From positions 1-52,249 of IMG/VR virus record IMGVR_UViG_3300045282_000164: 52,249 nt of DNA. One strand, given 5' to 3'. The notes beneath the pieces were generated by a model that was given only the letters and a program-made list of their open reading frames with translations, was not told where the DNA came from and searched no databases. This DNA is from a virus. Of this stretch, positions 1 through 52,249 are shown in pieces (the first letter of the stretch is position 1; every line of letters begins with the position of its first letter). A program made the position numbers and the translations under genes.

Positions 1-200
1 GGACAAGTTACCAGGGCACAACTTGCCGGGAACGTCTTTCAAAAGTTGGTGGAACGCTCAGGCAAGGGCCAAGTATTCGATCCCGTCAAAGCTGTGGCTG
101 TGTTCAAGCAGATGGACCCCGAGTTAAGAACGCGTTTGTTTGGTTCAAGTGCAGCAGAAATCACACAGGGCTTAGAGACAATGGCGATCGCTACGGGCAA
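1..200. repeat. Direct repeat of the window end (left copy)
   Basis: Bases 1-200 recur at 52050-52249. The two copies differ at one base, G79 versus T52128. The reading frame continues across the join, so the window is a circular or terminally redundant genome written out with a 200-base overlap. The overlap may come from assembly rather than being a physical phage terminus. Confidence 0.95.
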
Positions 201-894
201 CGCCACGCAAGCAAAGAACATGGCCAGCGCCCTAACCGATGCCACCAAGTTAGCCCAGAGCCGATTTGAGTCAATGGTCGCGCAGTCGAAGATGGCCAAG
301 CAGATAGCACAGTCCGTGCAAGCCCAGGCCAAGGCGCAGATTGGGCCAGCTCAAACAAACTATAACAATACACTGGCACAAGCAGGGGTAGGACAGAAGC
401 TCCTAGAAACACGGGCCATGCGCTCAGCATCTTATGGTGGTGGTCCGGGCGGCAGCTTCATGAAGATCATTGGAGCTGAGGAAATGGTACGCGGCGGGTT
501 AAACCTGATAGGCGGCAATCTCGGGATTGGAAGTTCTCAGCTTTTACGCGGCGCCACATTAGCTGTACCTATTCAGCTTGCTCGCATGTTTGCCTCACCG
601 ATGGGAAAAAGCGTGGCGTCAACGCTTGCCACTGTTGCCAGTCCAGGTACTCAAGCCTATGCCAACGCCACAAGTGATCTCGCTAACTGGATGCTACAGG
701 ATCAGATTGCCCATGCAGGTGCCGGTCAAGTAGTGCAGCAAAGTAAGAAGGATTATGAGAAGGAATTCCAGGCTGCAATGAAAGATTCAAGCATTCCTAT
801 AGATGAGAAAATTAGACGGGCTATGGAAAAAGACCAGAATTATCAAGCACCACACAGGGGAAATCCCTATGTGCAGTCAGGGTCAAGTAGGTAA
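1..894 (+). CDS. Internal virion / DNA ejection-type protein, C-terminal part
   Basis: The frame is open from base 1 and ends at TAA 892-894. It is the continuation of the gene starting at 50580: across the 200-base overlap the frames match, giving 787 residues in total with 297 encoded here. The sequence is Ala/Gln/Lys-rich and helical, with a Gly/Ala-rich hydrophobic stretch around residues 145-200 of this part. It lacks enzyme motifs, as expected for proteins ejected with DNA by short-tailed phages. G79 makes Asp here, while the duplicate at 52128 encodes Tyr. It is the last gene of the virion operon and is followed by a terminator. The functional class comes from position and composition only. 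Confidence 0.7.
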   Translation, partial: GQVTRAQLAGNVFQKLVERSGKGQVFDPVKAVAVFKQMDPELRTRLFGSSAAEITQGLETMAIATGNATQAKNMASALTDATKLAQSRFESMVAQSKMAKQIAQSVQAQAKAQIGPAQTNYNNTLAQAGVGQKLLETRAMRSASYGGGPGGSFMKIIGAEEMVRGGLNLIGGNLGIGSSQLLRGATLAVPIQLARMFASPMGKSVASTLATVASPGTQAYANATSDLANWMLQDQIAHAGAGQVVQQSKKDYEKEFQAAMKDSSIPIDEKIRRAMEKDQNYQAPHRGNPYVQSGSSR

Positions 895-1077
895 AAAGTA
901 GCGCAGACACAGGATTGCGCCGAGCATCCAAATAATAGGGAATTCGGTAAGAAGAAAAAACGAAGTCACAATTAAGAGGAAAAGGAACATATAGCCTGAA
1001 TATACCTTAACCACGAATTAAGCAATGACCATACCCCGGCCCGGCCAGGCTGAGGTATTGGCCGAACCTAAAAAGAT

Positions 1078-1123
1078 AAGGGCTGTCCTGTGATCACAGC
1101 ATGGGATGGCCCTTTTTCTTTTT
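1078..1123. terminator. Bidirectional rho-independent terminator
   Basis: A 12-bp stem with two G-U pairs (1078-1089 with 1103-1114) carries a loop that itself contains the palindrome TGTGATCACA. On the plus strand it is followed by a T-rich run (1113-1123). On the minus strand the stem is followed by TTATCTTTTT. It can end the plus-strand virion operon and also the convergent HNH gene at 1147-1653. Confidence 0.85.
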
Positions 1124-1146
1124 GGGGCCACTGAGAAAAAATGAAA

Positions 1147-1653
1147 CTATTTCACACAACTTCTAACTCTTCGCCGCCGCCGATTATTAGCCTGTTCCTT
1201 CGGCGTTGCCCATCGGCAATTTGCCGGCTCATAGTCGCCATTATTATTGATCCTATCAAGCTGCAATCCCGCAGGACGATTCCCCATATCAGCAAAGAAG
1301 TTTTCGAATCTTTGCCAACGGTCACACACTTTAATGCCTCGTCCTTTGTATCTGTCGGCCGCATGATTGCGCGGGTTCTCGCAGCGATTGCGCATACCAG
1401 CCCATATTCTAAATTCGACGGAATTACTCATGCCGTGGCGAAAATTAAGTTTTTGAATCTTCTCTACTTTTACACATCCACAGCTTTTAATAGCATTCCA
1501 ATAGGTAAGATTGTTGGCGGCTACAGAAGTCAGCTTCCCACAATCACACCTACAAAACCACATGACGCGCCTCTGTGGACCTTGTCGTTCTGGACTCATT
1601 CCAATAACCACAAGCCGCCCAGAACGTTTGCCAGTCAAATCTTGCAACTTCAT
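1147..1653 (-). CDS. HNH-family (homing-type) endonuclease
   Basis: 168 residues. The N-terminal half has a Cys cluster (CRCDCG, then SCGC about 25 residues later) and an RLVVIG beta-strand start. The second half has HGMSN, a RNRCENP helix, YKGRGIKVCDRW, and the terminal pattern LDRINNNGDYEPANCRWAT followed by an Arg-rich tail. This order is typical of phage free-standing HNH/AP2-like proteins. A good Shine-Dalgarno AAGGA lies 6 bases before the ATG. The gene faces leftward into the terminator at 1078-1123. Its start lies on top of the signal-peptide region of the plus-strand fibre-like gene, which looks like a mobile-gene insertion. Cleavage activity is inferred. Confidence 0.85.
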   Translation of the reverse strand: MKLQDLTGKRSGRLVVIGMSPERQGPQRRVMWFCRCDCGKLTSVAANNLTYWNAIKSCGCVKVEKIQKLNFRHGMSNSVEFRIWAGMRNRCENPRNHAADRYKGRGIKVCDRWQRFENFFADMGNRPAGLQLDRINNNGDYEPANCRWATPKEQANNRRRRRVRSCVK

Positions 1654-3624
1654 TTATTGTCCTTATTCCTTCTCTTGTTTTTACCATGTGTTAATGCTTT
1701 TGGTCAAACCGATACCGGGTTTTTTGTGAGGGCGGATTGCGGAACTTTAACTCCAACCAACAATCAAACCTTGTGTTTGCAATCGACTACGGTGAGCGGG
1801 AGAACTGCAGGTGTTGTTTATGTTTATACATCCGGTGCTTGGACTTCCACCTCGTCAATAGGTTCTGGGGACGTAACTGATGTGCTCGGCACCTCTTCAG
1901 AAATTACAAGCACTAATAGCGGCGGACCAGCTCCGACTCTTTCAATTGCAGATACCTTCCGAATCACAGGTCATGCTGTGACTGCTCCGGTCAAAACTGG
2001 TACGTCTCTTCCTGCTACATGCACAACAGGAGACTTGTTTTTCAAAAGTGACGCGACGGCAGGAAGTAACTTTTATGGATGCACGGGTACAAACACTTGG
2101 ACACTAGAAGGCGGGACTACCGCAGCGGCATCTAGTGTCACGTTTACACCTAATGGGACAATTTCTTCAGTTAACGTTCAATCCGCTGTGCAAGAAGTTA
2201 GGGATGAGGCGCAACCACTTGATGCTGACTTAACCGCCATTGCCGCCCTAGCGACCACTGGGTGCACGGCTAGAACAGCAGCAAATACCTGGGCCAACCG
2301 CACGCTTACCGGCACCACTGGCAACATCACAGTAACTAACGGTGATTGTGTGGCGGGTAATCCTACCTTTGACCTTGGCGCCACGGCAGTCCAGACTGAT
2401 CAATCGAATACCTGGACAACTGGCGATCAGAGCATGGCTGCCGCAGCATCTTGGACAATGCCGGTAGCTACGGGCGCAGCTCCTACGGCAAACGGCAGGT
2501 GTGCTTATGATTCAACCGCGAACCTAATTAAGTGCGGGTTTAACGGCACTACCCTCACGCTTTCCACAACCAGCGTGACACAACCGCTCAGCGCAATTTT
2601 AACATCAATGGCAGGTCTATCCGGTGGACCGCCAGTTAATGCTCAAATTCCCTATTTTACTGGCGCGACCACAGTGAGCTTGGCGCAGTTTGGCCTTTGC
2701 GTGGACAGCGGCGGCCAGCACGTAAACATCACTTCAGTTTCTCCGCTTACCTTTAGCTGTGGCACTTCAAGCACAGGCGGGATTAGCGGAGGGACAATCA
2801 ATAAATATTCGAAGTATTTAAGCGCCACGACTCTGGGGCCAGGGATCTCCACAGACGATGGGACCAATGTCACCATCGGCGGCGGCTTGATCGTCGGTGC
2901 CACTCCTTGGCTGATCGTGGACACTTCAGCCATTGCAGCCAGTGATAAAACCTGGACAGTCCTAAACTTCAGTGGAACGGTTCGGCCTTCGACGGGCGTA
3001 TTTACCCCTGGCAACATTGTAACAACCAATGCCAACGGGTTGTTGATTGATGGTGGCGCGGCTGGCGCAGGAACGTGGACCGATGCAAGTGCAAATACGG
3101 GAACAAATAAAATTCTAGTCGATTCACTTGCCGGTGGAACGAACACACTGACCCTTGGCATTAGCGCTTCCTTTGACGGTGGTTCACTCACGGCAGACGG
3201 CACTAACTGCCAAGACCCCGTTAAGGTCACGATAAACTCTGGGCCAGCTCAATATGCCATTTTGTGTGCAACGCCAAACAGCGCCCAATTCGATGCAGTT
3301 CTTATTGATCTTAAGCATGCGCTAGCAACGATTAAGGTGCGGCTCAAGGCAAACGATACTGTATCCACGCAAACCCTTGCGGGAACATTTAAAGCTCAAT
3401 GTAGAGCAACCGGGACAGCACCGAGCTCGACGTGGGGCAGCACCCAAACGGTGAGCATCACATTGACTACATTAAACACTACCTATGAGGGGTTGACGGC
3501 AGCCATCACTCCCAACGGCACATGCTCCGCTAATTCGGATCTTTACATCAGATATAACGCTACGGGGGGATCTAATTCAGCGACGACAAGAATTTTGGGG
3601 CTAGGGATAGAGCAGCAATCATGA
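1642..3624 (+). CDS. Exported tail-fibre-like protein
   Basis: The frame is open upstream to 1141, but that part is antisense to the HNH gene and is not protein-like. Real coding begins at a hydrophobic signal peptide ending CVNAFGQ. TTG 1642 or TTG 1657 are the likely starts; neither has a clear ribosome site. The mature part is Thr/Ser/Gly-rich and carries fibre-style phrases: DADLTAIAAL, TWANRTLTGTTGNITV, and VQSAVQEVRDEAQ. The last 120 residues look like a beta-sandwich. The composition fits a trimeric fibre or adhesin, but a Sec signal peptide is not expected on a virion protein. The stop overlaps the next ATG by 4 bases. Confidence 0.65.
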   Translation: MQLHLLSLFLLLFLPCVNAFGQTDTGFFVRADCGTLTPTNNQTLCLQSTTVSGRTAGVVYVYTSGAWTSTSSIGSGDVTDVLGTSSEITSTNSGGPAPTLSIADTFRITGHAVTAPVKTGTSLPATCTTGDLFFKSDATAGSNFYGCTGTNTWTLEGGTTAAASSVTFTPNGTISSVNVQSAVQEVRDEAQPLDADLTAIAALATTGCTARTAANTWANRTLTGTTGNITVTNGDCVAGNPTFDLGATAVQTDQSNTWTTGDQSMAAAASWTMPVATGAAPTANGRCAYDSTANLIKCGFNGTTLTLSTTSVTQPLSAILTSMAGLSGGPPVNAQIPYFTGATTVSLAQFGLCVDSGGQHVNITSVSPLTFSCGTSSTGGISGGTINKYSKYLSATTLGPGISTDDGTNVTIGGGLIVGATPWLIVDTSAIAASDKTWTVLNFSGTVRPSTGVFTPGNIVTTNANGLLIDGGAAGAGTWTDASANTGTNKILVDSLAGGTNTLTLGISASFDGGSLTADGTNCQDPVKVTINSGPAQYAILCATPNSAQFDAVLIDLKHALATIKVRLKANDTVSTQTLAGTFKAQCRATGTAPSSTWGSTQTVSITLTTLNTTYEGLTAAITPNGTCSANSDLYIRYNATGGSNSATTRILGLGIEQQS

Positions 3625-4241
3625 AGATCTTACCAGTTCTTTTCATCCTTCTATTCCCTTCGCTGGCATCGGCAGCTTGCCACGTTTACTTTATGCCGGC
3701 GGTTAGCACTTCTGATTTTGTTCAACCTAAGTACAGTTTCTCCACATCAGGCTCGTTTATACCATTCGGTGGACAAGGAATTTATTTAGCTGCCGCTGAT
3801 ATAGGCAGTACTGAGGACGCAGCTTTAACAGCCAATGCCGATGTTACCGCCGTTCCCGATAACCTAGATCAGCAGATAGGCGCGGGAGCTCTCGCTAAGA
3901 TTCAAACCGCACTAGAGAATCGCAACATTCCTGCTGGCTGGTTGACGGCGGCAACGACATACAGATCAGCATTGAGAACCATTGTTAATATGTTCAAATT
4001 CTTTCAGAAGTTTATCGCCGTGACCCATATCACCGTGCCGGTCATTACCGGGGCGATCACTCTAAACAGCACATTCAATTCACTCAGCGCAGCCAATCGC
4101 CAGCGGCTCATCGATACGGCTACGGCGTTAAGCTTTGACACTTCCGGGCTCACGGGCGCGGCAACCATGCGCCAGATTCTCAAGGCCATAGCCGATCAAT
4201 ATGGCTCTCCACCAGTAGTCTTGGGGTGTGTGACGATATGA
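3621..4241 (+). CDS. Small exported protein, unknown function
   Basis: 206 residues, beginning with a clean Sec signal peptide (residues 1-18, ending SLASA before ACHVYF). The ATG overlaps the preceding stop (ATGA), so it is translationally coupled to the fibre-like gene. The middle (about 70-130) is helical with AGALAKIQTALENRNIP and a YRSALRTIVNMFKFFQKF segment. The pattern resembles the hypothetical partner proteins that follow fibre genes in many environmental phages. I do not recognise a defined family. It likely acts in the periplasm or outside the cell if the signal is used. Confidence 0.7.
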   Translation: MKILPVLFILLFPSLASAACHVYFMPAVSTSDFVQPKYSFSTSGSFIPFGGQGIYLAAADIGSTEDAALTANADVTAVPDNLDQQIGAGALAKIQTALENRNIPAGWLTAATTYRSALRTIVNMFKFFQKFIAVTHITVPVITGAITLNSTFNSLSAANRQRLIDTATALSFDTSGLTGAATMRQILKAIADQYGSPPVVLGCVTI

Positions 4242-4918
4242 AAAGGCTTTTTCTCTCTCTAATTTTTGTCCTGTGCTTGGCTACCAACTCATGGGCGGTT
4301 ACAGCATCGGACACTTTAGCATCCTATGGCGATGGCAACTTGAGCGTACTCAATGCCAACTGGCCGATCCTAAATATCGACGAGGGTTCTTTGTTTATTG
4401 CGTCGGGATCGGCAGATGTGGATGTTTTCTTTGGTAGTAACTATCGAGGTGATATTTCGCCCGGTGCTAGCCAGTTCTCTCAGGTGCAAATAACACAGCT
4501 TAACGTAGTTAACGAGGCATGGGTTAAACTATTCGTCAGAGCGCAGGCGGCTGATTCGATCACCGATACTTATATCTGTGTCGCTGTACGTAACGCTCAA
4601 GGTTCTCCCTACAGCATAGGGACGACATCTGTAATCTCAGTTGTTTCAGGTACTATCGAATCGCTGATTGCCTCGGAGTCATCAACGAGTTGGTCGGCAG
4701 GCGACACCCCGAAGTGTGCCATGACCGGGACAACCATCACCATGTACCGCAATGACGTTGCATTGCTCAGCACCACGAATGGCAGCTACGCCACCGGTAA
4801 TGTTGGGTTTGGATTATTTTCAGATCGTTACTCTGGCGGAGATACGTTCCTCAATAACTGGCTTGGGGGTGATATCTCGGTTGTTGGGACCGCTAGGCAT
4901 AGGCCGGTGATTCAATGA
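4238..4918 (+). CDS. Exported lectin-fold (concanavalin-like) protein
   Basis: 226 residues from ATG 4238, which overlaps the previous stop (ATGA). It has a Sec signal peptide ending NSWA before VTASD. The body reads as a jelly-roll lectin/glucanase-type beta-sandwich: a lead segment (YGDGNLSVLNANW), alternating hydrophobic strands, TITMYRNDV, and the closing GNVGFGLFSDR followed by FLNNWLGGD. Such domains bind or modify polysaccharides. No catalytic residues are evident, so binding is more likely. It is coupled to the following beta-helix gene, and the two may act on the same glycan. Confidence 0.65.
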   Translation: MKRLFLSLIFVLCLATNSWAVTASDTLASYGDGNLSVLNANWPILNIDEGSLFIASGSADVDVFFGSNYRGDISPGASQFSQVQITQLNVVNEAWVKLFVRAQAADSITDTYICVAVRNAQGSPYSIGTTSVISVVSGTIESLIASESSTSWSAGDTPKCAMTGTTITMYRNDVALLSTTNGSYATGNVGFGLFSDRYSGGDTFLNNWLGGDISVVGTARHRPVIQ

Positions 4919-7512
4919 AGAGGCTTCTACTTGTTTTATTTTGGTTGATTTTATCGTTGCCAGTTTTCGCGCAGGCAACGACACGCTACGTCATTCCTAG
5001 CGCTGGGGGTACGGGATGCTCAAACGGTTCAACTAATTATCATGTTGGAAGCAACACATGCAGCGGTGGGGCGGATCAGGTCGTTTATACCACGATCCTC
5101 AATGGCCTTAACGCGATGAACGCTTGCGACACATTGACTATCCGCGGGGGAAATTACACCGAGAAGCTCGACGTGACGGGCTTTACTTGGCCATGCTCCT
5201 CTTATAATTCTCCGACTCTAATCCAGGGACAGCCCGGCGAAACAGTTACCTTAACCCCAGCTAGCCCAGATGCGACGATTCACACCAATGCCGAAGGCAC
5301 ATGGCCGGCGATAGCTCAAACTTACATAATATTTAAACATATCAAAATCGACGCACGAAACCTGAACCCACATTTCGGAAACTCTGCTACTTCTATTAGT
5401 CACTTTACGCGATTTGATGACATTGATATCTGCTGCGTTGGCGATAATGCGGGAACAAACCGGATAAGTGGGATCGGGGTTCAAGTCGGAGATGATGTAG
5501 AGATCATCAACTCGAATATTCACGATTACGGATTGAATTTTTTTCAACCCTTCAACTATACCCAAGCCGATATTGATAACGGCACGGCGCTCGGCGGGTT
5601 TGGGTTTTATGGCGTCTATTGGGGTGGCGCTAATGGAGTGCTGCGCAATACTACGTTTTCAAACATCGGTGCGTTTTGCATCCATCAGTACTCTTTTACC
5701 CATGTTTCAGGCCTGGATAATTTTTTGGTGGAAGGTAACACCTTCAAGAATTGTGGCGGGTATATGTACAATTCCCCAGCTTCGGGAACTCCTCCAGGCT
5801 TTATCTTTCCTGGCCAGAAAGCTAGCACTGTGGCAATTCTAACTTCGGGCCATAACGCTATCTTTAGGAACAATCTATTAAATGGAAACCTCTTTGGTGA
5901 AGGAGTGGTCGTAACGTTTTTCTCGTCGGGCTTCCAGATTTATAACAACACAATCAGGGGTATGAGCACGTCAGGTATTTTTGTTGATGGTGGTCCGACA
6001 AATTTGTCCATTCACGATAATATTGTAGTGGACAACGGAATTAATTTCTCTAACGGCGACAATCCTGGAACTCCCACATACACTAGAAACCTGTGCTCCG
6101 CCGCTGGCGGGACACCATCCCCGCAATGCACCGGCAGTCTTACAGAACTATCGTCAGCCACCTTTGTAAACAATACGAATGATTTTCATTTGAAGGCTGG
6201 CAGCAAAGCAAGAAATGCCATTCCTTTAGGGCAATGCTTGACAAGTGTTGACGTTACTGGACTTGCTCGCCCACAGGAAAATTTATGTGACATTGGTGCT
6301 TACGAGTTTGCTAGTGCGAGTAATGTACCGCCGACAATTACCATTGGGGCAATCGCTGGTCTGTCGTCGTGCACAACAGTTGGTTCCGTGACCACCTGCA
6401 ATACGGGCAACTCGACAATAATTCCGCTGGGCACAGCAACGGATTCAGACGGGACTATTTCGAGCGTTGCTTATACCTGCAATAGATGTGGGGCTAGCAG
6501 CGGAGCCGGATCAGGAAGTGCGTCCTTGACCCTACCAAACTGGACTATCGGAACCATTCCCGTTCCGATTCAGCTCCATGCGGGGATAAACACTCTCATC
6601 ATAACAGCAACAGATAATGGTGGGGCTGCAACTGCACGGACTTTAGTTGTAAATTATACTCCTACTTTTCCAGGTAATACGATGGCTCTAGGCCTAGCCT
6701 GTGATGAGGGATCGGGCACAACTTGTGCTGATTCCAGCGGCAATGGCAACACGGCGACCCTCATCAGTGGAGCTACGTGGACCACGAGCGGTCGATTCGG
6801 CAAAGGGGTTGTATTAGATGATGCCCTACATCAATACATCAACGTGCCTGATTCTAACTCACTAGATTTTACTCAGTCATTCACGCTCTCTCTTTGGGCG
6901 TTCCCAACAGCTTCCATGACCGGCTTCAACGCCTTAATAACTAAAGGCGATGCGCTTCAACGATTGTACGCCAGCGCATCAAGCGATAGCTGCTCTGTAA
7001 CAGGCAACGGCAGTCCCTTTGGAATCTTCAAAACTAACGGGATTCTAGGCCCTGACTTTCAAGTTTGCGGAACTCCACCACTGGCAATAAATCAATGGTC
7101 ATATGTGGCCCTGACATATAACGGTTCTGTACTCAGCTTGTGGGTTAATGGCGTGTTGGCCAATAGTATCTCCGGTGCCGGGTTAATGGAACCAAGCGCG
7201 TTACCTTGGCAGATCGGCGCCAGCCAGTTCGGTGAATATTTTAAGGGGGTCGTGGATGAAGTAAGATTGTATAACTATGCCATCCCACGCTTCAGCGGCG
7301 TGCAGAACGCGGCAGGCATCGGCGGCGCATGTATAGCCGGGACTATTCCAGGATCGCCCACGGCAGGCAACATTTATTTCCTTGACCCGCCGTCAATAGT
7401 CAGGGACATGGCCTGCGGTATCACGCCAGGGGCGCCGCCACTAGCAATCAAAATCCCAGCCAGCGCAACAGGGTTAAAGCTATCAGGTGTAGTCAAGTTT
7501 GGATCGAGGTAA
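4915..7512 (+). CDS. Exported beta-helix / Ig-like / LamG multidomain protein
   Basis: 865 residues. A signal peptide (1-20, ending PVFAQA) is followed by a right-handed parallel beta-helix (about 25-420). The helix has Asn/Asp-rich rungs such as NNTIRGMSTSGIFVDGG and FRNNLLNGN, and ends with the choice-of-anchor-type phrase DVTGLARPQ...CDIGAYEF (about 440-465). Next is an Ig/PKD-like domain (about 470-580, ending NTLIITATDNGG), then a LamG/concanavalin domain (about 590-800; SGNGNTATL, YINVPDSNSLDF, LWVNG, VDEVRLYNYA). This is the architecture of secreted bacterial polysaccharide-binding or lyase proteins. It could be a depolymerase-like adhesin. It starts inside the previous stop. Confidence 0.8.
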   Translation: MKRLLLVLFWLILSLPVFAQATTRYVIPSAGGTGCSNGSTNYHVGSNTCSGGADQVVYTTILNGLNAMNACDTLTIRGGNYTEKLDVTGFTWPCSSYNSPTLIQGQPGETVTLTPASPDATIHTNAEGTWPAIAQTYIIFKHIKIDARNLNPHFGNSATSISHFTRFDDIDICCVGDNAGTNRISGIGVQVGDDVEIINSNIHDYGLNFFQPFNYTQADIDNGTALGGFGFYGVYWGGANGVLRNTTFSNIGAFCIHQYSFTHVSGLDNFLVEGNTFKNCGGYMYNSPASGTPPGFIFPGQKASTVAILTSGHNAIFRNNLLNGNLFGEGVVVTFFSSGFQIYNNTIRGMSTSGIFVDGGPTNLSIHDNIVVDNGINFSNGDNPGTPTYTRNLCSAAGGTPSPQCTGSLTELSSATFVNNTNDFHLKAGSKARNAIPLGQCLTSVDVTGLARPQENLCDIGAYEFASASNVPPTITIGAIAGLSSCTTVGSVTTCNTGNSTIIPLGTATDSDGTISSVAYTCNRCGASSGAGSGSASLTLPNWTIGTIPVPIQLHAGINTLIITATDNGGAATARTLVVNYTPTFPGNTMALGLACDEGSGTTCADSSGNGNTATLISGATWTTSGRFGKGVVLDDALHQYINVPDSNSLDFTQSFTLSLWAFPTASMTGFNALITKGDALQRLYASASSDSCSVTGNGSPFGIFKTNGILGPDFQVCGTPPLAINQWSYVALTYNGSVLSLWVNGVLANSISGAGLMEPSALPWQIGASQFGEYFKGVVDEVRLYNYAIPRFSGVQNAAGIGGACIAGTIPGSPTAGNIYFLDPPSIVRDMACGITPGAPPLAIKIPASATGLKLSGVVKFGSR

Positions 7513-7515
7513 ATT

Positions 7516-7890
7516 ATGACCAATGACCAGATTACGGCGATCATAACGGCACTGGCAACAATAGCGACGACTATCTATGCAGCGTGGAAAGCGTCTCAAG
7601 CTTCGAAAGCAGCGAGTCAGGCTGTTACGGCAGTCAAGGCTGTAGACGTTAAGGTTGATACGGTTACAGACCAAAACGACAAGCAGCAGGACAAACTTGA
7701 CGAGGTTCACAGCCAATGGAATTCACGCCTTGATGAATGGAAAAGGGACCAAGCTAAGGCTACGGCGGCGGCAATTGCAACGGCACTAGAGGCGGGCAAG
7801 AAGATAGGTGCTGATGAACAGCGAGCCATAGCCGAACAAAAGGCCAAGGATGTTTTGCTTGCGGTAGACGATAAGGAGAAAAAACAATGA
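7516..7890 (+). CDS. Membrane-anchored coiled-coil protein (lysis-type candidate)
   Basis: 124 residues with one N-terminal membrane segment (about 6-25), then an Ala/Lys/Gln/Asp-rich coiled coil that includes a VDVKVDTVTDQNDKQQDKLDEV heptad region (written in parts: VDVKVDT, QNDKQQDKLDE). Ribosome site GAGGT lies before the ATG. Topology fits an inner-membrane protein with a long soluble helix, like i-spanins or holin partners. It sits directly before a two-helix membrane protein and upstream of a lipoprotein and lysozyme. The lysis role is inferred from context. Confidence 0.6.
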   Translation: MTNDQITAIITALATIATTIYAAWKASQASKAASQAVTAVKAVDVKVDTVTDQNDKQQDKLDEVHSQWNSRLDEWKRDQAKATAAAIATALEAGKKIGADEQRAIAEQKAKDVLLAVDDKEKKQ

Positions 7891-8087
7891 GTCTATTCAT
7901 TCGTGTTCTTTATGTATTGCTAGCTATCGCCTTTGTGGTGTTGGCTTACTACGTGGTGATTTGGGTACTAGCAATGTTAGGGATTATGGTGCCGGACCAT
8001 ATCCTCAAAGTTGTCTTTGTGATCCTGGGGTTGCTGGCTGTGATCGGTGCACTTAGCGGTCGGTTTGATAATTTCTGGAGGGCTTAA
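7887..8087 (+). CDS. Putative holin (two-helix membrane protein)
   Basis: 66 residues with two hydrophobic segments (about 6-33 and 39-57) separated by the short turn MVPDH. The tail is short and polar (SGRFDNFWRA). Size and topology match class II phage holins, which permeabilise the inner membrane for the endolysin. Start overlaps the previous stop by 4 bases, and the next gene starts on its stop. A membrane peptide of other function cannot be excluded. Confidence 0.6.
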   Translation: MSLFIRVLYVLLAIAFVVLAYYVVIWVLAMLGIMVPDHILKVVFVILGLLAVIGALSGRFDNFWRA

Positions 8088-8479
8088 TGGCTAAGCTAAC
8101 CGGACAGTGGGTGTGGGTGGATAAACGGTTAACCAAACTAGAAAAAGTACTGGTTAATCAGGTGATGGGGATTGGGAAAATTGTTGCAGACATTAATAGA
8201 AAGGTAACTAAAATGGCTGATGATCTAAAGGCAGCAAATGACGCATTGGACGCAAGTGCGCAGTCTCTTACAGACATAAGCGCGAGTCTCAGTAACATCG
8301 TGGCTGATGAAGCCAAGTTGAGTACGCAGATTGCCGACTTGCAGGCTCAACTGGCAGCTGGCGGCGGTGTCTCGGCGGCAGATATGGCAGCATTGGCTAG
8401 TAAAGCCCAGGCTAACCAAGCCGCGTTAAAGTCAGTAGCAGATGCAGCAAAGGCCGCAGCGGATGCGATACCTGATTAA
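8087..8479 (+). CDS. Coiled-coil protein, unknown function
   Basis: 130 residues. A strong GGAGGG ribosome site precedes ATG 8087. A second in-frame ATG at 8213 (residue 43) has its own AAAGGT site, so a shorter product starting MADDLKAAND is possible. The C-terminal 85 residues are an Ala/Ser/Asp/Leu heptad repeat typical of coiled coils. No enzyme motif is visible. It lies between the holin candidate and the Fn3-like exported genes. Confidence 0.6.
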   Translation: MAKLTGQWVWVDKRLTKLEKVLVNQVMGIGKIVADINRKVTKMADDLKAANDALDASAQSLTDISASLSNIVADEAKLSTQIADLQAQLAAGGGVSAADMAALASKAQANQAALKSVADAAKAAADAIPD

Positions 8480-8783
8480 ACTTCTCTGTCTTGCTGGAGG
8501 TTTGGGAATAGCAATTAATGCCCAGGCCTTCAGCGACACCGCAACCCTCACCTGGACAAACAACGATACCAGCCAAGCTATCAGGGGCTCACGCATAGAG
8601 GTATCCAAGGATGGCGGCCAAACCTGGGCAGTGGCATATACAGTAGGGCGCGGGGTAACCACAAGGATTGTGCTGCTCCAGGCTGGGCAAAGGTGGTGCT
8701 ATAGGGTCAGGGCTTATACTAATGCTGCGCAATCAGATCCATCAAACGTCACTTGTGCTACAGTGACAGTGACGACAGGTTAG
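8463..8783 (+). CDS. Exported Fn3-like protein
   Basis: 106 residues from ATG 8463, overlapping the previous gene by 17 bases. It has a signal peptide ending INAQA before FSDTATLTW. The mature 80 residues form one fibronectin-III/Ig-like sandwich: TLTWTNND near the start, RWCYRVRAYT as the F strand, SDPSNVTCATV at the end. Two Cys residues could form a disulfide in the periplasm. It pairs with the next gene, which has the same layout. Confidence 0.65.
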   Translation: MRYLIKLLCLAGGLGIAINAQAFSDTATLTWTNNDTSQAIRGSRIEVSKDGGQTWAVAYTVGRGVTTRIVLLQAGQRWCYRVRAYTNAAQSDPSNVTCATVTVTTG

Positions 8784-8791
8784 GGAGGGTT

Positions 8792-9208
8792 ATGGTTAAA
8801 CTAAGTGTCATTTTGGCCGTGTTCTTGTTCGCTTCAGTTGCCGAGGCTCAGATCGTGACCTGTGTTCCCACTTACGCCAAGGGATGTGTGCTTACCTTGT
8901 CTTGGCAAAACAACCCTGCACCAGATGGTGCCTATCTAGGCTTGCATGTTTGGCGCAAGCTCAACACGACAACTTACCCAACGACACCATTTGCCACACT
9001 AGGTCCTAACATTACGAGCGTAGTGGACACAACCCTGGCGCAAAGTCCTACCGTAGCCAATAATTATACCTACGTGGTGACGGCCTTTAATAGCTCAGTT
9101 GTTGGCATTAACCAGGAATCACAGGTGTCAAACGAGGTTGCCTACACCGTGCCAGTGTTGCCTGTGATTAATGTTCCTATCGCGCCTTCTAATGCGAGGT
9201 TACAATGA
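8792..9208 (+). CDS. Exported Fn3-like protein
   Basis: 138 residues from ATG 8792, placed by the GGGAGGG ribosome site. It has a signal peptide ending VAEAQ before IVTCVPTYAKGC. The mature part is an Fn3-like fold: VLTLSWQNN, then YLGLHVWRKLN, NYTYVVTAFNSS, and QVSNEVAYTVP, followed by a Pro-rich tail. It likely acts extracytoplasmically as a binding module. It is the second Fn3-type exported gene in a row, and its stop overlaps the lipoprotein start. Confidence 0.65.
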   Translation: MVKLSVILAVFLFASVAEAQIVTCVPTYAKGCVLTLSWQNNPAPDGAYLGLHVWRKLNTTTYPTTPFATLGPNITSVVDTTLAQSPTVANNYTYVVTAFNSSVVGINQESQVSNEVAYTVPVLPVINVPIAPSNARLQ

Positions 9209-9507
9209 AATATTTATGGATTCTGTTGCTGTTATGCTCGGGTTGCGTCGATATGTTTACCGCCAAAACACAAGCCACTTACACCATATCACCGGACGGC
9301 AAGACAATCTCTTACATCTCGAATAAAGAACAGCAAGGGTTAAAACTCCACCTTGAGGAAGTCAACGGCAAACCGACTGTCGTAGACATCTCCGTCGATA
9401 AAGCCGACACACAGCAAGAGGCAATCGCAGCGGCGCTCCAGACTCAGCTCGGGTTACAGCAGATTATTAAGGGATTGTTAGATAAGGCAGCGCAGGGAGG
9501 AAAGTGA
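9205..9507 (+). CDS. Lipoprotein (outer-membrane spanin-like candidate)
   Basis: 100 residues. MKYLWILLLLCSGC is a signal sequence with a lipobox (L-C-S-G-C), predicting lipidation at Cys14 and export to the outer membrane. The mature chain has a short beta region (YTISPDGKTISYIS) and a helical C-terminus. A lipoprotein near holin, coiled-coil membrane protein and lysozyme fits an o-spanin or a superinfection-exclusion lipoprotein; the sequence does not decide. Coupled to the tiny gene at 9504. Confidence 0.65.
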   Translation: MKYLWILLLLCSGCVDMFTAKTQATYTISPDGKTISYISNKEQQGLKLHLEEVNGKPTVVDISVDKADTQQEAIAAALQTQLGLQQIIKGLLDKAAQGGK

Positions 9508-9575
9508 TTCTCTTTGCTGCCGGGTTTCTTGCGGGGATTGTCTTTATTATATTCGTATCGATGTTTCTAAGATGA
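9504..9575 (+). CDS. 23-residue membrane peptide
   Basis: GTG 9504 overlaps the lipoprotein stop (GTGA) and its own TGA overlaps the next ATG (ATGA). A GGAGG ribosome site lies four bases before it. The product, MILFAAGFLAGIVFIIFVSM plus three residues, is almost entirely one membrane helix. The tight coupling on both sides argues that it is translated. It may help lysis or simply link translation of its neighbours. Confidence 0.55.
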   Translation: MILFAAGFLAGIVFIIFVSMFLR

Positions 9576-9841
9576 TTCTAGCACTACTTTTAGCCGTTCA
9601 AATTCTCATGGGAGAAGTAAAGCGCGACCCGCACCAGGTAGTTCTATTCCGCAAGGATAACCCTTGTCCCTCAACTGGCCACACAATAGGTGCTTGTCCT
9701 AATTATGTTGTCGATCATATCGTGCCGCTGTGTTGGGGCGGCGCCGATTCTCCTAACAATATGGCTTGGGAAAAGCAGGCAGACTCATACAAGAAGGATG
9801 TGTTCGAGCGGCAGGCCTGTGCGATGAAAAACAAGAAGTGA
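9572..9841 (+). CDS. Small HNH nuclease with possible signal sequence
   Basis: 89 residues. The core CPNYVVDHIVPLCWGG followed by DSPNNMAWE and a Lys/Glu helix ending ERQAC is the HNH pattern: D-H at the first metal site, N-N in the second. Two Cys pairs flank it. The hydrophobic start MILALLLAVQILM looks like a signal peptide, as in a known family of short exported HNH proteins, so the nuclease may act in the periplasm. Coupled to the 23-residue peptide by ATGA. Confidence 0.7.
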   Translation: MILALLLAVQILMGEVKRDPHQVVLFRKDNPCPSTGHTIGACPNYVVDHIVPLCWGGADSPNNMAWEKQADSYKKDVFERQACAMKNKK

Positions 9842-9878
9842 AAATTCGTTCCCGGCCCAAAAAACAAAAAGGAGTCTT

Positions 9879-10127
9879 ATGAAGCGTGGGCCATCGAAGA
9901 TATTTGATAGAGTCAATAATCGGCGCTGTGAACTCATCAATAAGAAATTTGGTGAAGGGTTGTCGCCTCGCGAAGAAAAAGTTTTTGATTATATTCAAAA
10001 TCACACTATGAATTTACTTGATGAGCTACATTTTCCAATGCCCTGGCGTGGATTAGAGGAAACCATATGGAGGTTTAAGCAAATTCGCCGCGTAATGTAT
10101 CCGAAAGGCGAGAATTATCCTGGTTAA
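9879..10127 (+). CDS. Hypothetical protein
   Basis: 82 residues, basic and helical, with MPWRGLEETIWRFKQIRRVMYP near the end (cited in part: PWRGLEETIWRF). A clear AAAGGAG ribosome site lies before the ATG. No family recognised. It is the last gene before the structured RNA and the lysozyme. Confidence 0.6.
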   Translation: MKRGPSKIFDRVNNRRCELINKKFGEGLSPREEKVFDYIQNHTMNLLDELHFPMPWRGLEETIWRFKQIRRVMYPKGENYPG

Positions 10128-10134
10128 AGGAGTC

Positions 10135-10193
10135 CGTGGGGCTGGCTTGCCACGTGCCCGGCGCAGTTCCGGCGGTTGTAAGCCCTCCCCACG
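10135..10193 (+). ncRNA. Candidate structured RNA upstream of lysozyme
   Basis: A 59-base GC-rich element in a non-coding gap. Outer helix CGTGGGG (10135-10141) pairs perfectly with CCCCACG (10187-10193). After a 2x2 internal loop, GGCTTGC (10144-10150) pairs with GTAAGCC (10178-10184) with one G-U. Inside, CCGG 10158-10161 can pair with CCGG 10169-10172. No T-tract follows, so it is not a simple terminator. I do not recognise it as tRNA or a named motif. Confidence 0.45.
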
Positions 10194-10205
10194 TATTAGC
10201 TAATA
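10194..10205. promoter_or_regulatory. 12-bp perfect palindrome TATTAGCTAATA
   Basis: TATTAGCTAATA is fully self-complementary and lies between the structured RNA and the lysozyme start. It resembles the ATTAGT/ACTAAT dyads in the promoter regions at 11896 and 22291, so it may be an operator. The binding protein is unknown. Confidence 0.35.
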
Positions 10206-10237
10206 GAACTACGTTCGCATATTAAACTAAGTTGTCA

Positions 10238-10669
10238 ATGATTTTGGCTAATCTTGAATCGTTTTTAATTCGTCACGAGGGGAACCGGCTCAAACCTTAC
10301 CTTGATACCGTGGGCAAGATCACCATTGGGATAGGCCGTAACCTTACCGATGCTGGTATCTCGCCGGCCGAATCTCATTACCTGCTGTGCAACGACATAA
10401 GCAAGACAATCGCCCAATGTCGGCAACAGCTTCGGTGGTTTGACTCGCTTAATGGACCTCGGCAGATGGTAATCATAGATATGGTTTTCAATATGGGGAT
10501 TGGCCGTTTTCTAGGCTTTCATGATACTATCGCTGCGATTGAAGAGGGAGATTACAAGCTTGCAGCTTCTCGGATGCTTGACTCGAAATGGGCATTGCAA
10601 GTTGGGCAGCGCGCGCTTGAAGACGCAAACATATTTTTGACCGGGGAATATGTTGAAGGGACTGTTTAG
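10238..10669 (+). CDS. Endolysin, T4-type lysozyme (GH24 muramidase)
   Basis: 143 residues from ATG 10238; a TTG at 10232 is also in frame. Glu14 (HEG), Asp23 (YLDTVG) and Thr29 (TIGIG) have the exact 9- and 15-residue spacing of the T4 lysozyme catalytic triad E11-D20-T26. Size is close to the usual 145-165. It hydrolyses the MurNAc-GlcNAc bond of peptidoglycan. No signal peptide is present, so release depends on a holin (candidate at 7887). The last 143 bases overlap the minus-strand HAF-repeat gene tail to tail. Confidence 0.92.
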   Translation: MILANLESFLIRHEGNRLKPYLDTVGKITIGIGRNLTDAGISPAESHYLLCNDISKTIAQCRQQLRWFDSLNGPRQMVIIDMVFNMGIGRFLGFHDTIAAIEEGDYKLAASRMLDSKWALQVGQRALEDANIFLTGEYVEGTV

Positions 10670-11756
10670 GGTCTGTGGGCACGTCTTTCGCAGACACCGT
10701 TGATTGAGTCGCTATAAACCCACCGCTTGCTCTCTTGCACTCGCTCGGCAGATGGGGCGGCAAGCAGTTTAGAGAAGCAACGTATTGCCCTGCAAGCTGG
10801 CCATTGTCATTTAAACCGTTGATATCATACTGCGCAATGAGTCCATTGATCGTAGGCGGCAAGCTAATTAGATAGAACGCACCATCATCCACGAGATACC
10901 AACCGAACTGTCCTATCTCATTGGTGTAAAGCATGACGCTTTGCCCCAAGTTATTCAGATCCACTATCTCAACACTCGAGCCCCCAGGCATAAAGTCAAA
11001 TGAGGGCGGGAATGGAAAATCCCAAATCCCGTTGTCATAGATAAACCAATAATGGGCCACGGTGTTGAACGTGTTGGGGTCGTACATGGTGAAGTCACCC
11101 AAAATCTGGTTGTGATTATTAATTGCCCACAAGGTTGTATAGCTATTCGCCACGGGCACATCAAACGGCAGATATAGATTTTGCGAGGAGTTATTGTACC
11201 AGCAAAAACCATGGATCCGGGTAGGACCGAACTGGTTAGGGTTTGTGAACGGGTTGACGTACTGGCCGCACACATCACCGTAATCGTTGGCACCAAAGCC
11301 GAGGGTGCTCTGAGCGCCTGGAAACATTAGCAGGGTGTATTGACCGATCTTGTTAAACAAAAACCCCATCTCATTACCGGCACTATCCGCGCATAGGCCG
11401 GCTGCATCGGCGCGGGCGTTGATTGTAGTAGCTCCTACCTGAGTAGGCCCGCCACCACAGTCAAGCGTTCTAGTTTGGCCATTGGTGTAGCGGACGGCGT
11501 TGGCCATGACTAGATCACCGTTGTTGTTGATGTCCTGTAAGGCGACCGCGGTCGTTTGGATAGTGTAAGGTATGACTTGAGAATAGGCAGGGATGGCGAT
11601 CAACAGCAGCAAGACAGGTAATAGTAGTTTGGCAGCGTCCTTTTTCGCTGCCTCTTTCATTTCCTCCCGCCAAACATGCACGAGCCCATTAAACACTTGA
11701 ATCAGGTTAGCCATATTATGACCCCAGGCTTCCAAATCCTTTAAAATCTGTTCCAT
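10527..11756 (-). CDS. Exported HAF-repeat protein (moron-like)
   Basis: 409 residues from ATG 11756. An alternative start at 11660 (residue 33, GGGAGGAA just before) gives a classical signal peptide MKEAAKKDAAK then a hydrophobic core ending IPAYSQ. The mature part has imperfect HAF-type beta repeats: INNNGDLVMAN, GANDYGDVCGQY, INNHNQILGDF, LNNLGQSVMLY, LNDNGQLAGQY. Such repeats occur in secreted bacterial proteins, notably of Acidobacteria. It is the only long minus-strand gene, so a moron carried for host benefit or surface change is plausible. The last ~48 residues are antisense to lysozyme. Confidence 0.75.
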   Translation of the reverse strand: MEQILKDLEAWGHNMANLIQVFNGLVHVWREEMKEAAKKDAAKLLLPVLLLLIAIPAYSQVIPYTIQTTAVALQDINNNGDLVMANAVRYTNGQTRTLDCGGGPTQVGATTINARADAAGLCADSAGNEMGFLFNKIGQYTLLMFPGAQSTLGFGANDYGDVCGQYVNPFTNPNQFGPTRIHGFCWYNNSSQNLYLPFDVPVANSYTTLWAINNHNQILGDFTMYDPNTFNTVAHYWFIYDNGIWDFPFPPSFDFMPGGSSVEIVDLNNLGQSVMLYTNEIGQFGWYLVDDGAFYLISLPPTINGLIAQYDINGLNDNGQLAGQYVASLNCLPPHLPSECKRASGGFIATQSTVSAKDVPTDPKQSLQHIPRSKICLRLQARAAQLAMPISSQASEKLQACNLPLQSQR

Positions 11757-11762
11757 CTTCTT

Positions 11763-11861
11763 TTATCTTTCCTCCATAAGCTCACTCTGATAATCATTGC
11801 GTCCGATATATTCAAGTGCTCCCTTAAGTCTGCTCACTTCGGGTAGTTCCATGAATGCCAT
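11763..11861 (-). CDS. Small ORF upstream of HAF-repeat gene
   Basis: 32 residues (MAFMELPEVSRLKGALEYIG plus 12 more). Its stop is 6 bases from the HAF gene start, and the GGAGG site for that gene lies within its last codons, suggesting coupling. Its own ribosome site is weak. Could be a leader peptide. Confidence 0.4.
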   Translation of the reverse strand: MAFMELPEVSRLKGALEYIGRNDYQSELMEER

Positions 11862-11892
11862 AAAAAATAATGCCTCAACTTGAAAATACTTG

Positions 11893-11921
11893 TTGACTAA
11901 TTAGTAATTAGCCATTATATA
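11893..11921 (+). promoter_or_regulatory. Strong sigma70-like promoter for the early operon
   Basis: TTGACT (11893-11898), 17-base spacer, TATATA (11916-11921). Expected transcription start near 11928, then ribosome site AAAGGAG and ATG 11960. The perfect palindrome ACTAATTAGT (11896-11905) overlaps the -35 box, in the right place for a repressor site. This promoter probably drives the long run of small genes to about 18.2 kb. Confidence 0.75.
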
Positions 11922-11959
11922 TTGACCATGAGTAAAGCACATAAAGGAGCCTATAGCAT

Positions 11960-12172
11960 ATGAGCATCGATAAAACAAAGACCTGTCTTTTACCTCACTG
12001 CAAGAAGCACCCGTTTTGCCGTGGGCTTTGCCGGGATCATTACCAATACGCCATGCTGCGAGCCCGGCAAGGCAAGATCGATCTGAAGGAACTTGAACGA
12101 CTTGGTAAGATTCTCCCGAAAAAGACATCAGGTATGGCGACCAGCAAATATTTCGCTGACGCCGCCGTATGA
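11960..12172 (+). CDS. Small Cys/His-rich protein
   Basis: 70 residues. N-terminal pattern CLLPHCKKHPFCRGLCRDHY has four Cys and three His spaced for zinc binding, then a basic helix. Similar short proteins are common at the start of phage early operons. Preceded by AAAGGAG. It overlaps the next gene by 4 bases. Nucleic-acid or protein binding is inferred. Confidence 0.7.
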   Translation: MSIDKTKTCLLPHCKKHPFCRGLCRDHYQYAMLRARQGKIDLKELERLGKILPKKTSGMATSKYFADAAV

Positions 12173-12534
12173 GGGACATGAACAAAAAGAAGGCTCACGA
12201 CGCTCGCCGTCACCGTGAGCGCATGGCAAAGGATCTCAAGTATCGTATGCGTAAAATCTTCAACACCATAAATCACCGCTGCAATACGACCCAGCACAAA
12301 TCGTCGAAATACTATAACGGCAAGGGCATTCAGAACTTCCTGACGGTGAAGGCTCTCTGCGCGTTGTGGCAAATGTATGACGCTGGGAAAATGGTGAGGC
12401 CTTCGATAGATCGTTACAACTCCGATGGACATTATGAGATTGCTAACTGTCGATTTGTTGAACTGTCGGAGAATGTATCGCGTGCAGCTCGTAAATACTG
12501 GCGTGCGCAAGAACTGATGAGGGTGGGGCAATGA
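12169..12534 (+). CDS. HNH-like (His-Me finger) protein
   Basis: 121 residues from ATG 12169 (ATGA overlap). A second ATG at 12178 follows GAGGG. It has INHRCNTTQHKSSKYYNGKG, then PSIDRYNSDGHYEIANCRFV and a final Ser/Glu/Asn helix. The D-R-x-N/D-G-x-Y-x-x-x-N-C-R block is the one seen in the HNH gene at 1147-1653. It may be a homing-type endonuclease or a derivative. Coupled into the early operon on both sides. Confidence 0.7.
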   Translation: MRDMNKKKAHDARRHRERMAKDLKYRMRKIFNTINHRCNTTQHKSSKYYNGKGIQNFLTVKALCALWQMYDAGKMVRPSIDRYNSDGHYEIANCRFVELSENVSRAARKYWRAQELMRVGQ

Positions 12535-12698
12535 CAATAGGTACACTTATCTGGCTTTTGATTTCCTACGTTCCAATACCAACAGGTGGGCAAACCATTA
12601 AGGTAGAAGCTCACATAACTAAGCAGGGTTGCCAAGCAGCTGTGAAAAAATTGGATAAAATTGAAGCTTGGTGCGTTGAAGCAACCTTGAAGGACTGA
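12531..12698 (+). CDS. Small membrane-anchored two-Cys protein
   Basis: 55 residues starting MTIGTLIWLLISYVPIPTGG, a hydrophobic anchor or signal. The C-terminal half has two Cys 14 residues apart (QGCQAAVKKL ... AWCVEA). The layout matches the 53-residue protein at 20194, suggesting paralogs with an extracytoplasmic disulfide. ATG overlaps the previous stop (CAATGA). Confidence 0.6.
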   Translation: MTIGTLIWLLISYVPIPTGGQTIKVEAHITKQGCQAAVKKLDKIEAWCVEATLKD

Positions 12699-12699
12699 C

Positions 12700-12867
12700 A
12701 TGAAAAAGCTAAGCGAGGAAGTGGATGAGCTGTACATCAGGTTTATGGCTATCTACCCGGCTTCACCGGCTGATTCGCGTGATCCCAAATGGGTTGAATG
12801 TGTTGCGCTGTTTACTGAGATCATTTCGGCCTTGGAAAAGATCGAAAAGGAAAGGGGGGAGAAGTGA
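12700..12867 (+). CDS. Small helical protein
   Basis: 55 residues, charged: MKKLSEEVDELYIRFMAIYP, one Cys, and a Lys/Glu-rich end. ATG is one base after the previous stop. No family recognised. The coupled GTG of the next gene overlaps its stop. Confidence 0.55.
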   Translation: MKKLSEEVDELYIRFMAIYPASPADSRDPKWVECVALFTEIISALEKIEKERGEK

Positions 12868-13124
12868 ACGAACTTTGCGACTGCAAACTTAAACGCATTA
12901 CCAACATTCACGGTTATTATGATCCTGAGATAGTCTACTGCTCTGTTCACGCTCACGCCTTTGAAACCCTCGCCGCGCTCAAGGCGATAGGCACCTTGCC
13001 TGATGGGTACTGTTTTTGCCCGGCAGAGCTTGTCAAAAATAATATAAAGACTGGCAACGTGATCCACACTGGCGAATGTCTCCAGGCCCAGGCCGCGATA
13101 AAAGCTGCTGAAGGTGACAAATGA
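12864..13124 (+). CDS. Cys-rich small protein with Lar-like tail
   Basis: 86 residues, start GTG 12864 placed by the GGGGGGAG ribosome site. Cys clusters CDCKL and YCSVHAH, then CFCPAEL and HTGEC. The C-terminus QAQAAIKAAEGDK nearly repeats the end of the next protein (SAQAAIRAAEGEGK). A shared 13-base stretch supports a common tail, by duplication or recombination. Possible zinc binding. Confidence 0.6.
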   Translation: MNELCDCKLKRITNIHGYYDPEIVYCSVHAHAFETLAALKAIGTLPDGYCFCPAELVKNNIKTGNVIHTGECLQAQAAIKAAEGDK

Positions 13125-13363
13125 AACAAGGTAATCCAATCCTATGTACCGAAGCCTTGCCGTGTCCATTTTGCGGAAGCACACCGGAGATTGAACCTTG
13201 GCATGGTGGGGGACCAAGAAAACGAATGATAGCCTGCGCCGACGATTGGTGTGCCGTTTCTCCCCATGTAACCGGCAGTACGAAAGCCGTAGCCCTTGAA
13301 CGGTGGAATTGCCGCCGATCTGCCCAGGCCGCGATTCGGGCGGCGGAAGGAGAAGGCAAATGA
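13121..13363 (+). CDS. Lar-like restriction-alleviation zinc ribbon
   Basis: 80 residues. LPCPFCGSTPEIEPW, a second Cys pair (IACADDWCAVSP) and the closing ALERWNCR match the order of Lar-family proteins (CPFCG...C-x-x-C...A-x-x-x-WN-x-R). Lar proteins moderate type I restriction, so this may protect incoming DNA. ATGA overlap with the previous gene. It sits in the early operon, where anti-restriction genes are expected. Tail shared with 12864. Confidence 0.75.
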   Translation: MKQGNPILCTEALPCPFCGSTPEIEPWHGGGPRKRMIACADDWCAVSPHVTGSTKAVALERWNCRRSAQAAIRAAEGEGK

Positions 13364-13575
13364 TTGAAAAACTTTTCAATAATCCTCATCTACTCCATCA
13401 AACCGCTGATAGTGACAGCGATCTTCCCGAAGCTCCTATAGCAGGCTGCATTGATGCCAATGGGACAATGGTCCTCTCACAAGAAGGCCGTCACATTTGC
13501 ATCAACAATAAGTCTGTCCCGGAACTTTGTAAATTACTCAAGCAGCTTGCTACCGTTCCACCAGCAAAGAAATAG
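13360..13575 (+). CDS. Hypothetical protein
   Basis: 71 residues from ATG 13360 (ATGA overlap; AAGGAG before). Has CIDANGTMVLSQEGRHICINN, which may form a small beta unit, then a Leu-rich helix. No family recognised. Confidence 0.55.
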   Translation: MIEKLFNNPHLLHQTADSDSDLPEAPIAGCIDANGTMVLSQEGRHICINNKSVPELCKLLKQLATVPPAKK

Positions 13576-13579
13576 TCAC

Positions 13580-13834
13580 ATGAAACCCCAAACCACATTT
13601 GTCTACCTCGACAGCACAACGATTCACGCTGTACCCCATGCCCTCGGCCCCTCGCCGGATGATATCGCAGACCACATGGAAGTCATTTCTAACGGCATCG
13701 AGGCTGGCGGTAGCTCGTTTCAGTTGAGTGATGGTGGTCTGATTTATCTGCTCCTCTTCTTTGTTATTCTTATCGTGCTGAGTCATAAGCCTAAGAGCCA
13801 ACGGCGTGCCACAACAAAAAACTATGGAGGTTAA
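13580..13834 (+). CDS. Small membrane protein with C-terminal anchor
   Basis: 84 residues from ATG 13580, 4 bases after the previous stop. A soluble N-terminus with SPDDIADHMEVISNGIEAGG is followed by one membrane helix (about 51-67, LLLFFVILIVL) and a basic tail. Unknown role. The predicted topology puts the basic end in the cytoplasm. Confidence 0.6.
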   Translation: MKPQTTFVYLDSTTIHAVPHALGPSPDDIADHMEVISNGIEAGGSSFQLSDGGLIYLLLFFVILIVLSHKPKSQRRATTKNYGG

Positions 13835-13836
13835 CA

Positions 13837-14010
13837 ATGGGAGACGGAGATCAGCGGTTATGCGAGCGATGCAAAGGAAGGAACGGAACGCTAGCCGAGT
13901 ATGATGTTCAACAAGACGATCAAACGCTGCCACCGCAGCATGTATGTAAATCGTGTGCTTGTGATGCCATGAAAATTAAAGGCTTGAGGGTTTGGAAGAG
14001 AAGGGATTAG
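13837..14010 (+). CDS. Small zinc-ribbon protein
   Basis: 57 residues. CERC near the start and CKSCAC near the end form a treble-clef or ribbon-type zinc site. A GGAGG ribosome site lies 7 bases before the ATG. Such proteins often bind nucleic acids or host enzymes. No specific family recognised. Confidence 0.6.
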   Translation: MGDGDQRLCERCKGRNGTLAEYDVQQDDQTLPPQHVCKSCACDAMKIKGLRVWKRRD

Positions 14011-14122
14011 GGCGGTAACGTCCGGTGTCGTTATGGCACTCGCCTAAAACTATGAGATTAACACACGGAGAGAACTGTTGGTCTGTTTTTGAACTAGCCG
14101 CCGATTACGGAAAGGGGAGAAT

Positions 14123-14311
14123 ATGACCGATTCATTTGAGTACATTAGAAACTATTATCACGTGCCGGCAAGACGTGGCGCTATCGTCACTTATAAGGGG
14201 CAACGGGGCAAGGTGACAGGCACGAGCGGCCAATATGTATTGGTAAAACTCGACTTTCCGAAACATTCGTTACCGTATCACCCTAAAGATCTTCAATGGG
14301 AGCAGGAGTAG
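14123..14311 (+). CDS. Conserved small phage protein
   Basis: 62 residues. YIRNYYHVPARRGAIVTYKG, then GKVTGTSGQYVLVKLD and SLPYHPKDL resemble a short SH3/KOW-like barrel found in many phages without known function. Ribosome site GGGGAG. An upstream 24-codon ORF at 14051 overlaps its ATG and may be a leader. Confidence 0.65.
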   Translation: MTDSFEYIRNYYHVPARRGAIVTYKGQRGKVTGTSGQYVLVKLDFPKHSLPYHPKDLQWEQE

Positions 14312-14346
14312 GGGCCAATCGTCACAAACCGAGGGAGGACAAAGCG
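14309..14346 (+). promoter_or_regulatory. Intergenic initiation cassette, copy 1
   Basis: From the stop TAG to the next ATG the gap reads TAGGGGCCA...CAAACCGAGGGAGGACA. The same layout recurs at 23603-23636 and 24019-24051. GAGGGAGGACA supplies the ribosome site. Confidence 0.5.
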
Positions 14347-14517
14347 ATGAGAATAGATTTAGGCAGAATGACAGAAGAAGAGATTTTTGAGCTAGTTCAA
14401 GAGGCCATTCCAAATTTAAAGGAAGAACATTTATACCCACTCTTGGACTTGATAGCGGAGACAACCACGAAAGAGGAAGCAATAGCCCATTTGGAGAAAG
14501 GAAAATCCGATGGCTAG
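14347..14517 (+). CDS. Small acidic helical protein
   Basis: 56 residues from ATG 14347, set by the GGGAGGACA ribosome site of the cassette. Acidic and helical (MTEEEIFELVQEAIPN, then TTTKEEAIAHLEKG). No family recognised. It overlaps the next gene by 8 bases. Confidence 0.6.
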   Translation: MRIDLGRMTEEEIFELVQEAIPNLKEEHLYPLLDLIAETTTKEEAIAHLEKGKSDG

Positions 14518-14755
14518 ACAAGATCCAACTGGCTCAGGCCATGATAGGGAAGTTGAGCAAATTGAGATGGCTAAACTAGAGCTACACGTGGAAGGAATAT
14601 GCGACGGCTATCCTAAATGCCTGAGTTGCGTAATCGAGGATACCGAATGGCGAAACCGTGAGGCGGCAAACCTTCTTTTCCCGCAACCCACGACAGAGCT
14701 AGACCAGCTCAAGGTTTTGGATTGGGCTTTTGACAGGATTATTGGGAAGCGATGA
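14510..14755 (+). CDS. Hypothetical protein with Cys cluster
   Basis: 81 residues. GICDGYPKCLSCVIEDTEW has three Cys within 10 residues. The end is helical (QLKVLDWAFDRIIGKR). Start overlaps the previous gene and its stop overlaps the next. Unknown function. Confidence 0.55.
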   Translation: MARQDPTGSGHDREVEQIEMAKLELHVEGICDGYPKCLSCVIEDTEWRNREAANLLFPQPTTELDQLKVLDWAFDRIIGKR

Positions 14756-15108
14756 GCACAATATTCTCCGCTCCTGCCATACTTACCCGCATAGCCTACC
14801 TCAAAGACGGCGGCCTATCTCTAGGCTTCGCCACCAATGAGCTGAGCGACGAGGACAAGGTTATCGCCTCGCGATTTCATCAGAAATTTGGGTGGGTGTG
14901 CTTTAAAGAGAATCAGTTTGTTGAAGAGGATTTGCCGACTACCGATGCCACGGATGAACAGAAGTCACCAGCACAAAGATTGAGGGCGGCGCTATTTGTT
15001 CTCTGGAAACAGCAAACCGATGGGCAGGAAACCAAAGAAGAGTTTGAATACTTCTATCGCCGCCAAATGGAAAGGGCGATCAACAGAGTGAAAAAACTTT
15101 TAGATTAA
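14752..15108 (+). CDS. Conserved phage protein upstream of SSB
   Basis: 118 residues. A beta N-terminal half (ILTRIAYLKDGGLSLGFATN, LSDEDKVIASRFHQKFGW) ends with EEDLPTTDA. Then come SPAQRLRAALFVLWKQ and FEYFYRRQMERAINRVKKLLD (cited in pieces). This arrangement is widespread in tailed phages and often lies beside SSB and recombination genes, without an assigned activity. ATGA overlap with 14510. Likely part of a DNA-metabolism cluster with the next genes. Confidence 0.65.
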   Translation: MSTIFSAPAILTRIAYLKDGGLSLGFATNELSDEDKVIASRFHQKFGWVCFKENQFVEEDLPTTDATDEQKSPAQRLRAALFVLWKQQTDGQETKEEFEYFYRRQMERAINRVKKLLD

Positions 15109-15117
15109 GGAGAAAAA

Positions 15118-15549
15118 ATGCAAGTAACAGTGACGGCAGTAAGCGATGTAAGGAGCGACAACCGGGGCGTTTCGTCTAAAATAAAATGTGGAAATGACGA
15201 ATACTACGTTAATGAGGATGCAACACCACTAATAGGCAAAACTGTAGAAATAACTTACGAGGATAAAACCAGCAAAAAGGGCAATAAGTATAAAATAGCC
15301 AAGATCGTAAAAGTTCTTGAGGGTGTCGCACCTGTCAACGGCAATGGCAAGGTTACATGGGAGAACTACAAAAAGGTTGCACAGGCGGCTCACACGCTAG
15401 CCCTTGAACTTGAGCCGGACGGACCAGGCGAAAGTGGAATAGTTGTTGACCGATCCGAAGCCCGCGTATCCCTCGTTCAAACAATATTGGTTGCGCTTCG
15501 GGATGGAAAGATAGAATTGCCCGAAGGCGACGACGATATCCCCTTTTAG
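15118..15549 (+). CDS. Single-stranded DNA-binding protein (SSB-like)
   Basis: 143 residues. The N-terminal ~68 form a short beta-rich domain (TVTAVSDVRS, VEITYEDKTSKKGNKYKIAKIV) consistent with an OB fold. A helical part follows, then an acidic tail ending DDDIPF. That tail is the classic SSB C-terminal hexapeptide that recruits host replication and repair proteins. Ribosome site AAGGAG. With no phage polymerase visible, this tail could be how host enzymes are brought in. The OB domain is shorter than E. coli SSB. Confidence 0.75.
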   Translation: MQVTVTAVSDVRSDNRGVSSKIKCGNDEYYVNEDATPLIGKTVEITYEDKTSKKGNKYKIAKIVKVLEGVAPVNGNGKVTWENYKKVAQAAHTLALELEPDGPGESGIVVDRSEARVSLVQTILVALRDGKIELPEGDDDIPF

Positions 15550-15556
15550 GTGACAC

Positions 15557-15751
15557 ATGCACGAAGACAATGAAATGTATCCCTGCGAAACCTGTATCGA
15601 AGAGGAAGAACAACGGCAAATTGAGAGGGGGGCGAGGGACTTTGTTAAGTCTTGGCGTAAGGGATGGAACGCAGCCATTGATGAGTTGATTCAGGAGTTT
15701 GATTCAGAGTGGGTGAAGAACATCATCAGGGCGCGGAGGATTAAGGAATGA
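15557..15751 (+). CDS. Hypothetical protein
   Basis: 64 residues. CETCIEEEEQRQIERGARDF, then a long amphipathic helix ending IRARRIKE. ATG 7 bases after the SSB stop. No family recognised. An overlapping 36-codon ORF begins at its stop (15748). Confidence 0.55.
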   Translation: MHEDNEMYPCETCIEEEEQRQIERGARDFVKSWRKGWNAAIDELIQEFDSEWVKNIIRARRIKE

Positions 15752-15814
15752 TCGCAAACGTCGCCATTGGGCGCATAAGCGGAAGGACGGGATATCTCTA
15801 TTATCATAGAAGCA

Positions 15815-16810
15815 TTGGAGAGTTTGTACCGCGCCGAAGCCGCCAAACGCCAGCTTGAGCCGGTTGACCCATTTCGCGCCTCAAGCATGGGGCATTGCAT
15901 ACGCCAAGGTTGTTTTGACCTGCTTGGGCTCAAAGGTGAGCCCCTGCAGCCTCGGCGTGTGGCGGTGTTTAAGCATGGGGATTTAATTCACAGCGCACTC
16001 ACTGATGACTTATGCAAGGCATTGGGTTGGCGTTGGGTGCCTGGGCCAGACTTTGAGGATTGTTTTGTTGAGATCGACGGCGCCAAGATTAGCTATCACA
16101 TTGATGGCGCGTTTCAACTAGATGGTATTGCGCATACTGGATCAGGGTGGATCGGCATAGTCGAATTCAAATCAATGAGTGATTACGCCTTTGAGAAGGC
16201 CAAGAAAGGAGAGATAGACCATGTTTACCTTTGCCAAGCTTATATTTATTGTGTTGGGAGTGACTTTAATCCTGTCGTATTTATTGCATACCGGAAAGAA
16301 ACCTCTCACATGGTGGAGATCGTATTTGATAGAACGGCGACTGAGAAGATTGTTACGCAAAGACTTACGGGTGACCCCATTACCCTTGCCAAAGAAGATC
16401 CGCTAATGCTCACCGAGATCCGCACGCCGTTTGATCCTAGTGTGGAAGAGTATGTTAGGAATCGCATAAAGTGGCTCAAGTTGACTAAAGAAGTGCAAGA
16501 AGACGTGGAATTGAATCGTTTGACGTTAAAAGCCTATGACAGTTTAGCTGATTGGGCTTTAGAAGATGTGCCCGGCGCGGATGCTGTGGAGAACGAAACA
16601 GTAAAAATTCAAGGCCAAGCCAATGCAGTTACATTTGAACATGACAATCCCGAAGTAAAGGCCGTAGGTAAAAATGGCTCATGGTTTAGCTATGAAACCG
16701 GCCGGCGTATCCTCGGATTTCCCTGCAATTATTGTCGTCACCTGAAGACAGATTTTCCCGAGGCTAGAATGGAAATGAAAGGGGACAAGCCCATATGGGT
16801 GATACCATGA
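15815..16810 (+). CDS. PD-(D/E)XK nuclease, RecB/Cas4-like
   Basis: 331 residues from TTG 15815. Motifs: HGDLIH (His60), HIDGAF (Asp97), VEFKS (Glu117, Lys119), and QAYIYC (QxxxY, 141-145). This is the RecB/AddB/Cas4 nuclease order. Cys28, Cys33 and the C-terminal pair Cys304-Cys307 could hold an Fe-S cluster. Likely role is DNA end processing or recombination with SSB and DUF1064. No ATG or GTG exists in the 5' part of the frame. The only good ribosome site (GGAAGGACGG, 15781-15790) points to ATT 15800, which would add five residues. Confidence 0.82.
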   Translation: MESLYRAEAAKRQLEPVDPFRASSMGHCIRQGCFDLLGLKGEPLQPRRVAVFKHGDLIHSALTDDLCKALGWRWVPGPDFEDCFVEIDGAKISYHIDGAFQLDGIAHTGSGWIGIVEFKSMSDYAFEKAKKGEIDHVYLCQAYIYCVGSDFNPVVFIAYRKETSHMVEIVFDRTATEKIVTQRLTGDPITLAKEDPLMLTEIRTPFDPSVEEYVRNRIKWLKLTKEVQEDVELNRLTLKAYDSLADWALEDVPGADAVENETVKIQGQANAVTFEHDNPEVKAVGKNGSWFSYETGRRILGFPCNYCRHLKTDFPEARMEMKGDKPIWVIP

Positions 16811-16915
16811 AACTTAAAACAAAACTTTTATTTGGGCAGCCGGCAAGCAGATAATAAACCTGGATAGTAAACAAATGAACTGGCTTTGCTGTAACTTGCG
16901 AAAGGCGAACCAAAA

Positions 16916-17218
16916 ATGAGCCAAATGAGCCTAGAAATCATTTATCACGGCATCCATATTCCCGCATGCCGCTGCCAATATTGCCCAGCTCTTTGCTCTA
17001 GCCGTGTGGCTATGATTGTCCACGAGATTAGACATGAATACGCTTTGGCTAGGATTGCCAAGTTTAGGCTGGATACCAACCTCCGCCCCAACAGCAGCCG
17101 CTACATTAACCCGGTGCGGCATTCGGTTAGGCGATGCACCAGTTGCGGTGAACTCAAGCGGATTGCGGCTAAGAGCATGTGCGGGCATTGTTACCCGGCT
17201 TCGTTGAGGCCAAAATGA
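16916..17218 (+). CDS. Double zinc-ribbon protein
   Basis: 100 residues with two Cys clusters: CRCQYCPALC (about 18-27) and CTSCGELKR followed by MCGHC (about 74-92). The middle is helical with His residues. Ribosome site AAAGG. The ATG of the cytosine methyltransferase overlaps its stop, so the two are co-translated. Possible nucleic-acid binding partner. Confidence 0.6.
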   Translation: MSQMSLEIIYHGIHIPACRCQYCPALCSSRVAMIVHEIRHEYALARIAKFRLDTNLRPNSSRYINPVRHSVRRCTSCGELKRIAAKSMCGHCYPASLRPK

Positions 17219-18057
17219 CACATAAACCAAGACTCCTCGACCTCTTTTGCGGTGCAGGCGGCGCAGCAATGGGCTACCACCGCGCAGGGTTTGATGTGGT
17301 CGGCGTGGACATCAAGCCGCAGAAGCATTACCCCTTCGAATTTCACCAGGCCGACGCCATGACATACCCGCTTGACGGGTTTGACGTGATCCATGCTAGT
17401 CCGCCGTGTCAGGGATACTCGGAAGCAACTCCAATGGAGCACAGAAGCAAGACGCCGAAATTGATTCACGAAGTACGCAATCGATTTTACGGTGAGGGGG
17501 TTCCTTATGTTATCGAAAACGTAGAAGGTGCACGTAAGGAGTTGTATTCACCAATAATGCTTTGTGGCTCGGCGCTCGGGCTACCGATTTGGAGACATCG
17601 ATATTTTGAGGTTAGGCCAAACTTTTTTAACTTGCTTCCCTGCTGCGATCATCGGCGGTATCCGATCACTGTTCACTCGGGGAGTCATACCAGAAAAACT
17701 TTTGTTCCTGTGCTGTGTACCGGAGGAGGCGATGGTAAGAGTAAGAGAGCTGTCCGCAAACATCACCGACCACGAGAATCGGCTGATGTTGTCAGGTGGG
17801 CAATGAGGATCGATTGGATGGTACAAGGCGAACTGACACAGGCCATCCCCCCCGTTTACACGGAATTCATAGGCAAACAACTTATGAAATACCTTGAAGT
17901 TTGCCCTAACTGCGGTGATGGTTCTGGTTGGCAATTTGTAAATCCTTACGGTTGGGTTGCTTGTGCCGATTGCAACGATGATATGAAGAAGCCAAAACCA
18001 CTTAGGCCTATGATTGATCAACGTCGAGCAATCCGTAACGATGATCGATCCGGTTGA
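17215..18057 (+). CDS. DNA (cytosine-5) methyltransferase
   Basis: 280 residues from ATG 17215. Motif I FCGAGG (11-16), motif IV SPPCQGYS with catalytic Cys65, motif VI ENVEG (101-105), motif VIII RHRYFE (127-132), motif X QAIPPVYTEFIGKQL. All core C5-MTase motifs are present with a short recognition domain. The C-terminus adds a zinc ribbon CPNC...CADC. It transfers a methyl group from SAM to cytosine C5, probably shielding phage DNA from host restriction. No cognate endonuclease is seen, so it is an orphan enzyme. It works toward the same end as the Lar-like gene. Confidence 0.93.
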   Translation: MTHKPRLLDLFCGAGGAAMGYHRAGFDVVGVDIKPQKHYPFEFHQADAMTYPLDGFDVIHASPPCQGYSEATPMEHRSKTPKLIHEVRNRFYGEGVPYVIENVEGARKELYSPIMLCGSALGLPIWRHRYFEVRPNFFNLLPCCDHRRYPITVHSGSHTRKTFVPVLCTGGGDGKSKRAVRKHHRPRESADVVRWAMRIDWMVQGELTQAIPPVYTEFIGKQLMKYLEVCPNCGDGSGWQFVNPYGWVACADCNDDMKKPKPLRPMIDQRRAIRNDDRSG

Positions 18058-18208
18058 AAGGGCGGCATTGAAGGCTTTTTATCCCTGTGTCTGGAAACGT
18101 ATTCAAGCCCTAGAGGAGCAGGTAGATACCAAGTGGGGCATGGGCGGGAAGATATACGACAAGAACCAGCTTTCATTGTTCTGCGCTGATTGTGATTCAC
18201 CTAAATAA
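18041..18208 (+). CDS. Hypothetical protein
   Basis: 55 residues from ATG 18041, overlapping the methyltransferase end by 17 bases. Helical, with a CADCDSPK end. No family recognised. It is the last gene before the promoter at 18232. Confidence 0.5.
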   Translation: MIDPVERAALKAFYPCVWKRIQALEEQVDTKWGMGGKIYDKNQLSLFCADCDSPK

Positions 18209-18231
18209 TGTGCCAAACCGACACTTTGTGC

Positions 18232-18260
18232 TTGCCAATAAATTATTCTTGGGGTATGAA
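18232..18260 (+). promoter_or_regulatory. Sigma70-like promoter
   Basis: TTGCCA (18232-18237), 17-base spacer, TATGAA (18255-18260). Start expected near 18267, giving a ~70-base leader with the hairpin at 18287-18318 before ATG 18336. Confidence 0.55.
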
Positions 18261-18286
18261 TAGGTTGTTTCGTGCTTAGTCATCTC

Positions 18287-18318
18287 GGGGCTGGGCAGGT
18301 TCACGACTGTCCAGCCCC
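18287..18318 (+). promoter_or_regulatory. Leader hairpin
   Basis: GGGGCTGGGCAG (18287-18298) pairs with CTGTCCAGCCCC (18307-18318): 12 bp with one G-U and an 8-base loop. No T-run follows, so it is not a clear terminator. It lies in the leader of the 18336 gene, near its ribosome site AAAGGG. Confidence 0.55.
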
Positions 18319-18335
18319 TCCCTCGTGAAAGGGAA

Positions 18336-18500
18336 ATGAATTTAGATTCACAACTAATACTTGATTACCTAGGAAAGTTCTTCGCACTAACAGCGCTTGC
18401 TGGCCTTGTCGTGGGTTGCGCAATGGTATGGGCCACGCTGATATCCGGTATTGTGCTCGGCATTATTACCATCAAGGAATATTTCCAGGCTAAAAATTAG
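18336..18500 (+). CDS. Small membrane protein
   Basis: 54 residues with a membrane region of about 17-46 (ALTALAGLVVGCAMVW, LISGIVLGIITI), probably two helices. Ribosome site AAAGGG. The next ATG follows the stop directly. Function unknown; superinfection exclusion or a holin role are possibilities without specific support. Confidence 0.6.
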   Translation: MNLDSQLILDYLGKFFALTALAGLVVGCAMVWATLISGIVLGIITIKEYFQAKN

Positions 18501-18734
18501 ATGGATAAATCCAAACCAGGCCAGAAATTTATGAAAATAATTATAGGATTAGTTTGTGGATTGCTTCTTGGCTTTATCGCCACTATCGGTGCCCAGGTTG
18601 TTAGAACGTATAGGTGCGATGAAGCAAGGTGGACAGGCCCTGTAGAATTAACCGATTTTCACCAGACAATTGAACTAGGGTTTTGCCCTGATGGTTTAGT
18701 TTTGTGGAGGCCGCAGGCAAGAGAACATAATTGA
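18501..18734 (+). CDS. Small membrane protein with MDKSKPG start
   Basis: 77 residues. It starts MDKSKPGQKF, then one membrane helix (about 12-33) and an outside part with two Cys (YRCDEARW, LGFCPDGL). The first seven residues repeat at the start of the next protein. ATG directly after the previous stop. Unknown function. Confidence 0.6.
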   Translation: MDKSKPGQKFMKIIIGLVCGLLLGFIATIGAQVVRTYRCDEARWTGPVELTDFHQTIELGFCPDGLVLWRPQAREHN

Positions 18735-18737
18735 GTG

Positions 18738-19064
18738 ATGGATAAGTCCAAGCCCGGTAAAGCTCTCTCCCCCGAACTCAAAGCGGTTCTAGATCCCATC
18801 TATCGCCGCGATCCCATACGTTACCGTCACATTGCTCGGTTTGTTTGGCTTATGCAGAAGAGAAGCTGGCCGGATCAGGCAATAGCCCAGGCGTTTACTA
18901 ATGCCGGTGAGCGGATCCACGAGGCAAGCGATTGGTGGGCTTATATGACCTCGCTAATGCGCAAGGCGTATAGGCAATCGTTTGAGGCGGAATCGGATGG
19001 GTATAAACGAGGTGATTTGAGCAAGGTAGGTGCCGTTTTGGCACGTATGGCAAACTGTAAATGA
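18738..19064 (+). CDS. Hypothetical helical protein
   Basis: 108 residues from ATG 18738; a GTG at 18735 is also in frame. Begins MDKSKPGKAL like its neighbour. The body is helical and basic with a RRDPIRYRHIARFVW segment and a RSWPDQAIAQAFTNAG helix, possibly an HTH-like DNA-binding unit. Overlaps the next ATG by 4 bases. Confidence 0.55.
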   Translation: MDKSKPGKALSPELKAVLDPIYRRDPIRYRHIARFVWLMQKRSWPDQAIAQAFTNAGERIHEASDWWAYMTSLMRKAYRQSFEAESDGYKRGDLSKVGAVLARMANCK

Positions 19065-19318
19065 TTTATTACGTTTACCCGAAGATTTTACCCTGGAAAG
19101 ATTCGTTATCTCTGGAAAGTAATTTACCGTTCAGGATTTCATTGAATGGTGACAGGCCGGATGATTCGGCAGGTTTTCTGATGGTTTTTGAGACTATGGA
19201 AGCGTTTAACAAATTCGATGCTGGTGAAGGGTTAAACCCGGTCATTGTGTACCCAATTAAGCAACCTGATGAAGTTCAACCAAGTAAAGCAATGCCGGGA
19301 TTGCCGGTATCGAAGTGA
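19061..19318 (+). CDS. Hypothetical protein
   Basis: 85 residues, beta/alpha with PFRISLNGDRPDDSAGFLMV and a Pro/Lys-rich end. ATGA overlap with the previous gene. No family recognised. Confidence 0.5.
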   Translation: MIYYVYPKILPWKDSLSLESNLPFRISLNGDRPDDSAGFLMVFETMEAFNKFDAGEGLNPVIVYPIKQPDEVQPSKAMPGLPVSK

Positions 19319-19365
19319 CGTAGTGGACGATTGGATTAGTCATAGGCTTTTACACGTGGATTTGA

Positions 19366-19893
19366 ATGACAAAGAGACTCCAATACTCACAACTTAGGAA
19401 GATGGCACTAGAGAAGCTTGGCGCTAAGTGTCGGCGTTGCGGCTTTAAGGATCGGCGTGCGCTTCAGTTTGACCACGTTCACAGTAATGGAGCCGAGGAA
19501 CGTCGCCAGTATGGAATGCGCAATCTGGAGGTCATGTATGTCAAGATCATTGAAGGCAATACGACCGACTATCAAATACTTTGCGCCAATTGTAATTGGA
19601 TCAAGCGAGCAGAGAAAAACGAGAATCGATTAGGTTCGAGTAATTACAGCAGGATTAAGCATAGGTCTTCATGGCGGGCAGACGTAAAATTGCCCGCCCA
19701 GGCAGTTCACGTTAACGGACCCGTCGCATCCGTCTTTAATTCAAGCAGCGGCCAGGAACCGGACCCCGACCAGAACAGGGGGCAGCGAGCCGGTTTTGAT
19801 TTGGAACGTGGACCCCGAGATACAGTGTCAGAAGAAATACAAAAGCCAGGTGAACAAATGTCCAGCCTGGCTAATGTAACGACTGACCTATAA
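19366..19893 (+). CDS. HNH endonuclease
   Basis: 175 residues. CRRCGFKDRRALQFDHVHSNG, then ILCANCNWIKRAEKN: paired CxxC zinc knuckles bracketing the D-H and N residues of an HNH nuclease. The last ~75 residues are Pro/Gly/Asp-rich and probably disordered, unlike the compact family. No strong ribosome site. May be a stand-alone homing enzyme or a packaging-associated nuclease; position far from the terminase favours the former. Confidence 0.8.
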   Translation: MTKRLQYSQLRKMALEKLGAKCRRCGFKDRRALQFDHVHSNGAEERRQYGMRNLEVMYVKIIEGNTTDYQILCANCNWIKRAEKNENRLGSSNYSRIKHRSSWRADVKLPAQAVHVNGPVASVFNSSSGQEPDPDQNRGQRAGFDLERGPRDTVSEEIQKPGEQMSSLANVTTDL

Positions 19894-19907
19894 CGGTATT
19901 GGCATAC

Positions 19908-20002
19908 CTGTCCTAGTAATCTCACACCTCTCGTGGATTATCAATAGGGACAGAGAGGGAATCGCTACGGGAACGGGTGTGTCCTAAAGATTTGGAGGTG
20001 TG
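19908..20002 (+). promoter_or_regulatory. SD-sequestering leader with alternative pairings
   Basis: In the 109-base gap, CACACCTC (19923-19930) is the perfect complement of GAGGTGTG (19995-20002), which contains the ribosome site of ATG 20003. Nested inside, GGACA (19948-19952) pairs with TGTCC (19980-19984). The same segment extended, GGACAG (19948-19953), can instead pair with CTGTCC (19908-19913). Two exclusive folds suggest a switch. Confidence 0.5.
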
Positions 20003-20194
20003 ATGGACTTCGACGAGCGGGCGGAAGAGATAGTGGATTTTATGGTGTTTAACAACCGTGGGGATAGAGTTGATTTGATTGCCGCCGCGCTCCGTGAGGC
20101 TTATGAGGCAGGTTTACAGAAGGCAATGGACACGGTTGATAGGCGCGGGCTGGTTTCAATTAATCAGCTAAAGGCCCTCAAGGTGAAATCCTGA
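20003..20194 (+). CDS. Hypothetical protein
   Basis: 63 residues from ATG 20003; GGAGGTG lies 4 bases before. Acidic and helical (FDERAEEIVDFMVFNN, IAAALREAYEAGLQKAMD). No family recognised. Translation may be controlled by the leader structure at 19908-20002. Stop overlaps the next start (TGATG). Confidence 0.6.
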   Translation: MDFDERAEEIVDFMVFNNRGDRVDLIAAALREAYEAGLQKAMDTVDRRGLVSINQLKALKVKS

Positions 20195-20355
20195 TGGGCT
20201 TATTTGTTTGGGTTTTACTTCTCACAATTGGCGGTAACGATAATTACTTAGGTGTTTATAGGACTCAGCAATACTGTGAGATCATCATGGCAGGGCTCAA
20301 GATAGAGAAACCGGCGCGTGTGCTACGGTGCGAGAAGCAAGAGGTGAGGGGCTAA
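20194..20355 (+). CDS. Small membrane-anchored two-Cys protein
   Basis: 53 residues: MGLFVWVLLLTIGG anchor, then QYCEIIMAGL and VLRCEKQE with Cys 18 apart. Same plan as the 55-residue protein at 12531. Unknown function; the Cys pair would lie outside the cytoplasm if the anchor is used. Confidence 0.6.
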   Translation: MGLFVWVLLLTIGGNDNYLGVYRTQQYCEIIMAGLKIEKPARVLRCEKQEVRG

Positions 20356-20360
20356 TCAAA

Positions 20361-20792
20361 ATGACACAATCAGAAGTCAACGCACACATGGCTAAGTTTA
20401 AGCCTACGCGGGCCCAGGAACGACGATTGGCCAAATTGACACCCAATCCCAGGCCTCAGCAGACTGATCGGCGGACCTCCCATAAGTACGGTGCCGTTAA
20501 AACCGAGATTGACGGGTATAAGTTTGACTCGAAGCGTGAAGGCGAAAGATACCGCGAGCTGGTGTTAATGATAGCAGCCGGCGAAATAAGCGGGTTAATT
20601 GTGCATCCGGTATGGCCGATCCGTCATAAGGATGTGGATATCTGCTTTGTCATTTTGGATTTTAGCTACTGGGATAAGCGAGCGAATACAATTGTGCATG
20701 AGGATGTGAAGGGTTTTGACACGGCGGTTAGCCGGTTGAAGCGTAAGTTACTGCTCGCCTTTTATGGAATTAATGTGAGGGTGATTAAATGA
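20361..20792 (+). CDS. DUF1064 family nuclease-like protein
   Basis: 143 residues from ATG 20361 (GAGGGG before). The core HKYGAVKTEIDGYKFDSKRE, then ERYRELVLMIAAGEI, ILDFSYW, VHEDVKG and LLLAFYGINVRVI is the DUF1064 pattern. These phage proteins have a PD-(D/E)XK/resolvase-type fold (here Glu60, Asp100, Glu114/Asp115 and Lys117). A role in recombination or branched-DNA resolution alongside SSB and the RecB-like nuclease is inferred. It overlaps the next gene by 4 bases. Confidence 0.85.
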   Translation: MTQSEVNAHMAKFKPTRAQERRLAKLTPNPRPQQTDRRTSHKYGAVKTEIDGYKFDSKREGERYRELVLMIAAGEISGLIVHPVWPIRHKDVDICFVILDFSYWDKRANTIVHEDVKGFDTAVSRLKRKLLLAFYGINVRVIK

Positions 20793-21139
20793 GCGAAGAA
20801 CTTATTAGGCAAGCAAAGACAGTGTTTTCGGATCCTCATGCCGAGATTACCCGCCTCGAGCGGGAGAATGCTGAGCTGCAGGATAAGATAGTCGGGCTGG
20901 AAAAGGATAATAAACAAGCATTCGAGCTAGGTTGGCAAGCCGGCAATGATGCCCAAGAGTTGATGGAGGAGAAAATAGCTAGGTTGGAAAAGGTGGTGGA
21001 GGCGGCAAGCAAGGTTATGGCTGTCTACAATGACTTCCCTGATGGTGATATGTGCTTGGCCATGCAGGAATTTAGTGGATTGAATAATGCTATCGCTGAC
21101 ATAAATTATCCTTGCACAAAGGGCCAAAGTGGCACATAA
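20789..21139 (+). CDS. Coiled-coil protein
   Basis: 116 residues with a heptad-rich N-terminal half (ITRLERENAELQDKIVGLEK, MEEKIARLEKVVEAASKV). The C-terminus has two Cys. Common accessory-type phage protein. No known activity. ATGA overlap with DUF1064. Confidence 0.6.
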   Translation: MSEELIRQAKTVFSDPHAEITRLERENAELQDKIVGLEKDNKQAFELGWQAGNDAQELMEEKIARLEKVVEAASKVMAVYNDFPDGDMCLAMQEFSGLNNAIADINYPCTKGQSGT

Positions 21140-21146
21140 TGAATCC

Positions 21147-21224
21147 ATGCCATGCCCATATTGCGGATCTGGCCCTTATCCTCATTTGACATCGTGTCCA
21201 CTTTATAGACCAGTGAGCAAATGA
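21147..21224 (+). CDS. 25-residue zinc-ribbon peptide
   Basis: MPCPYCGSGPYPHLTSCPLY plus five residues: three Cys and one His suit one zinc ion. ATG 8 bases after the previous stop. Its stop overlaps the next ATG (ATGA). A very short product, supported by motif and coupling. Confidence 0.45.
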   Translation: MPCPYCGSGPYPHLTSCPLYRPVSK

Positions 21225-21307
21225 TCCTCGGCATTATCTACGGCCTGGTTGGGAGTTTTGTGTATTTCGTGCTGGTGATGTGGCTGGCGAATTATTTGAT
21301 TCCATGA
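21221..21307 (+). CDS. 28-residue membrane peptide
   Basis: MILGIIYGLVGSFVYFVLVM plus eight residues: one hydrophobic helix. ATGA overlap with the zinc peptide. Similar in size and style to the 23-residue peptide at 9504. It is the last plus-strand gene before the minus-strand operon. Confidence 0.45.
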   Translation: MILGIIYGLVGSFVYFVLVMWLANYLIP

Positions 21308-21355
21308 GGTGGGAGCCTGCCAGAAAACCCGCGTTATCTATCAGGCGAGGGGGGA

Positions 21356-21505
21356 TTAGTCCCAATGAATGATGCCGGTTCCATGTGGCTTTGGTTCCAT
21401 GCCGAACAAGTAACAAAACTGATCGCCGATCCACAATTCATCTAAATGCCAAATGCTATCAGGAAATTCTTGCAATCCTCTGACGATATCTTTAGTTGAA
21501 TACAT
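21356..21505 (-). CDS. Small protein, end of minus-strand operon
   Basis: 49 residues: MYSTKDIVRGLQEFPDSIWH, ending GTGIIHWD. Preceded by a strong GAGGAGG site that overlaps the end of the upstream gene. Trp/His-rich. No family recognised. Confidence 0.6.
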   Translation of the reverse strand: MYSTKDIVRGLQEFPDSIWHLDELWIGDQFCYLFGMEPKPHGTGIIHWD

Positions 21506-21507
21506 AA

Positions 21508-21744
21508 CTAATCCTCCTCAATCATGGTTAGTTGGCTGGCGTCAATCCATTTTTGGCCCTGGCCACCGATCGGCTCGATCAGGGCATCAATGCGGCCAAA
21601 GGCTTTCTTTGTGTCTAGGATACGGACCGGGAATTTCATGCGGAGATTAGAGAACATAGCTGTTTTACCAATGAGATTAGATAGAGCAATGGTGCTCATT
21701 TGTGCGTGGAATTTGGCTGTGTCTTCTGGTGTGCGTTCAATCAT
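21508..21744 (-). CDS. Small protein, minus-strand operon
   Basis: 78 residues from ATG 21744, with GAGGT before. TAMFSNLRMKFPVRILDTKK and RIDALIEPIGGQGQKWIDAS suggest a small beta-barrel, resembling short phage proteins of unknown role. It overlaps its upstream neighbour by 8 bases. Confidence 0.6.
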   Translation of the reverse strand: MIERTPEDTAKFHAQMSTIALSNLIGKTAMFSNLRMKFPVRILDTKKAFGRIDALIEPIGGQGQKWIDASQLTMIEED

Positions 21745-21952
21745 GGGACACCTCGACGATCTTAGCCAATTGGGCCTTTGCGTTATCAGAAAAATCACGG
21801 GTATCAATAGTTTCCATAAGATGCTTCTTGCACTCACGGTAGAAACCAACGGAGTTGAGCTGGACTATGTCAGTTAGTACAGCATACCCCTTGCGTTTAC
21901 AGCCAGCGAAAGCACAATGGCCACCGCGTTCAATTCGTATTTCCAATGTCAT
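21737..21952 (-). CDS. Small Cys/His protein, minus-strand operon
   Basis: 71 residues from ATG 21952, preceded by AAGGAGG. HCAFAGCKRKGY and ECKKHL give a C-x4-C...C-x2-H zinc-type site. The C-terminus is helical. Possibly a zinc-stabilised DNA- or protein-binding domain; no family certain. Confidence 0.65.
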   Translation of the reverse strand: MTLEIRIERGGHCAFAGCKRKGYAVLTDIVQLNSVGFYRECKKHLMETIDTRDFSDNAKAQLAKIVEVSHD

Positions 21953-21984
21953 TTTCGTTCCTCCTTGGTTGAGCACGTTAATGG

Positions 21985-22167
21985 TTAGCACAGATGAGAT
22001 ACGCCAAGCCGCTTTGCATTTTCATAGGCTTGCTTTGTCTTCTCTTCAATGGCTCTCTGGCCTACTGTGGTTACAAAGACTGAGCCTAAATAGCGGTCTT
22101 CCTGCTGTAATGCGAACTCATAGGCTTTCACGGCTGCTTTCTGTTCCTTGGTCAACTTGGTTTCCAT
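21985..22167 (-). CDS. Small helical protein, minus-strand operon
   Basis: 60 residues from ATG 22167 (AAGGAGG 8 bases away); ATG 22173 is also in frame. Helical, KEQKAAVKAYEFALQQEDRY then AIEEKTKQAYENAKRLG. First gene of a leftward operon of four. The operon's promoter region also drives the rightward terminase gene, so one member may be a regulator, though no HTH is obvious. Confidence 0.6.
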   Translation of the reverse strand: METKLTKEQKAAVKAYEFALQQEDRYLGSVFVTTVGQRAIEEKTKQAYENAKRLGVSHLC

Positions 22168-22186
22168 GTTCATGTCCTCCTTGCCT

Positions 22187-22192
22187 ATTATA
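22187..22192 (-). promoter_or_regulatory. -10 box of leftward promoter
   Basis: Minus-strand TATAAT 20 bases before ATG 22167. No good -35 hexamer at the usual spacing, so activity may need an activator. Confidence 0.4.
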
Positions 22193-22241
22193 CTTAGCAA
22201 GCACAATGCCAACGAGATTAATCAATGAAATCAATGCTAGG

Positions 22242-22250
22242 TGTTATAAT
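22242..22250 (+). promoter_or_regulatory. Extended -10 promoter for terminase region
   Basis: TGTTATAAT is a perfect extended -10 (TGn-TATAAT). The -35 region is poor, which extended -10 promoters tolerate. The -10 runs into AATTAGT, one of the ATTAGT half-sites. Expected start near 22257. Confidence 0.55.
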
Positions 22251-22290
22251 TAGTAGGGATAACCAGTCAAACTTGTGTGAGGTTAATACG

Positions 22291-22309
22291 GATTAGTGGT
22301 TGACTAATC
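22291..22309. promoter_or_regulatory. Inverted repeat GATTAGT-N5-ACTAATC
   Basis: A perfect 7-bp dyad around GGTTG, between the extended -10 promoter and ATG 22361. It is similar to ACTAATTAGT inside the promoter at 11893. Operator for an unknown regulator, or an RNA hairpin. Confidence 0.5.
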
Positions 22310-22360
22310 ATACAGTTTAGGGAAGCACGGACTTAATATTTCATCGTTTAGGGGGCAATA

Positions 22361-22834
22361 ATGACACCATTGAGTGAGGCTGCTAAGGCCGTGGAGCTGG
22401 TGGAGACGTTGGGGTATAGCAGTAGCAAGGCTGGATTGGTATTGGGCTTAGCTAAGCATAGTGTGACGGATATTATTAACGGGGTTAGTGGTTGGAATGA
22501 GCGCAAGCAGGAACCCCTCTTTGCACGCTACCGCCAGGAACAGAAAGCAATTCTCATCCATGCCATGACCCAATTGACCAGGGAAAGCCTGATTCATGCC
22601 TCGCAAAACCTTCATAAGGCCTCGTATTCACAGGCAATTGTTGGATCAGCCATTTTGATTGACAAGACAAGGTTGCTGGCCGGCGAGCCCACCGAGATCA
22701 CCGCCAGCATTGAGCTTCACGCGGTGGGCAGCCTGGATAAGCTAGCGAATTTATTGAGCCAATCCCTGGTTGGCGAGGGCAGCATGGGGGCACCTATGGG
22801 GGCACCTGTGGACATTACCCCAACTAAAGTCTAA
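22361..22834 (+). CDS. Putative terminase small subunit
   Basis: 157 residues, GGGGG ribosome site. An N-terminal helix-turn-helix (ELVETLGYSSSKAGLVLGLA, then HSVTDIING) is followed by long helices (AILIHAMTQLTRESLIHASQ) and a flexible end with a GAPMGAPVD repeat. DNA-binding HTH plus an oligomerisation helix pair is the layout of small terminases, which recognise the packaging site. It lies 3.2 kb before the large subunit, farther than usual. A transcription regulator is the main alternative. Confidence 0.45.
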   Translation: MTPLSEAAKAVELVETLGYSSSKAGLVLGLAKHSVTDIINGVSGWNERKQEPLFARYRQEQKAILIHAMTQLTRESLIHASQNLHKASYSQAIVGSAILIDKTRLLAGEPTEITASIELHAVGSLDKLANLLSQSLVGEGSMGAPMGAPVDITPTKV

Positions 22835-23002
22835 TCATATCATATGCTTGCAAGGTTAGTTCTGTTCCTAGTTAGGCAATCACATTGAGTGTTAGAGTAG
22901 CGGATGGTATGGGCTTGGGGCGGCATGGGCTTCCCCCCACCGTCATGTGGGTTCGCCAAGGAGTCCTTTCTCCCCACCACAACATTAAAAAAGGCCAAAT
23001 AA

Positions 23003-23182
23003 GTGAATGAATACAAGGTTTATCCTCCACCTGGGCATAAATCCTGTGAGCACACCCGAGGCCACTGCACGATTTGCCAAATGAAGTGGGAAGTGTATGA
23101 ATACGTTTACGATTTGGACGAAAAGCAGCGGCTTGAGCTTTACCGCTGGATGCATGAGGTATTGAATTGCCGGATCTACTAG
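23003..23182 (+). CDS. Small zinc-binding protein
   Basis: 59 residues, GTG start 23003. CEHTRGHCTICQMKWEVYEY has three Cys and two His in a zinc-knuckle spacing. The C-terminal half is helical with Tyr/Asp. AAAAGG lies before the start. No family recognised. Confidence 0.55.
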   Translation: MNEYKVYPPPGHKSCEHTRGHCTICQMKWEVYEYVYDLDEKQRLELYRWMHEVLNCRIY

Positions 23183-23214
23183 GCCAATTTTCCCCCACCA
23201 CAAATAATAAAAAG

Positions 23215-23278
23215 CGTCTACTTGTCTAAATGTCTTGACAGCCACATGTCTACTAGTTACATTGTCGATATGTCTAAA
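23215..23278 (+). promoter_or_regulatory. Octad operator array over a leaderless promoter
   Basis: TGTCTA-type 8-bp units start at 23215 (CGTCTACT), 23223, 23231, 23247, 23263 and 23271: all in one 8-bp register, with two degenerate positions at 23239 and 23255. Promoter TTGACA (23235-23240), 17-base spacer, TACATT (23258-23263) lies inside. The expected transcription start coincides with ATG 23270, so the mRNA would be leaderless. Likely autoregulation by the encoded RHH protein. Confidence 0.65.
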
Positions 23279-23605
23279 GTAGACTTTCACATCAAGTTGG
23301 ACAAGGAATTGTTGAAGCGGCTGCGCGTGCATTGCGTTGAGGTTGAGCGGAGTGTTGGGGAATTTGTCGCTGTCGCAATTCAGGAAAAGCTGGCTCGCAC
23401 AACGACTGTTGACCTCAAGAACGGCTCAAAGATTACCCTGACCAAAATGTCCGACGAGGATTTGAATGCAGGGACTAAATTGGATCAGGTGATTACCGAT
23501 CTTCCTCCACCGGAGGAAACCAAGGTTGAGCCCAAGCCCAACAACCACAAGCTAGGCCGGACAGCCACGCACTACGTTAAGGATGAGTTTACGCAGGATT
23601 CGTAA
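23270..23605 (+). CDS. Ribbon-helix-helix DNA-binding regulator
   Basis: 111 residues from ATG 23270. VDFHIKLDKELLKRLRVHCV followed by SVGEFVAVAIQEKL is an RHH (Arc/CopG) fold: one beta-strand, then two helices. The ~65-residue C-terminal tail is polar and Pro/Lys-rich. RHH dimers bind tandem short repeats, and an 8-bp periodic array spans the gene's own promoter and first codons. The likely role is repression of this promoter; a segregation-type role is possible but no ParA is seen. Confidence 0.75.
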   Translation: MSKVDFHIKLDKELLKRLRVHCVEVERSVGEFVAVAIQEKLARTTTVDLKNGSKITLTKMSDEDLNAGTKLDQVITDLPPPEETKVEPKPNNHKLGRTATHYVKDEFTQDS

Positions 23606-23636
23606 GGGCTAGGCTCGGGAACGAGGGAGGACAGGG
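23603..23636 (+). promoter_or_regulatory. Intergenic initiation cassette, copy 2
   Basis: TAAGGGCTAGG...GAACGAGGGAGGACA between stop and start; same layout as 14309 and 24019. It feeds a TTG start. Confidence 0.5.
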
Positions 23637-23831
23637 TTGCCCAAGACAAATGATATGCTGCGCGACGAGTTGTCGGCCGAAATAACTGCTACTTTTGAAT
23701 TTCTCAAGGGAAATGAGGGTAAGCTGTTCGAATCACAAATTCGCAGTTTTGCCAATCAACAGACAATCATGATGGCACTCAGACGAATTTTGAAACAGCT
23801 TGGAGGGGGAAATGAACAAAATAGTTTGTGA
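23637..23831 (+). CDS. Hypothetical helical protein, TTG start
   Basis: 64 residues. TTG 23637 lies six bases after GGAGG, so it is favoured over ATG 23652. Helical throughout (LRDELSAEITATFEFLKGN). No family recognised. It overlaps the next gene by 20 bases. Confidence 0.55.
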   Translation: MPKTNDMLRDELSAEITATFEFLKGNEGKLFESQIRSFANQQTIMMALRRILKQLGGGNEQNSL

Positions 23832-24021
23832 TGCTTGCATGGGTAAGGGTTATCAAGGTTGGTTTTTCTGGAAACGGGACTGCATGAAGTGCGCAAATTG
23901 GGGTTGTTTGGTGGACCAGCCGACGGCAGTTCCAGGCGAAATGCTCTCTATTCCTGACCCAAGACGATTGCGAAGCGTCTACCCGATGACCTACAGACCA
24001 GCAAGCAAGTGGGTTGAGTAA
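23812..24021 (+). CDS. Zinc-finger protein (DnaJ-type Cys pattern)
   Basis: 69 residues from ATG 23812 (GGAGGGGG before). CDACMGKGYQGWFFWKRDCM continuing KCANWGC gives CxxCxGxG...CxxC, half of a DnaJ-like zinc centre. The rest is Pro/Arg-rich. Perhaps binds nucleic acid or a host protein. Confidence 0.6.
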   Translation: MNKIVCDACMGKGYQGWFFWKRDCMKCANWGCLVDQPTAVPGEMLSIPDPRRLRSVYPMTYRPASKWVE

Positions 24022-24051
24022 GGGCGAGTTTCCGCAAACGAGGGAGGACAA
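24019..24051 (+). promoter_or_regulatory. Intergenic initiation cassette, copy 3
   Basis: TAAGGGCGAG...CAAACGAGGGAGGACA, same plan as the cassettes at 14309 and 23603. Provides the ribosome site of the secreted protein at 24052. Confidence 0.5.
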
Positions 24052-24219
24052 ATGAAGAGGTTACTTCAGGCAATAATTCTAGGTACGGTTTTTATGGGTA
24101 GCCTTGCCTATGCGCAGTGCACGACCCAGAGTTTTTACGATACCCGCACGGGCAGGATGACGGTGTGCACCACCTGCTACGATGCGAACGGGAACCCTAT
24201 TTCCACTATTTGTAGTTGA
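24052..24219 (+). CDS. Small exported Cys-rich protein
   Basis: 55 residues. Signal peptide MKRLLQAIILGTVFMGSLAY then AQC at the cut site. The mature 34 residues hold four Cys (23, 39, 42, 54), room for two disulfides. A lipobox reading (L-A-Y-A-Q-C) is poor, so a secreted form is preferred. Found among packaging-side genes, away from the main exported block. Confidence 0.65.
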   Translation: MKRLLQAIILGTVFMGSLAYAQCTTQSFYDTRTGRMTVCTTCYDANGNPISTICS

Positions 24220-24225
24220 GGTTTT

Positions 24226-24621
24226 ATGGCTAAGCTAAGCGATTATGAGTTTTGGGATATGGTAAGGGGGGCGGTTGAGGAACGGTATAAGGGTAGCAGC
24301 AAAACTTGGCAAATAGAGCCTCCTCCTCCATTCTATACTGAAATTGTGACCGGCGAAATTCGGGAGCCGGTTGTGCACCTGCCTATCAACGAATTCATTG
24401 AAGGTGTCAAAATGGCACCTGCGGTTTGCGCTTTCTGCAACAAAGTTCATCCTGGCAATAATTACTGTGCAAGGGAAGATTGTTGGCCGTTGGCCAACCT
24501 GGAAACCCCCGCTTGCGGCAGCGTTGCCTATATAAAGGAGGAGCTAAACCAGCTCACCGACAAGGAGCGCCAGGAAATCTATGTGCACCTTTACGCGCTC
24601 GGGTGCCGGATCAATAGATAG
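24226..24621 (+). CDS. Hypothetical Cys-rich protein
   Basis: 131 residues. Central zinc-like cluster CAFCNKVHPGNNYCAREDCW; C-terminal helix KEELNQLTDKERQEIYVHLY. ATG 6 bases after the previous stop. Function unknown. Confidence 0.55.
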   Translation: MAKLSDYEFWDMVRGAVEERYKGSSKTWQIEPPPPFYTEIVTGEIREPVVHLPINEFIEGVKMAPAVCAFCNKVHPGNNYCAREDCWPLANLETPACGSVAYIKEELNQLTDKERQEIYVHLYALGCRINR

Positions 24622-24630
24622 GAGGTAGTC

Positions 24631-24816
24631 ATGCCCAAGAAAGAAAAGGTAGCTAAGATAGCTAAACCCAAGAAAGTCAACCTGGACGAAGGCCACGTGA
24701 CTATATTGATGGCCCTTGAGAGTAAGGTGGCCGGGCTTCTGGGGCGGGTTGACGCTCTCGAAGCGAAGGTAAACGAGCTGGCGGCCGGCCAACCTGTGCC
24801 CCCGGCGGCCGCATAG
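24631..24816 (+). CDS. Small coiled-coil protein
   Basis: 61 residues. Lys-rich start (MPKKEKVAKIAKPKK), coiled coil (ILMALESKVAGLLGRVDALE), Pro/Ala tail. GGAGGT ribosome site. Unknown role. Confidence 0.55.
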   Translation: MPKKEKVAKIAKPKKVNLDEGHVTILMALESKVAGLLGRVDALEAKVNELAAGQPVPPAAA

Positions 24817-24821
24817 GATGA

Positions 24822-25205
24822 AAGGTTAACGCCCTTGGGATAACGCCGCGTTCTCTCAAAAACGAGTATCAACCTAGCATCGGCTTTGTTAACAAGTACG
24901 GTTCCAACAGCTCGGAAGATCACAACGATTGGCTGATTTCGCAGAAGCGCACCCAACTTGAGCCAGAGCAGGCTCTTTTACTTGCCGTCCTAGAGGATGC
25001 TATCTATACCGCGGTAACCAGGATCACAATAACTCGCAAGGGAAAAAACACGCCGGAAAAAAAGAAAAAGGACCAGGCCAAGGCTCGGGCGTGGGTAAGA
25101 AGCAACGATCATTCCTGGGTTTGTTCCTTTTGTTGCGTGTGCGATGCGCTGAATCTGGAACCTGGCTACGTGCGGAAGTTGATTATGAAGAGATACGGCA
25201 AATGA
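24822..25205 (+). CDS. Conserved protein frame lacking a normal start
   Basis: Open frame after a stop at 24819-24821. The protein-like region contains QALLLAVLEDAIYTAVTRIT, then KARAWVRSNDHSWVCSF and CDALNLEPGYVRKLIMKRYG. It resembles a small family from phages and soil bacteria with a LAVLEDAI helix and a C-terminal HTH-like unit. No in-frame ATG, GTG or TTG precedes it. The nearest ATG (24818, MKG then stop) is one base out of frame. A frameshift, an ATA start (24840) or a sequence error are the options. Overlaps the next gene by 4 bases. Confidence 0.6.
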   Translation, partial: KVNALGITPRSLKNEYQPSIGFVNKYGSNSSEDHNDWLISQKRTQLEPEQALLLAVLEDAIYTAVTRITITRKGKNTPEKKKKDQAKARAWVRSNDHSWVCSFCCVCDALNLEPGYVRKLIMKRYGK

Positions 25206-25333
25206 AGTGGCTGGGTGACGATTATGATGAATCGAGCGGTGGATTTAGCCTTGGCGAGAGTATTTTTCTTGGCGGCCTTATAGGAACTTGTTTGGGTGTC
25301 GCGGTTCTGTTGTTGGCCCTATTGTTTTCGTGA
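25202..25333 (+). CDS. 43-residue membrane protein
   Basis: ATG 25202 (ATGA overlap). Acidic start MKWLGDDYDESSGG, then one membrane helix (LGGLIGTCLGVAVLLLALLF). Its stop overlaps the next GTG. Unknown function. Confidence 0.55.
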   Translation: MKWLGDDYDESSGGFSLGESIFLGGLIGTCLGVAVLLLALLFS

Positions 25334-25989
25334 CCACCGTAACCCTACATAAGCCCTTGGTCATCACCAAGCCAACCGTGCTGGAAAACAAGGTTTACAA
25401 TTGTGGTCCCGAAATGGTCGGCAAGACAATGATCGAGATCCCGAGCTCGCCGACAAACCGCAGGCTTGAGGATGTACACCTTAACCGCGTGACTTTGAAT
25501 TGTAATGGCATCGCGGGTGCTGGATTAGCGGCAATCGATCTGTGGGGAAGCTCATTCACCAATGTCCAGGTGATCGCCCCAACCGTGACCGCCTATTATC
25601 TGGCCGGGGAAACATTCGCCATGCAGTACTGTGATTTTCTACGGTGCTCTGCTTGGTGTATCTGGAATACCGGCGCGTTACTTCTGGATGGTACGGGACC
25701 AGGGGTAGGCAACAACGCCAATGTTTGTTTCGGGACGTTTAAGAGTTGCTACTTTCACACCGAGGGGGGCACGTCGTTGGAAATCCGCGATTGTGACACC
25801 TGTACGTTTGAGAACTGCGGATTCGAAACTGTAACTGGCTTTGCTGTCCGCTGCTATGAGCGCGGGTCGAATGCCTGGGAAAACAACGACCCAGGACCAG
25901 GGCGGATGTATTTTGCCCATCCCGAGCGCGAGAATTTTGTATCCTGGGGAAAATGTAACGGGGCGCCGAACTTTGTTTCGCAGGATTAA
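25330..25989 (+). CDS. Beta-helix protein, short
   Basis: 219 residues, GTG 25330 (GTGA overlap). Rung-like repeats NRVTLNCNGIAGAG, SFTNVQVIAP, CDFLRCSAWCIWNTG, CTFENCGFETVTG indicate a right-handed parallel beta-helix, rich in Cys (buried Cys ladder). No signal peptide. It precedes the terminase and may be a virion spike part or an enzyme. Similar rungs occur in the proteins at 34026 and 4915. Confidence 0.65.
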   Translation: MTTVTLHKPLVITKPTVLENKVYNCGPEMVGKTMIEIPSSPTNRRLEDVHLNRVTLNCNGIAGAGLAAIDLWGSSFTNVQVIAPTVTAYYLAGETFAMQYCDFLRCSAWCIWNTGALLLDGTGPGVGNNANVCFGTFKSCYFHTEGGTSLEIRDCDTCTFENCGFETVTGFAVRCYERGSNAWENNDPGPGRMYFAHPERENFVSWGKCNGAPNFVSQD

Positions 25990-25998
25990 TTTTGCCTA

Positions 25999-27660
25999 AT
26001 GCCTAGCTTGGAAGAATTAATCGAACGCGCCGACACTCTCACAGTTGATGAGCTAAAGGCCCTTCCCCGTGAGGACCGTATCAAGCTCGCCTTGGAACTT
26101 CAGCAAAAACGCCAGGGCATCCAGATGGAAAATCAGCTGCTTTTCTACAAGCCGGTTTCCGATGAAGCAAGGAGGTTTCATTGTTCACAAGTACAGCAGA
26201 GAATTATTCTTGGTGGCAACGGCAGTTCGAAATCGGAAACTCAATTGGTAGACCTTATTATAGAGATGACCGGGATTATCCCATACTCATTGCAGTCAAT
26301 ATACCCGAAAGAGAAACTTCGTGCGCCTTTGATGGCGCGCTTAATTGTAGAGAGTTTCACTTCTACCTGGGAAGGATCGATCAAGCCCAAACTAGTTTGG
26401 AATACCTGGACGGGCTTAAAAGACGGGATTCGCGGGCATTGGGGGTGGATCCCAAAAAGTCTCCTTAAAAATGGTAAGTGGGAGGACTCATGGAGTGCCG
26501 AATTTCGTACGTTAACCTTGACCAATGGATCGAAGTTACAGATCTTCTCACACGACCAGGAAGTTTCGAAGATGGCTTCGGCTTCAGTTCACCGGATTGC
26601 TGTGGACGAGGGGCCGAGCTCGGCCGAATGGCGGGAGAATTTAATGCGACTGAGGGAGGGCGGTTCTATCTCTCTTGCGATGACTCCGCCGGACGAAGAA
26701 TCGAAATCCTGGGCTTCAGCCTGGGTTTACGATGAACTTTATACCAAGGGCCAGCTTGGACCTGAGAAAGACCCCGACATTGATTCGTTTACCTTCAAAA
26801 CCCGCGACAATCCATTTGTAGATCAAGAGGCGATCACCAAGGCCATTAAGGGCATGACCGAGACACAGCAGGCCACCCGAACCGAAGGTGCGTTCACCCA
26901 CCTCGGCGGCCTTGTCTATCCTATATATAGGGATACGCCAACCATGTGGTGTTTCACGTGCAACGAGCGGACGTTTTTGGTCAACAACACCTGTGGCAAG
27001 TGCGCAGGGACCGATTTCACCGAGTACACCAACTTTGTTGAGCCGGATCCAAAATATTACCGATACCCAACCGTATTCTTGATTGATCCGCACCCACGCA
27101 AGCCTGTCATGATGATTTGGGTTGCCGTGGATCCGATTGATGATGCTGCGCAGATCCATGAGATGGAATTGGACAAGGAACCCGAGGATATTGCCAAACG
27201 GGTATTTGAATTTGAGAAGGAAATGGATTTGACCATTGCCGCCCGTATCATGGACTCCAAAATGGGCGGTCAAGCCGCATCAAATGCCGGCAAACGTCAC
27301 GTTAGTGTCAAAATGGCCTATGATCAGGTTGGACTTCGGTGTAAGATGGCAGACAATGATTTCGCAGTGGGTAAAAACCGTCTCAAATCACTCCTCAAGC
27401 CCGACGGCAGAACCAGGAAGCCTCGTTACGTCGTTTTCAATACATGTAAACGTACCAACTTCATGTTCAAGCATTTCGTTTGGGATGAATTCGTGCATGG
27501 TGACGGTAAGGACCAGAAGCAACAGCCAAAATCGCTCAACGACGATTTCCCAGCACTCGCCAGATATTTTGCCAACGAAGATTACACCTTCGCTCGCCTA
27601 ACAATGGGTATCCAGCCGATGAGGAGCACAAAACGGCAGAGAAGGACGGCATATGGATGA
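25999..27660 (+). CDS. terL: Terminase large subunit
   Basis: 553 residues. Walker A GGNGSSKS (72-79), Walker B IAVDEG (200-205), coupling motif LAMTPPDEE (227-234), nuclease Asp363 (FLIDPHP) and Asp419 (IMDSK), and a further acidic pair near SLNDDFPAL. The ATPase translocates DNA into the prohead and the nuclease cuts the concatemer. Unusual: a CxxC...CxxC zinc knuckle (Cys318, 321, 332, 335) sits between the ATPase and nuclease parts. Overlaps the next gene by 8 bases. Confidence 0.95.
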   Translation: MPSLEELIERADTLTVDELKALPREDRIKLALELQQKRQGIQMENQLLFYKPVSDEARRFHCSQVQQRIILGGNGSSKSETQLVDLIIEMTGIIPYSLQSIYPKEKLRAPLMARLIVESFTSTWEGSIKPKLVWNTWTGLKDGIRGHWGWIPKSLLKNGKWEDSWSAEFRTLTLTNGSKLQIFSHDQEVSKMASASVHRIAVDEGPSSAEWRENLMRLREGGSISLAMTPPDEESKSWASAWVYDELYTKGQLGPEKDPDIDSFTFKTRDNPFVDQEAITKAIKGMTETQQATRTEGAFTHLGGLVYPIYRDTPTMWCFTCNERTFLVNNTCGKCAGTDFTEYTNFVEPDPKYYRYPTVFLIDPHPRKPVMMIWVAVDPIDDAAQIHEMELDKEPEDIAKRVFEFEKEMDLTIAARIMDSKMGGQAASNAGKRHVSVKMAYDQVGLRCKMADNDFAVGKNRLKSLLKPDGRTRKPRYVVFNTCKRTNFMFKHFVWDEFVHGDGKDQKQQPKSLNDDFPALARYFANEDYTFARLTMGIQPMRSTKRQRRTAYG

Positions 27661-27820
27661 CAAATACCCAGGAGTTGCAGAAGGCGCAATCTGGACTTTT
27701 ACTTCTGAGCAAAACGGCATCACCATAGGTGTGTCTAAAGACACTTTTCATGACTCGTTGTTGCTTACATGGAAGCAAATCGATGACATGATGAAGCGAT
27801 GGAGGAAGAAAGTTGATTGA
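27653..27820 (+). CDS. Small protein between terminase and portal
   Basis: 55 residues from ATG 27653. Beta start (GAIWTFTSEQNGITIGVSKD), then a basic helix (MMKRWRKKVD). Coupled to the terminase. No family recognised; packaging-related by position only. Confidence 0.55.
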   Translation: MDDKYPGVAEGAIWTFTSEQNGITIGVSKDTFHDSLLLTWKQIDDMMKRWRKKVD

Positions 27821-27825
27821 ACTAA

Positions 27826-30231
27826 GTGGCTGAAGAAACAACCAGCGACAAACCAACTCTGGATCTTGCCAAGCCGTCAGACGATGCGCCTAAGGCAAAG
27901 CGGCTGCTACCCAAGCGATCTTTTAAGATCGACAAAGAAAAGTTTGTCCAGTACATCCTCCAGAACCTAAAAACCGATCTTCAGGACCGTGAGCAGCGCA
28001 TGATTCGTAAGCAGGCGCGTGACATGAAGCTCGATGGGTGGCTAAGCGCCAAAACCTACCCGTGGGACAACGCCAGTAATTACCAAGTCCCGGCGATGTT
28101 GATTGCCCACCTAAAAATGTGCGGCACCCTCCAGAACGCTCTGAAGTCCATCCGTCCCATGATGGAAGCCAAGGCCAAGCAGCGGAGAAACAACGGCCGG
28201 GAACAGACAATCGATAATGTGCTGGACTTTCAGATGTTCGTGGAAAACCAGGGCGAGACGGCGATCGACAATATCACCACTCATTTTTGCCGTGACGAGG
28301 CGGTATTTGCCACGGTGCAATGGGTGAAGGAAACCCAGACGTTTCACGATTTGCGGCTATTGAAACCGCTTGACCCGGCTAAATCAGTTGAACTCCAGTT
28401 GCTTGAAAACCTCACAATTGTTTACCCCAACATGCTCACCCAGGAAGCGACAACAAACGATTATTACGAATGGAAGGTAACATACAAAGATGATAGCGGA
28501 GATATTCGGTACTCCACTTGCTGCTTTTATGAAATGGATGACGGGGCAATCCAAGCCGCCCTTGTTACCAAAGTCACAACCTTTGATGGACCCAGCCTGC
28601 AAGTCAAAAACTTTGAAGACATCGTCTTCCCAATTCGATCAGCCAATCTCCAACCGCCTTCTGACACGAACCCCGATGGAGCACCTTACTATAACGAACT
28701 CTTCACCTTTTCCGTGGACACTTGTAAACGACGATACCAAGACGGAACCTATCACCAACTCGACGACGACGGAATGGCCAAAATAGAGGCGTCAAAGTCA
28801 GTGGCGGGAAGCGGCGATGAAAGTGACACACCCAAGGAACAGACCGACCGCCAAGAAGGGGTCGAGCTTTCCAAGGCAAACAAGAGGGAGGACCGCCAGG
28901 GCGTAAAACACTATGGACGCTACGACGTTGATGGTGACGGTCTTGAGGAGGATGTTGTTGCCTGGGTTGCTAGGGATGCCGGTGTCCTTCTCAAGGTTGA
29001 GCTCCTCACCGAGGTTTTTCCCGTCATTCCTATCAGCCGACCGATTGCCCATGCTTCTTTTGAGCCTACACCAAATAGAGTTTACGGTAAATCCCAAGCG
29101 GAACTTTTAGAAACCCTAGAAGATGCCATGACGACGATGCTAAACCAGCACATCGATTACGGCACCCTTACCAACACGCCGTTTGGCGTATACCGCGCTG
29201 CCTCTGGATTAAAAGGCGAACCAATCTTTATTGAACCCGGCACCATGATTCCGCTAGATGATCCGATGAACGATATCAACTTTCCATCCATGCCGCAGCG
29301 CGATAGCGCGTTTGCCTTGAATACAATGGCGGTGTTGCAGCAATTCGTGGAAAGAATCCAATCAATGGGGGATACATCCTTTGGAAGAGTACCACAAGGA
29401 AAAGCCAGCGCACTTAGAACAGCTGGAACGACAATGGCTCTCCTGGCACCGGCAGATGACAGAGCAGAACAAATATTACGACGCTTATTCGGGCTTTTTG
29501 CAAACGTTTTCCAATTCTTTCATGCGCTCAACCGCAGGTACTTACCCAAGCAAAAAGAAATTAGGATGTGTGGCATGGCTGAAGCTGGGGAGGAAGCTTA
29601 TGTCACTTTGGCTAACGGCTCTCAGGACGTAGACTTCGAGATTGACTTTGAATTCAAAGGGAGCCTGATCAACGCAAACAAGCAGGTACTTTCCCAGGAG
29701 ATTTCCGAGGCGTTGTCAATCCTCGTTTCCCCACTTGCGTTCCAGGCCGGTTTCCTCGGTATGACCGAGATGTACAACCTGTTTAGAGATAAGCTGAAAT
29801 CCTTGAACCTCGACCCCGACAAGTATCTGAAGCGGCCCCCCAATCCCATGCCTGGGCCGAAGTTGTTAGCTGAGGAAGTGATTTCAGCCATTCTCGACAA
29901 TGGGTTGCCAATTGGCTCACCGCTTGAAGTTCCTGAGGAGCATTTGCAAAAGATCATCACCTATATGCAGTCTCCTCAGTTTGGTTTCATGAACACCACC
30001 CAGGCGGCGATTCTCAAGCAGTGGATGCTCAAGGTGCAGCAACTTATTCTCCAACAGATGCAATTGATGCAGGAAGCGCAGCAATTTAACCAGCAACAAA
30101 ATAGCGGGCAAGGTGGCGGCGGCGGCCCCCCGACCACGGTTAGCTCAAATGGTACCGGGCCAGCCTCAAATCCTCCACTTAACGGCGCTCAGAATTTGGA
30201 TGAATCTATCGCGCCGCCGGGGACACAATAA
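27826..30231 (+). CDS. Portal protein
   Basis: 801 residues, GTG start. Typical opening of large portals: a helical lead (YILQNLKTDLQDREQRM), then KTYPWDNASNYQVPAM, the helix-turn of portal proteins binding the head vertex. The middle has YKDDSGDIRYS and YGRYDVDGDGLEEDVVAWV, a domain common in podovirus-like portals of 700-800 residues. The C-terminus is Gln-rich (LQQMQLMQEAQQFNQQQ), as in barrel extensions. Forms the dodecameric DNA gate. Directly downstream of terminase, as expected. Confidence 0.85.
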   Translation: MAEETTSDKPTLDLAKPSDDAPKAKRLLPKRSFKIDKEKFVQYILQNLKTDLQDREQRMIRKQARDMKLDGWLSAKTYPWDNASNYQVPAMLIAHLKMCGTLQNALKSIRPMMEAKAKQRRNNGREQTIDNVLDFQMFVENQGETAIDNITTHFCRDEAVFATVQWVKETQTFHDLRLLKPLDPAKSVELQLLENLTIVYPNMLTQEATTNDYYEWKVTYKDDSGDIRYSTCCFYEMDDGAIQAALVTKVTTFDGPSLQVKNFEDIVFPIRSANLQPPSDTNPDGAPYYNELFTFSVDTCKRRYQDGTYHQLDDDGMAKIEASKSVAGSGDESDTPKEQTDRQEGVELSKANKREDRQGVKHYGRYDVDGDGLEEDVVAWVARDAGVLLKVELLTEVFPVIPISRPIAHASFEPTPNRVYGKSQAELLETLEDAMTTMLNQHIDYGTLTNTPFGVYRAASGLKGEPIFIEPGTMIPLDDPMNDINFPSMPQRDSAFALNTMAVLQQFVERIQSMGDTSFGRVPQGKASALRTAGTTMALLAPADDRAEQILRRLFGLFANVFQFFHALNRRYLPKQKEIRMCGMAEAGEEAYVTLANGSQDVDFEIDFEFKGSLINANKQVLSQEISEALSILVSPLAFQAGFLGMTEMYNLFRDKLKSLNLDPDKYLKRPPNPMPGPKLLAEEVISAILDNGLPIGSPLEVPEEHLQKIITYMQSPQFGFMNTTQAAILKQWMLKVQQLILQQMQLMQEAQQFNQQQNSGQGGGGGPPTTVSSNGTGPASNPPLNGAQNLDESIAPPGTQ

Positions 30232-30633
30232 ATGAGTAGACTTCCAGAAGAAAATATTGATCCCTACAATGTGGCAAGGGGCGGCATGTGGGACAGTCAA
30301 CGGCTGATAATGGCAAAGCAAGAACAGCTCAAACGCCAGCAGGGCGAGGCAGAAGTCATGTCACGTCTTACGGCAAGCCCTGAGTGGGAAATATACGGGC
30401 GCAAGCTGGAGTTTGAGCTAAACCGTGCCAAACAACTCAGGGCACGACTGGAAAACGCTCTCTTAACCCAGGTTTTAAATCCCCAGGACTATATTGAGGC
30501 AAAAGTACATCAGGCCGGGGCAAAAAGCATGGTTGAAGCACTTGAGTTTAGCTTGAACGTGGCCAAGACACTTATTGAGAAAGGCGAGAAGGCAATAGCT
30601 GAATTAACCTTTATGGAGGCGAGAAAAGAGTGA
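30232..30633 (+). CDS. Portal-adjacent helical protein
   Basis: 133 residues, ATG directly after the portal stop. Helical and charged (MAKQEQLKRQQGEAEVM, ELNRAKQLRARLENALLTQV). May assist head assembly. No family recognised. Confidence 0.6.
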   Translation: MSRLPEENIDPYNVARGGMWDSQRLIMAKQEQLKRQQGEAEVMSRLTASPEWEIYGRKLEFELNRAKQLRARLENALLTQVLNPQDYIEAKVHQAGAKSMVEALEFSLNVAKTLIEKGEKAIAELTFMEARKE

Positions 30634-30749
30634 AAAAAAAGATTCGCGTTTGGCTTCCGCCCGGCTTTCAAAAGGGGGGATGGATGGAAGTGACAGAAAA
30701 ACAACTTATAAAAGCCATTATTCCTAAGAAACCCAAGAAGGCTAAATAA
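30630..30749 (+). CDS. 39-residue basic protein
   Basis: GTG 30630 overlaps the previous stop (GTGA). Basic: MKKKIRVWLPPGFQKGGWME, then TEKQLIKAIIPKKPKKAK. Its stop overlaps the next ATG. Common type of small protein after phage portals; function unknown. Confidence 0.5.
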   Translation: MKKKIRVWLPPGFQKGGWMEVTEKQLIKAIIPKKPKKAK

Positions 30750-30928
30750 TGAGTCAAAAAAACATTGCCAAAATAAGAACTTGCGAAAACTGTGGATATA
30801 ATGCGATACTGACCGCAAAGCAGCTCATCCGACATTGGGAACAATGTATCAAGAAACCCAACAATGATGAGTCATTCGATACGTTAAATGCAGTCTATGT
30901 AAGTACATGGGTTAAAAAAACAGCCTAA
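30749..30928 (+). CDS. 59-residue zinc-finger protein
   Basis: TCENCGYNAILTAKQLIRHW followed by EQC gives a C-x2-C...H-x4-C zinc finger (C2HC). TAATG overlap with the previous gene. Last gene before the terminator at 30954. Confidence 0.55.
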   Translation: MSQKNIAKIRTCENCGYNAILTAKQLIRHWEQCIKKPNNDESFDTLNAVYVSTWVKKTA

Positions 30929-30953
30929 CATAAGTTTCACGCGGAGAGTTTGA

Positions 30954-30992
30954 GCCGTTGATGCGTTATTGCGTCGCGGCTTTTTTATTTTC
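30954..30992 (+). terminator. Rho-independent terminator
   Basis: GCCGTTGATGC (30954-30964) pairs with GCGTCGCGGC (30971-30980), about 10 bp with a one-base bulge and two G-U, then TTTTTTATTTT. It separates the terminase/portal block from the capsid block. Confidence 0.8.
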
Positions 30993-31054
30993 TGCGCGGT
31001 TTCGCCTGAACCATATCACGGCGCGGCCTATCCTAGCCAAAACAGGGAGTTAAA

Positions 31055-31819
31055 ATGGCAGAAGCCCAAGAAGCGGAAGAAAAGCCCGCAGTACCAATAG
31101 AAGAACCACCTAGCCAGCCAGCACCTATCGAGGATCCGGCTGATGACGAACGCCCGCCCGGTGGATCAGAGGATTTATCGGTTTACGGGCGCAAGATGAA
31201 TGCTCGGGCCAAGAAAGCTGAGCAGGAAGCCAGGTTACTTCGTGAAGAGAATATCCGCCTTGCCCAGAAAGCCAAGGATGCGGAAGAGGCCAAATCAAAG
31301 CCACCTGATGAAATTTACAATCGGCAACAGGTTTTAGCTTTTGTTCGTGAGGGTAAATTAGATCGCGCTGTTGCGGATGACTACATCAAGGCCATTGTTG
31401 AGCCAATGGAAATCAAGGCGCTCTATGAAGCAGCACAGGCCGAGATTGCTGAATTTGTATCACTGATACCGGCATTAGGCGATTCCTCAAGTGAAGCCTA
31501 CAGAAAAGCAGCAGCCGAGTATGCCGACCTGATGAGCAGGGGATTGCCCGACAACCACATCACGCGTGCTCTAGCGATATCGAACGCGCACGGCAAGTTA
31601 TCAATTGTCAAGGAAAGGGCTAGGGTCCGCGAAATGAACAGCAATCCTAGAACAATGCCGGTAGACGGCAGCGGTGGCAGCAACAATGGTGGAAGTGCAC
31701 CTAAAGATATGTCTCATGCGCCGGCACACCTCCAAGAGTACTGGCAAAAGGCGGGGCTCAACGAGAAAGAACGGGCGCAGCATTTCAAGACCTGGCAATC
31801 GAGGCAACCTAAAAAGTGA
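31055..31819 (+). CDS. Scaffold-like protein
   Basis: 254 residues. Acidic Pro-rich start (IEEPPSQPAPIEDPADDERP), a charged coiled coil (AKKAEQEARLLREENIRLAQ), helical middle, Gly/Asn linker, and basic C-terminus (HFKTWQSRQPKK). An acidic helical protein with a basic end just before decoration and capsid genes is the profile of phage scaffolding proteins, which direct shell assembly and then leave. GGGAG ribosome site. Sequence similarity itself is weak. Confidence 0.6.
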   Translation: MAEAQEAEEKPAVPIEEPPSQPAPIEDPADDERPPGGSEDLSVYGRKMNARAKKAEQEARLLREENIRLAQKAKDAEEAKSKPPDEIYNRQQVLAFVREGKLDRAVADDYIKAIVEPMEIKALYEAAQAEIAEFVSLIPALGDSSSEAYRKAAAEYADLMSRGLPDNHITRALAISNAHGKLSIVKERARVREMNSNPRTMPVDGSGGSNNGGSAPKDMSHAPAHLQEYWQKAGLNEKERAQHFKTWQSRQPKK

Positions 31820-32232
31820 TAGCAATAGTAAGTAAGTACGCCAAGTTGGGTGAGGGTTTTAGCAAGCGTGAAATTCTCAAGGCCTCAGAAGATCCTGGCA
31901 GGCGTACTAAGGCTCACGGCTACACTTCAGCATCCGCAGCAATCGACAACCGCGTTGCTCAACGGCTAGGCATAGTTCTTTGCGGCTACTGCCGTCCAAA
32001 ATTCAACCCCAAAGCAGTGCATTACCGTCGCGCCTGGATTCCCAACGGTGCCAATATCGACCCTTATAGGACTGATGGTAAATGCGAAGATTGTAAGCAG
32101 CTCACTATCAACACCCCAGGTGGGGGTGTGATGTGGGTTGCTGAAGAACAGTACCACCACGTTTTCCACGAGCCAAGCGGAATGCGAAACGCCATGTGGG
32201 AACGTCTAAGAAACTTATTTTACAGGAGATAA
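31816..32232 (+). CDS. Zinc-ribbon protein in capsid block
   Basis: 138 residues, GTG start overlapping the previous stop. CGYCRPKFNPKAVHYRRAW and CEDCKQLT form a CxxC...CxxC ribbon. The N-terminus is basic and helical. No known capsid role; perhaps a DNA-binding or minor head protein. Confidence 0.55.
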   Translation: MIAIVSKYAKLGEGFSKREILKASEDPGRRTKAHGYTSASAAIDNRVAQRLGIVLCGYCRPKFNPKAVHYRRAWIPNGANIDPYRTDGKCEDCKQLTINTPGGGVMWVAEEQYHHVFHEPSGMRNAMWERLRNLFYRR

Positions 32233-32233
32233 T

Positions 32234-32980
32234 ATGTCGAAAGCATCTGGATATCTTTGCGGTCAAAATTGGGTAAAGCGTTATAAGCTGGGGGCGACCG
32301 CCGCTGCTACGCTTCTCCCTGGAATTCCCTTTTTAATGGTGGCGACAACTGGCGGCGTGGGGCCGGTCACGGCTACCGCTGGCGCCGATTGTGTTGGCCT
32401 TTCCCTTGGTTCGCCCTCCGGCGCTGGCTATACGACAACCCAGGCAACCGTTCTCGCTTCCGGCGAGGGCATGATTGACATTGAAATCAACCCCCATCTA
32501 GTTATTGAGTCAGTTCAATCTGGCGCGACCACTTCCGGCACTGCTATGCAGCTTGCCACCAACACGGTGGCATCGGCCGGTGGAACCGTAGTGACGGGTA
32601 CAGGCTTAGGCGCCGGTGGCGACATCGACGGTGGGATGATTTGGCGGTATCAGTACGGTGTGGCCGGCGAACTCCGAACCATCACCACGCATACATCTAC
32701 CACGGATCTCCGCGTTACCGTTCCTTTTTCCACGGCAATCGCTGTAGGCGACACCTTTCTCTATAGCACCTACAACGAAACCGGCAACGGCGCGGCCGGC
32801 GGCGACGGTAACTCAAATATCACCCTTACCAGCGATCTTTTGCAGGCGGACTCAAGCGCGGCATCGGGCGCGGGCATTGATTGCTGTGTCGTGAACTTCA
32901 TTGCGGCAGGCCAATATGACACCTTGCTCCAGTGGGTTCTTGGCGATCATATCTTCAACGATAGCGGTTCTCTCGCTTAA
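32234..32980 (+). CDS. Capsid decoration-type protein
   Basis: 248 residues, Gly/Ala/Thr-rich, all-beta. LGATAAATLLPGIPFLMVAT, GADCVGLSLGSPSGAGYTTT, ASGEGMIDIEINPHLVIESV read like the beta-tulip/barrel decoration proteins that precede many major capsid genes (initial value, event count and stability-type strands). C-terminus has GIDCCVVNFIAAGQYDTLLQ. It probably trimerises on the outer shell. Position directly before the capsid gene supports the call. Confidence 0.6.
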   Translation: MSKASGYLCGQNWVKRYKLGATAAATLLPGIPFLMVATTGGVGPVTATAGADCVGLSLGSPSGAGYTTTQATVLASGEGMIDIEINPHLVIESVQSGATTSGTAMQLATNTVASAGGTVVTGTGLGAGGDIDGGMIWRYQYGVAGELRTITTHTSTTDLRVTVPFSTAIAVGDTFLYSTYNETGNGAAGGDGNSNITLTSDLLQADSSAASGAGIDCCVVNFIAAGQYDTLLQWVLGDHIFNDSGSLA

Positions 32981-32983
32981 TTT

Positions 32984-33037
32984 CTGAAGGCGGGCAAGCC
33001 GGAATGCCTAAGATTTCCCGGCAAACTTAACCTTCAG
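32984..33037 (+). promoter_or_regulatory. Stem-loop leader before the major capsid gene
   Basis: CTGAAGG (32984-32990) pairs perfectly with CCTTCAG (33031-33037), and GCCGG (32998-33002) with CCGGC (33018-33022) inside. The outer stem ends at the ribosome site AGGAG. May adjust capsid translation or be a processing site. Confidence 0.55.
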
Positions 33038-33047
33038 GAGATTAATT

Positions 33048-33968
33048 ATGCTTCGAACCGATCAAATGGCGGATCTACTGGACCCGCGCTTTCAGGACAT
33101 CCTAAACGACCGTTTTAACAACATTGAGGGCGACATGGTTAACACCATGTACTCAATGAAACCTAGCAAGCTAATTACCGAGCGTTTCAGCACTTTGGGC
33201 ACTATGGATGATGTGCAGCGATTCCTGGGCTCGGTTGATTACGATGATGTTTACCAAGGATTCGATGTGGCGGTTACGCCTTTGGAATTTGCCAAGGGGC
33301 TTCAGATTCAGCGGAGACTGTTCGACACCGATCAGTTCAACCTGATTGAGCAAAAGCCCAAAGCCATGACAGGGGCTCTCTACCGCACCCGCCAGAAGTT
33401 TGCAGCCCGGCCGTTCAACTTCGCCTTTGGTGTTGATAATTTCTTCTACAACCACAGCGAAGGTGTTTCCCTCTGTTCCAATTCCCATATTACCAACTCG
33501 GGCCAATCGACAGCGACAGGTTTTGACAACCTAAACACCACATCGCTCAACCCGGTAACTTACACCGCAGCTCTCTTTCAGATGTATAACTTTCGTGGTG
33601 ATCGGGCAGAGAAAATCACCGTCAGGCCCAATACCCTGATTATCCCCAAGGCTCCAGCCATTGCTGAGCAGGCATATGAGATAGTCAAGTCATCTGCCTA
33701 TCCTAGCCAATCGAATGCCGGCGTGGCGAACTACAACCAGAACAAGACAGAAATCATTGAGTGGATCGAGTTAAATAGCTCCACCAACTGGTTTATGACC
33801 GATATGGAGATGCAAAAAGAGCAGGGGCTTTATTGGCTGGATGCGGTGAAGGCTGAAATGAAGCTGATGGAAGATTTCGACACCTTGGTCATGAAACATC
33901 GCCTTTACGCGGTCTGGGCAAATATGTGGCTCGACTGGCGTTGGATCTGCGGTAGCCAGGTCTCTTAA
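33048..33968 (+). CDS. Major capsid protein
   Basis: 306 residues. An N-terminal helical arm (MADLLDPRFQDILNDRF), then EFAKGLQIQRRLFDTDQFN (E-loop region), FNFAFGVDNFF, a P-domain core (TVRPNTLIIPKAPAIAEQAY) and ALVM-type end with YAVWANMWLDWRWI. The phrase order, including RPNTLIIP and the TDMEMQKEQGLYWLDA stretch, fits HK97-fold capsid proteins of the gpT-like group. AGGAG ribosome site and a structured leader suggest high expression. Size is typical. Confidence 0.85.
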   Translation: MLRTDQMADLLDPRFQDILNDRFNNIEGDMVNTMYSMKPSKLITERFSTLGTMDDVQRFLGSVDYDDVYQGFDVAVTPLEFAKGLQIQRRLFDTDQFNLIEQKPKAMTGALYRTRQKFAARPFNFAFGVDNFFYNHSEGVSLCSNSHITNSGQSTATGFDNLNTTSLNPVTYTAALFQMYNFRGDRAEKITVRPNTLIIPKAPAIAEQAYEIVKSSAYPSQSNAGVANYNQNKTEIIEWIELNSSTNWFMTDMEMQKEQGLYWLDAVKAEMKLMEDFDTLVMKHRLYAVWANMWLDWRWICGSQVS

Positions 33969-34025
33969 TCCTAACACTCGTCAGGTGTGGAATAGGTTTG
34001 AGACAATTCTGACAAAGGAGAAATT

Positions 34026-34997
34026 ATGTCTTTTTTAAATAGATACGGCACTCAATTCGGTGCCATGCCTCAGAGCACAGGCACCGTGTGGTTTGTGTCG
34101 CCTTCGGCAACTTACAATATTGGCGGCCAAAGTTACCCTGCTGACAATGCTAACGCCGGCAACTCACCCGAAACCGCAGTAAGGACCATTCAACAAGCGA
34201 TCACGAATGCGACCGCAAACGTGGGCGATGTGATTGCGCTTCTGCCCGGTACGCATACCTCGGCAGTGGGGGCGGTAAACAAGGCGGGGCTTAGTTTTAT
34301 CGGTTTGCCCTACTTCCCTGAATCGGCAATCAGCGGGTACCATACCCAAGGGCCCCAAGTTACGGTCACGGCGTCAGCAACGATTGCTCTCGCGATCACA
34401 GCAGCCGATTGCGCGTTCTACAATATTCGGTTCTTGCCGGTGACAGCCCAAACCAATGTGACTCTAACCACGGCGGCCGCTCGTACCCGGTTTGTCCATT
34501 GCTCATTTGATAATACCGGCGTGGCTGGCAATGCAGCTACAATCGGCCTCGCTGTAACAACGGCGAACCTGCCTCGCGGCCTACATTTCCAGGGCTGTAT
34601 ATTTAGAGATTCTAGCGTGACGACATCTCAGGGCCCGGCCGTAAACCTCGCGGCTTCAAGGGATTTCTGGTTTCACCGCTGCACCATATATAAGGATGGC
34701 CAGATTGCCTCGGGTATTGCTTGGACAACGGCGATAACCCTGGAGGACTTGGCAACCGGAACCTTTGAGGAAGTGAACTATGTCGGTACAGAAGTTTCGG
34801 TAGGTACGACCAAGGTAATCACCGGCACGGCTTTGACAGGCGCGGGCTTGATTCACGTTATCCGTTGCACAAGCACGGTTAACACAGCCTGCTTGTTCTT
34901 GGATGACTTTGCGGCCGCCGATGTGGATTTGTGTTTGAATTACGTTGCGACTGTTGCGGGCGGCACTGGTGGCACCTTAATTACAGCGACAACTTAA
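34026..34997 (+). CDS. Beta-helix protein next to the capsid gene
   Basis: 323 residues. TGTVWFVSPSATY, then ETAVRTIQQAITNATANVGD, VIALLPGTHTSAVG is the usual opening of right-handed parallel beta-helix proteins. Rungs follow (CAFYNIRFLP, TRFVHCSFDNT, LHFQGCIFRDS, FWFHRCTIYKDG). No signal peptide. Located directly after the major capsid gene and with a GGAG site, it could be a head-decorating spike or fibre. Enzymatic activity cannot be judged. Confidence 0.7.
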   Translation: MSFLNRYGTQFGAMPQSTGTVWFVSPSATYNIGGQSYPADNANAGNSPETAVRTIQQAITNATANVGDVIALLPGTHTSAVGAVNKAGLSFIGLPYFPESAISGYHTQGPQVTVTASATIALAITAADCAFYNIRFLPVTAQTNVTLTTAAARTRFVHCSFDNTGVAGNAATIGLAVTTANLPRGLHFQGCIFRDSSVTTSQGPAVNLAASRDFWFHRCTIYKDGQIASGIAWTTAITLEDLATGTFEEVNYVGTEVSVGTTKVITGTALTGAGLIHVIRCTSTVNTACLFLDDFAAADVDLCLNYVATVAGGTGGTLITATT

Positions 34998-35085
34998 CTA
35001 TCCCCCCGGCTCTTGGCCCTTTGCGTGGCGGGTGGAACTCCTCCCCATTCGCTGCGCCGCCAGGGGTACAAATGAAAGGACAGGT

Positions 35086-35958
35086 ATGAGCGTAGAGACA
35101 GAAGAAATTCTAACCAAGGTGAAGCGAATTAAGAACGTGGCTAAAGATGGCGAGCTTACTCAGAAAGCCGTCAGGTTCATGACCCACCAGGAGCAGGACG
35201 CTAAAAAAGACGACTTGCAGTTTGTAGAAAGCATTCTCTCGCCGCATAACGTCTTGCCTAATCACACCATGATCACCCAGGATGCAAGGAAAAACCTTGT
35301 CAATTACTCGCGCTTTCTAAAGAAGGATTTAGCAGAGAACGTGGCGCCCGATAAGCTACCAGGTGAGGCTAAGGATGCGCTGATGAGACGGCGTGATTTC
35401 TTGGTTGAGAAGATTCGTGAAGGGATGCCGCCCAATGAAATCATGAAGCGCAATCCCCCCGGTGCCGTATCTCAGCACATGAAATGGATGGCGGCAACCA
35501 AGGATTACCAGCTTGAATATAAAAACGTCCAGCGTGCCCTTGAGCCTGATGATAACTCTGAGGATTTGGCAAACATTGAGATGTTACGCCCAAGTATGGC
35601 AGGCCCGGCGGGTGACGCGGCAACATTCATGGCGGATGCGCAGATACAAGGATATTTCGCACAATCGGCACTGGCAAAGGCCAACTGGCCGCTGGGTGAG
35701 CCAAAGATGGATACCGCGTTGGCCCAGGCAGAACGGCGGGAACTCGAGGAGCTGAGAGCGGAGAAGGCTAGGCGGGAAGAGGAGCATAAAGAACGGCAGC
35801 GCAAATATGGGACAAGTGCGGAAGCGTTAGCTAGGCAGGCCAAGAAGTCAGAGGAAACATCCAAACGGATGAAAGAATTCTGGGCAAAGAAAAAGGCCAA
35901 AATAACACCCGAGGTACAAAATGACCAAGCCCAACAAACCGAAACCTACGGAGATTGA
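35086..35958 (+). CDS. Charged helical virion-operon protein
   Basis: 290 residues from ATG 35086 (AAGGACAGGT before). N-terminal half helical (KRIKNVAKDGELTQKAVRFM); residues about 210-270 form a strong Glu/Arg/Lys coiled coil (ERRELEELRAEKARREEEHK). Overlaps the next gene by 38 bases. No family recognised; assembly or minor head protein by position. Confidence 0.55.
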   Translation: MSVETEEILTKVKRIKNVAKDGELTQKAVRFMTHQEQDAKKDDLQFVESILSPHNVLPNHTMITQDARKNLVNYSRFLKKDLAENVAPDKLPGEAKDALMRRRDFLVEKIREGMPPNEIMKRNPPGAVSQHMKWMAATKDYQLEYKNVQRALEPDDNSEDLANIEMLRPSMAGPAGDAATFMADAQIQGYFAQSALAKANWPLGEPKMDTALAQAERRELEELRAEKARREEEHKERQRKYGTSAEALARQAKKSEETSKRMKEFWAKKKAKITPEVQNDQAQQTETYGD

Positions 35959-36511
35959 GAAGTTTAAAGAAGGCGTAGCCAGGGCAGTAAAGAAGGCTTT
36001 CAAGCATCCGCATGAATGTGTGCAATTTCAAAATACGGTAGAGCAGGAAGATAAGGAATTTCTTGCTGCGCTCACTGCTGGCGCTGGCAAGGTTGGGGAT
36101 ACCACGCCCGTTATTACTGTAGCTCAGGCCAACCGTGGGCCAGCCACCTTTACCTTTGATGCACCACAGCCGATTCCTGCGGGCTTGCGTTTTGCTACTT
36201 TCAATCTTCCTTGCGATCTTATCAGTGATAAGCTGGCCACCGGGAAAAGTTTAGACATCCAGTTTTTTCTTTCACCCGATGGTGTGCAACCTTACGCCTT
36301 TGCTAACGGTACTCATTGGGTGAGTTACGGACCGAACGGACAGCACACAAAGAATCCTGACGGCACGCCGGGGCCAGATAACCCTGACCCGACAATAATT
36401 CTCCCATTGATTGATTTCCCTGGTAATCCGCGAGTGGGGTTTAGGCTTAGGGGTGTGATTGTCCTTAACAACTCATTTAACATCGGCGCTAACGTGTCGA
36501 TTACAAGCTAG
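35921..36511 (+). CDS. Virion-operon beta protein
   Basis: 196 residues. A basic helical start (MTKPNKPKPTEIEKFKEGVA) leads to a beta-rich body (VITVAQANRGPATFTFDAPQ, IPAGLRFATFNLPCDLISD, FRLRGVIVLNNSFNIGANVS). Resembles a jelly-roll head or neck protein. No family certain. Confidence 0.5.
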   Translation: MTKPNKPKPTEIEKFKEGVARAVKKAFKHPHECVQFQNTVEQEDKEFLAALTAGAGKVGDTTPVITVAQANRGPATFTFDAPQPIPAGLRFATFNLPCDLISDKLATGKSLDIQFFLSPDGVQPYAFANGTHWVSYGPNGQHTKNPDGTPGPDNPDPTIILPLIDFPGNPRVGFRLRGVIVLNNSFNIGANVSITS

Positions 36512-37188
36512 TGGCAATTGCTTTTGACAGCGCAGTGGATGGGGGTACAAACGGTGGTGGAGCTAATAGTTTAACTTTCACATTTAATAATGTTGCCGGG
36601 AACATTGTTTTTGTCGGTGGCAATGGTGATAGCGATATTTTGGACGTGACTAGTGTTACGTGGAACGGTGTGGCGATGGCTTTGGTGGAACGGTTACAGG
36701 GGGGCCTTAGTTCGCTACACGACCTGTATCTATACGTGTCGAACGGCACACCAGCTACAGGATCAAATAACGTAGTGGTAAGTGCTACGAACAATCAAAC
36801 TTTGAGATTTGGCGCGGTGTCTTATTCTGGTGCGAGCCTTTTTGCGCAACCAGATGCCCACACGAACCATTTTGATTTTCTTAATCCTCTGACTACGCCG
36901 CTTGTTTCGATTGCCGACAATTGCTGGCATGTACTAGTGTTTGATGGATTTCATTCCGGCGCGGAAGCACCGGCAGCCGGGACCGGTACAACACGTAGAG
37001 CTTTTTCTACTGACACTACATGGGGGCTATTTGATTCTAACTCAGCTAAGACACCGGCTGGCAGTGTTAGCCTAGCAACTCAGTTTTCAACCATTGAACA
37101 AACTGCGGCGCATGTGATGGCGTCGTTTAATCCGACAGCGATTATTCCGCCCGCCGTCAGTGCTTCAGCATATTATTACAAGGCATAG
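36511..37188 (+). CDS. Beta-sandwich fibre-associated protein
   Basis: 225 residues, GTG 36511 on the previous stop. Opening AIAFDSAVDGG...SLTFTFNNV, then VTSVTWNGVAMALVERL and LYLYVSNGTPATGSNNVVVS is a jelly-roll found in phage tail and environmental fibre proteins. It also has SYSGASLFAQPDA. It ends directly before the large fibre gene and may be a fibre base or receptor-binding domain. Confidence 0.6.
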   Translation: MAIAFDSAVDGGTNGGGANSLTFTFNNVAGNIVFVGGNGDSDILDVTSVTWNGVAMALVERLQGGLSSLHDLYLYVSNGTPATGSNNVVVSATNNQTLRFGAVSYSGASLFAQPDAHTNHFDFLNPLTTPLVSIADNCWHVLVFDGFHSGAEAPAAGTGTTRRAFSTDTTWGLFDSNSAKTPAGSVSLATQFSTIEQTAAHVMASFNPTAIIPPAVSASAYYYKA

Positions 37189-39393
37189 ATGGCGCTCACT
37201 GTAAATCACGTTTTCACCAATCCGGTTGCGGACGGCACAATCACGTCAATCGTTCGCCCCTCAGACTGGAACAGCGCCCACAAACTCGTTTACAACATGA
37301 TCGATGGTATTGGCGTATCCGATACCACCTATTTCAGTGGTTCGGTTATCTTTTCCAATCAGGCCAATATCACCATCAACTCGTCAGTCAACGGCGCATC
37401 GCAGTACGTGCAGTTTAGCGTGGGTGCGGCTGGCTTAACTACCGCAATGGCGAGCAATCGCGGCTCTGATTTTGTACAGGCCACGGCAGGATTTAACGGA
37501 ACCAATTGCAGCGGGACCATTGCGTCAAACTCGGTTTCTGTGAGCGTTGGCAACTATCTAACTACAGCCGATCTCTCTGCCAATAGTTCTAAGTATGTAC
37601 AGAACTGGAAGCTAACCGGGAACACAGCGGGCACTACTTCAAGCGCACAGGGAACCGACCTTTGGTTTGATGGCGGCAACAGCATCACGGTATCCGGCAA
37701 CAGTAATACCATAAGGCTATCAGTAGGCGCCTATATCACTACGGCACGGGGCAGCACCGACGCAATTGGACTCAATACGGCCGGGACCAACATGACATGG
37801 ACAGCCAATAGCGCGGGGCTGTCTATTAACGCTGGTGGCTATGCAGGAACAAATACCGCGGCAACTGGCGCGTCTGTCACACTCAACACCTCGGGCATCT
37901 CCATTAATTTGCCCGCATATCTAACTACAGCAGATCTATCCGCCAACACCTCAAAGTTTGTCCAAAACTGGAAATTGACAGGCAACACGTCAGGAACAAC
38001 CAGCAGTGCTCAAGGGACTGATTTGTGGTTTCAAGGTGGGAATAGTCTGACCGTCTCTGGCAGTAGCAACAGTGTTGTCTTCTCGGTGGGTGCCTACATT
38101 ACTACTGCCGATCTATCCGCGAACAGTTCTAAGTACGTCCAGAATTGGAAGCTCACCGGGAACACATCTGGCACCACAAGCAGCGCACAAGGAACCGATC
38201 TTTGGTTTCAGGGTGGCAATAGTCTCACGGTTTCAGGAAGCAGCAATAGCATTGTGTTTTCCGTAGGGGCATATCTAACAACGGCAATGGCATCAAACCG
38301 TGGGACTGATTTCGTGCAGGGCACAGCGGGGTTTAACGGCACGAATTGCAGCGGCACGATTGCATCAAATTCGATTTCTGTCAGTGTGGGTGCCTACATT
38401 ACCACGGCGGATTTATCTGCCAATAGTTCTAAATATGTCCAGAATTGGAAACTAACAGGGAATACGGCAGGTACTACAAGCAGTGCTCAAGGCACCGATC
38501 TTTGGTTTTCGGGTGCGGGTGCCATGACTGTTTCCGGCAGCAGCAATACTATTGTGCTTAGCCCTCCCGCAAGTTCGAGCCTGATTGGATCGAGCGGTAT
38601 TTCGCTAAGCAGTGCGGGCTCAACAATTACTATTTATCAGCCGGTAGCATCTCAATTTGATCCCGTCAGGGCCGCACCTGTAACCAATTCCACTTTGGGT
38701 CAATCAACGCTTTATTTCTTCCCATTCGATAATGGTGACATGCTATCCGCTTCCCGCGTTAACTTCTTTCATTCAATTGCGTTTACCTACTCGGGGGCGC
38801 CAGCTAACTCAACCGCATGGCTTGCGGCAGGTTATGGCCTCTACACTAGAGGAACAGGAGCAAGCACCGATAGGATCTCACTGCTTACTAGCTATTCAAT
38901 GGCCTATATAAGTGGCAGTGCTTCGAGTAGCACGCGTCTGTCTGTGACTAACTATTGGCAGGTATCGAATGGAACTACCCATTCCACGACTCAATACGGA
39001 CAAAATAATGTGACGGCAGGAACTTATCTCACAAGCTCGATTGGTGGCTTTCGCGTAGTCGCTTTCCCGGTAAGTTCTTTGCTAACTCCCGGCCGTTATT
39101 GGCTTGGCTATTCAGTTCAAAGCTCCAGCCAGGGAGCCTCGTTGATTTTTGGCCATAGCGTCATGCAGGCGCAGTTTTCAAACCAGCTTGCTTTCCAGCC
39201 GTTCAATGTGGTTTCGGCTGCGTCTAATGCCTCATTCTGGGATGCGTCAAACGGGTTTGGAATTTACTCCGCACAGTCGGCAGCGTGGCCGAATAGCATT
39301 CCTTTAACATCAGACTCAATCAGGGCGGCGCTGGTCAACACGGTGCCAATATTTAACTTTAGCGGGATTAGCCAATCGAGTAATATTCTATGA
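37189..39393 (+). CDS. Tail fibre with tandem repeats
   Basis: 734 residues. N-terminal base (VNHVFTNPVADGT...IVRPSDWNSAHKL), then a repetitive shaft (about 85-460). The 36-residue module beginning TTADLSANSSKYVQNWKLTG occurs four times, with a second module (ASNRGSDFVQATAGFNGTNC) twice. The distinct C-terminal ~260 residues (from QFDPVRAAPVTNSTLGQSTL) is likely the receptor-binding tip. Shaft repeats fit a trimeric fibre. Repeats are conserved in protein but scrambled in codons. It overlaps the glycosyltransferase start by 4 bases. Confidence 0.85.
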   Translation: MALTVNHVFTNPVADGTITSIVRPSDWNSAHKLVYNMIDGIGVSDTTYFSGSVIFSNQANITINSSVNGASQYVQFSVGAAGLTTAMASNRGSDFVQATAGFNGTNCSGTIASNSVSVSVGNYLTTADLSANSSKYVQNWKLTGNTAGTTSSAQGTDLWFDGGNSITVSGNSNTIRLSVGAYITTARGSTDAIGLNTAGTNMTWTANSAGLSINAGGYAGTNTAATGASVTLNTSGISINLPAYLTTADLSANTSKFVQNWKLTGNTSGTTSSAQGTDLWFQGGNSLTVSGSSNSVVFSVGAYITTADLSANSSKYVQNWKLTGNTSGTTSSAQGTDLWFQGGNSLTVSGSSNSIVFSVGAYLTTAMASNRGTDFVQGTAGFNGTNCSGTIASNSISVSVGAYITTADLSANSSKYVQNWKLTGNTAGTTSSAQGTDLWFSGAGAMTVSGSSNTIVLSPPASSSLIGSSGISLSSAGSTITIYQPVASQFDPVRAAPVTNSTLGQSTLYFFPFDNGDMLSASRVNFFHSIAFTYSGAPANSTAWLAAGYGLYTRGTGASTDRISLLTSYSMAYISGSASSSTRLSVTNYWQVSNGTTHSTTQYGQNNVTAGTYLTSSIGGFRVVAFPVSSLLTPGRYWLGYSVQSSSQGASLIFGHSVMQAQFSNQLAFQPFNVVSAASNASFWDASNGFGIYSAQSAAWPNSIPLTSDSIRAALVNTVPIFNFSGISQSSNIL
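37561..38508 (+). repeat. Codon-scrambled protein repeats in fibre gene
   Basis: Four 108-base units: 37561-37668, 37924-38031, 38101-38208, 38401-38508. Units 1 and 4 encode 36 identical residues although 20 of 36 codons differ, all synonymously. A second pair of units at about 37440 and 38281 behaves the same way. Confidence 0.9.
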
Positions 39394-40103
39394 CGCCGCA
39401 GATAATCTCATACGACTTTGGCCGCCACAATGGAGATTTAAAAGGGGCTTCTGCTCGCATCCTACAGGGCGGCTCGTGGAAAAAACAGCGCATGATTGTG
39501 CTTATTCCGGCGGCAACCATGATGGCCAGCAAGGTTGCGCTGTCTCACTGGAACCTTATCTTCCCGCCCAATCAGGCAGTCCACAGGATGCTTTGCCTTG
39601 GGATGGAAGTAGGGGAGGCTTATTCAACTGCAATCGAAAGTATCCTGGCGCATCCCGATCTTTCACAGTGGGAATTTATACTCACGATTGAACATGACAA
39701 TATTCCGCCGCCTGATGGTGTCTTAAAGCTGGTTGCACAGATGGAAAAGCACCCCGAATTGTCCTGCATCGGCGGACTCTATTTTACGAAGGGCGAGGGT
39801 GGTGTACCCCAGATTTGGGGCGATCCAACTGATGCGATTGTAAACTACCGCCCACAGGCCCCTGTACCTGGGCAATTGGTGGAATGTTGCGGGACTGGCA
39901 TGGGCTTTAATTTGTGGCGACTTTCTATGTTCAAAGATGATAAACTAAGGAAGCCGTGGTTTAAAACACAGGCAAGCGCAGCCGGGGTAGGCACGCAGGA
40001 TCTTTATGCTTGGAGCGACTTCCGTAAACATGGCTATCGGTGTGCTATTGATTGTGCGGTGATGGTGGGCCATTACGACCCAGAAACGGATACGACATGG
40101 TGA
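39390..40103 (+). CDS. Glycosyltransferase-like protein (GT-A)
   Basis: 237 residues. MIVLIPAATMMASKVALSHW start, then EFILTIEHDNIPPPDGVLKL with an acidic EHDN in the place of a DxD nucleotide-sugar motif. Next ELSCIGGLYFTKGEGGVPQI, GTGMGFNLWRLSMF and a GTQDLYAWSDFRKHGYRC end. This is the pattern of phage-borne GT2-like glycosyltransferases. Coupled to the tail fibre (ATGA) and followed by a methyltransferase, it may glycosylate a virion protein or the host surface. Substrate unknown. Confidence 0.75.
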   Translation: MTPQIISYDFGRHNGDLKGASARILQGGSWKKQRMIVLIPAATMMASKVALSHWNLIFPPNQAVHRMLCLGMEVGEAYSTAIESILAHPDLSQWEFILTIEHDNIPPPDGVLKLVAQMEKHPELSCIGGLYFTKGEGGVPQIWGDPTDAIVNYRPQAPVPGQLVECCGTGMGFNLWRLSMFKDDKLRKPWFKTQASAAGVGTQDLYAWSDFRKHGYRCAIDCAVMVGHYDPETDTTW

Positions 40104-40273
40104 ATGAAGCTAAAAGAGGATGTCCAGTATGCGGTGGTACTGCGGGATTTCATCTGTCATTTTGTACTCAACCATTGACCGAGGAAGAGAAAGACATTCA
40201 GCAAAAAGTTTACAAGGCAATTTTCTCAACTGAAAAAAAAGATGGGACAAGCGAAACTAAAAAAGAAACCTGA
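40097..40273 (+). CDS. Small zinc-ribbon protein
   Basis: 58 residues from ATG 40097. CPVCGGTAGFHLSFC is a half ribbon with three Cys and one His; the rest is a charged helix. Overlaps neighbours on both sides. Linker between the glycosyltransferase and methyltransferase genes. Confidence 0.55.
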   Translation: MVNEAKRGCPVCGGTAGFHLSFCTQPLTEEEKDIQQKVYKAIFSTEKKDGTSETKKET

Positions 40274-40913
40274 AAAGTATGGTCCTCAGCCTGTTGGGGA
40301 GCTATGCTATTGCGGCAAAAAAAACAATCCAATTGATTGTGCCTTCCCAACCTGTAATGGTCGGGCGGCATTAAAGCTCGATCTAGGTTGTGGCCAGAAC
40401 AAGCAGGTGGGATTTACCGGCGTTGACCGCCGTCAATTTCCCGGTGTGGATCAACTTGTGGATCTCACCAAAACACCTTGGCCGTGGCCAAGTGATTCAG
40501 TTGAGGAAGTCCATTGCTCTCACTTCCTTGAACACCTTGACCACAACACCCACAACCCACAGCGCGTTAGATTCATGAACGAGCTTTACCGCGTCATGAA
40601 GGTTGGCGCCAAGGCATCAATTGTTACCCCGCATTGGTGCAGCAACAGGGCCTATGGTGATTTTACTCATGCCGATAAGCCAGTAAGCGAGATGTTCTAT
40701 TACTATCTCAGTAAGAAGTGGCGAAAGGAAAACGCACCGGACAATGATATCGAGTGGAATCCGGATGGTTATAGCTGCGATTTTGAGGCTACCTGGGGCT
40801 ACGGGATGCGAGCAGATTTGACGGTGCGCAATCAGGAATATCAACAGTTTGCTTTTGCTAACTATAAGGAGGCGGCGCAAGACCTGTGGGCAACGCTCGT
40901 AAAACTTGGGTGA
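40242..40913 (+). CDS. SAM-dependent methyltransferase (class I)
   Basis: 223 residues. Motif I LDLGCGQNK (about 46-54), acidic loop GVDRRQ, PWPWPSDSVEEVHCSHFLEH (motif IV-like), then LYRVMKVGAKASIVTPHW. This is a class I Rossmann fold as in sugar or small-molecule O-methyltransferases of surface-glycan loci. An N-terminal Cys-rich stretch (CYCGKKNNPIDC) may bind zinc. Next to the glycosyltransferase, it probably methylates the same glycan; DNA methylation is less likely, as no NPPY-type motif is present. Confidence 0.8.
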   Translation: MGQAKLKKKPEKYGPQPVGELCYCGKKNNPIDCAFPTCNGRAALKLDLGCGQNKQVGFTGVDRRQFPGVDQLVDLTKTPWPWPSDSVEEVHCSHFLEHLDHNTHNPQRVRFMNELYRVMKVGAKASIVTPHWCSNRAYGDFTHADKPVSEMFYYYLSKKWRKENAPDNDIEWNPDGYSCDFEATWGYGMRADLTVRNQEYQQFAFANYKEAAQDLWATLVKLG

Positions 40914-41070
40914 CACAGCTTTCCAAGCAGATGCGTTTCAAAACGATGCTTTCCAAATTAACGCAGGCGAGGAGCCGCCAATTGTTATCAATCACCCGCA
41001 TTGGCGGGGTGCATCAACCATGCGCCGTTGCAGGAAGTGCTGCATAGCAATTTTAATGATGTTTTTCTAA
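40906..41070 (+). CDS. Short AFQ-repeat protein, TTG start
   Basis: 54 residues from TTG 40906, overlapping the methyltransferase end. Starts MGDTAFQADAFQNDAFQINA, three AFQ units of the kind seen in phage tail-region proteins, then a HWRGAS stretch and a CRKCCIAI membrane-like end. No ATG start and a weak ribosome site lower confidence. It fills a 166-base gap. Confidence 0.45.
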   Translation: MGDTAFQADAFQNDAFQINAGEEPPIVINHPHWRGASTMRRCRKCCIAILMMFF

Positions 41071-41079
41071 GGAGATTTT

Positions 41080-42123
41080 ATGGCAACCCCACCATATCTA
41101 TGGGAAGAAAACTTTGAATCAAGTGTCACAATAGCCACCGCTACCAGCGGCAGCTTGATCGATGTGCCTCACTTTACCGAACTGGCCCGCCAGGGCATGG
41201 CACCTTACCGTGGCGCATACTGTCTTAGGATTCGGCTTGCCGGTGGCACCACGTCGCAGTTCATCAGGGAAGACACGGCATTCGATGATCTCATAGCCTC
41301 CACAACCAGATATATCCGACTCTATTTTTATCTCGGCAAGGATTTGGTGATGGCTGATGGCGACAAGTTCTCCTTGTTCGAGGCCGAGTCAACCCTTAAC
41401 ACTGTCACAGAAGCAGCCTTTGGAATTATCAGGACCGGAGCACAGCTCCTACTCTGGTACAATGAGACAACAGCGGCAGCGACACCAACAACGATTATCC
41501 TAGGCAACGCAGCTTTAGGTGCCAATACGGCACTTGGCCAATGGAACTGTTTTGAAATGAAGATGGTCCTTGATGCTGGCGGCGGTAACGATGGCACTTT
41601 GACGGGCTACTTCAATGACGGGGCGGCGGCAGCTATCACCGCACTAGACCAAGCAGCAATCGTTGACGCCAAAATTGGCGTTATTGGTCCCGATGCAGGT
41701 ACAAGCGGTACAGTCCTGATTGACAAGATTTACTATGACGACCTCCAGATATTCAAAGATCCAAGCAGATTCCGCAATGCTAATGCTTACATGACCAGCG
41801 CCACCGATCATATTTTCTTAGGCCCTGGTAGATTCTCTTGTGCGCTTACCGGCACCGGCACAAATGCCGTTTTGACACTTTACGATAGTGACGGTATTCC
41901 AACCAACCTGGCGGCCAATGTTCTTGACCGTTTGCGTAACCTGACAGCAAATGAACGCGTGCCAAGCTATGATGCTCTTGAGGTAACCAAGGGCCTTTAC
42001 GCCACTCTTAGCGGCACCAATGCTGAAGCCTTTTTCTCCTTTGATGAATGTGGCCCGGCCGGCCTGACTTCAGAAGCGCAGATTATTAACCTGGGCATTA
42101 GGAATGGAGCACCAAGACGATGA
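41080..42123 (+). CDS. LamG/lectin-like tail protein
   Basis: 347 residues; AAGGAG site. Begins PPYLWEENFESSVTIATATS and continues with a concanavalin-type sandwich: RGAYCLRIRLAGG, YIRLYFYLGKDLVM, LGQWNCFEMKMVLD, KIYYDDLQIF (about residues 1-225). The last 120 residues add a second domain with FSCALTGTGTNAVLTLYDS. Polysaccharide or receptor binding is likely. No signal peptide, unlike the similar protein at 4238. Confidence 0.65.
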   Translation: MATPPYLWEENFESSVTIATATSGSLIDVPHFTELARQGMAPYRGAYCLRIRLAGGTTSQFIREDTAFDDLIASTTRYIRLYFYLGKDLVMADGDKFSLFEAESTLNTVTEAAFGIIRTGAQLLLWYNETTAAATPTTIILGNAALGANTALGQWNCFEMKMVLDAGGGNDGTLTGYFNDGAAAAITALDQAAIVDAKIGVIGPDAGTSGTVLIDKIYYDDLQIFKDPSRFRNANAYMTSATDHIFLGPGRFSCALTGTGTNAVLTLYDSDGIPTNLAANVLDRLRNLTANERVPSYDALEVTKGLYATLSGTNAEAFFSFDECGPAGLTSEAQIINLGIRNGAPRR

Positions 42124-42242
42124 TGTGGTTTTTCAATCGTCGTATTGAGCATAAATGGACAGAAGTTTTAGAGCCTGGATTGCGACGTATTATTGAAGAA
42201 AGGTACCTAGAGAAATATGAGTATCCAACTTCCCTACATTGA
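42120..42242 (+). CDS. 40-residue basic peptide
   Basis: MMWFFNRRIEHKWTEVLEPG then a charged helix. ATGA overlap before, 26-base overlap after. Translation is plausible; function unknown. Confidence 0.4.
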   Translation: MMWFFNRRIEHKWTEVLEPGLRRIIEERYLEKYEYPTSLH

Positions 42243-42735
42243 GAAAATTGAATCGGCTTCAGAACTTCTCGACTTGCTCTGTGATCCTAAGAAGTTTGCC
42301 GAACGGCTGAAGACGCTTGAGCAAGCCCAGGAAGCCGTAAACGTGCGGCTCAAGCGATACGAGGACTTCGATAAGATCGAAACGTATAAGAATGCTGCCG
42401 ATGCCAAGGTTAAGGAAGCCGAAGAGAAGCGAGCCGAGGTTGCTGAATATGTGAAACGGCAGCGTGCTTCGGCCGACACGATCTTAGGCAAAGCAATGGC
42501 TAAAGATAAGACTGCCCAGGAATTTCATGATGAGGTTCATAAACGCCATGAAGCAAGGGAAAACAAACTGGATCTTTGGGACCAGGAGCTTACCAAGCGC
42601 GAGGACGCTGTTGCTAAGGACTTGGCTGCTGCCGTCAAAAGCAGGGAAGACGCAGTTAAACTCGTTGCCGAAGCGAACAGCATCAGGGCAGAATATGAAG
42701 CTAAGCACGCAAAGCTAAAGGAGCTAGCAGCATGA
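42217..42735 (+). CDS. Coiled-coil tail-region protein
   Basis: 172 residues, almost entirely a Lys/Glu/Ala coiled coil (ADAKVKEAEEKRAEVAEYVK, AKDLAAAVKSREDAVKLVAE). Chaperone or structural rod by composition. No family certain. Overlaps the next gene by 4 bases. Confidence 0.55.
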   Translation: MSIQLPYIEKIESASELLDLLCDPKKFAERLKTLEQAQEAVNVRLKRYEDFDKIETYKNAADAKVKEAEEKRAEVAEYVKRQRASADTILGKAMAKDKTAQEFHDEVHKRHEARENKLDLWDQELTKREDAVAKDLAAAVKSREDAVKLVAEANSIRAEYEAKHAKLKELAA

Positions 42736-43022
42736 TGCACAAGTTTGCTCTTACCGCAGGCATCCCACACCGCATCAATGGCAAGTGGCCAATCCTGGGC
42801 TTTCATTGGGGGTTTATCCAACCTGGCGAGTTTTGGCTACGCATTTTTTTGATCTGGCTACGCGTTGATATTTGTCTGGGTAAGCATTGGCCCTCGGTAG
42901 ATGTGCGGGAACATTGGAAACAGTTTAAGGGGGCGCAAAAACTATACAAGAAAACTGACGGTTTTGGATTCGATTACCTTGGTAGGCGGGAATATTATGA
43001 ACGGCAGTTAAAGTCATGTTAA
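42732..43022 (+). CDS. Hypothetical aromatic-rich protein
   Basis: 96 residues, Trp/Phe/His-rich (PILGFHWGFIQPGEFWLRIF), possibly one membrane-associated helix, then a charged end. No family recognised. ATGATG start; overlaps neighbours. Confidence 0.5.
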   Translation: MMHKFALTAGIPHRINGKWPILGFHWGFIQPGEFWLRIFLIWLRVDICLGKHWPSVDVREHWKQFKGAQKLYKKTDGFGFDYLGRREYYERQLKSC

Positions 43023-43732
43023 ACCCGACTACGTTATACCTATATCTATATGCCGGTGGCACGCCGCCGTCCAGGCCACCGCAGACCTTTTACCAGGCGC
43101 AATACTCACTCAAGCCAGGGATTGATGAAATGATTTTGCCCCATACCCTACAGACGGCAAGCATAGTGCCGGCGTTTACCCCAAGTTGGAATACCACGGT
43201 ATGGGCAACGGTGATCACAGATACTTATTTGAAGGTTAGATTCGGCGTTCAAACGCCGCTCAAGGCTGCAACGCTAGACTATTCAGTCAATCGCGGGACA
43301 GGGGTAGCCGTAACATCAGGGGTCACAACCTGGACAGTTAGCCACAACTTTAACGATGCAACGGCCGTGATTCTCTTTGCCTCCAATTGGAACACAACAA
43401 TTAGAGTTAGAACCAAAGCGGCCAATTCAACTATTGTTGATTTTAGCACCCCGGCACCAACAGGAGCTTACCTTTATTATGGTTTACACCAGGACGATTC
43501 AGACATCACATCAACTGAGGTTGTGTCTGATGCGGCTAAAACTCACACAATACGTCACAACGCATCCAGGGCTTTTCTCCCGATCTTCGTACAGCCAAGC
43601 TGGTACACAACCGTTACGTGGAAAGAAAAGTTGGACCTTAATCAGACAGTCATAAGCTTTGGCACTCCGCCAAGTGGAGCGGCAACAATGGATACGCGAG
43701 TAAAGGCTATTGGGAACATGGTGGTGTCATGA
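43016..43732 (+). CDS. Beta-rich tail protein
   Basis: 238 residues, all-beta, Thr/Val-rich. Internal duplication: two segments with WNTTVWATVI/WNTTIRVRTK and SHNFNDATAVILFASNW / RHNASRAFLPIFVQPSW suggest two copies of a sandwich domain. Located before the head-tail adaptor. Likely a tail spike or baseplate-type part. Confidence 0.55.
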   Translation: MLNPTTLYLYLYAGGTPPSRPPQTFYQAQYSLKPGIDEMILPHTLQTASIVPAFTPSWNTTVWATVITDTYLKVRFGVQTPLKAATLDYSVNRGTGVAVTSGVTTWTVSHNFNDATAVILFASNWNTTIRVRTKAANSTIVDFSTPAPTGAYLYYGLHQDDSDITSTEVVSDAAKTHTIRHNASRAFLPIFVQPSWYTTVTWKEKLDLNQTVISFGTPPSGAATMDTRVKAIGNMVVS

Positions 43733-44754
43733 GTAGCACATCAGAACCTCAAACATTTCGTGAGTTACAAGACGACTTCATTTCGAGAATTAAGGAATCG
43801 TCAACCGTTGCATCCAAAGTAACACAGGCTAAGCGGCTTCTAAATACTGCTCTTGTTGACATGCACCAGGCACCGGGTAAAAGTTTTTCTTGGCCTGAGA
43901 AGCCCGGGGTACTTATTACTCATGCACCTTACGATACCGGCACGGTGACTATTACCGCTGCAAATAGAAATTTCGTGACGGGGGCTTCAACACTATGGAA
44001 TACCGCTGTGCCAGGATTTGGGTTTAATAACGTCAGGGTTGGCGGGAAGATCAAATTTGCAGGTGGCCTGGATAATTATGAGGTTGCATTGGTGGGCTCT
44101 GATAACTCACTGACGCTTACCTCAGTTTATATCGGGGACGCTCTATCCGCTGCTAGCTACACCTATTACGAGGATGATTACGCTTTGCCCGGTGACTTTG
44201 AGGAATTCGTTGATCTTAGAATGTTCTCAACTGATCTCAACATTCCGCTAGTTGGCCGCACTGACTTCCGCAGGATGTTCCCGCGTAACGATCTCCCACA
44301 GCGTCCCAAGGTGGCAACCCACATCCAGCTTGATTTCAGCGGCACGGCTGCCGCACAGCACCGTGTGACGCTGTACCCGCCTCCAGATGACGAATACCAG
44401 ATACCGTACTGGTACAGGAGTAACTACCTGGCGGTGACTACAACCGGGACACGTCAATCCCGCATGGTGAACGATAGCGATGAACCGATTGTGCCACTTG
44501 GCAAACGCCAGGCGATTACGCTCTATGCTATTTATGAATATTATCGAGACGATAAGGACGACATGCCGCGTGCTCAGGAAGCGTACCGAATCTATACCGA
44601 GTTTATGAAACGAATTGTGGGCGATAAAAGTGCCAGCGATTCAAGGCCTCAACTAATTGTGGCTAGCCGTGGGCGTGGAATGCGAGGCAATCAACGATTT
44701 GATTATGGAAATCGTTTTGACCAGATCAGGGATATAAAACGGTGGGGTTATTAA
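43729..44754 (+). CDS. Head-tail adaptor / tail accessory protein
   Basis: 341 residues. FRELQDDFISRIKESSTVAS helical start, TITAANRNFVTGASTLWNTA sandwich insert, then YYEDDYALPGDFEEFVDLRM, RHRVTLYPPPDDEYQIPYWY-type strand (cited in part) and YAIYEYYRDDKDDMPRAQEA. This order occurs in environmental podovirus-like genomes next to a propeller tail gene, as P22 gp4 lies by gp10. It probably joins portal and tail nozzle. Followed directly by 44755. Confidence 0.6.
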   Translation: MSSTSEPQTFRELQDDFISRIKESSTVASKVTQAKRLLNTALVDMHQAPGKSFSWPEKPGVLITHAPYDTGTVTITAANRNFVTGASTLWNTAVPGFGFNNVRVGGKIKFAGGLDNYEVALVGSDNSLTLTSVYIGDALSAASYTYYEDDYALPGDFEEFVDLRMFSTDLNIPLVGRTDFRRMFPRNDLPQRPKVATHIQLDFSGTAAAQHRVTLYPPPDDEYQIPYWYRSNYLAVTTTGTRQSRMVNDSDEPIVPLGKRQAITLYAIYEYYRDDKDDMPRAQEAYRIYTEFMKRIVGDKSASDSRPQLIVASRGRGMRGNQRFDYGNRFDQIRDIKRWGY

Positions 44755-46365
44755 GTGCCTGACGCAATTTTCCCAACCATATTATTACCGCTTGGAAATG
44801 TAGGTTACGCTACCGATTTACCCAAGCAAGCGCGTAGTCTCACCCACTATGAGCGTGCAGACAATGTTATCTATGAGGTAGGCGGCCAAATTCGTAAGTT
44901 CGGCGGTGCAGAGAAAATCAATGCGCAAGCTCTTACCGGCGCAGTAACTGGCATGTACGATTACTGGTTTGGTGGTGGCTCTTTAGGTTTCACTCAGAAA
45001 TTCATTGCTACTTCAGCCAACGGCAAGATTTGGAAAGACGATGGTGACGGCGTATTCGATGATATCACCGGCGCCGCAACCATCACCAACAATGCCATCC
45101 CTGTCTTCGGCACGGCCACCAATCTTTTGATTATCGCATTCCACACGCGCAACCCAATCCTACAATGGACCGGCGCGGGTGTTGTTTCAGCTCTATCTAG
45201 CGCACCATTGGGCAAGGGTTTTGTATTTCATGGCAATCGTGGCTGGATTTGGGACGGTAGCATTCTTTACTATTCCGCCTATGGCGATGTAACTGACTGG
45301 ACTGGTATGGATACCGGCAACTTTGTGATCGATGCCGGCGATGGCGATGAAATTGTGGGATGCGCGAGCCATACCCGATCCAACCTTATTGTTTTCAAGG
45401 GGCCTAATACCGGCTCAATTCACACTATCAGTGGCACGGCGCCAAGCGGGGCAGATGCCTATGTTAAGGACGTGGTGTGTCGTGGCCTACCGCTTCAAAG
45501 TCCTCACGGACTTATTCAGCTTGGCGATGGTGACTTGGCCTTCATGACGCCTCGTGGCCTGCACCTTCTTTCAACTGTGTTCCAATACGGCAACTTTGCC
45601 CCGAAGGATATCACGCGCTATCTACGCCGCCACTTCAGGGAACTGATCAGCCGCGCTAACATGAATGCTACCTGGGGCGTGGATTATAAGGAAAAAAATT
45701 GTCTGCTCTGGGCAACAACCACCGTAGGCGCGACTAGAAATGATCAGATGTTTGGCATGTCTTATACTCGCCTGGCTGAAGATAACTGGAAACCATTCAC
45801 GGTTACACGTGAGTGTTACAGCATGGCGATTAGAAAGAATCCTACAACAAAAATTGATGAAGTAGTCACGGGCTCAGCCGATGGATTTGTCCGGCGCCAG
45901 GATATCAACTTACGAAGCCTCGACGGGATAACCCCATATACTTACAACCTGACTTCGCCCAGGTTGCTTATAGGGACGGTGGACGCGGCAGGAAAGCCCA
46001 GGGGTGACATGCCGGGAGTATTGGAAAGCATCTATGTGCGCTCTGAATCTACGGGTGATTATACCCTCTATGGTTCATTCTCTAGGGACAATTTGCCTGC
46101 CGAGACTTACGGTTTTGCTCTAGGGGAAACCATTGGAGACTTTGTTTTAGGCACCTCAATCCTTGGGGTTGGCCGACTCGGGACTAACGACGCAATGGAA
46201 ATTGCTTATTCAAATCCCTCTGCAGTGGGTGAGTGCCGTTCGCTCAAGTTTACTTTGCTTCAGGGCGGGCTGGACCAGGATGCAAACTTATTGGAAATGG
46301 GAATTGAATATACACCGGCCGGGCAGACGCGTAAATCTCCGGTACAATCGGCTAGGGATACTTAA
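44755..46365 (+). CDS. Tail nozzle / propeller-type protein
   Basis: 536 residues, GTG start directly after the adaptor stop. Blade-like repeats: GMYDYWFGGGS, FIATSANGKIWKDD, LLIIAFHTRNPILQW, FHGNRGWIWDGSILYYSAYG, NLIVFKGPNTGSIHTISG, LAFMTPRGLHLLS. This is the beta-propeller layout of tail stabilisation proteins like P22 gp10. It forms the tail tube end with the adaptor. Stop overlaps the next ATG. Confidence 0.65.
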   Translation: MPDAIFPTILLPLGNVGYATDLPKQARSLTHYERADNVIYEVGGQIRKFGGAEKINAQALTGAVTGMYDYWFGGGSLGFTQKFIATSANGKIWKDDGDGVFDDITGAATITNNAIPVFGTATNLLIIAFHTRNPILQWTGAGVVSALSSAPLGKGFVFHGNRGWIWDGSILYYSAYGDVTDWTGMDTGNFVIDAGDGDEIVGCASHTRSNLIVFKGPNTGSIHTISGTAPSGADAYVKDVVCRGLPLQSPHGLIQLGDGDLAFMTPRGLHLLSTVFQYGNFAPKDITRYLRRHFRELISRANMNATWGVDYKEKNCLLWATTTVGATRNDQMFGMSYTRLAEDNWKPFTVTRECYSMAIRKNPTTKIDEVVTGSADGFVRRQDINLRSLDGITPYTYNLTSPRLLIGTVDAAGKPRGDMPGVLESIYVRSESTGDYTLYGSFSRDNLPAETYGFALGETIGDFVLGTSILGVGRLGTNDAMEIAYSNPSAVGECRSLKFTLLQGGLDQDANLLEMGIEYTPAGQTRKSPVQSARDT

Positions 46366-47129
46366 TGGCTAATCTAGCGCAATTTTACGTTTATAAAGAC
46401 GGCGATATTCTCACAGCGGCACAGCTCAATGGCAATGACGCCAATCTCCGCGAGAACTTCATGACGCTAATCTCACCCCTCGGCGGTAGCTTAAACGTCA
46501 ACAGCCAGAGCCTTACAAATATCGGTAGCGCCGTCTTTAGTGATGTGGCAGGAAATCCAACTTTACCGGGCCAGCTCCTTCTTGACGGTACTATACTTAA
46601 ATTTTTTGATGGAAGCATTGTTCGAAATAATCAAGTCCTTCATTCCGTTTCACAGTCTGGCATAGTAAGCGGCACGGCTATAGAAGCCGTGCTATATACG
46701 TTTACCGTTCCAGCTTTTGTGATTGGCACTGCTGGTCAAGTGGTCGTTCATATGAAATCGAGGTTTGGACTATTGGCTGGCTCTAACGTCGCTATAAGAG
46801 CTTCTTATGGGGCGGGTAGTCCTGCCCAGGTAACGATTTCTAACGCAAGCGGGGTAACGGCAGCACTCACCCTCTGCCCGATCACCGTAACGATTTCGGG
46901 AAATGTCCTGGAATCAACTCAAAGCGTGCAACTCGAATGCAACATAACAAGCAGTCAAAGTAATCTTGTTAATGTTTTTGCCGCAACGGAAACCAATCTT
47001 TCACAGGTGGCTGTGAGCGGCACCAATTCAACTATCGCCAATGCCTTGCATATCAACGTGCTTTTCAGTTCGGCGGATGGGGCTAATCAGTGTGATTATC
47101 TGACGCTGCAAACGATAGCGATGTCATGA
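46365..47129 (+). CDS. Short tail fibre / knob protein
   Basis: 254 residues. LAQFYVYKDGDILTAAQLNG then NDANLRENFMTL is a recurrent phage fibre base motif (G-x-x-LTA-x-x-LN). The rest is beta-rich with LLDGTILKFFDGSIVRNN and a Ser/Asn/Val sandwich. Likely a tail-tip or fibre protein. Overlaps the GNAT gene. Confidence 0.65.
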   Translation: MANLAQFYVYKDGDILTAAQLNGNDANLRENFMTLISPLGGSLNVNSQSLTNIGSAVFSDVAGNPTLPGQLLLDGTILKFFDGSIVRNNQVLHSVSQSGIVSGTAIEAVLYTFTVPAFVIGTAGQVVVHMKSRFGLLAGSNVAIRASYGAGSPAQVTISNASGVTAALTLCPITVTISGNVLESTQSVQLECNITSSQSNLVNVFAATETNLSQVAVSGTNSTIANALHINVLFSSADGANQCDYLTLQTIAMS

Positions 47130-47554
47130 TTGTTCGGCCAAAGGTACGATTTGCCACCAATGAAGATGCAAGAGATGTTCAAGAGATTCTAAATGAAAAT
47201 GGACAAATACCTGGCGGGCATGACTGGTCAGACCTCGGTTACTCATGGCTTGTGGCAGAGTATGACGACACAATTATTGGATGCGTGCAGGTCATTGTCG
47301 GGAAGCCCTTCGGCCACATCGGTTTTCTTGCCGTTCTCCCCGGCTATTACAATGGTGGCGCTGGGGCTGTTCTCTGGCGGGCCGCTGAGAATCTTTTGGC
47401 AAACAGTGGATGTGACGGTTATACCGGCATGACTACCAATGAACAGGTGTTAGATAAGTTTCCCAAGCGCGGCGGCATTATTTTTGGCGATCCAGTAAGA
47501 CTCCTTTTTAAGCGCGTATATCGAAAAGGGATTGATTATGGGCGGCGGCTCTAA
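47126..47554 (+). CDS. GNAT-family acetyltransferase
   Basis: 142 residues. VRFATNEDARDVQEILNENG (beta1-alpha1), YSWLVAEYDDTIIGCVQVIV (beta2-3), HIGFLAVLPGYYNGGAGAVL (motif A, acetyl-CoA loop in the G-x-G-x-G/A place), and a final RVYRKG strand. Acetyl-CoA N-acetyltransferase fold. In a virion operon it may modify a phage structural or host protein; such genes occur in several phages. Substrate unknown. Coupled to both neighbours. Confidence 0.8.
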   Translation: MIVRPKVRFATNEDARDVQEILNENGQIPGGHDWSDLGYSWLVAEYDDTIIGCVQVIVGKPFGHIGFLAVLPGYYNGGAGAVLWRAAENLLANSGCDGYTGMTTNEQVLDKFPKRGGIIFGDPVRLLFKRVYRKGIDYGRRL

Positions 47555-48803
47555 ACAAAAAAGTGTAACCAAGGTTGAAACTCCCCCTCCTACTCCAGAG
47601 CAAACTTTAGCTCAACAACAGGCGGCGGCAGCTAATAATCTTGGCATGAATCAGTTGGGTTATACCTGGGGCGCACCGCAGCATGCGGATGTTACGGATG
47701 CAACGCGTACTCAATACCTAGCAAGTAATCCTGCTGCTCAAGCACGTTTAGGAGTGCAAGATCCCTCTAACCCAACGCCGCAACAATTAGAACGGTCATA
47801 TCAAGATTTTCTTGATCATGGACAGGCTGAAGGTGCGACTTGGGCACAGTCGGACAGTGGCCCCGCAGGTTGGCAGAAACGACCATTAACAGCAGATGAA
47901 CAGCAAACTGAGGATAGAAATAAACAGATCAATGACCTTATCTATTCCAAGCTAACGGGCCAGGTAAGCCCGCAGGACAAGGCGAACATTGACACTGCCT
48001 ATGGTGCAGCCCGTACTGTCGGAACCAATAATCTAAACACCAACTTTCAGAATGCCCTTGATCAACTCAACATGACTGCTGGGCAATCTGCAGCGCAGCG
48101 GGGCCTCAACATGGGCGACACTGGTATAGCCGGGCCGGTATCCCAAAACAAAAAACTGCTTGGCGAGAATTATGGTCAACAGCTAACAAACTTCAATACA
48201 TCGCTTAGCGGTGCGCAGGCTGGATCAATGCTCGATGTGGGTAACACACAGCAAAACTTTGCTCTCGCCCTCCAGCAGTTCCAGGCTCAGCTTGCACAAC
48301 AGGCAATCCAGAACCGTCAAGCGATTGGTGACAGCTTTTCTAATACCGCTATGGGGCTAGGTGCTTTGAATGCCCGCAATATCACTCAGACAACCATAGG
48401 CAATACTGCTAACCAAAGTTCAACTGGCTCACTCTTAGGTGGGGCAGGTGGTGCAATCGGCGGCATAGGATCTCTATTTAGTTCTAGCGCGGGCGGCACA
48501 AGCGCGGCAAGCGGAATCGGTAGCATGTTTTCCAGTTTTAGCTCGCGCAAGTTCAAAAGAAATATTGAAACCGTTGATCTTGAAGCAGTCTTAACAGAAC
48601 TAGAACAGACACCAGTTTATGAATGGACTTACAATCCAAGTTTCCACGATTCACGGCGCCATATTGGCCCGGTAACGGAAGAGGCGCCAAAAGCCATTGT
48701 TAATGAGGATCAATTAGTCATACCCGATTGCGTGGGATTCCTGTTTGCTGCGGTCAAGGCACTTAGCGAGAAGGTAAAGAAGCTAGAAAATGGCGTTCGC
48801 TGA
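47538..48803 (+). CDS. Internal virion-type protein with S74 chaperone tail
   Basis: 421 residues from ATG 47538. Gln/Ala/Asn-rich body (TLAQQQAAAANNLGMNQLGY, FALALQQFQAQLAQQAIQNR), a Gly/Ser linker (about 300-330), then a C-terminal domain SSRKFKRNIETVD...PVYEWTYNP...FLFAAVKALSEKVKKLE. That is the peptidase S74 intramolecular chaperone, with Ser and Lys spaced as the catalytic dyad; the usual Asp after Ser is Ser here. S74 trims itself from trimeric fibres; on an ejection-type protein it is unusual. Overlaps the GNAT end. Confidence 0.7.
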   Translation: MGGGSKQKSVTKVETPPPTPEQTLAQQQAAAANNLGMNQLGYTWGAPQHADVTDATRTQYLASNPAAQARLGVQDPSNPTPQQLERSYQDFLDHGQAEGATWAQSDSGPAGWQKRPLTADEQQTEDRNKQINDLIYSKLTGQVSPQDKANIDTAYGAARTVGTNNLNTNFQNALDQLNMTAGQSAAQRGLNMGDTGIAGPVSQNKKLLGENYGQQLTNFNTSLSGAQAGSMLDVGNTQQNFALALQQFQAQLAQQAIQNRQAIGDSFSNTAMGLGALNARNITQTTIGNTANQSSTGSLLGGAGGAIGGIGSLFSSSAGGTSAASGIGSMFSSFSSRKFKRNIETVDLEAVLTELEQTPVYEWTYNPSFHDSRRHIGPVTEEAPKAIVNEDQLVIPDCVGFLFAAVKALSEKVKKLENGVR

Positions 48804-50580
48804 TTATACGGGCTTGATTGGCAAGGGGATAGGCACCGTTATTGGTGCTTGGTTCGGTGGCCCTGCTGGAGCTGCAGTCGGTGGCATGGCAGGTCAAATG
48901 GAGGGTGATAAGTTCGGCGGCGTGCTCAAGGGTGATAGCGACTGGACAAGCATGTTGTCGCCTTCTGACCCATCAGCCATGTTGGGCGGTGGCCAACAAC
49001 AACCAGCACAACCTCAAGGTCCAGCAAATCCTTTGATAGATTTGTCCCTTAATCAACCCGGCCCAAATATAAATTTTGATTCATACGGCGGGGCAACCTC
49101 AGAAGTTCCTTCACGGTTCGGCAGTCTCAACCTTGGTCTTGGCGGCCAGCCTGGCAACGCTACGGGTGATCCTATGGGAAACCTGTTTACTAATCCTAGT
49201 AATCAATTTGATGTGATGGCAGATTCACCAGCGCCACCGGCAAACTACTCACCTAACTTTACACCGACTGCGGCACCTTCGGTTGCTGATGCTGCGGCTC
49301 CAAGTGGTGGTGGATTTAATTGGGGCGGCTTAGGCCAGGCACTTCAAGGTGTAGGCAATGTGCTCGGGGCTACTGGAGCGGGGCTGAATGGTGATCCTTA
49401 CTACAATATGAGGCTACAACAGCAAGTGCAGGACGCGGCACACCAGAAACAGGTAATGAGTCTTGAACAACAAAAGTTGCAACTAGAGAAAGCCAATGGT
49501 TTTAGAAGCATGTTGGATCTTGCGGCAACAGTGAATAGTTCAAATATTAGCGATGAAGATAAAAAAGCATTTGCTCCTCAATTTACCAAATTAATGAATG
49601 ATACTACCGGAATAAATGTAAGCCCAGAATTTGGTATAAGCCTGCTCACAGGAAAAGGTAAGGCCGAAAGATTGGCGGCTGCTTACCCAGATCTCGCCAA
49701 TGCTTTTGCCAGTCCTTCAGATGCCGCAGCGTTCATTGACAAGATCAATAAAAATCCTGGGCAAGAAGAACAAATATTAAACGGTAAATTCTATGAGTTG
49801 GCCATTAATAAAGTGCAGTCTGGCCAGGATGTTCCTGATACCGTGGCTGCACATCTCAACGAGAAACAAAAAGCCAACCTTGGCGACTCAGTTTTTAATA
49901 AACTCATGGGTAACGCTAATCGGCTCACACCCGAGGAGAGATCCCAGGTTACATCTAAAGGATTGTTGACCACCCCCAATGGCAAGTTCCTAACCGACGA
50001 GCATTTCACCCGGTTAAAAGAAGCAGGTTTCCCCAATGTTGAGGCAGCATCGGTTCTCAAATCCAAGGCAATAGCCGAGCCAGCTAGGGCACAATCAGAA
50101 CAGCACTTTCAACAATCTCAGGCGGCAACACGGGCCAATGAGGCGGCGAACAGAGCACAGTCTGAAAGCCACTTCCAGCAATCCAAGGCACAGTCTGAAT
50201 CTCACTTCCAGCAGAACAAAGCTCAACAGGAAGCTAACGCTGCGCCCATAACCGAGACAGTCACGCCGGTTAGCAAGAGCCAGATGGAAGGCGCGGCTAG
50301 CGTTCTCAATAGTGTGATGGATACACCGGATTTCAAGAAGGCTAGCGATACTGTTAAACAGCAAAAACTAGAAGGAGCATTGAAAGCTCAAGGGTTAAAG
50401 TTCGCGCCTGGGACAGATATGAAAGCTATCTCCAAAAAATGGCTAGGTGGAATTGATCCTTCTAGCTTGCCGGTTGTCAAAATTCCCGCGGTTGGCAAGG
50501 GCCGGGGAATGCCAACTGGTGGTACGCCGGGACAACCGTCGATCAATGATTTGATCAATCAGTACACTCAAGGGAAATAA
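48790..50580 (+). CDS. Internal virion protein (ejection type)
   Basis: 596 residues. The start is Gly/Ala-rich and hydrophobic (LIGKGIGTVIGAWFGGPAGA), then Pro/Gln/Asn-rich, then helical. Residues about 440-480 repeat the unit AQSESHFQQ(S/N)KAQ several times. Gly-Ala membrane-active starts are typical of ejected core proteins. Placed between two similar genes. Overlaps both neighbours (TAATG at 3' end). Confidence 0.6.
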   Translation: MAFADYTGLIGKGIGTVIGAWFGGPAGAAVGGMAGQMEGDKFGGVLKGDSDWTSMLSPSDPSAMLGGGQQQPAQPQGPANPLIDLSLNQPGPNINFDSYGGATSEVPSRFGSLNLGLGGQPGNATGDPMGNLFTNPSNQFDVMADSPAPPANYSPNFTPTAAPSVADAAAPSGGGFNWGGLGQALQGVGNVLGATGAGLNGDPYYNMRLQQQVQDAAHQKQVMSLEQQKLQLEKANGFRSMLDLAATVNSSNISDEDKKAFAPQFTKLMNDTTGINVSPEFGISLLTGKGKAERLAAAYPDLANAFASPSDAAAFIDKINKNPGQEEQILNGKFYELAINKVQSGQDVPDTVAAHLNEKQKANLGDSVFNKLMGNANRLTPEERSQVTSKGLLTTPNGKFLTDEHFTRLKEAGFPNVEAASVLKSKAIAEPARAQSEQHFQQSQAATRANEAANRAQSESHFQQSKAQSESHFQQNKAQQEANAAPITETVTPVSKSQMEGAASVLNSVMDTPDFKKASDTVKQQKLEGALKAQGLKFAPGTDMKAISKKWLGGIDPSSLPVVKIPAVGKGRGMPTGGTPGQPSINDLINQYTQGK

Positions 50581-52249
50581 TGCCCGCTGATATCCTCCAA
50601 GCCATAGTGAACCATCCTGACTACCAGCAGACGACGCCAGAGGTTCGTCAAAAGGTATTGCAACAGGCATTCAATGACCCCGATGTAAAGGCGCTTAACA
50701 CCGATCAAAAATTGGCATTGGTAAAGCAGATCACTTACCCCGGCGGTTATCCAACTGAGCAGGAAGGTGAACCGCAGTTTGAAGGCAACATTGGAGCGGG
50801 TGAAATAATCCCGCAGATGAAGCTCCAGATTGGCGGCGGCATCGATACCCTACAGAAGGCATCTCAGATGCCGCAGGGGATGGATAGGGTTAAGCAAGAT
50901 ATTTCTGGCGGTGCCCAAATCCTGAGTGGCGTGGGAACGGCATCGGATGCGGCCGGGATGGCGGTAGGGGTACGCGCCAAGGCTCTATCTGACACGCTCG
51001 GGTTGCCACCAATGGCAGGGAATATCATCGGCTCACTTGCTTATGCCACAACTCCCTTTGCTTTGATGGGGATTGGGCAAAAGATTGCCGGTGCTATTAC
51101 CTCTAAGTTTGGTTCAAAGGTAAGTCAGGCCGATCTTGAAGCAGCCCGAAGCGGATTGATGACAGTACAAAAAACAGCAGCCCAAACTCAGGAAGCACTT
51201 GACCTAGCCAAGGCAGGTGAGGCGGCATCTACCGTGCAGGCTTCAGTTCAAAGTGGCCTTAGCCAAGCATCGGCAGCCTCTCAATCCGCTGCCGAGAAAG
51301 CCTTAGTTGCTGGACAGACAGAAAGAACTGTTGGCCAAACCGTCACCGATGCCCTAGTTAAAACCAGGCAAACATTACCCCCTGCCGTTCCAAGGAGCCA
51401 AATTGGCACCCAGATAAAGAGCGACATCGAGGCCAAGATTAACGACTTGCTCGTGGAAGCTCGGGGCCAATACGATCCTATCATGCAGGAAGCGGCCAAG
51501 ATTCCAGTCGGTGGGGTAAGCAGGAAACAAATTGGGACTATTCAACCGGGAGTTAGCGAGCAGGTAAATGCTGCTCAGATGGCACGCGAGGCGGCAACCT
51601 GGCGCGATGTGAGCGCCGAGACGGTGCAACAGGTTAGCGATCTATCCAAGACTGAAGGGATTTCAGTCAGCGAAGCATTCAAACAAGTGTTGGCCAACCA
51701 ATCTAAAACCACCGTGGCCGATCTCATTCTGCAAAAGCAAAGGGCCAATGTTCTTGTTAGACGTGCCCTAAATACTGGCCAGGATAATGCGGCTCGTATT
51801 GCTAAAATCGAACTCAACAATGTCAACCAGCAGATTCAGGCTGCTTCGCCTGATATCGCCGCCAAGTTAAAGATGGCTGACAAGTTTTACGCTGAGCAGT
51901 ACGCGCCTGTGGCTTCTTATGGTGCCTTCCCTAGAACAGTCCGCGACATGCCGGTTGAGGATATGGCTAACGAGATTGTCAGGCTCGGCAGCCGCAAGGG
52001 TTCTCTTGAGGCCCTCGACAGCATGGAGCCTGTGTTTGCCAGTGCAGAAGGACAAGTTACCAGGGCACAACTTGCCGGGAACGTCTTTCAAAAGTTGGTG
52101 GAACGCTCAGGCAAGGGCCAAGTATTCTATCCCGTCAAAGCTGTGGCTGTGTTCAAGCAGATGGACCCCGAGTTAAGAACGCGTTTGTTTGGTTCAAGTG
52201 CAGCAGAAATCACACAGGGCTTAGAGACAATGGCGATCGCTACGGGCAA
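50580..52249 (+). CDS. Internal virion / DNA ejection-type protein, N-terminal part
   Basis: ATG 50580 overlaps the previous stop (TAATG). The frame stays open to the window end; position 52050 (residue 491) corresponds to base 1, so the protein continues at 1-894. Contains ILQAIVNHPDYQQTTPEVRQ, a Gly-rich QLKIGGG-type segment (MKLQIGGGIDTLQ), a hydrophobic stretch (IIGSLAYATTPFALMGIGQK) and long Ala/Gln coiled coils. 787 residues in all. Fits a DNA-ejection protein of a short-tailed phage by size, composition and place. Confidence 0.7.
   Translation, partial: MPADILQAIVNHPDYQQTTPEVRQKVLQQAFNDPDVKALNTDQKLALVKQITYPGGYPTEQEGEPQFEGNIGAGEIIPQMKLQIGGGIDTLQKASQMPQGMDRVKQDISGGAQILSGVGTASDAAGMAVGVRAKALSDTLGLPPMAGNIIGSLAYATTPFALMGIGQKIAGAITSKFGSKVSQADLEAARSGLMTVQKTAAQTQEALDLAKAGEAASTVQASVQSGLSQASAASQSAAEKALVAGQTERTVGQTVTDALVKTRQTLPPAVPRSQIGTQIKSDIEAKINDLLVEARGQYDPIMQEAAKIPVGGVSRKQIGTIQPGVSEQVNAAQMAREAATWRDVSAETVQQVSDLSKTEGISVSEAFKQVLANQSKTTVADLILQKQRANVLVRRALNTGQDNAARIAKIELNNVNQQIQAASPDIAAKLKMADKFYAEQYAPVASYGAFPRTVRDMPVEDMANEIVRLGSRKGSLEALDSMEPVFASAEGQVTRAQLAGNVFQKLVERSGKGQVFYPVKAVAVFKQMDPELRTRLFGSSAAEITQGLETMAIATG
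52050..52249. repeat. Direct repeat of the window start (right copy)
   Basis: 199 of 200 bases match 1-200; the exception is T52128 (G79). See the left copy. Confidence 0.95.

Follow-up and report, generated by a model that had tools for sequence, protein, structure and literature searches.

In the tail-fibre and lysis part of the genome of a soil phage, a block with seven signal-bearing genes separates the internal virion genes from the lysozyme gene; it is read here, with a probability of about 0.55, as a late adhesion module whose exported products would act after release mostly as soluble proteins. Sec export of these proteins with disulfide folding is well supported by their signals and cysteine pattern, the conservation of the block in a related genome, its likeness to a block in cultured phages of Acidobacteriota, and the signal-free LamG proteins that served as controls. 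The proteins are probably folded in the host periplasm and released at lysis. Such a route is unusual for tail-fibre-type phage proteins, whose folding and assembly are assumed to be cytoplasmic.

Genome and Position of the Block

The window, which is the whole stretch of 52,249 bases analysed here, forms its own virus record. A 200-base direct repeat is present at both ends (1-200 and 52050-52249; 199/200, one mismatch). Although listed as linear, the record is thus effectively complete and represents a circular phage genome; the gene ending at 894 runs on across the circular join. Genes for portal, capsid and tail lie at about 26-51 kb and distantly match a circular phage from spring water (MW202601), its "phage stabilization protein" among them. 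The link to lysis drawn in the earlier note is supported by position, as the block brackets the holin-like gene and is followed by the lipoprotein and phage lysozyme genes (Table 1). The product of 7887 is a probable second lysis membrane protein.

Table 1. Features of the block and of the other predicted exported genes, in order of position. Genes are named in the text by their first base; the block order is that of the rows from 1642 to the lysozyme gene.
Feature	Coordinates	Strand	Basis and remarks
Terminator-like hairpin, 15 pairs	1078..1114	+	TTTCTTTTT; between end of structural operon and block
HNH-type endonuclease-like gene	1147..1653	-	Motif by eye (LDRINNNGDYEPANCRW); abuts fibre gene
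Tail-fibre-type protein, 660 aa	1642..3624	+	Hydrophobic signal region LQLHLLSLFLLLFLPCVNAFG; 14 mature Cys; phrog_697 structural protein, E=1.4e-14
Exported protein, 206 aa	3621..4241	+	Predicted signal ...SLASA/AC; 2 mature Cys; no relatives found
Exported protein, 226 aa	4238..4918	+	2 mature Cys; 26-28% identity to G001 counterpart
Exported adhesin, 865 aa	4915..7512	+	Signal; 22 mature Cys; right-handed beta-helix, choice-of-anchor Q (aa 421-465), LamG (aa 639-790)
Holin-like protein	7516..7890	+	phrog_263 holin, E=9.9e-5
Small membrane protein, 66 aa	7887..8087	+	Up to three hydrophobic stretches; counterpart by position in G001
Predicted coiled-coil protein, 130 aa	8087..8479	+	No signal; ORF call and Pfam search
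Exported Fn3-like protein, 106 aa	8463..8783	+	2 mature Cys; Pfam fn3, E=2.4e-4, below gathering score
Exported small protein, 138 aa	8792..9208	+	Predicted signal; 2 mature Cys
Lipoprotein, 100 aa	9205..9507	+	LLCSG/C, +2 Val; 0 mature Cys; 52% identity to G001 lipoprotein with LSG/C lipobox
Phage lysozyme (endolysin)	10232..10669	+	PF00959, E=3.3e-10
HAF-repeat-type protein	10527..11660	-	Signal MKEAAKKDAAKLLLPVLLLLIAIPAYS/Q; 8 mature Cys; outside operon; HAF reading by eye
Small exported Cys protein, 55 aa	24052..24219	+	Predicted signal; QCTTQ...CTTC...C; 4 mature Cys; early region, far from block

Secretion Signals

The seven plus-strand genes for which Sec signals or a lipobox had been claimed all exist; six have clear Sec or lipoprotein signals, and that of 1642 is weaker. 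Classical N-termini are found in 3621 (MKILPVLFILLFPSLASA-A), 4238 (MKRLFLSLIFVLCLATNSWA-V), 4915 (MKRLLLVLFWLILSLPVFA-Q), 8463 (MRYLIKLLCLAGGLGIAINAQA-F), 8792 (MVKLSVILAVFLFASVAEA-Q), and 9205 (MKYLWILLLLCSG-C). The first five of these show the features recognised by signal peptidase I (positive n-region, hydrophobic core, small residues at -3 and -1), and the lipobox of 9205 ends in the Cys that signal peptidase II needs, with an unusual Cys at -3. Signals were called with a home-made heuristic (not SignalP) and by eye; the heuristic missed 3621 in one version and 9205 in another, both obvious by reading. In 3621, 4238, 4915, and 9205, the start codon and the stop of the gene before it share a four-base overlap (ATGA), and the signal-bearing starts are thus well defined.

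The only other heuristic positives among the called genes of the window are 7887, a holin-like membrane protein, and the weak case 18501. All seven signal genes are confined to an arc of 11 genes out of about 60 (p about 3e-5, by a rough count). Chance was rejected on the basis of this clustering and of the Cys parity described below, and wrong start calls on that of the overlapping start codons. The earlier estimate of about nine exported products stands, since the minus-strand gene starting at 11660 and 24052 also carry good signals; an NCBIfam search with the HAF-type product gave no match. In the block proteins, no C-terminal transmembrane segment or sorting signal was recognised and no catalytic site was identified.

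Gene 1642 resembles a tail fibre in sequence type (phrog_697) and in genomic position (T7-like order). It starts with TTG and lacks both K/R residues and a Shine-Dalgarno sequence; the hydrophobic core and cleavage region remain. The start is weak because the small minus-strand gene 1147-1653, for which a Pfam search gave no match, abuts 1642 and has replaced the original start; the minus-strand gene has its own start overlapping the signal region of 1642. In the related genome G001, no HNH-like gene lies at the junction where the fibre gene follows the internal virion gene; there the fibre gene has a GTG start, a textbook signal (MKKLFWIFLLLLASNAAYA-Q), and a 4-base overlap (GTGA) with the stop of the internal virion gene. 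The strong terminator-like hairpin and the HNH-like gene (1078-1653) have removed the start of the fibre gene and its translational coupling in the window. Expression of 1642 in the window phage is uncertain, and so, with this damaged start, is its export.

Cysteine Content and Parity

Cysteines were counted after removal of the signals, which makes this test independent of the N-termini. In the order of Table 1, the seven mature block proteins contain 14, 2, 2, 22, 2, 2, and 0 Cys, and those of the G001 block 18, 4, 24, 26, 0, and 4, all even numbers. The two exported products encoded outside the block (8 and 4 Cys) are even as well. Among non-exported structural proteins of the same clade, used as controls, 12 of 30 non-zero counts are odd; a Fisher test on parity gives p=0.018 against these controls and 0.0005 against all controls. 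Cysteine makes up 2.0-2.3% of residues in block proteins vs. 0.6% in non-exported structural proteins. An even and enriched content would be expected if all cysteines were paired in disulfides in an oxidising compartment. Cysteine content alone is no proof, since the structural regions also encode Cys-rich (2.2-2.3%) yet non-exported proteins (window 34026-34997; G001, L008:9109-10398).

Domains and Folds

The earlier note had assigned adhesin-type folds throughout the block. LamG and the beta-helix of 4915 are secure (Pfam LamG 2e-22, Beta_helix 5.6e-9) and the fibre repeat of 1642 is supported; the Fn3 match of 8463 is sub-threshold, the lectin-like fold of 4238 comes from a low-confidence model, and an Ig fold is unsupported in the window. 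The choice-of-anchor Q match of 4915 (NF041518, 3.2e-9) reaches 36.9 bits against a curated cut-off of 25. This domain is known from exported bacterial surface proteins; the protein type also needs a C-terminal sorting or anchor segment, and none was recognised in the block proteins. Structure prediction, which the note had proposed for every product, was run for 4238 and 9205 and gave low confidence for both (pLDDT 42 and 45). The model of 4238 produced jelly-roll glucanase and galectin matches, which at this confidence are only a hint; the protein is possibly a concanavalin-A-like beta-sandwich. It ends in GTARHRPVIQ, resembling FVRHRVIQQ in its G001 counterpart.

The lipoprotein 9205 lies in the lysis region. 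Outer-membrane spanins are short lipoproteins, largely helical or proline-rich, that pair with an inner-membrane spanin; no paired i-spanin was identified for 9205, and its low-confidence model consists of strands followed by helices. Searches of INPHARED found no match for 1642, 3621, or 9205 (the last against 50,697 phage records) and, for 4915, only LamG-domain matches, and PDB sequence searches returned nothing useful.

Similar short C-terminal tails were noticed post hoc in otherwise different block proteins: GVVKFGSR in the window (4915-7512), MQGVTLNGQIVIQ in G001 (L009:8044-11070), and, in the cultured phages described below, MQGVKVQGARIQ (Tunturi_1 gp14), GGKLSFGQSVSH, and LGVAFIQGRIN (L025:15931-18690, 19474-23028; L029:40019-42325). 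Such a shared tail is possibly a docking strand, a post hoc suggestion.

Related Genomes

The block, which had been proposed as something to look for in related phages, was found in G001 (IMGVR_UViG_3300025965_000001, 51,909 bp), with a signal on every counterpart; G002 has the same sequence over the shared region. Identity between G001 and the window is 72% for the capsid, 47% for the portal, and 26-52% for the block counterparts (blastp). The more distant G003 (capsid 42%) has, at the block position, genes without signals and with 0.3% Cys, then hydrophobic proteins and a lysozyme-like protein matching Tunturi endolysins, so only some members of the window lineage have the exported block. 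In IMG/VR, capsid, tail-accessory, and fibre queries recovered only G001/G002, a 10.8-kb contig (G004), and G003, and portal and lipoprotein queries found no relatives. One Methanolobus match in a scan of genome contigs was taken as chance.

Blocks in Cultured Phages of Acidobacteriota

Cultured Acidobacteriota phages, checked as controls (Tunturi_1-4), proved positive in the podoviruses Tunturi_1 and Tunturi_2 and in the siphovirus Tunturi_4. All three resemble the window in carrying tail-region runs of signal-bearing, Cys-rich beta-helix, fibre, and Ig-type proteins with 4-base start/stop overlaps, and in Tunturi_1 and Tunturi_2, which have the same block, it adjoins the endolysin region as in the window. 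In Tunturi_1, N-terminal signals occur on gp12, gp13, gp14 (annotated tail spike), gp16, and gp17 (annotated virion structural protein); the four large ones (gp12, gp13, gp14, gp17) have 20, 10, 20, and 32 mature Cys, and gp16, with one, is the only odd count. A TTG at 15964 that overlaps the gp13 stop gives gp14 a clean signal (MKRIALLLLLCPVLANA), and the annotated start upstream (L025:15931) is probably wrong. In Tunturi_4, gp113 and gp114 have signals and 8 and 20 mature Cys, and gp113, like 1642, carries tail-fibre-type repeats. No block of this kind is present in Tunturi_3, which infects the host of Tunturi_1.

The choice-of-anchor Q domain follows this distribution: it occurs in the block beta-helix protein of the window, G002, Tunturi_1, and Tunturi_2, falls below the cut-off in Tunturi_4, and is absent from the blockless phages G003, Tunturi_3, and MW202601. 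The structural genes of Tunturi_1 and Tunturi_3 are unrelated to those of the window (blastp); with no Tunturi_1 relatives of the window structural proteins, the trait would be common to these lineages by convergence or module exchange. We infer, from the Tunturi likeness only, that the window host is an acidobacterium. The main text of the Tunturi paper mentions neither signal peptides nor mass spectrometry or SDS-PAGE (PMC11924767).

Comparison with Other Phages

T7 shares with the window the order of internal virion proteins, tail fibre, holin, and spanins or envelope lysis proteins. Unlike the block proteins, T7 gp17 has no signal and 0.5% Cys, and the window has several exported genes in place of one fibre. 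LamG domains also occur in structural proteins of cyanophages and of Rhizobium and Flavobacterium phages, which resemble 4915 in this respect; unlike 4915, the LamG virion proteins of these phages and of Burkholderia phages, which are the closest phage proteins to the LamG part of 4915, lack a signal and contain 0-0.44% Cys. The heuristic caller found zero or one signal-like gene each in T7, G003, and MW202601. The lambda gene lom, an example of phage conversion and outer-membrane genes, lies in the tail region (PMC12309495) and, like the block genes, encodes a protein with a signal; it is a single beta-barrel protein, whereas the block comprises large adhesins beside lysis genes. No description of signal-bearing tail fibres or fibre blocks was found in the open-access literature, which is not proof of novelty. 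Nor was any virion proteomics found for these phages.

Proposed Mechanism and Alternatives

Synthesised late, the block proteins would cross the inner membrane via Sec and form their disulfides in the periplasm, where, having no C-terminal membrane anchor, they would be held and stored until lysis; the lipoprotein 9205 would sit in the outer membrane. Holin, lysozyme, and envelope rupture would then release them. The most likely use of the soluble proteins would be to keep new virions from becoming trapped on debris and matrix, by binding or cutting surface glycans in the surroundings of the lysing cell. Capsule remodelling, the blocking of rival phages, and biofilm dispersal, the purposes put forward in the earlier note, would be hypothetical roles.

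The main rival, possible though not probable, is that the large proteins are virion appendages whose maturation, with disulfides, takes place in the periplasm and which join completed virions only once lysis brings the compartments together. The first block gene lies where T7 has its tail fibre, the G001 fibre gene is coupled to an internal virion gene by the GTGA overlap, 1642 and Tunturi_4 gp113 have tail-fibre-type repeats, and depositors labelled some Tunturi homologues "tail spike," "tail protein," or "virion structural protein." In T4 and P22, fibres or spikes are well established to join particles that are already complete. However, we know of no Caudoviricetes fibre with a cleavable signal, no virion-attachment domain was seen in the block proteins, and the window phage also encodes non-exported fibre candidates (36511, 37189, 46365). 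It is doubtful, though conceivable from the sequences, that in tailed phages of Acidobacteriota and their relatives the fibres are exported via Sec and acquire disulfides in the periplasm, with the virion being completed only at lysis; if true, this two-compartment assembly route would be new for Caudoviricetes, for which none is known.

It is unlikely that the proteins act on the living cell, whether infected or lysogenic, for instance to exclude other phages. Phage conversion genes do typically encode exported proteins and lipoproteins, and both the HAF-type gene and 24052 are located outside the operon, but the block is embedded in the late region beside holin and lysozyme, and no integrase was found among ten window proteins tested. 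Tunturi phages, moreover, showed lytic cycles though integrase genes were predicted (PMC11924767). As to the independent transcription expected of conversion genes, a hairpin separates the block from the structural operon in the window, and G001 couples the two. Least probable, and very much so, is that the signals are non-functional, being hydrophobic N-termini on ordinary cytoplasmic fibres or products of wrong start calls. The heuristic scoring and the missing positive n-region of 1642 leave some room for this, but starts are fixed by overlaps in several genes and phages, every G001 counterpart has kept its signal, and Cys enrichment and parity are independent of the N-terminus.

Significance

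An exported, disulfide-rich adhesin block recurs in three phage lineages, namely the window clade, Tunturi_1/2, and Tunturi_4. This recurrence would mean either that free extracellular adhesins are deployed at lysis, the reading preferred here, or that the last steps of virion assembly take place outside the cytoplasm. Either possibility is open to experiment, as Tunturi_1 and Tunturi_4 have cultured hosts. The labels "tail fibre" and "virion structural" on such genes may be wrong.
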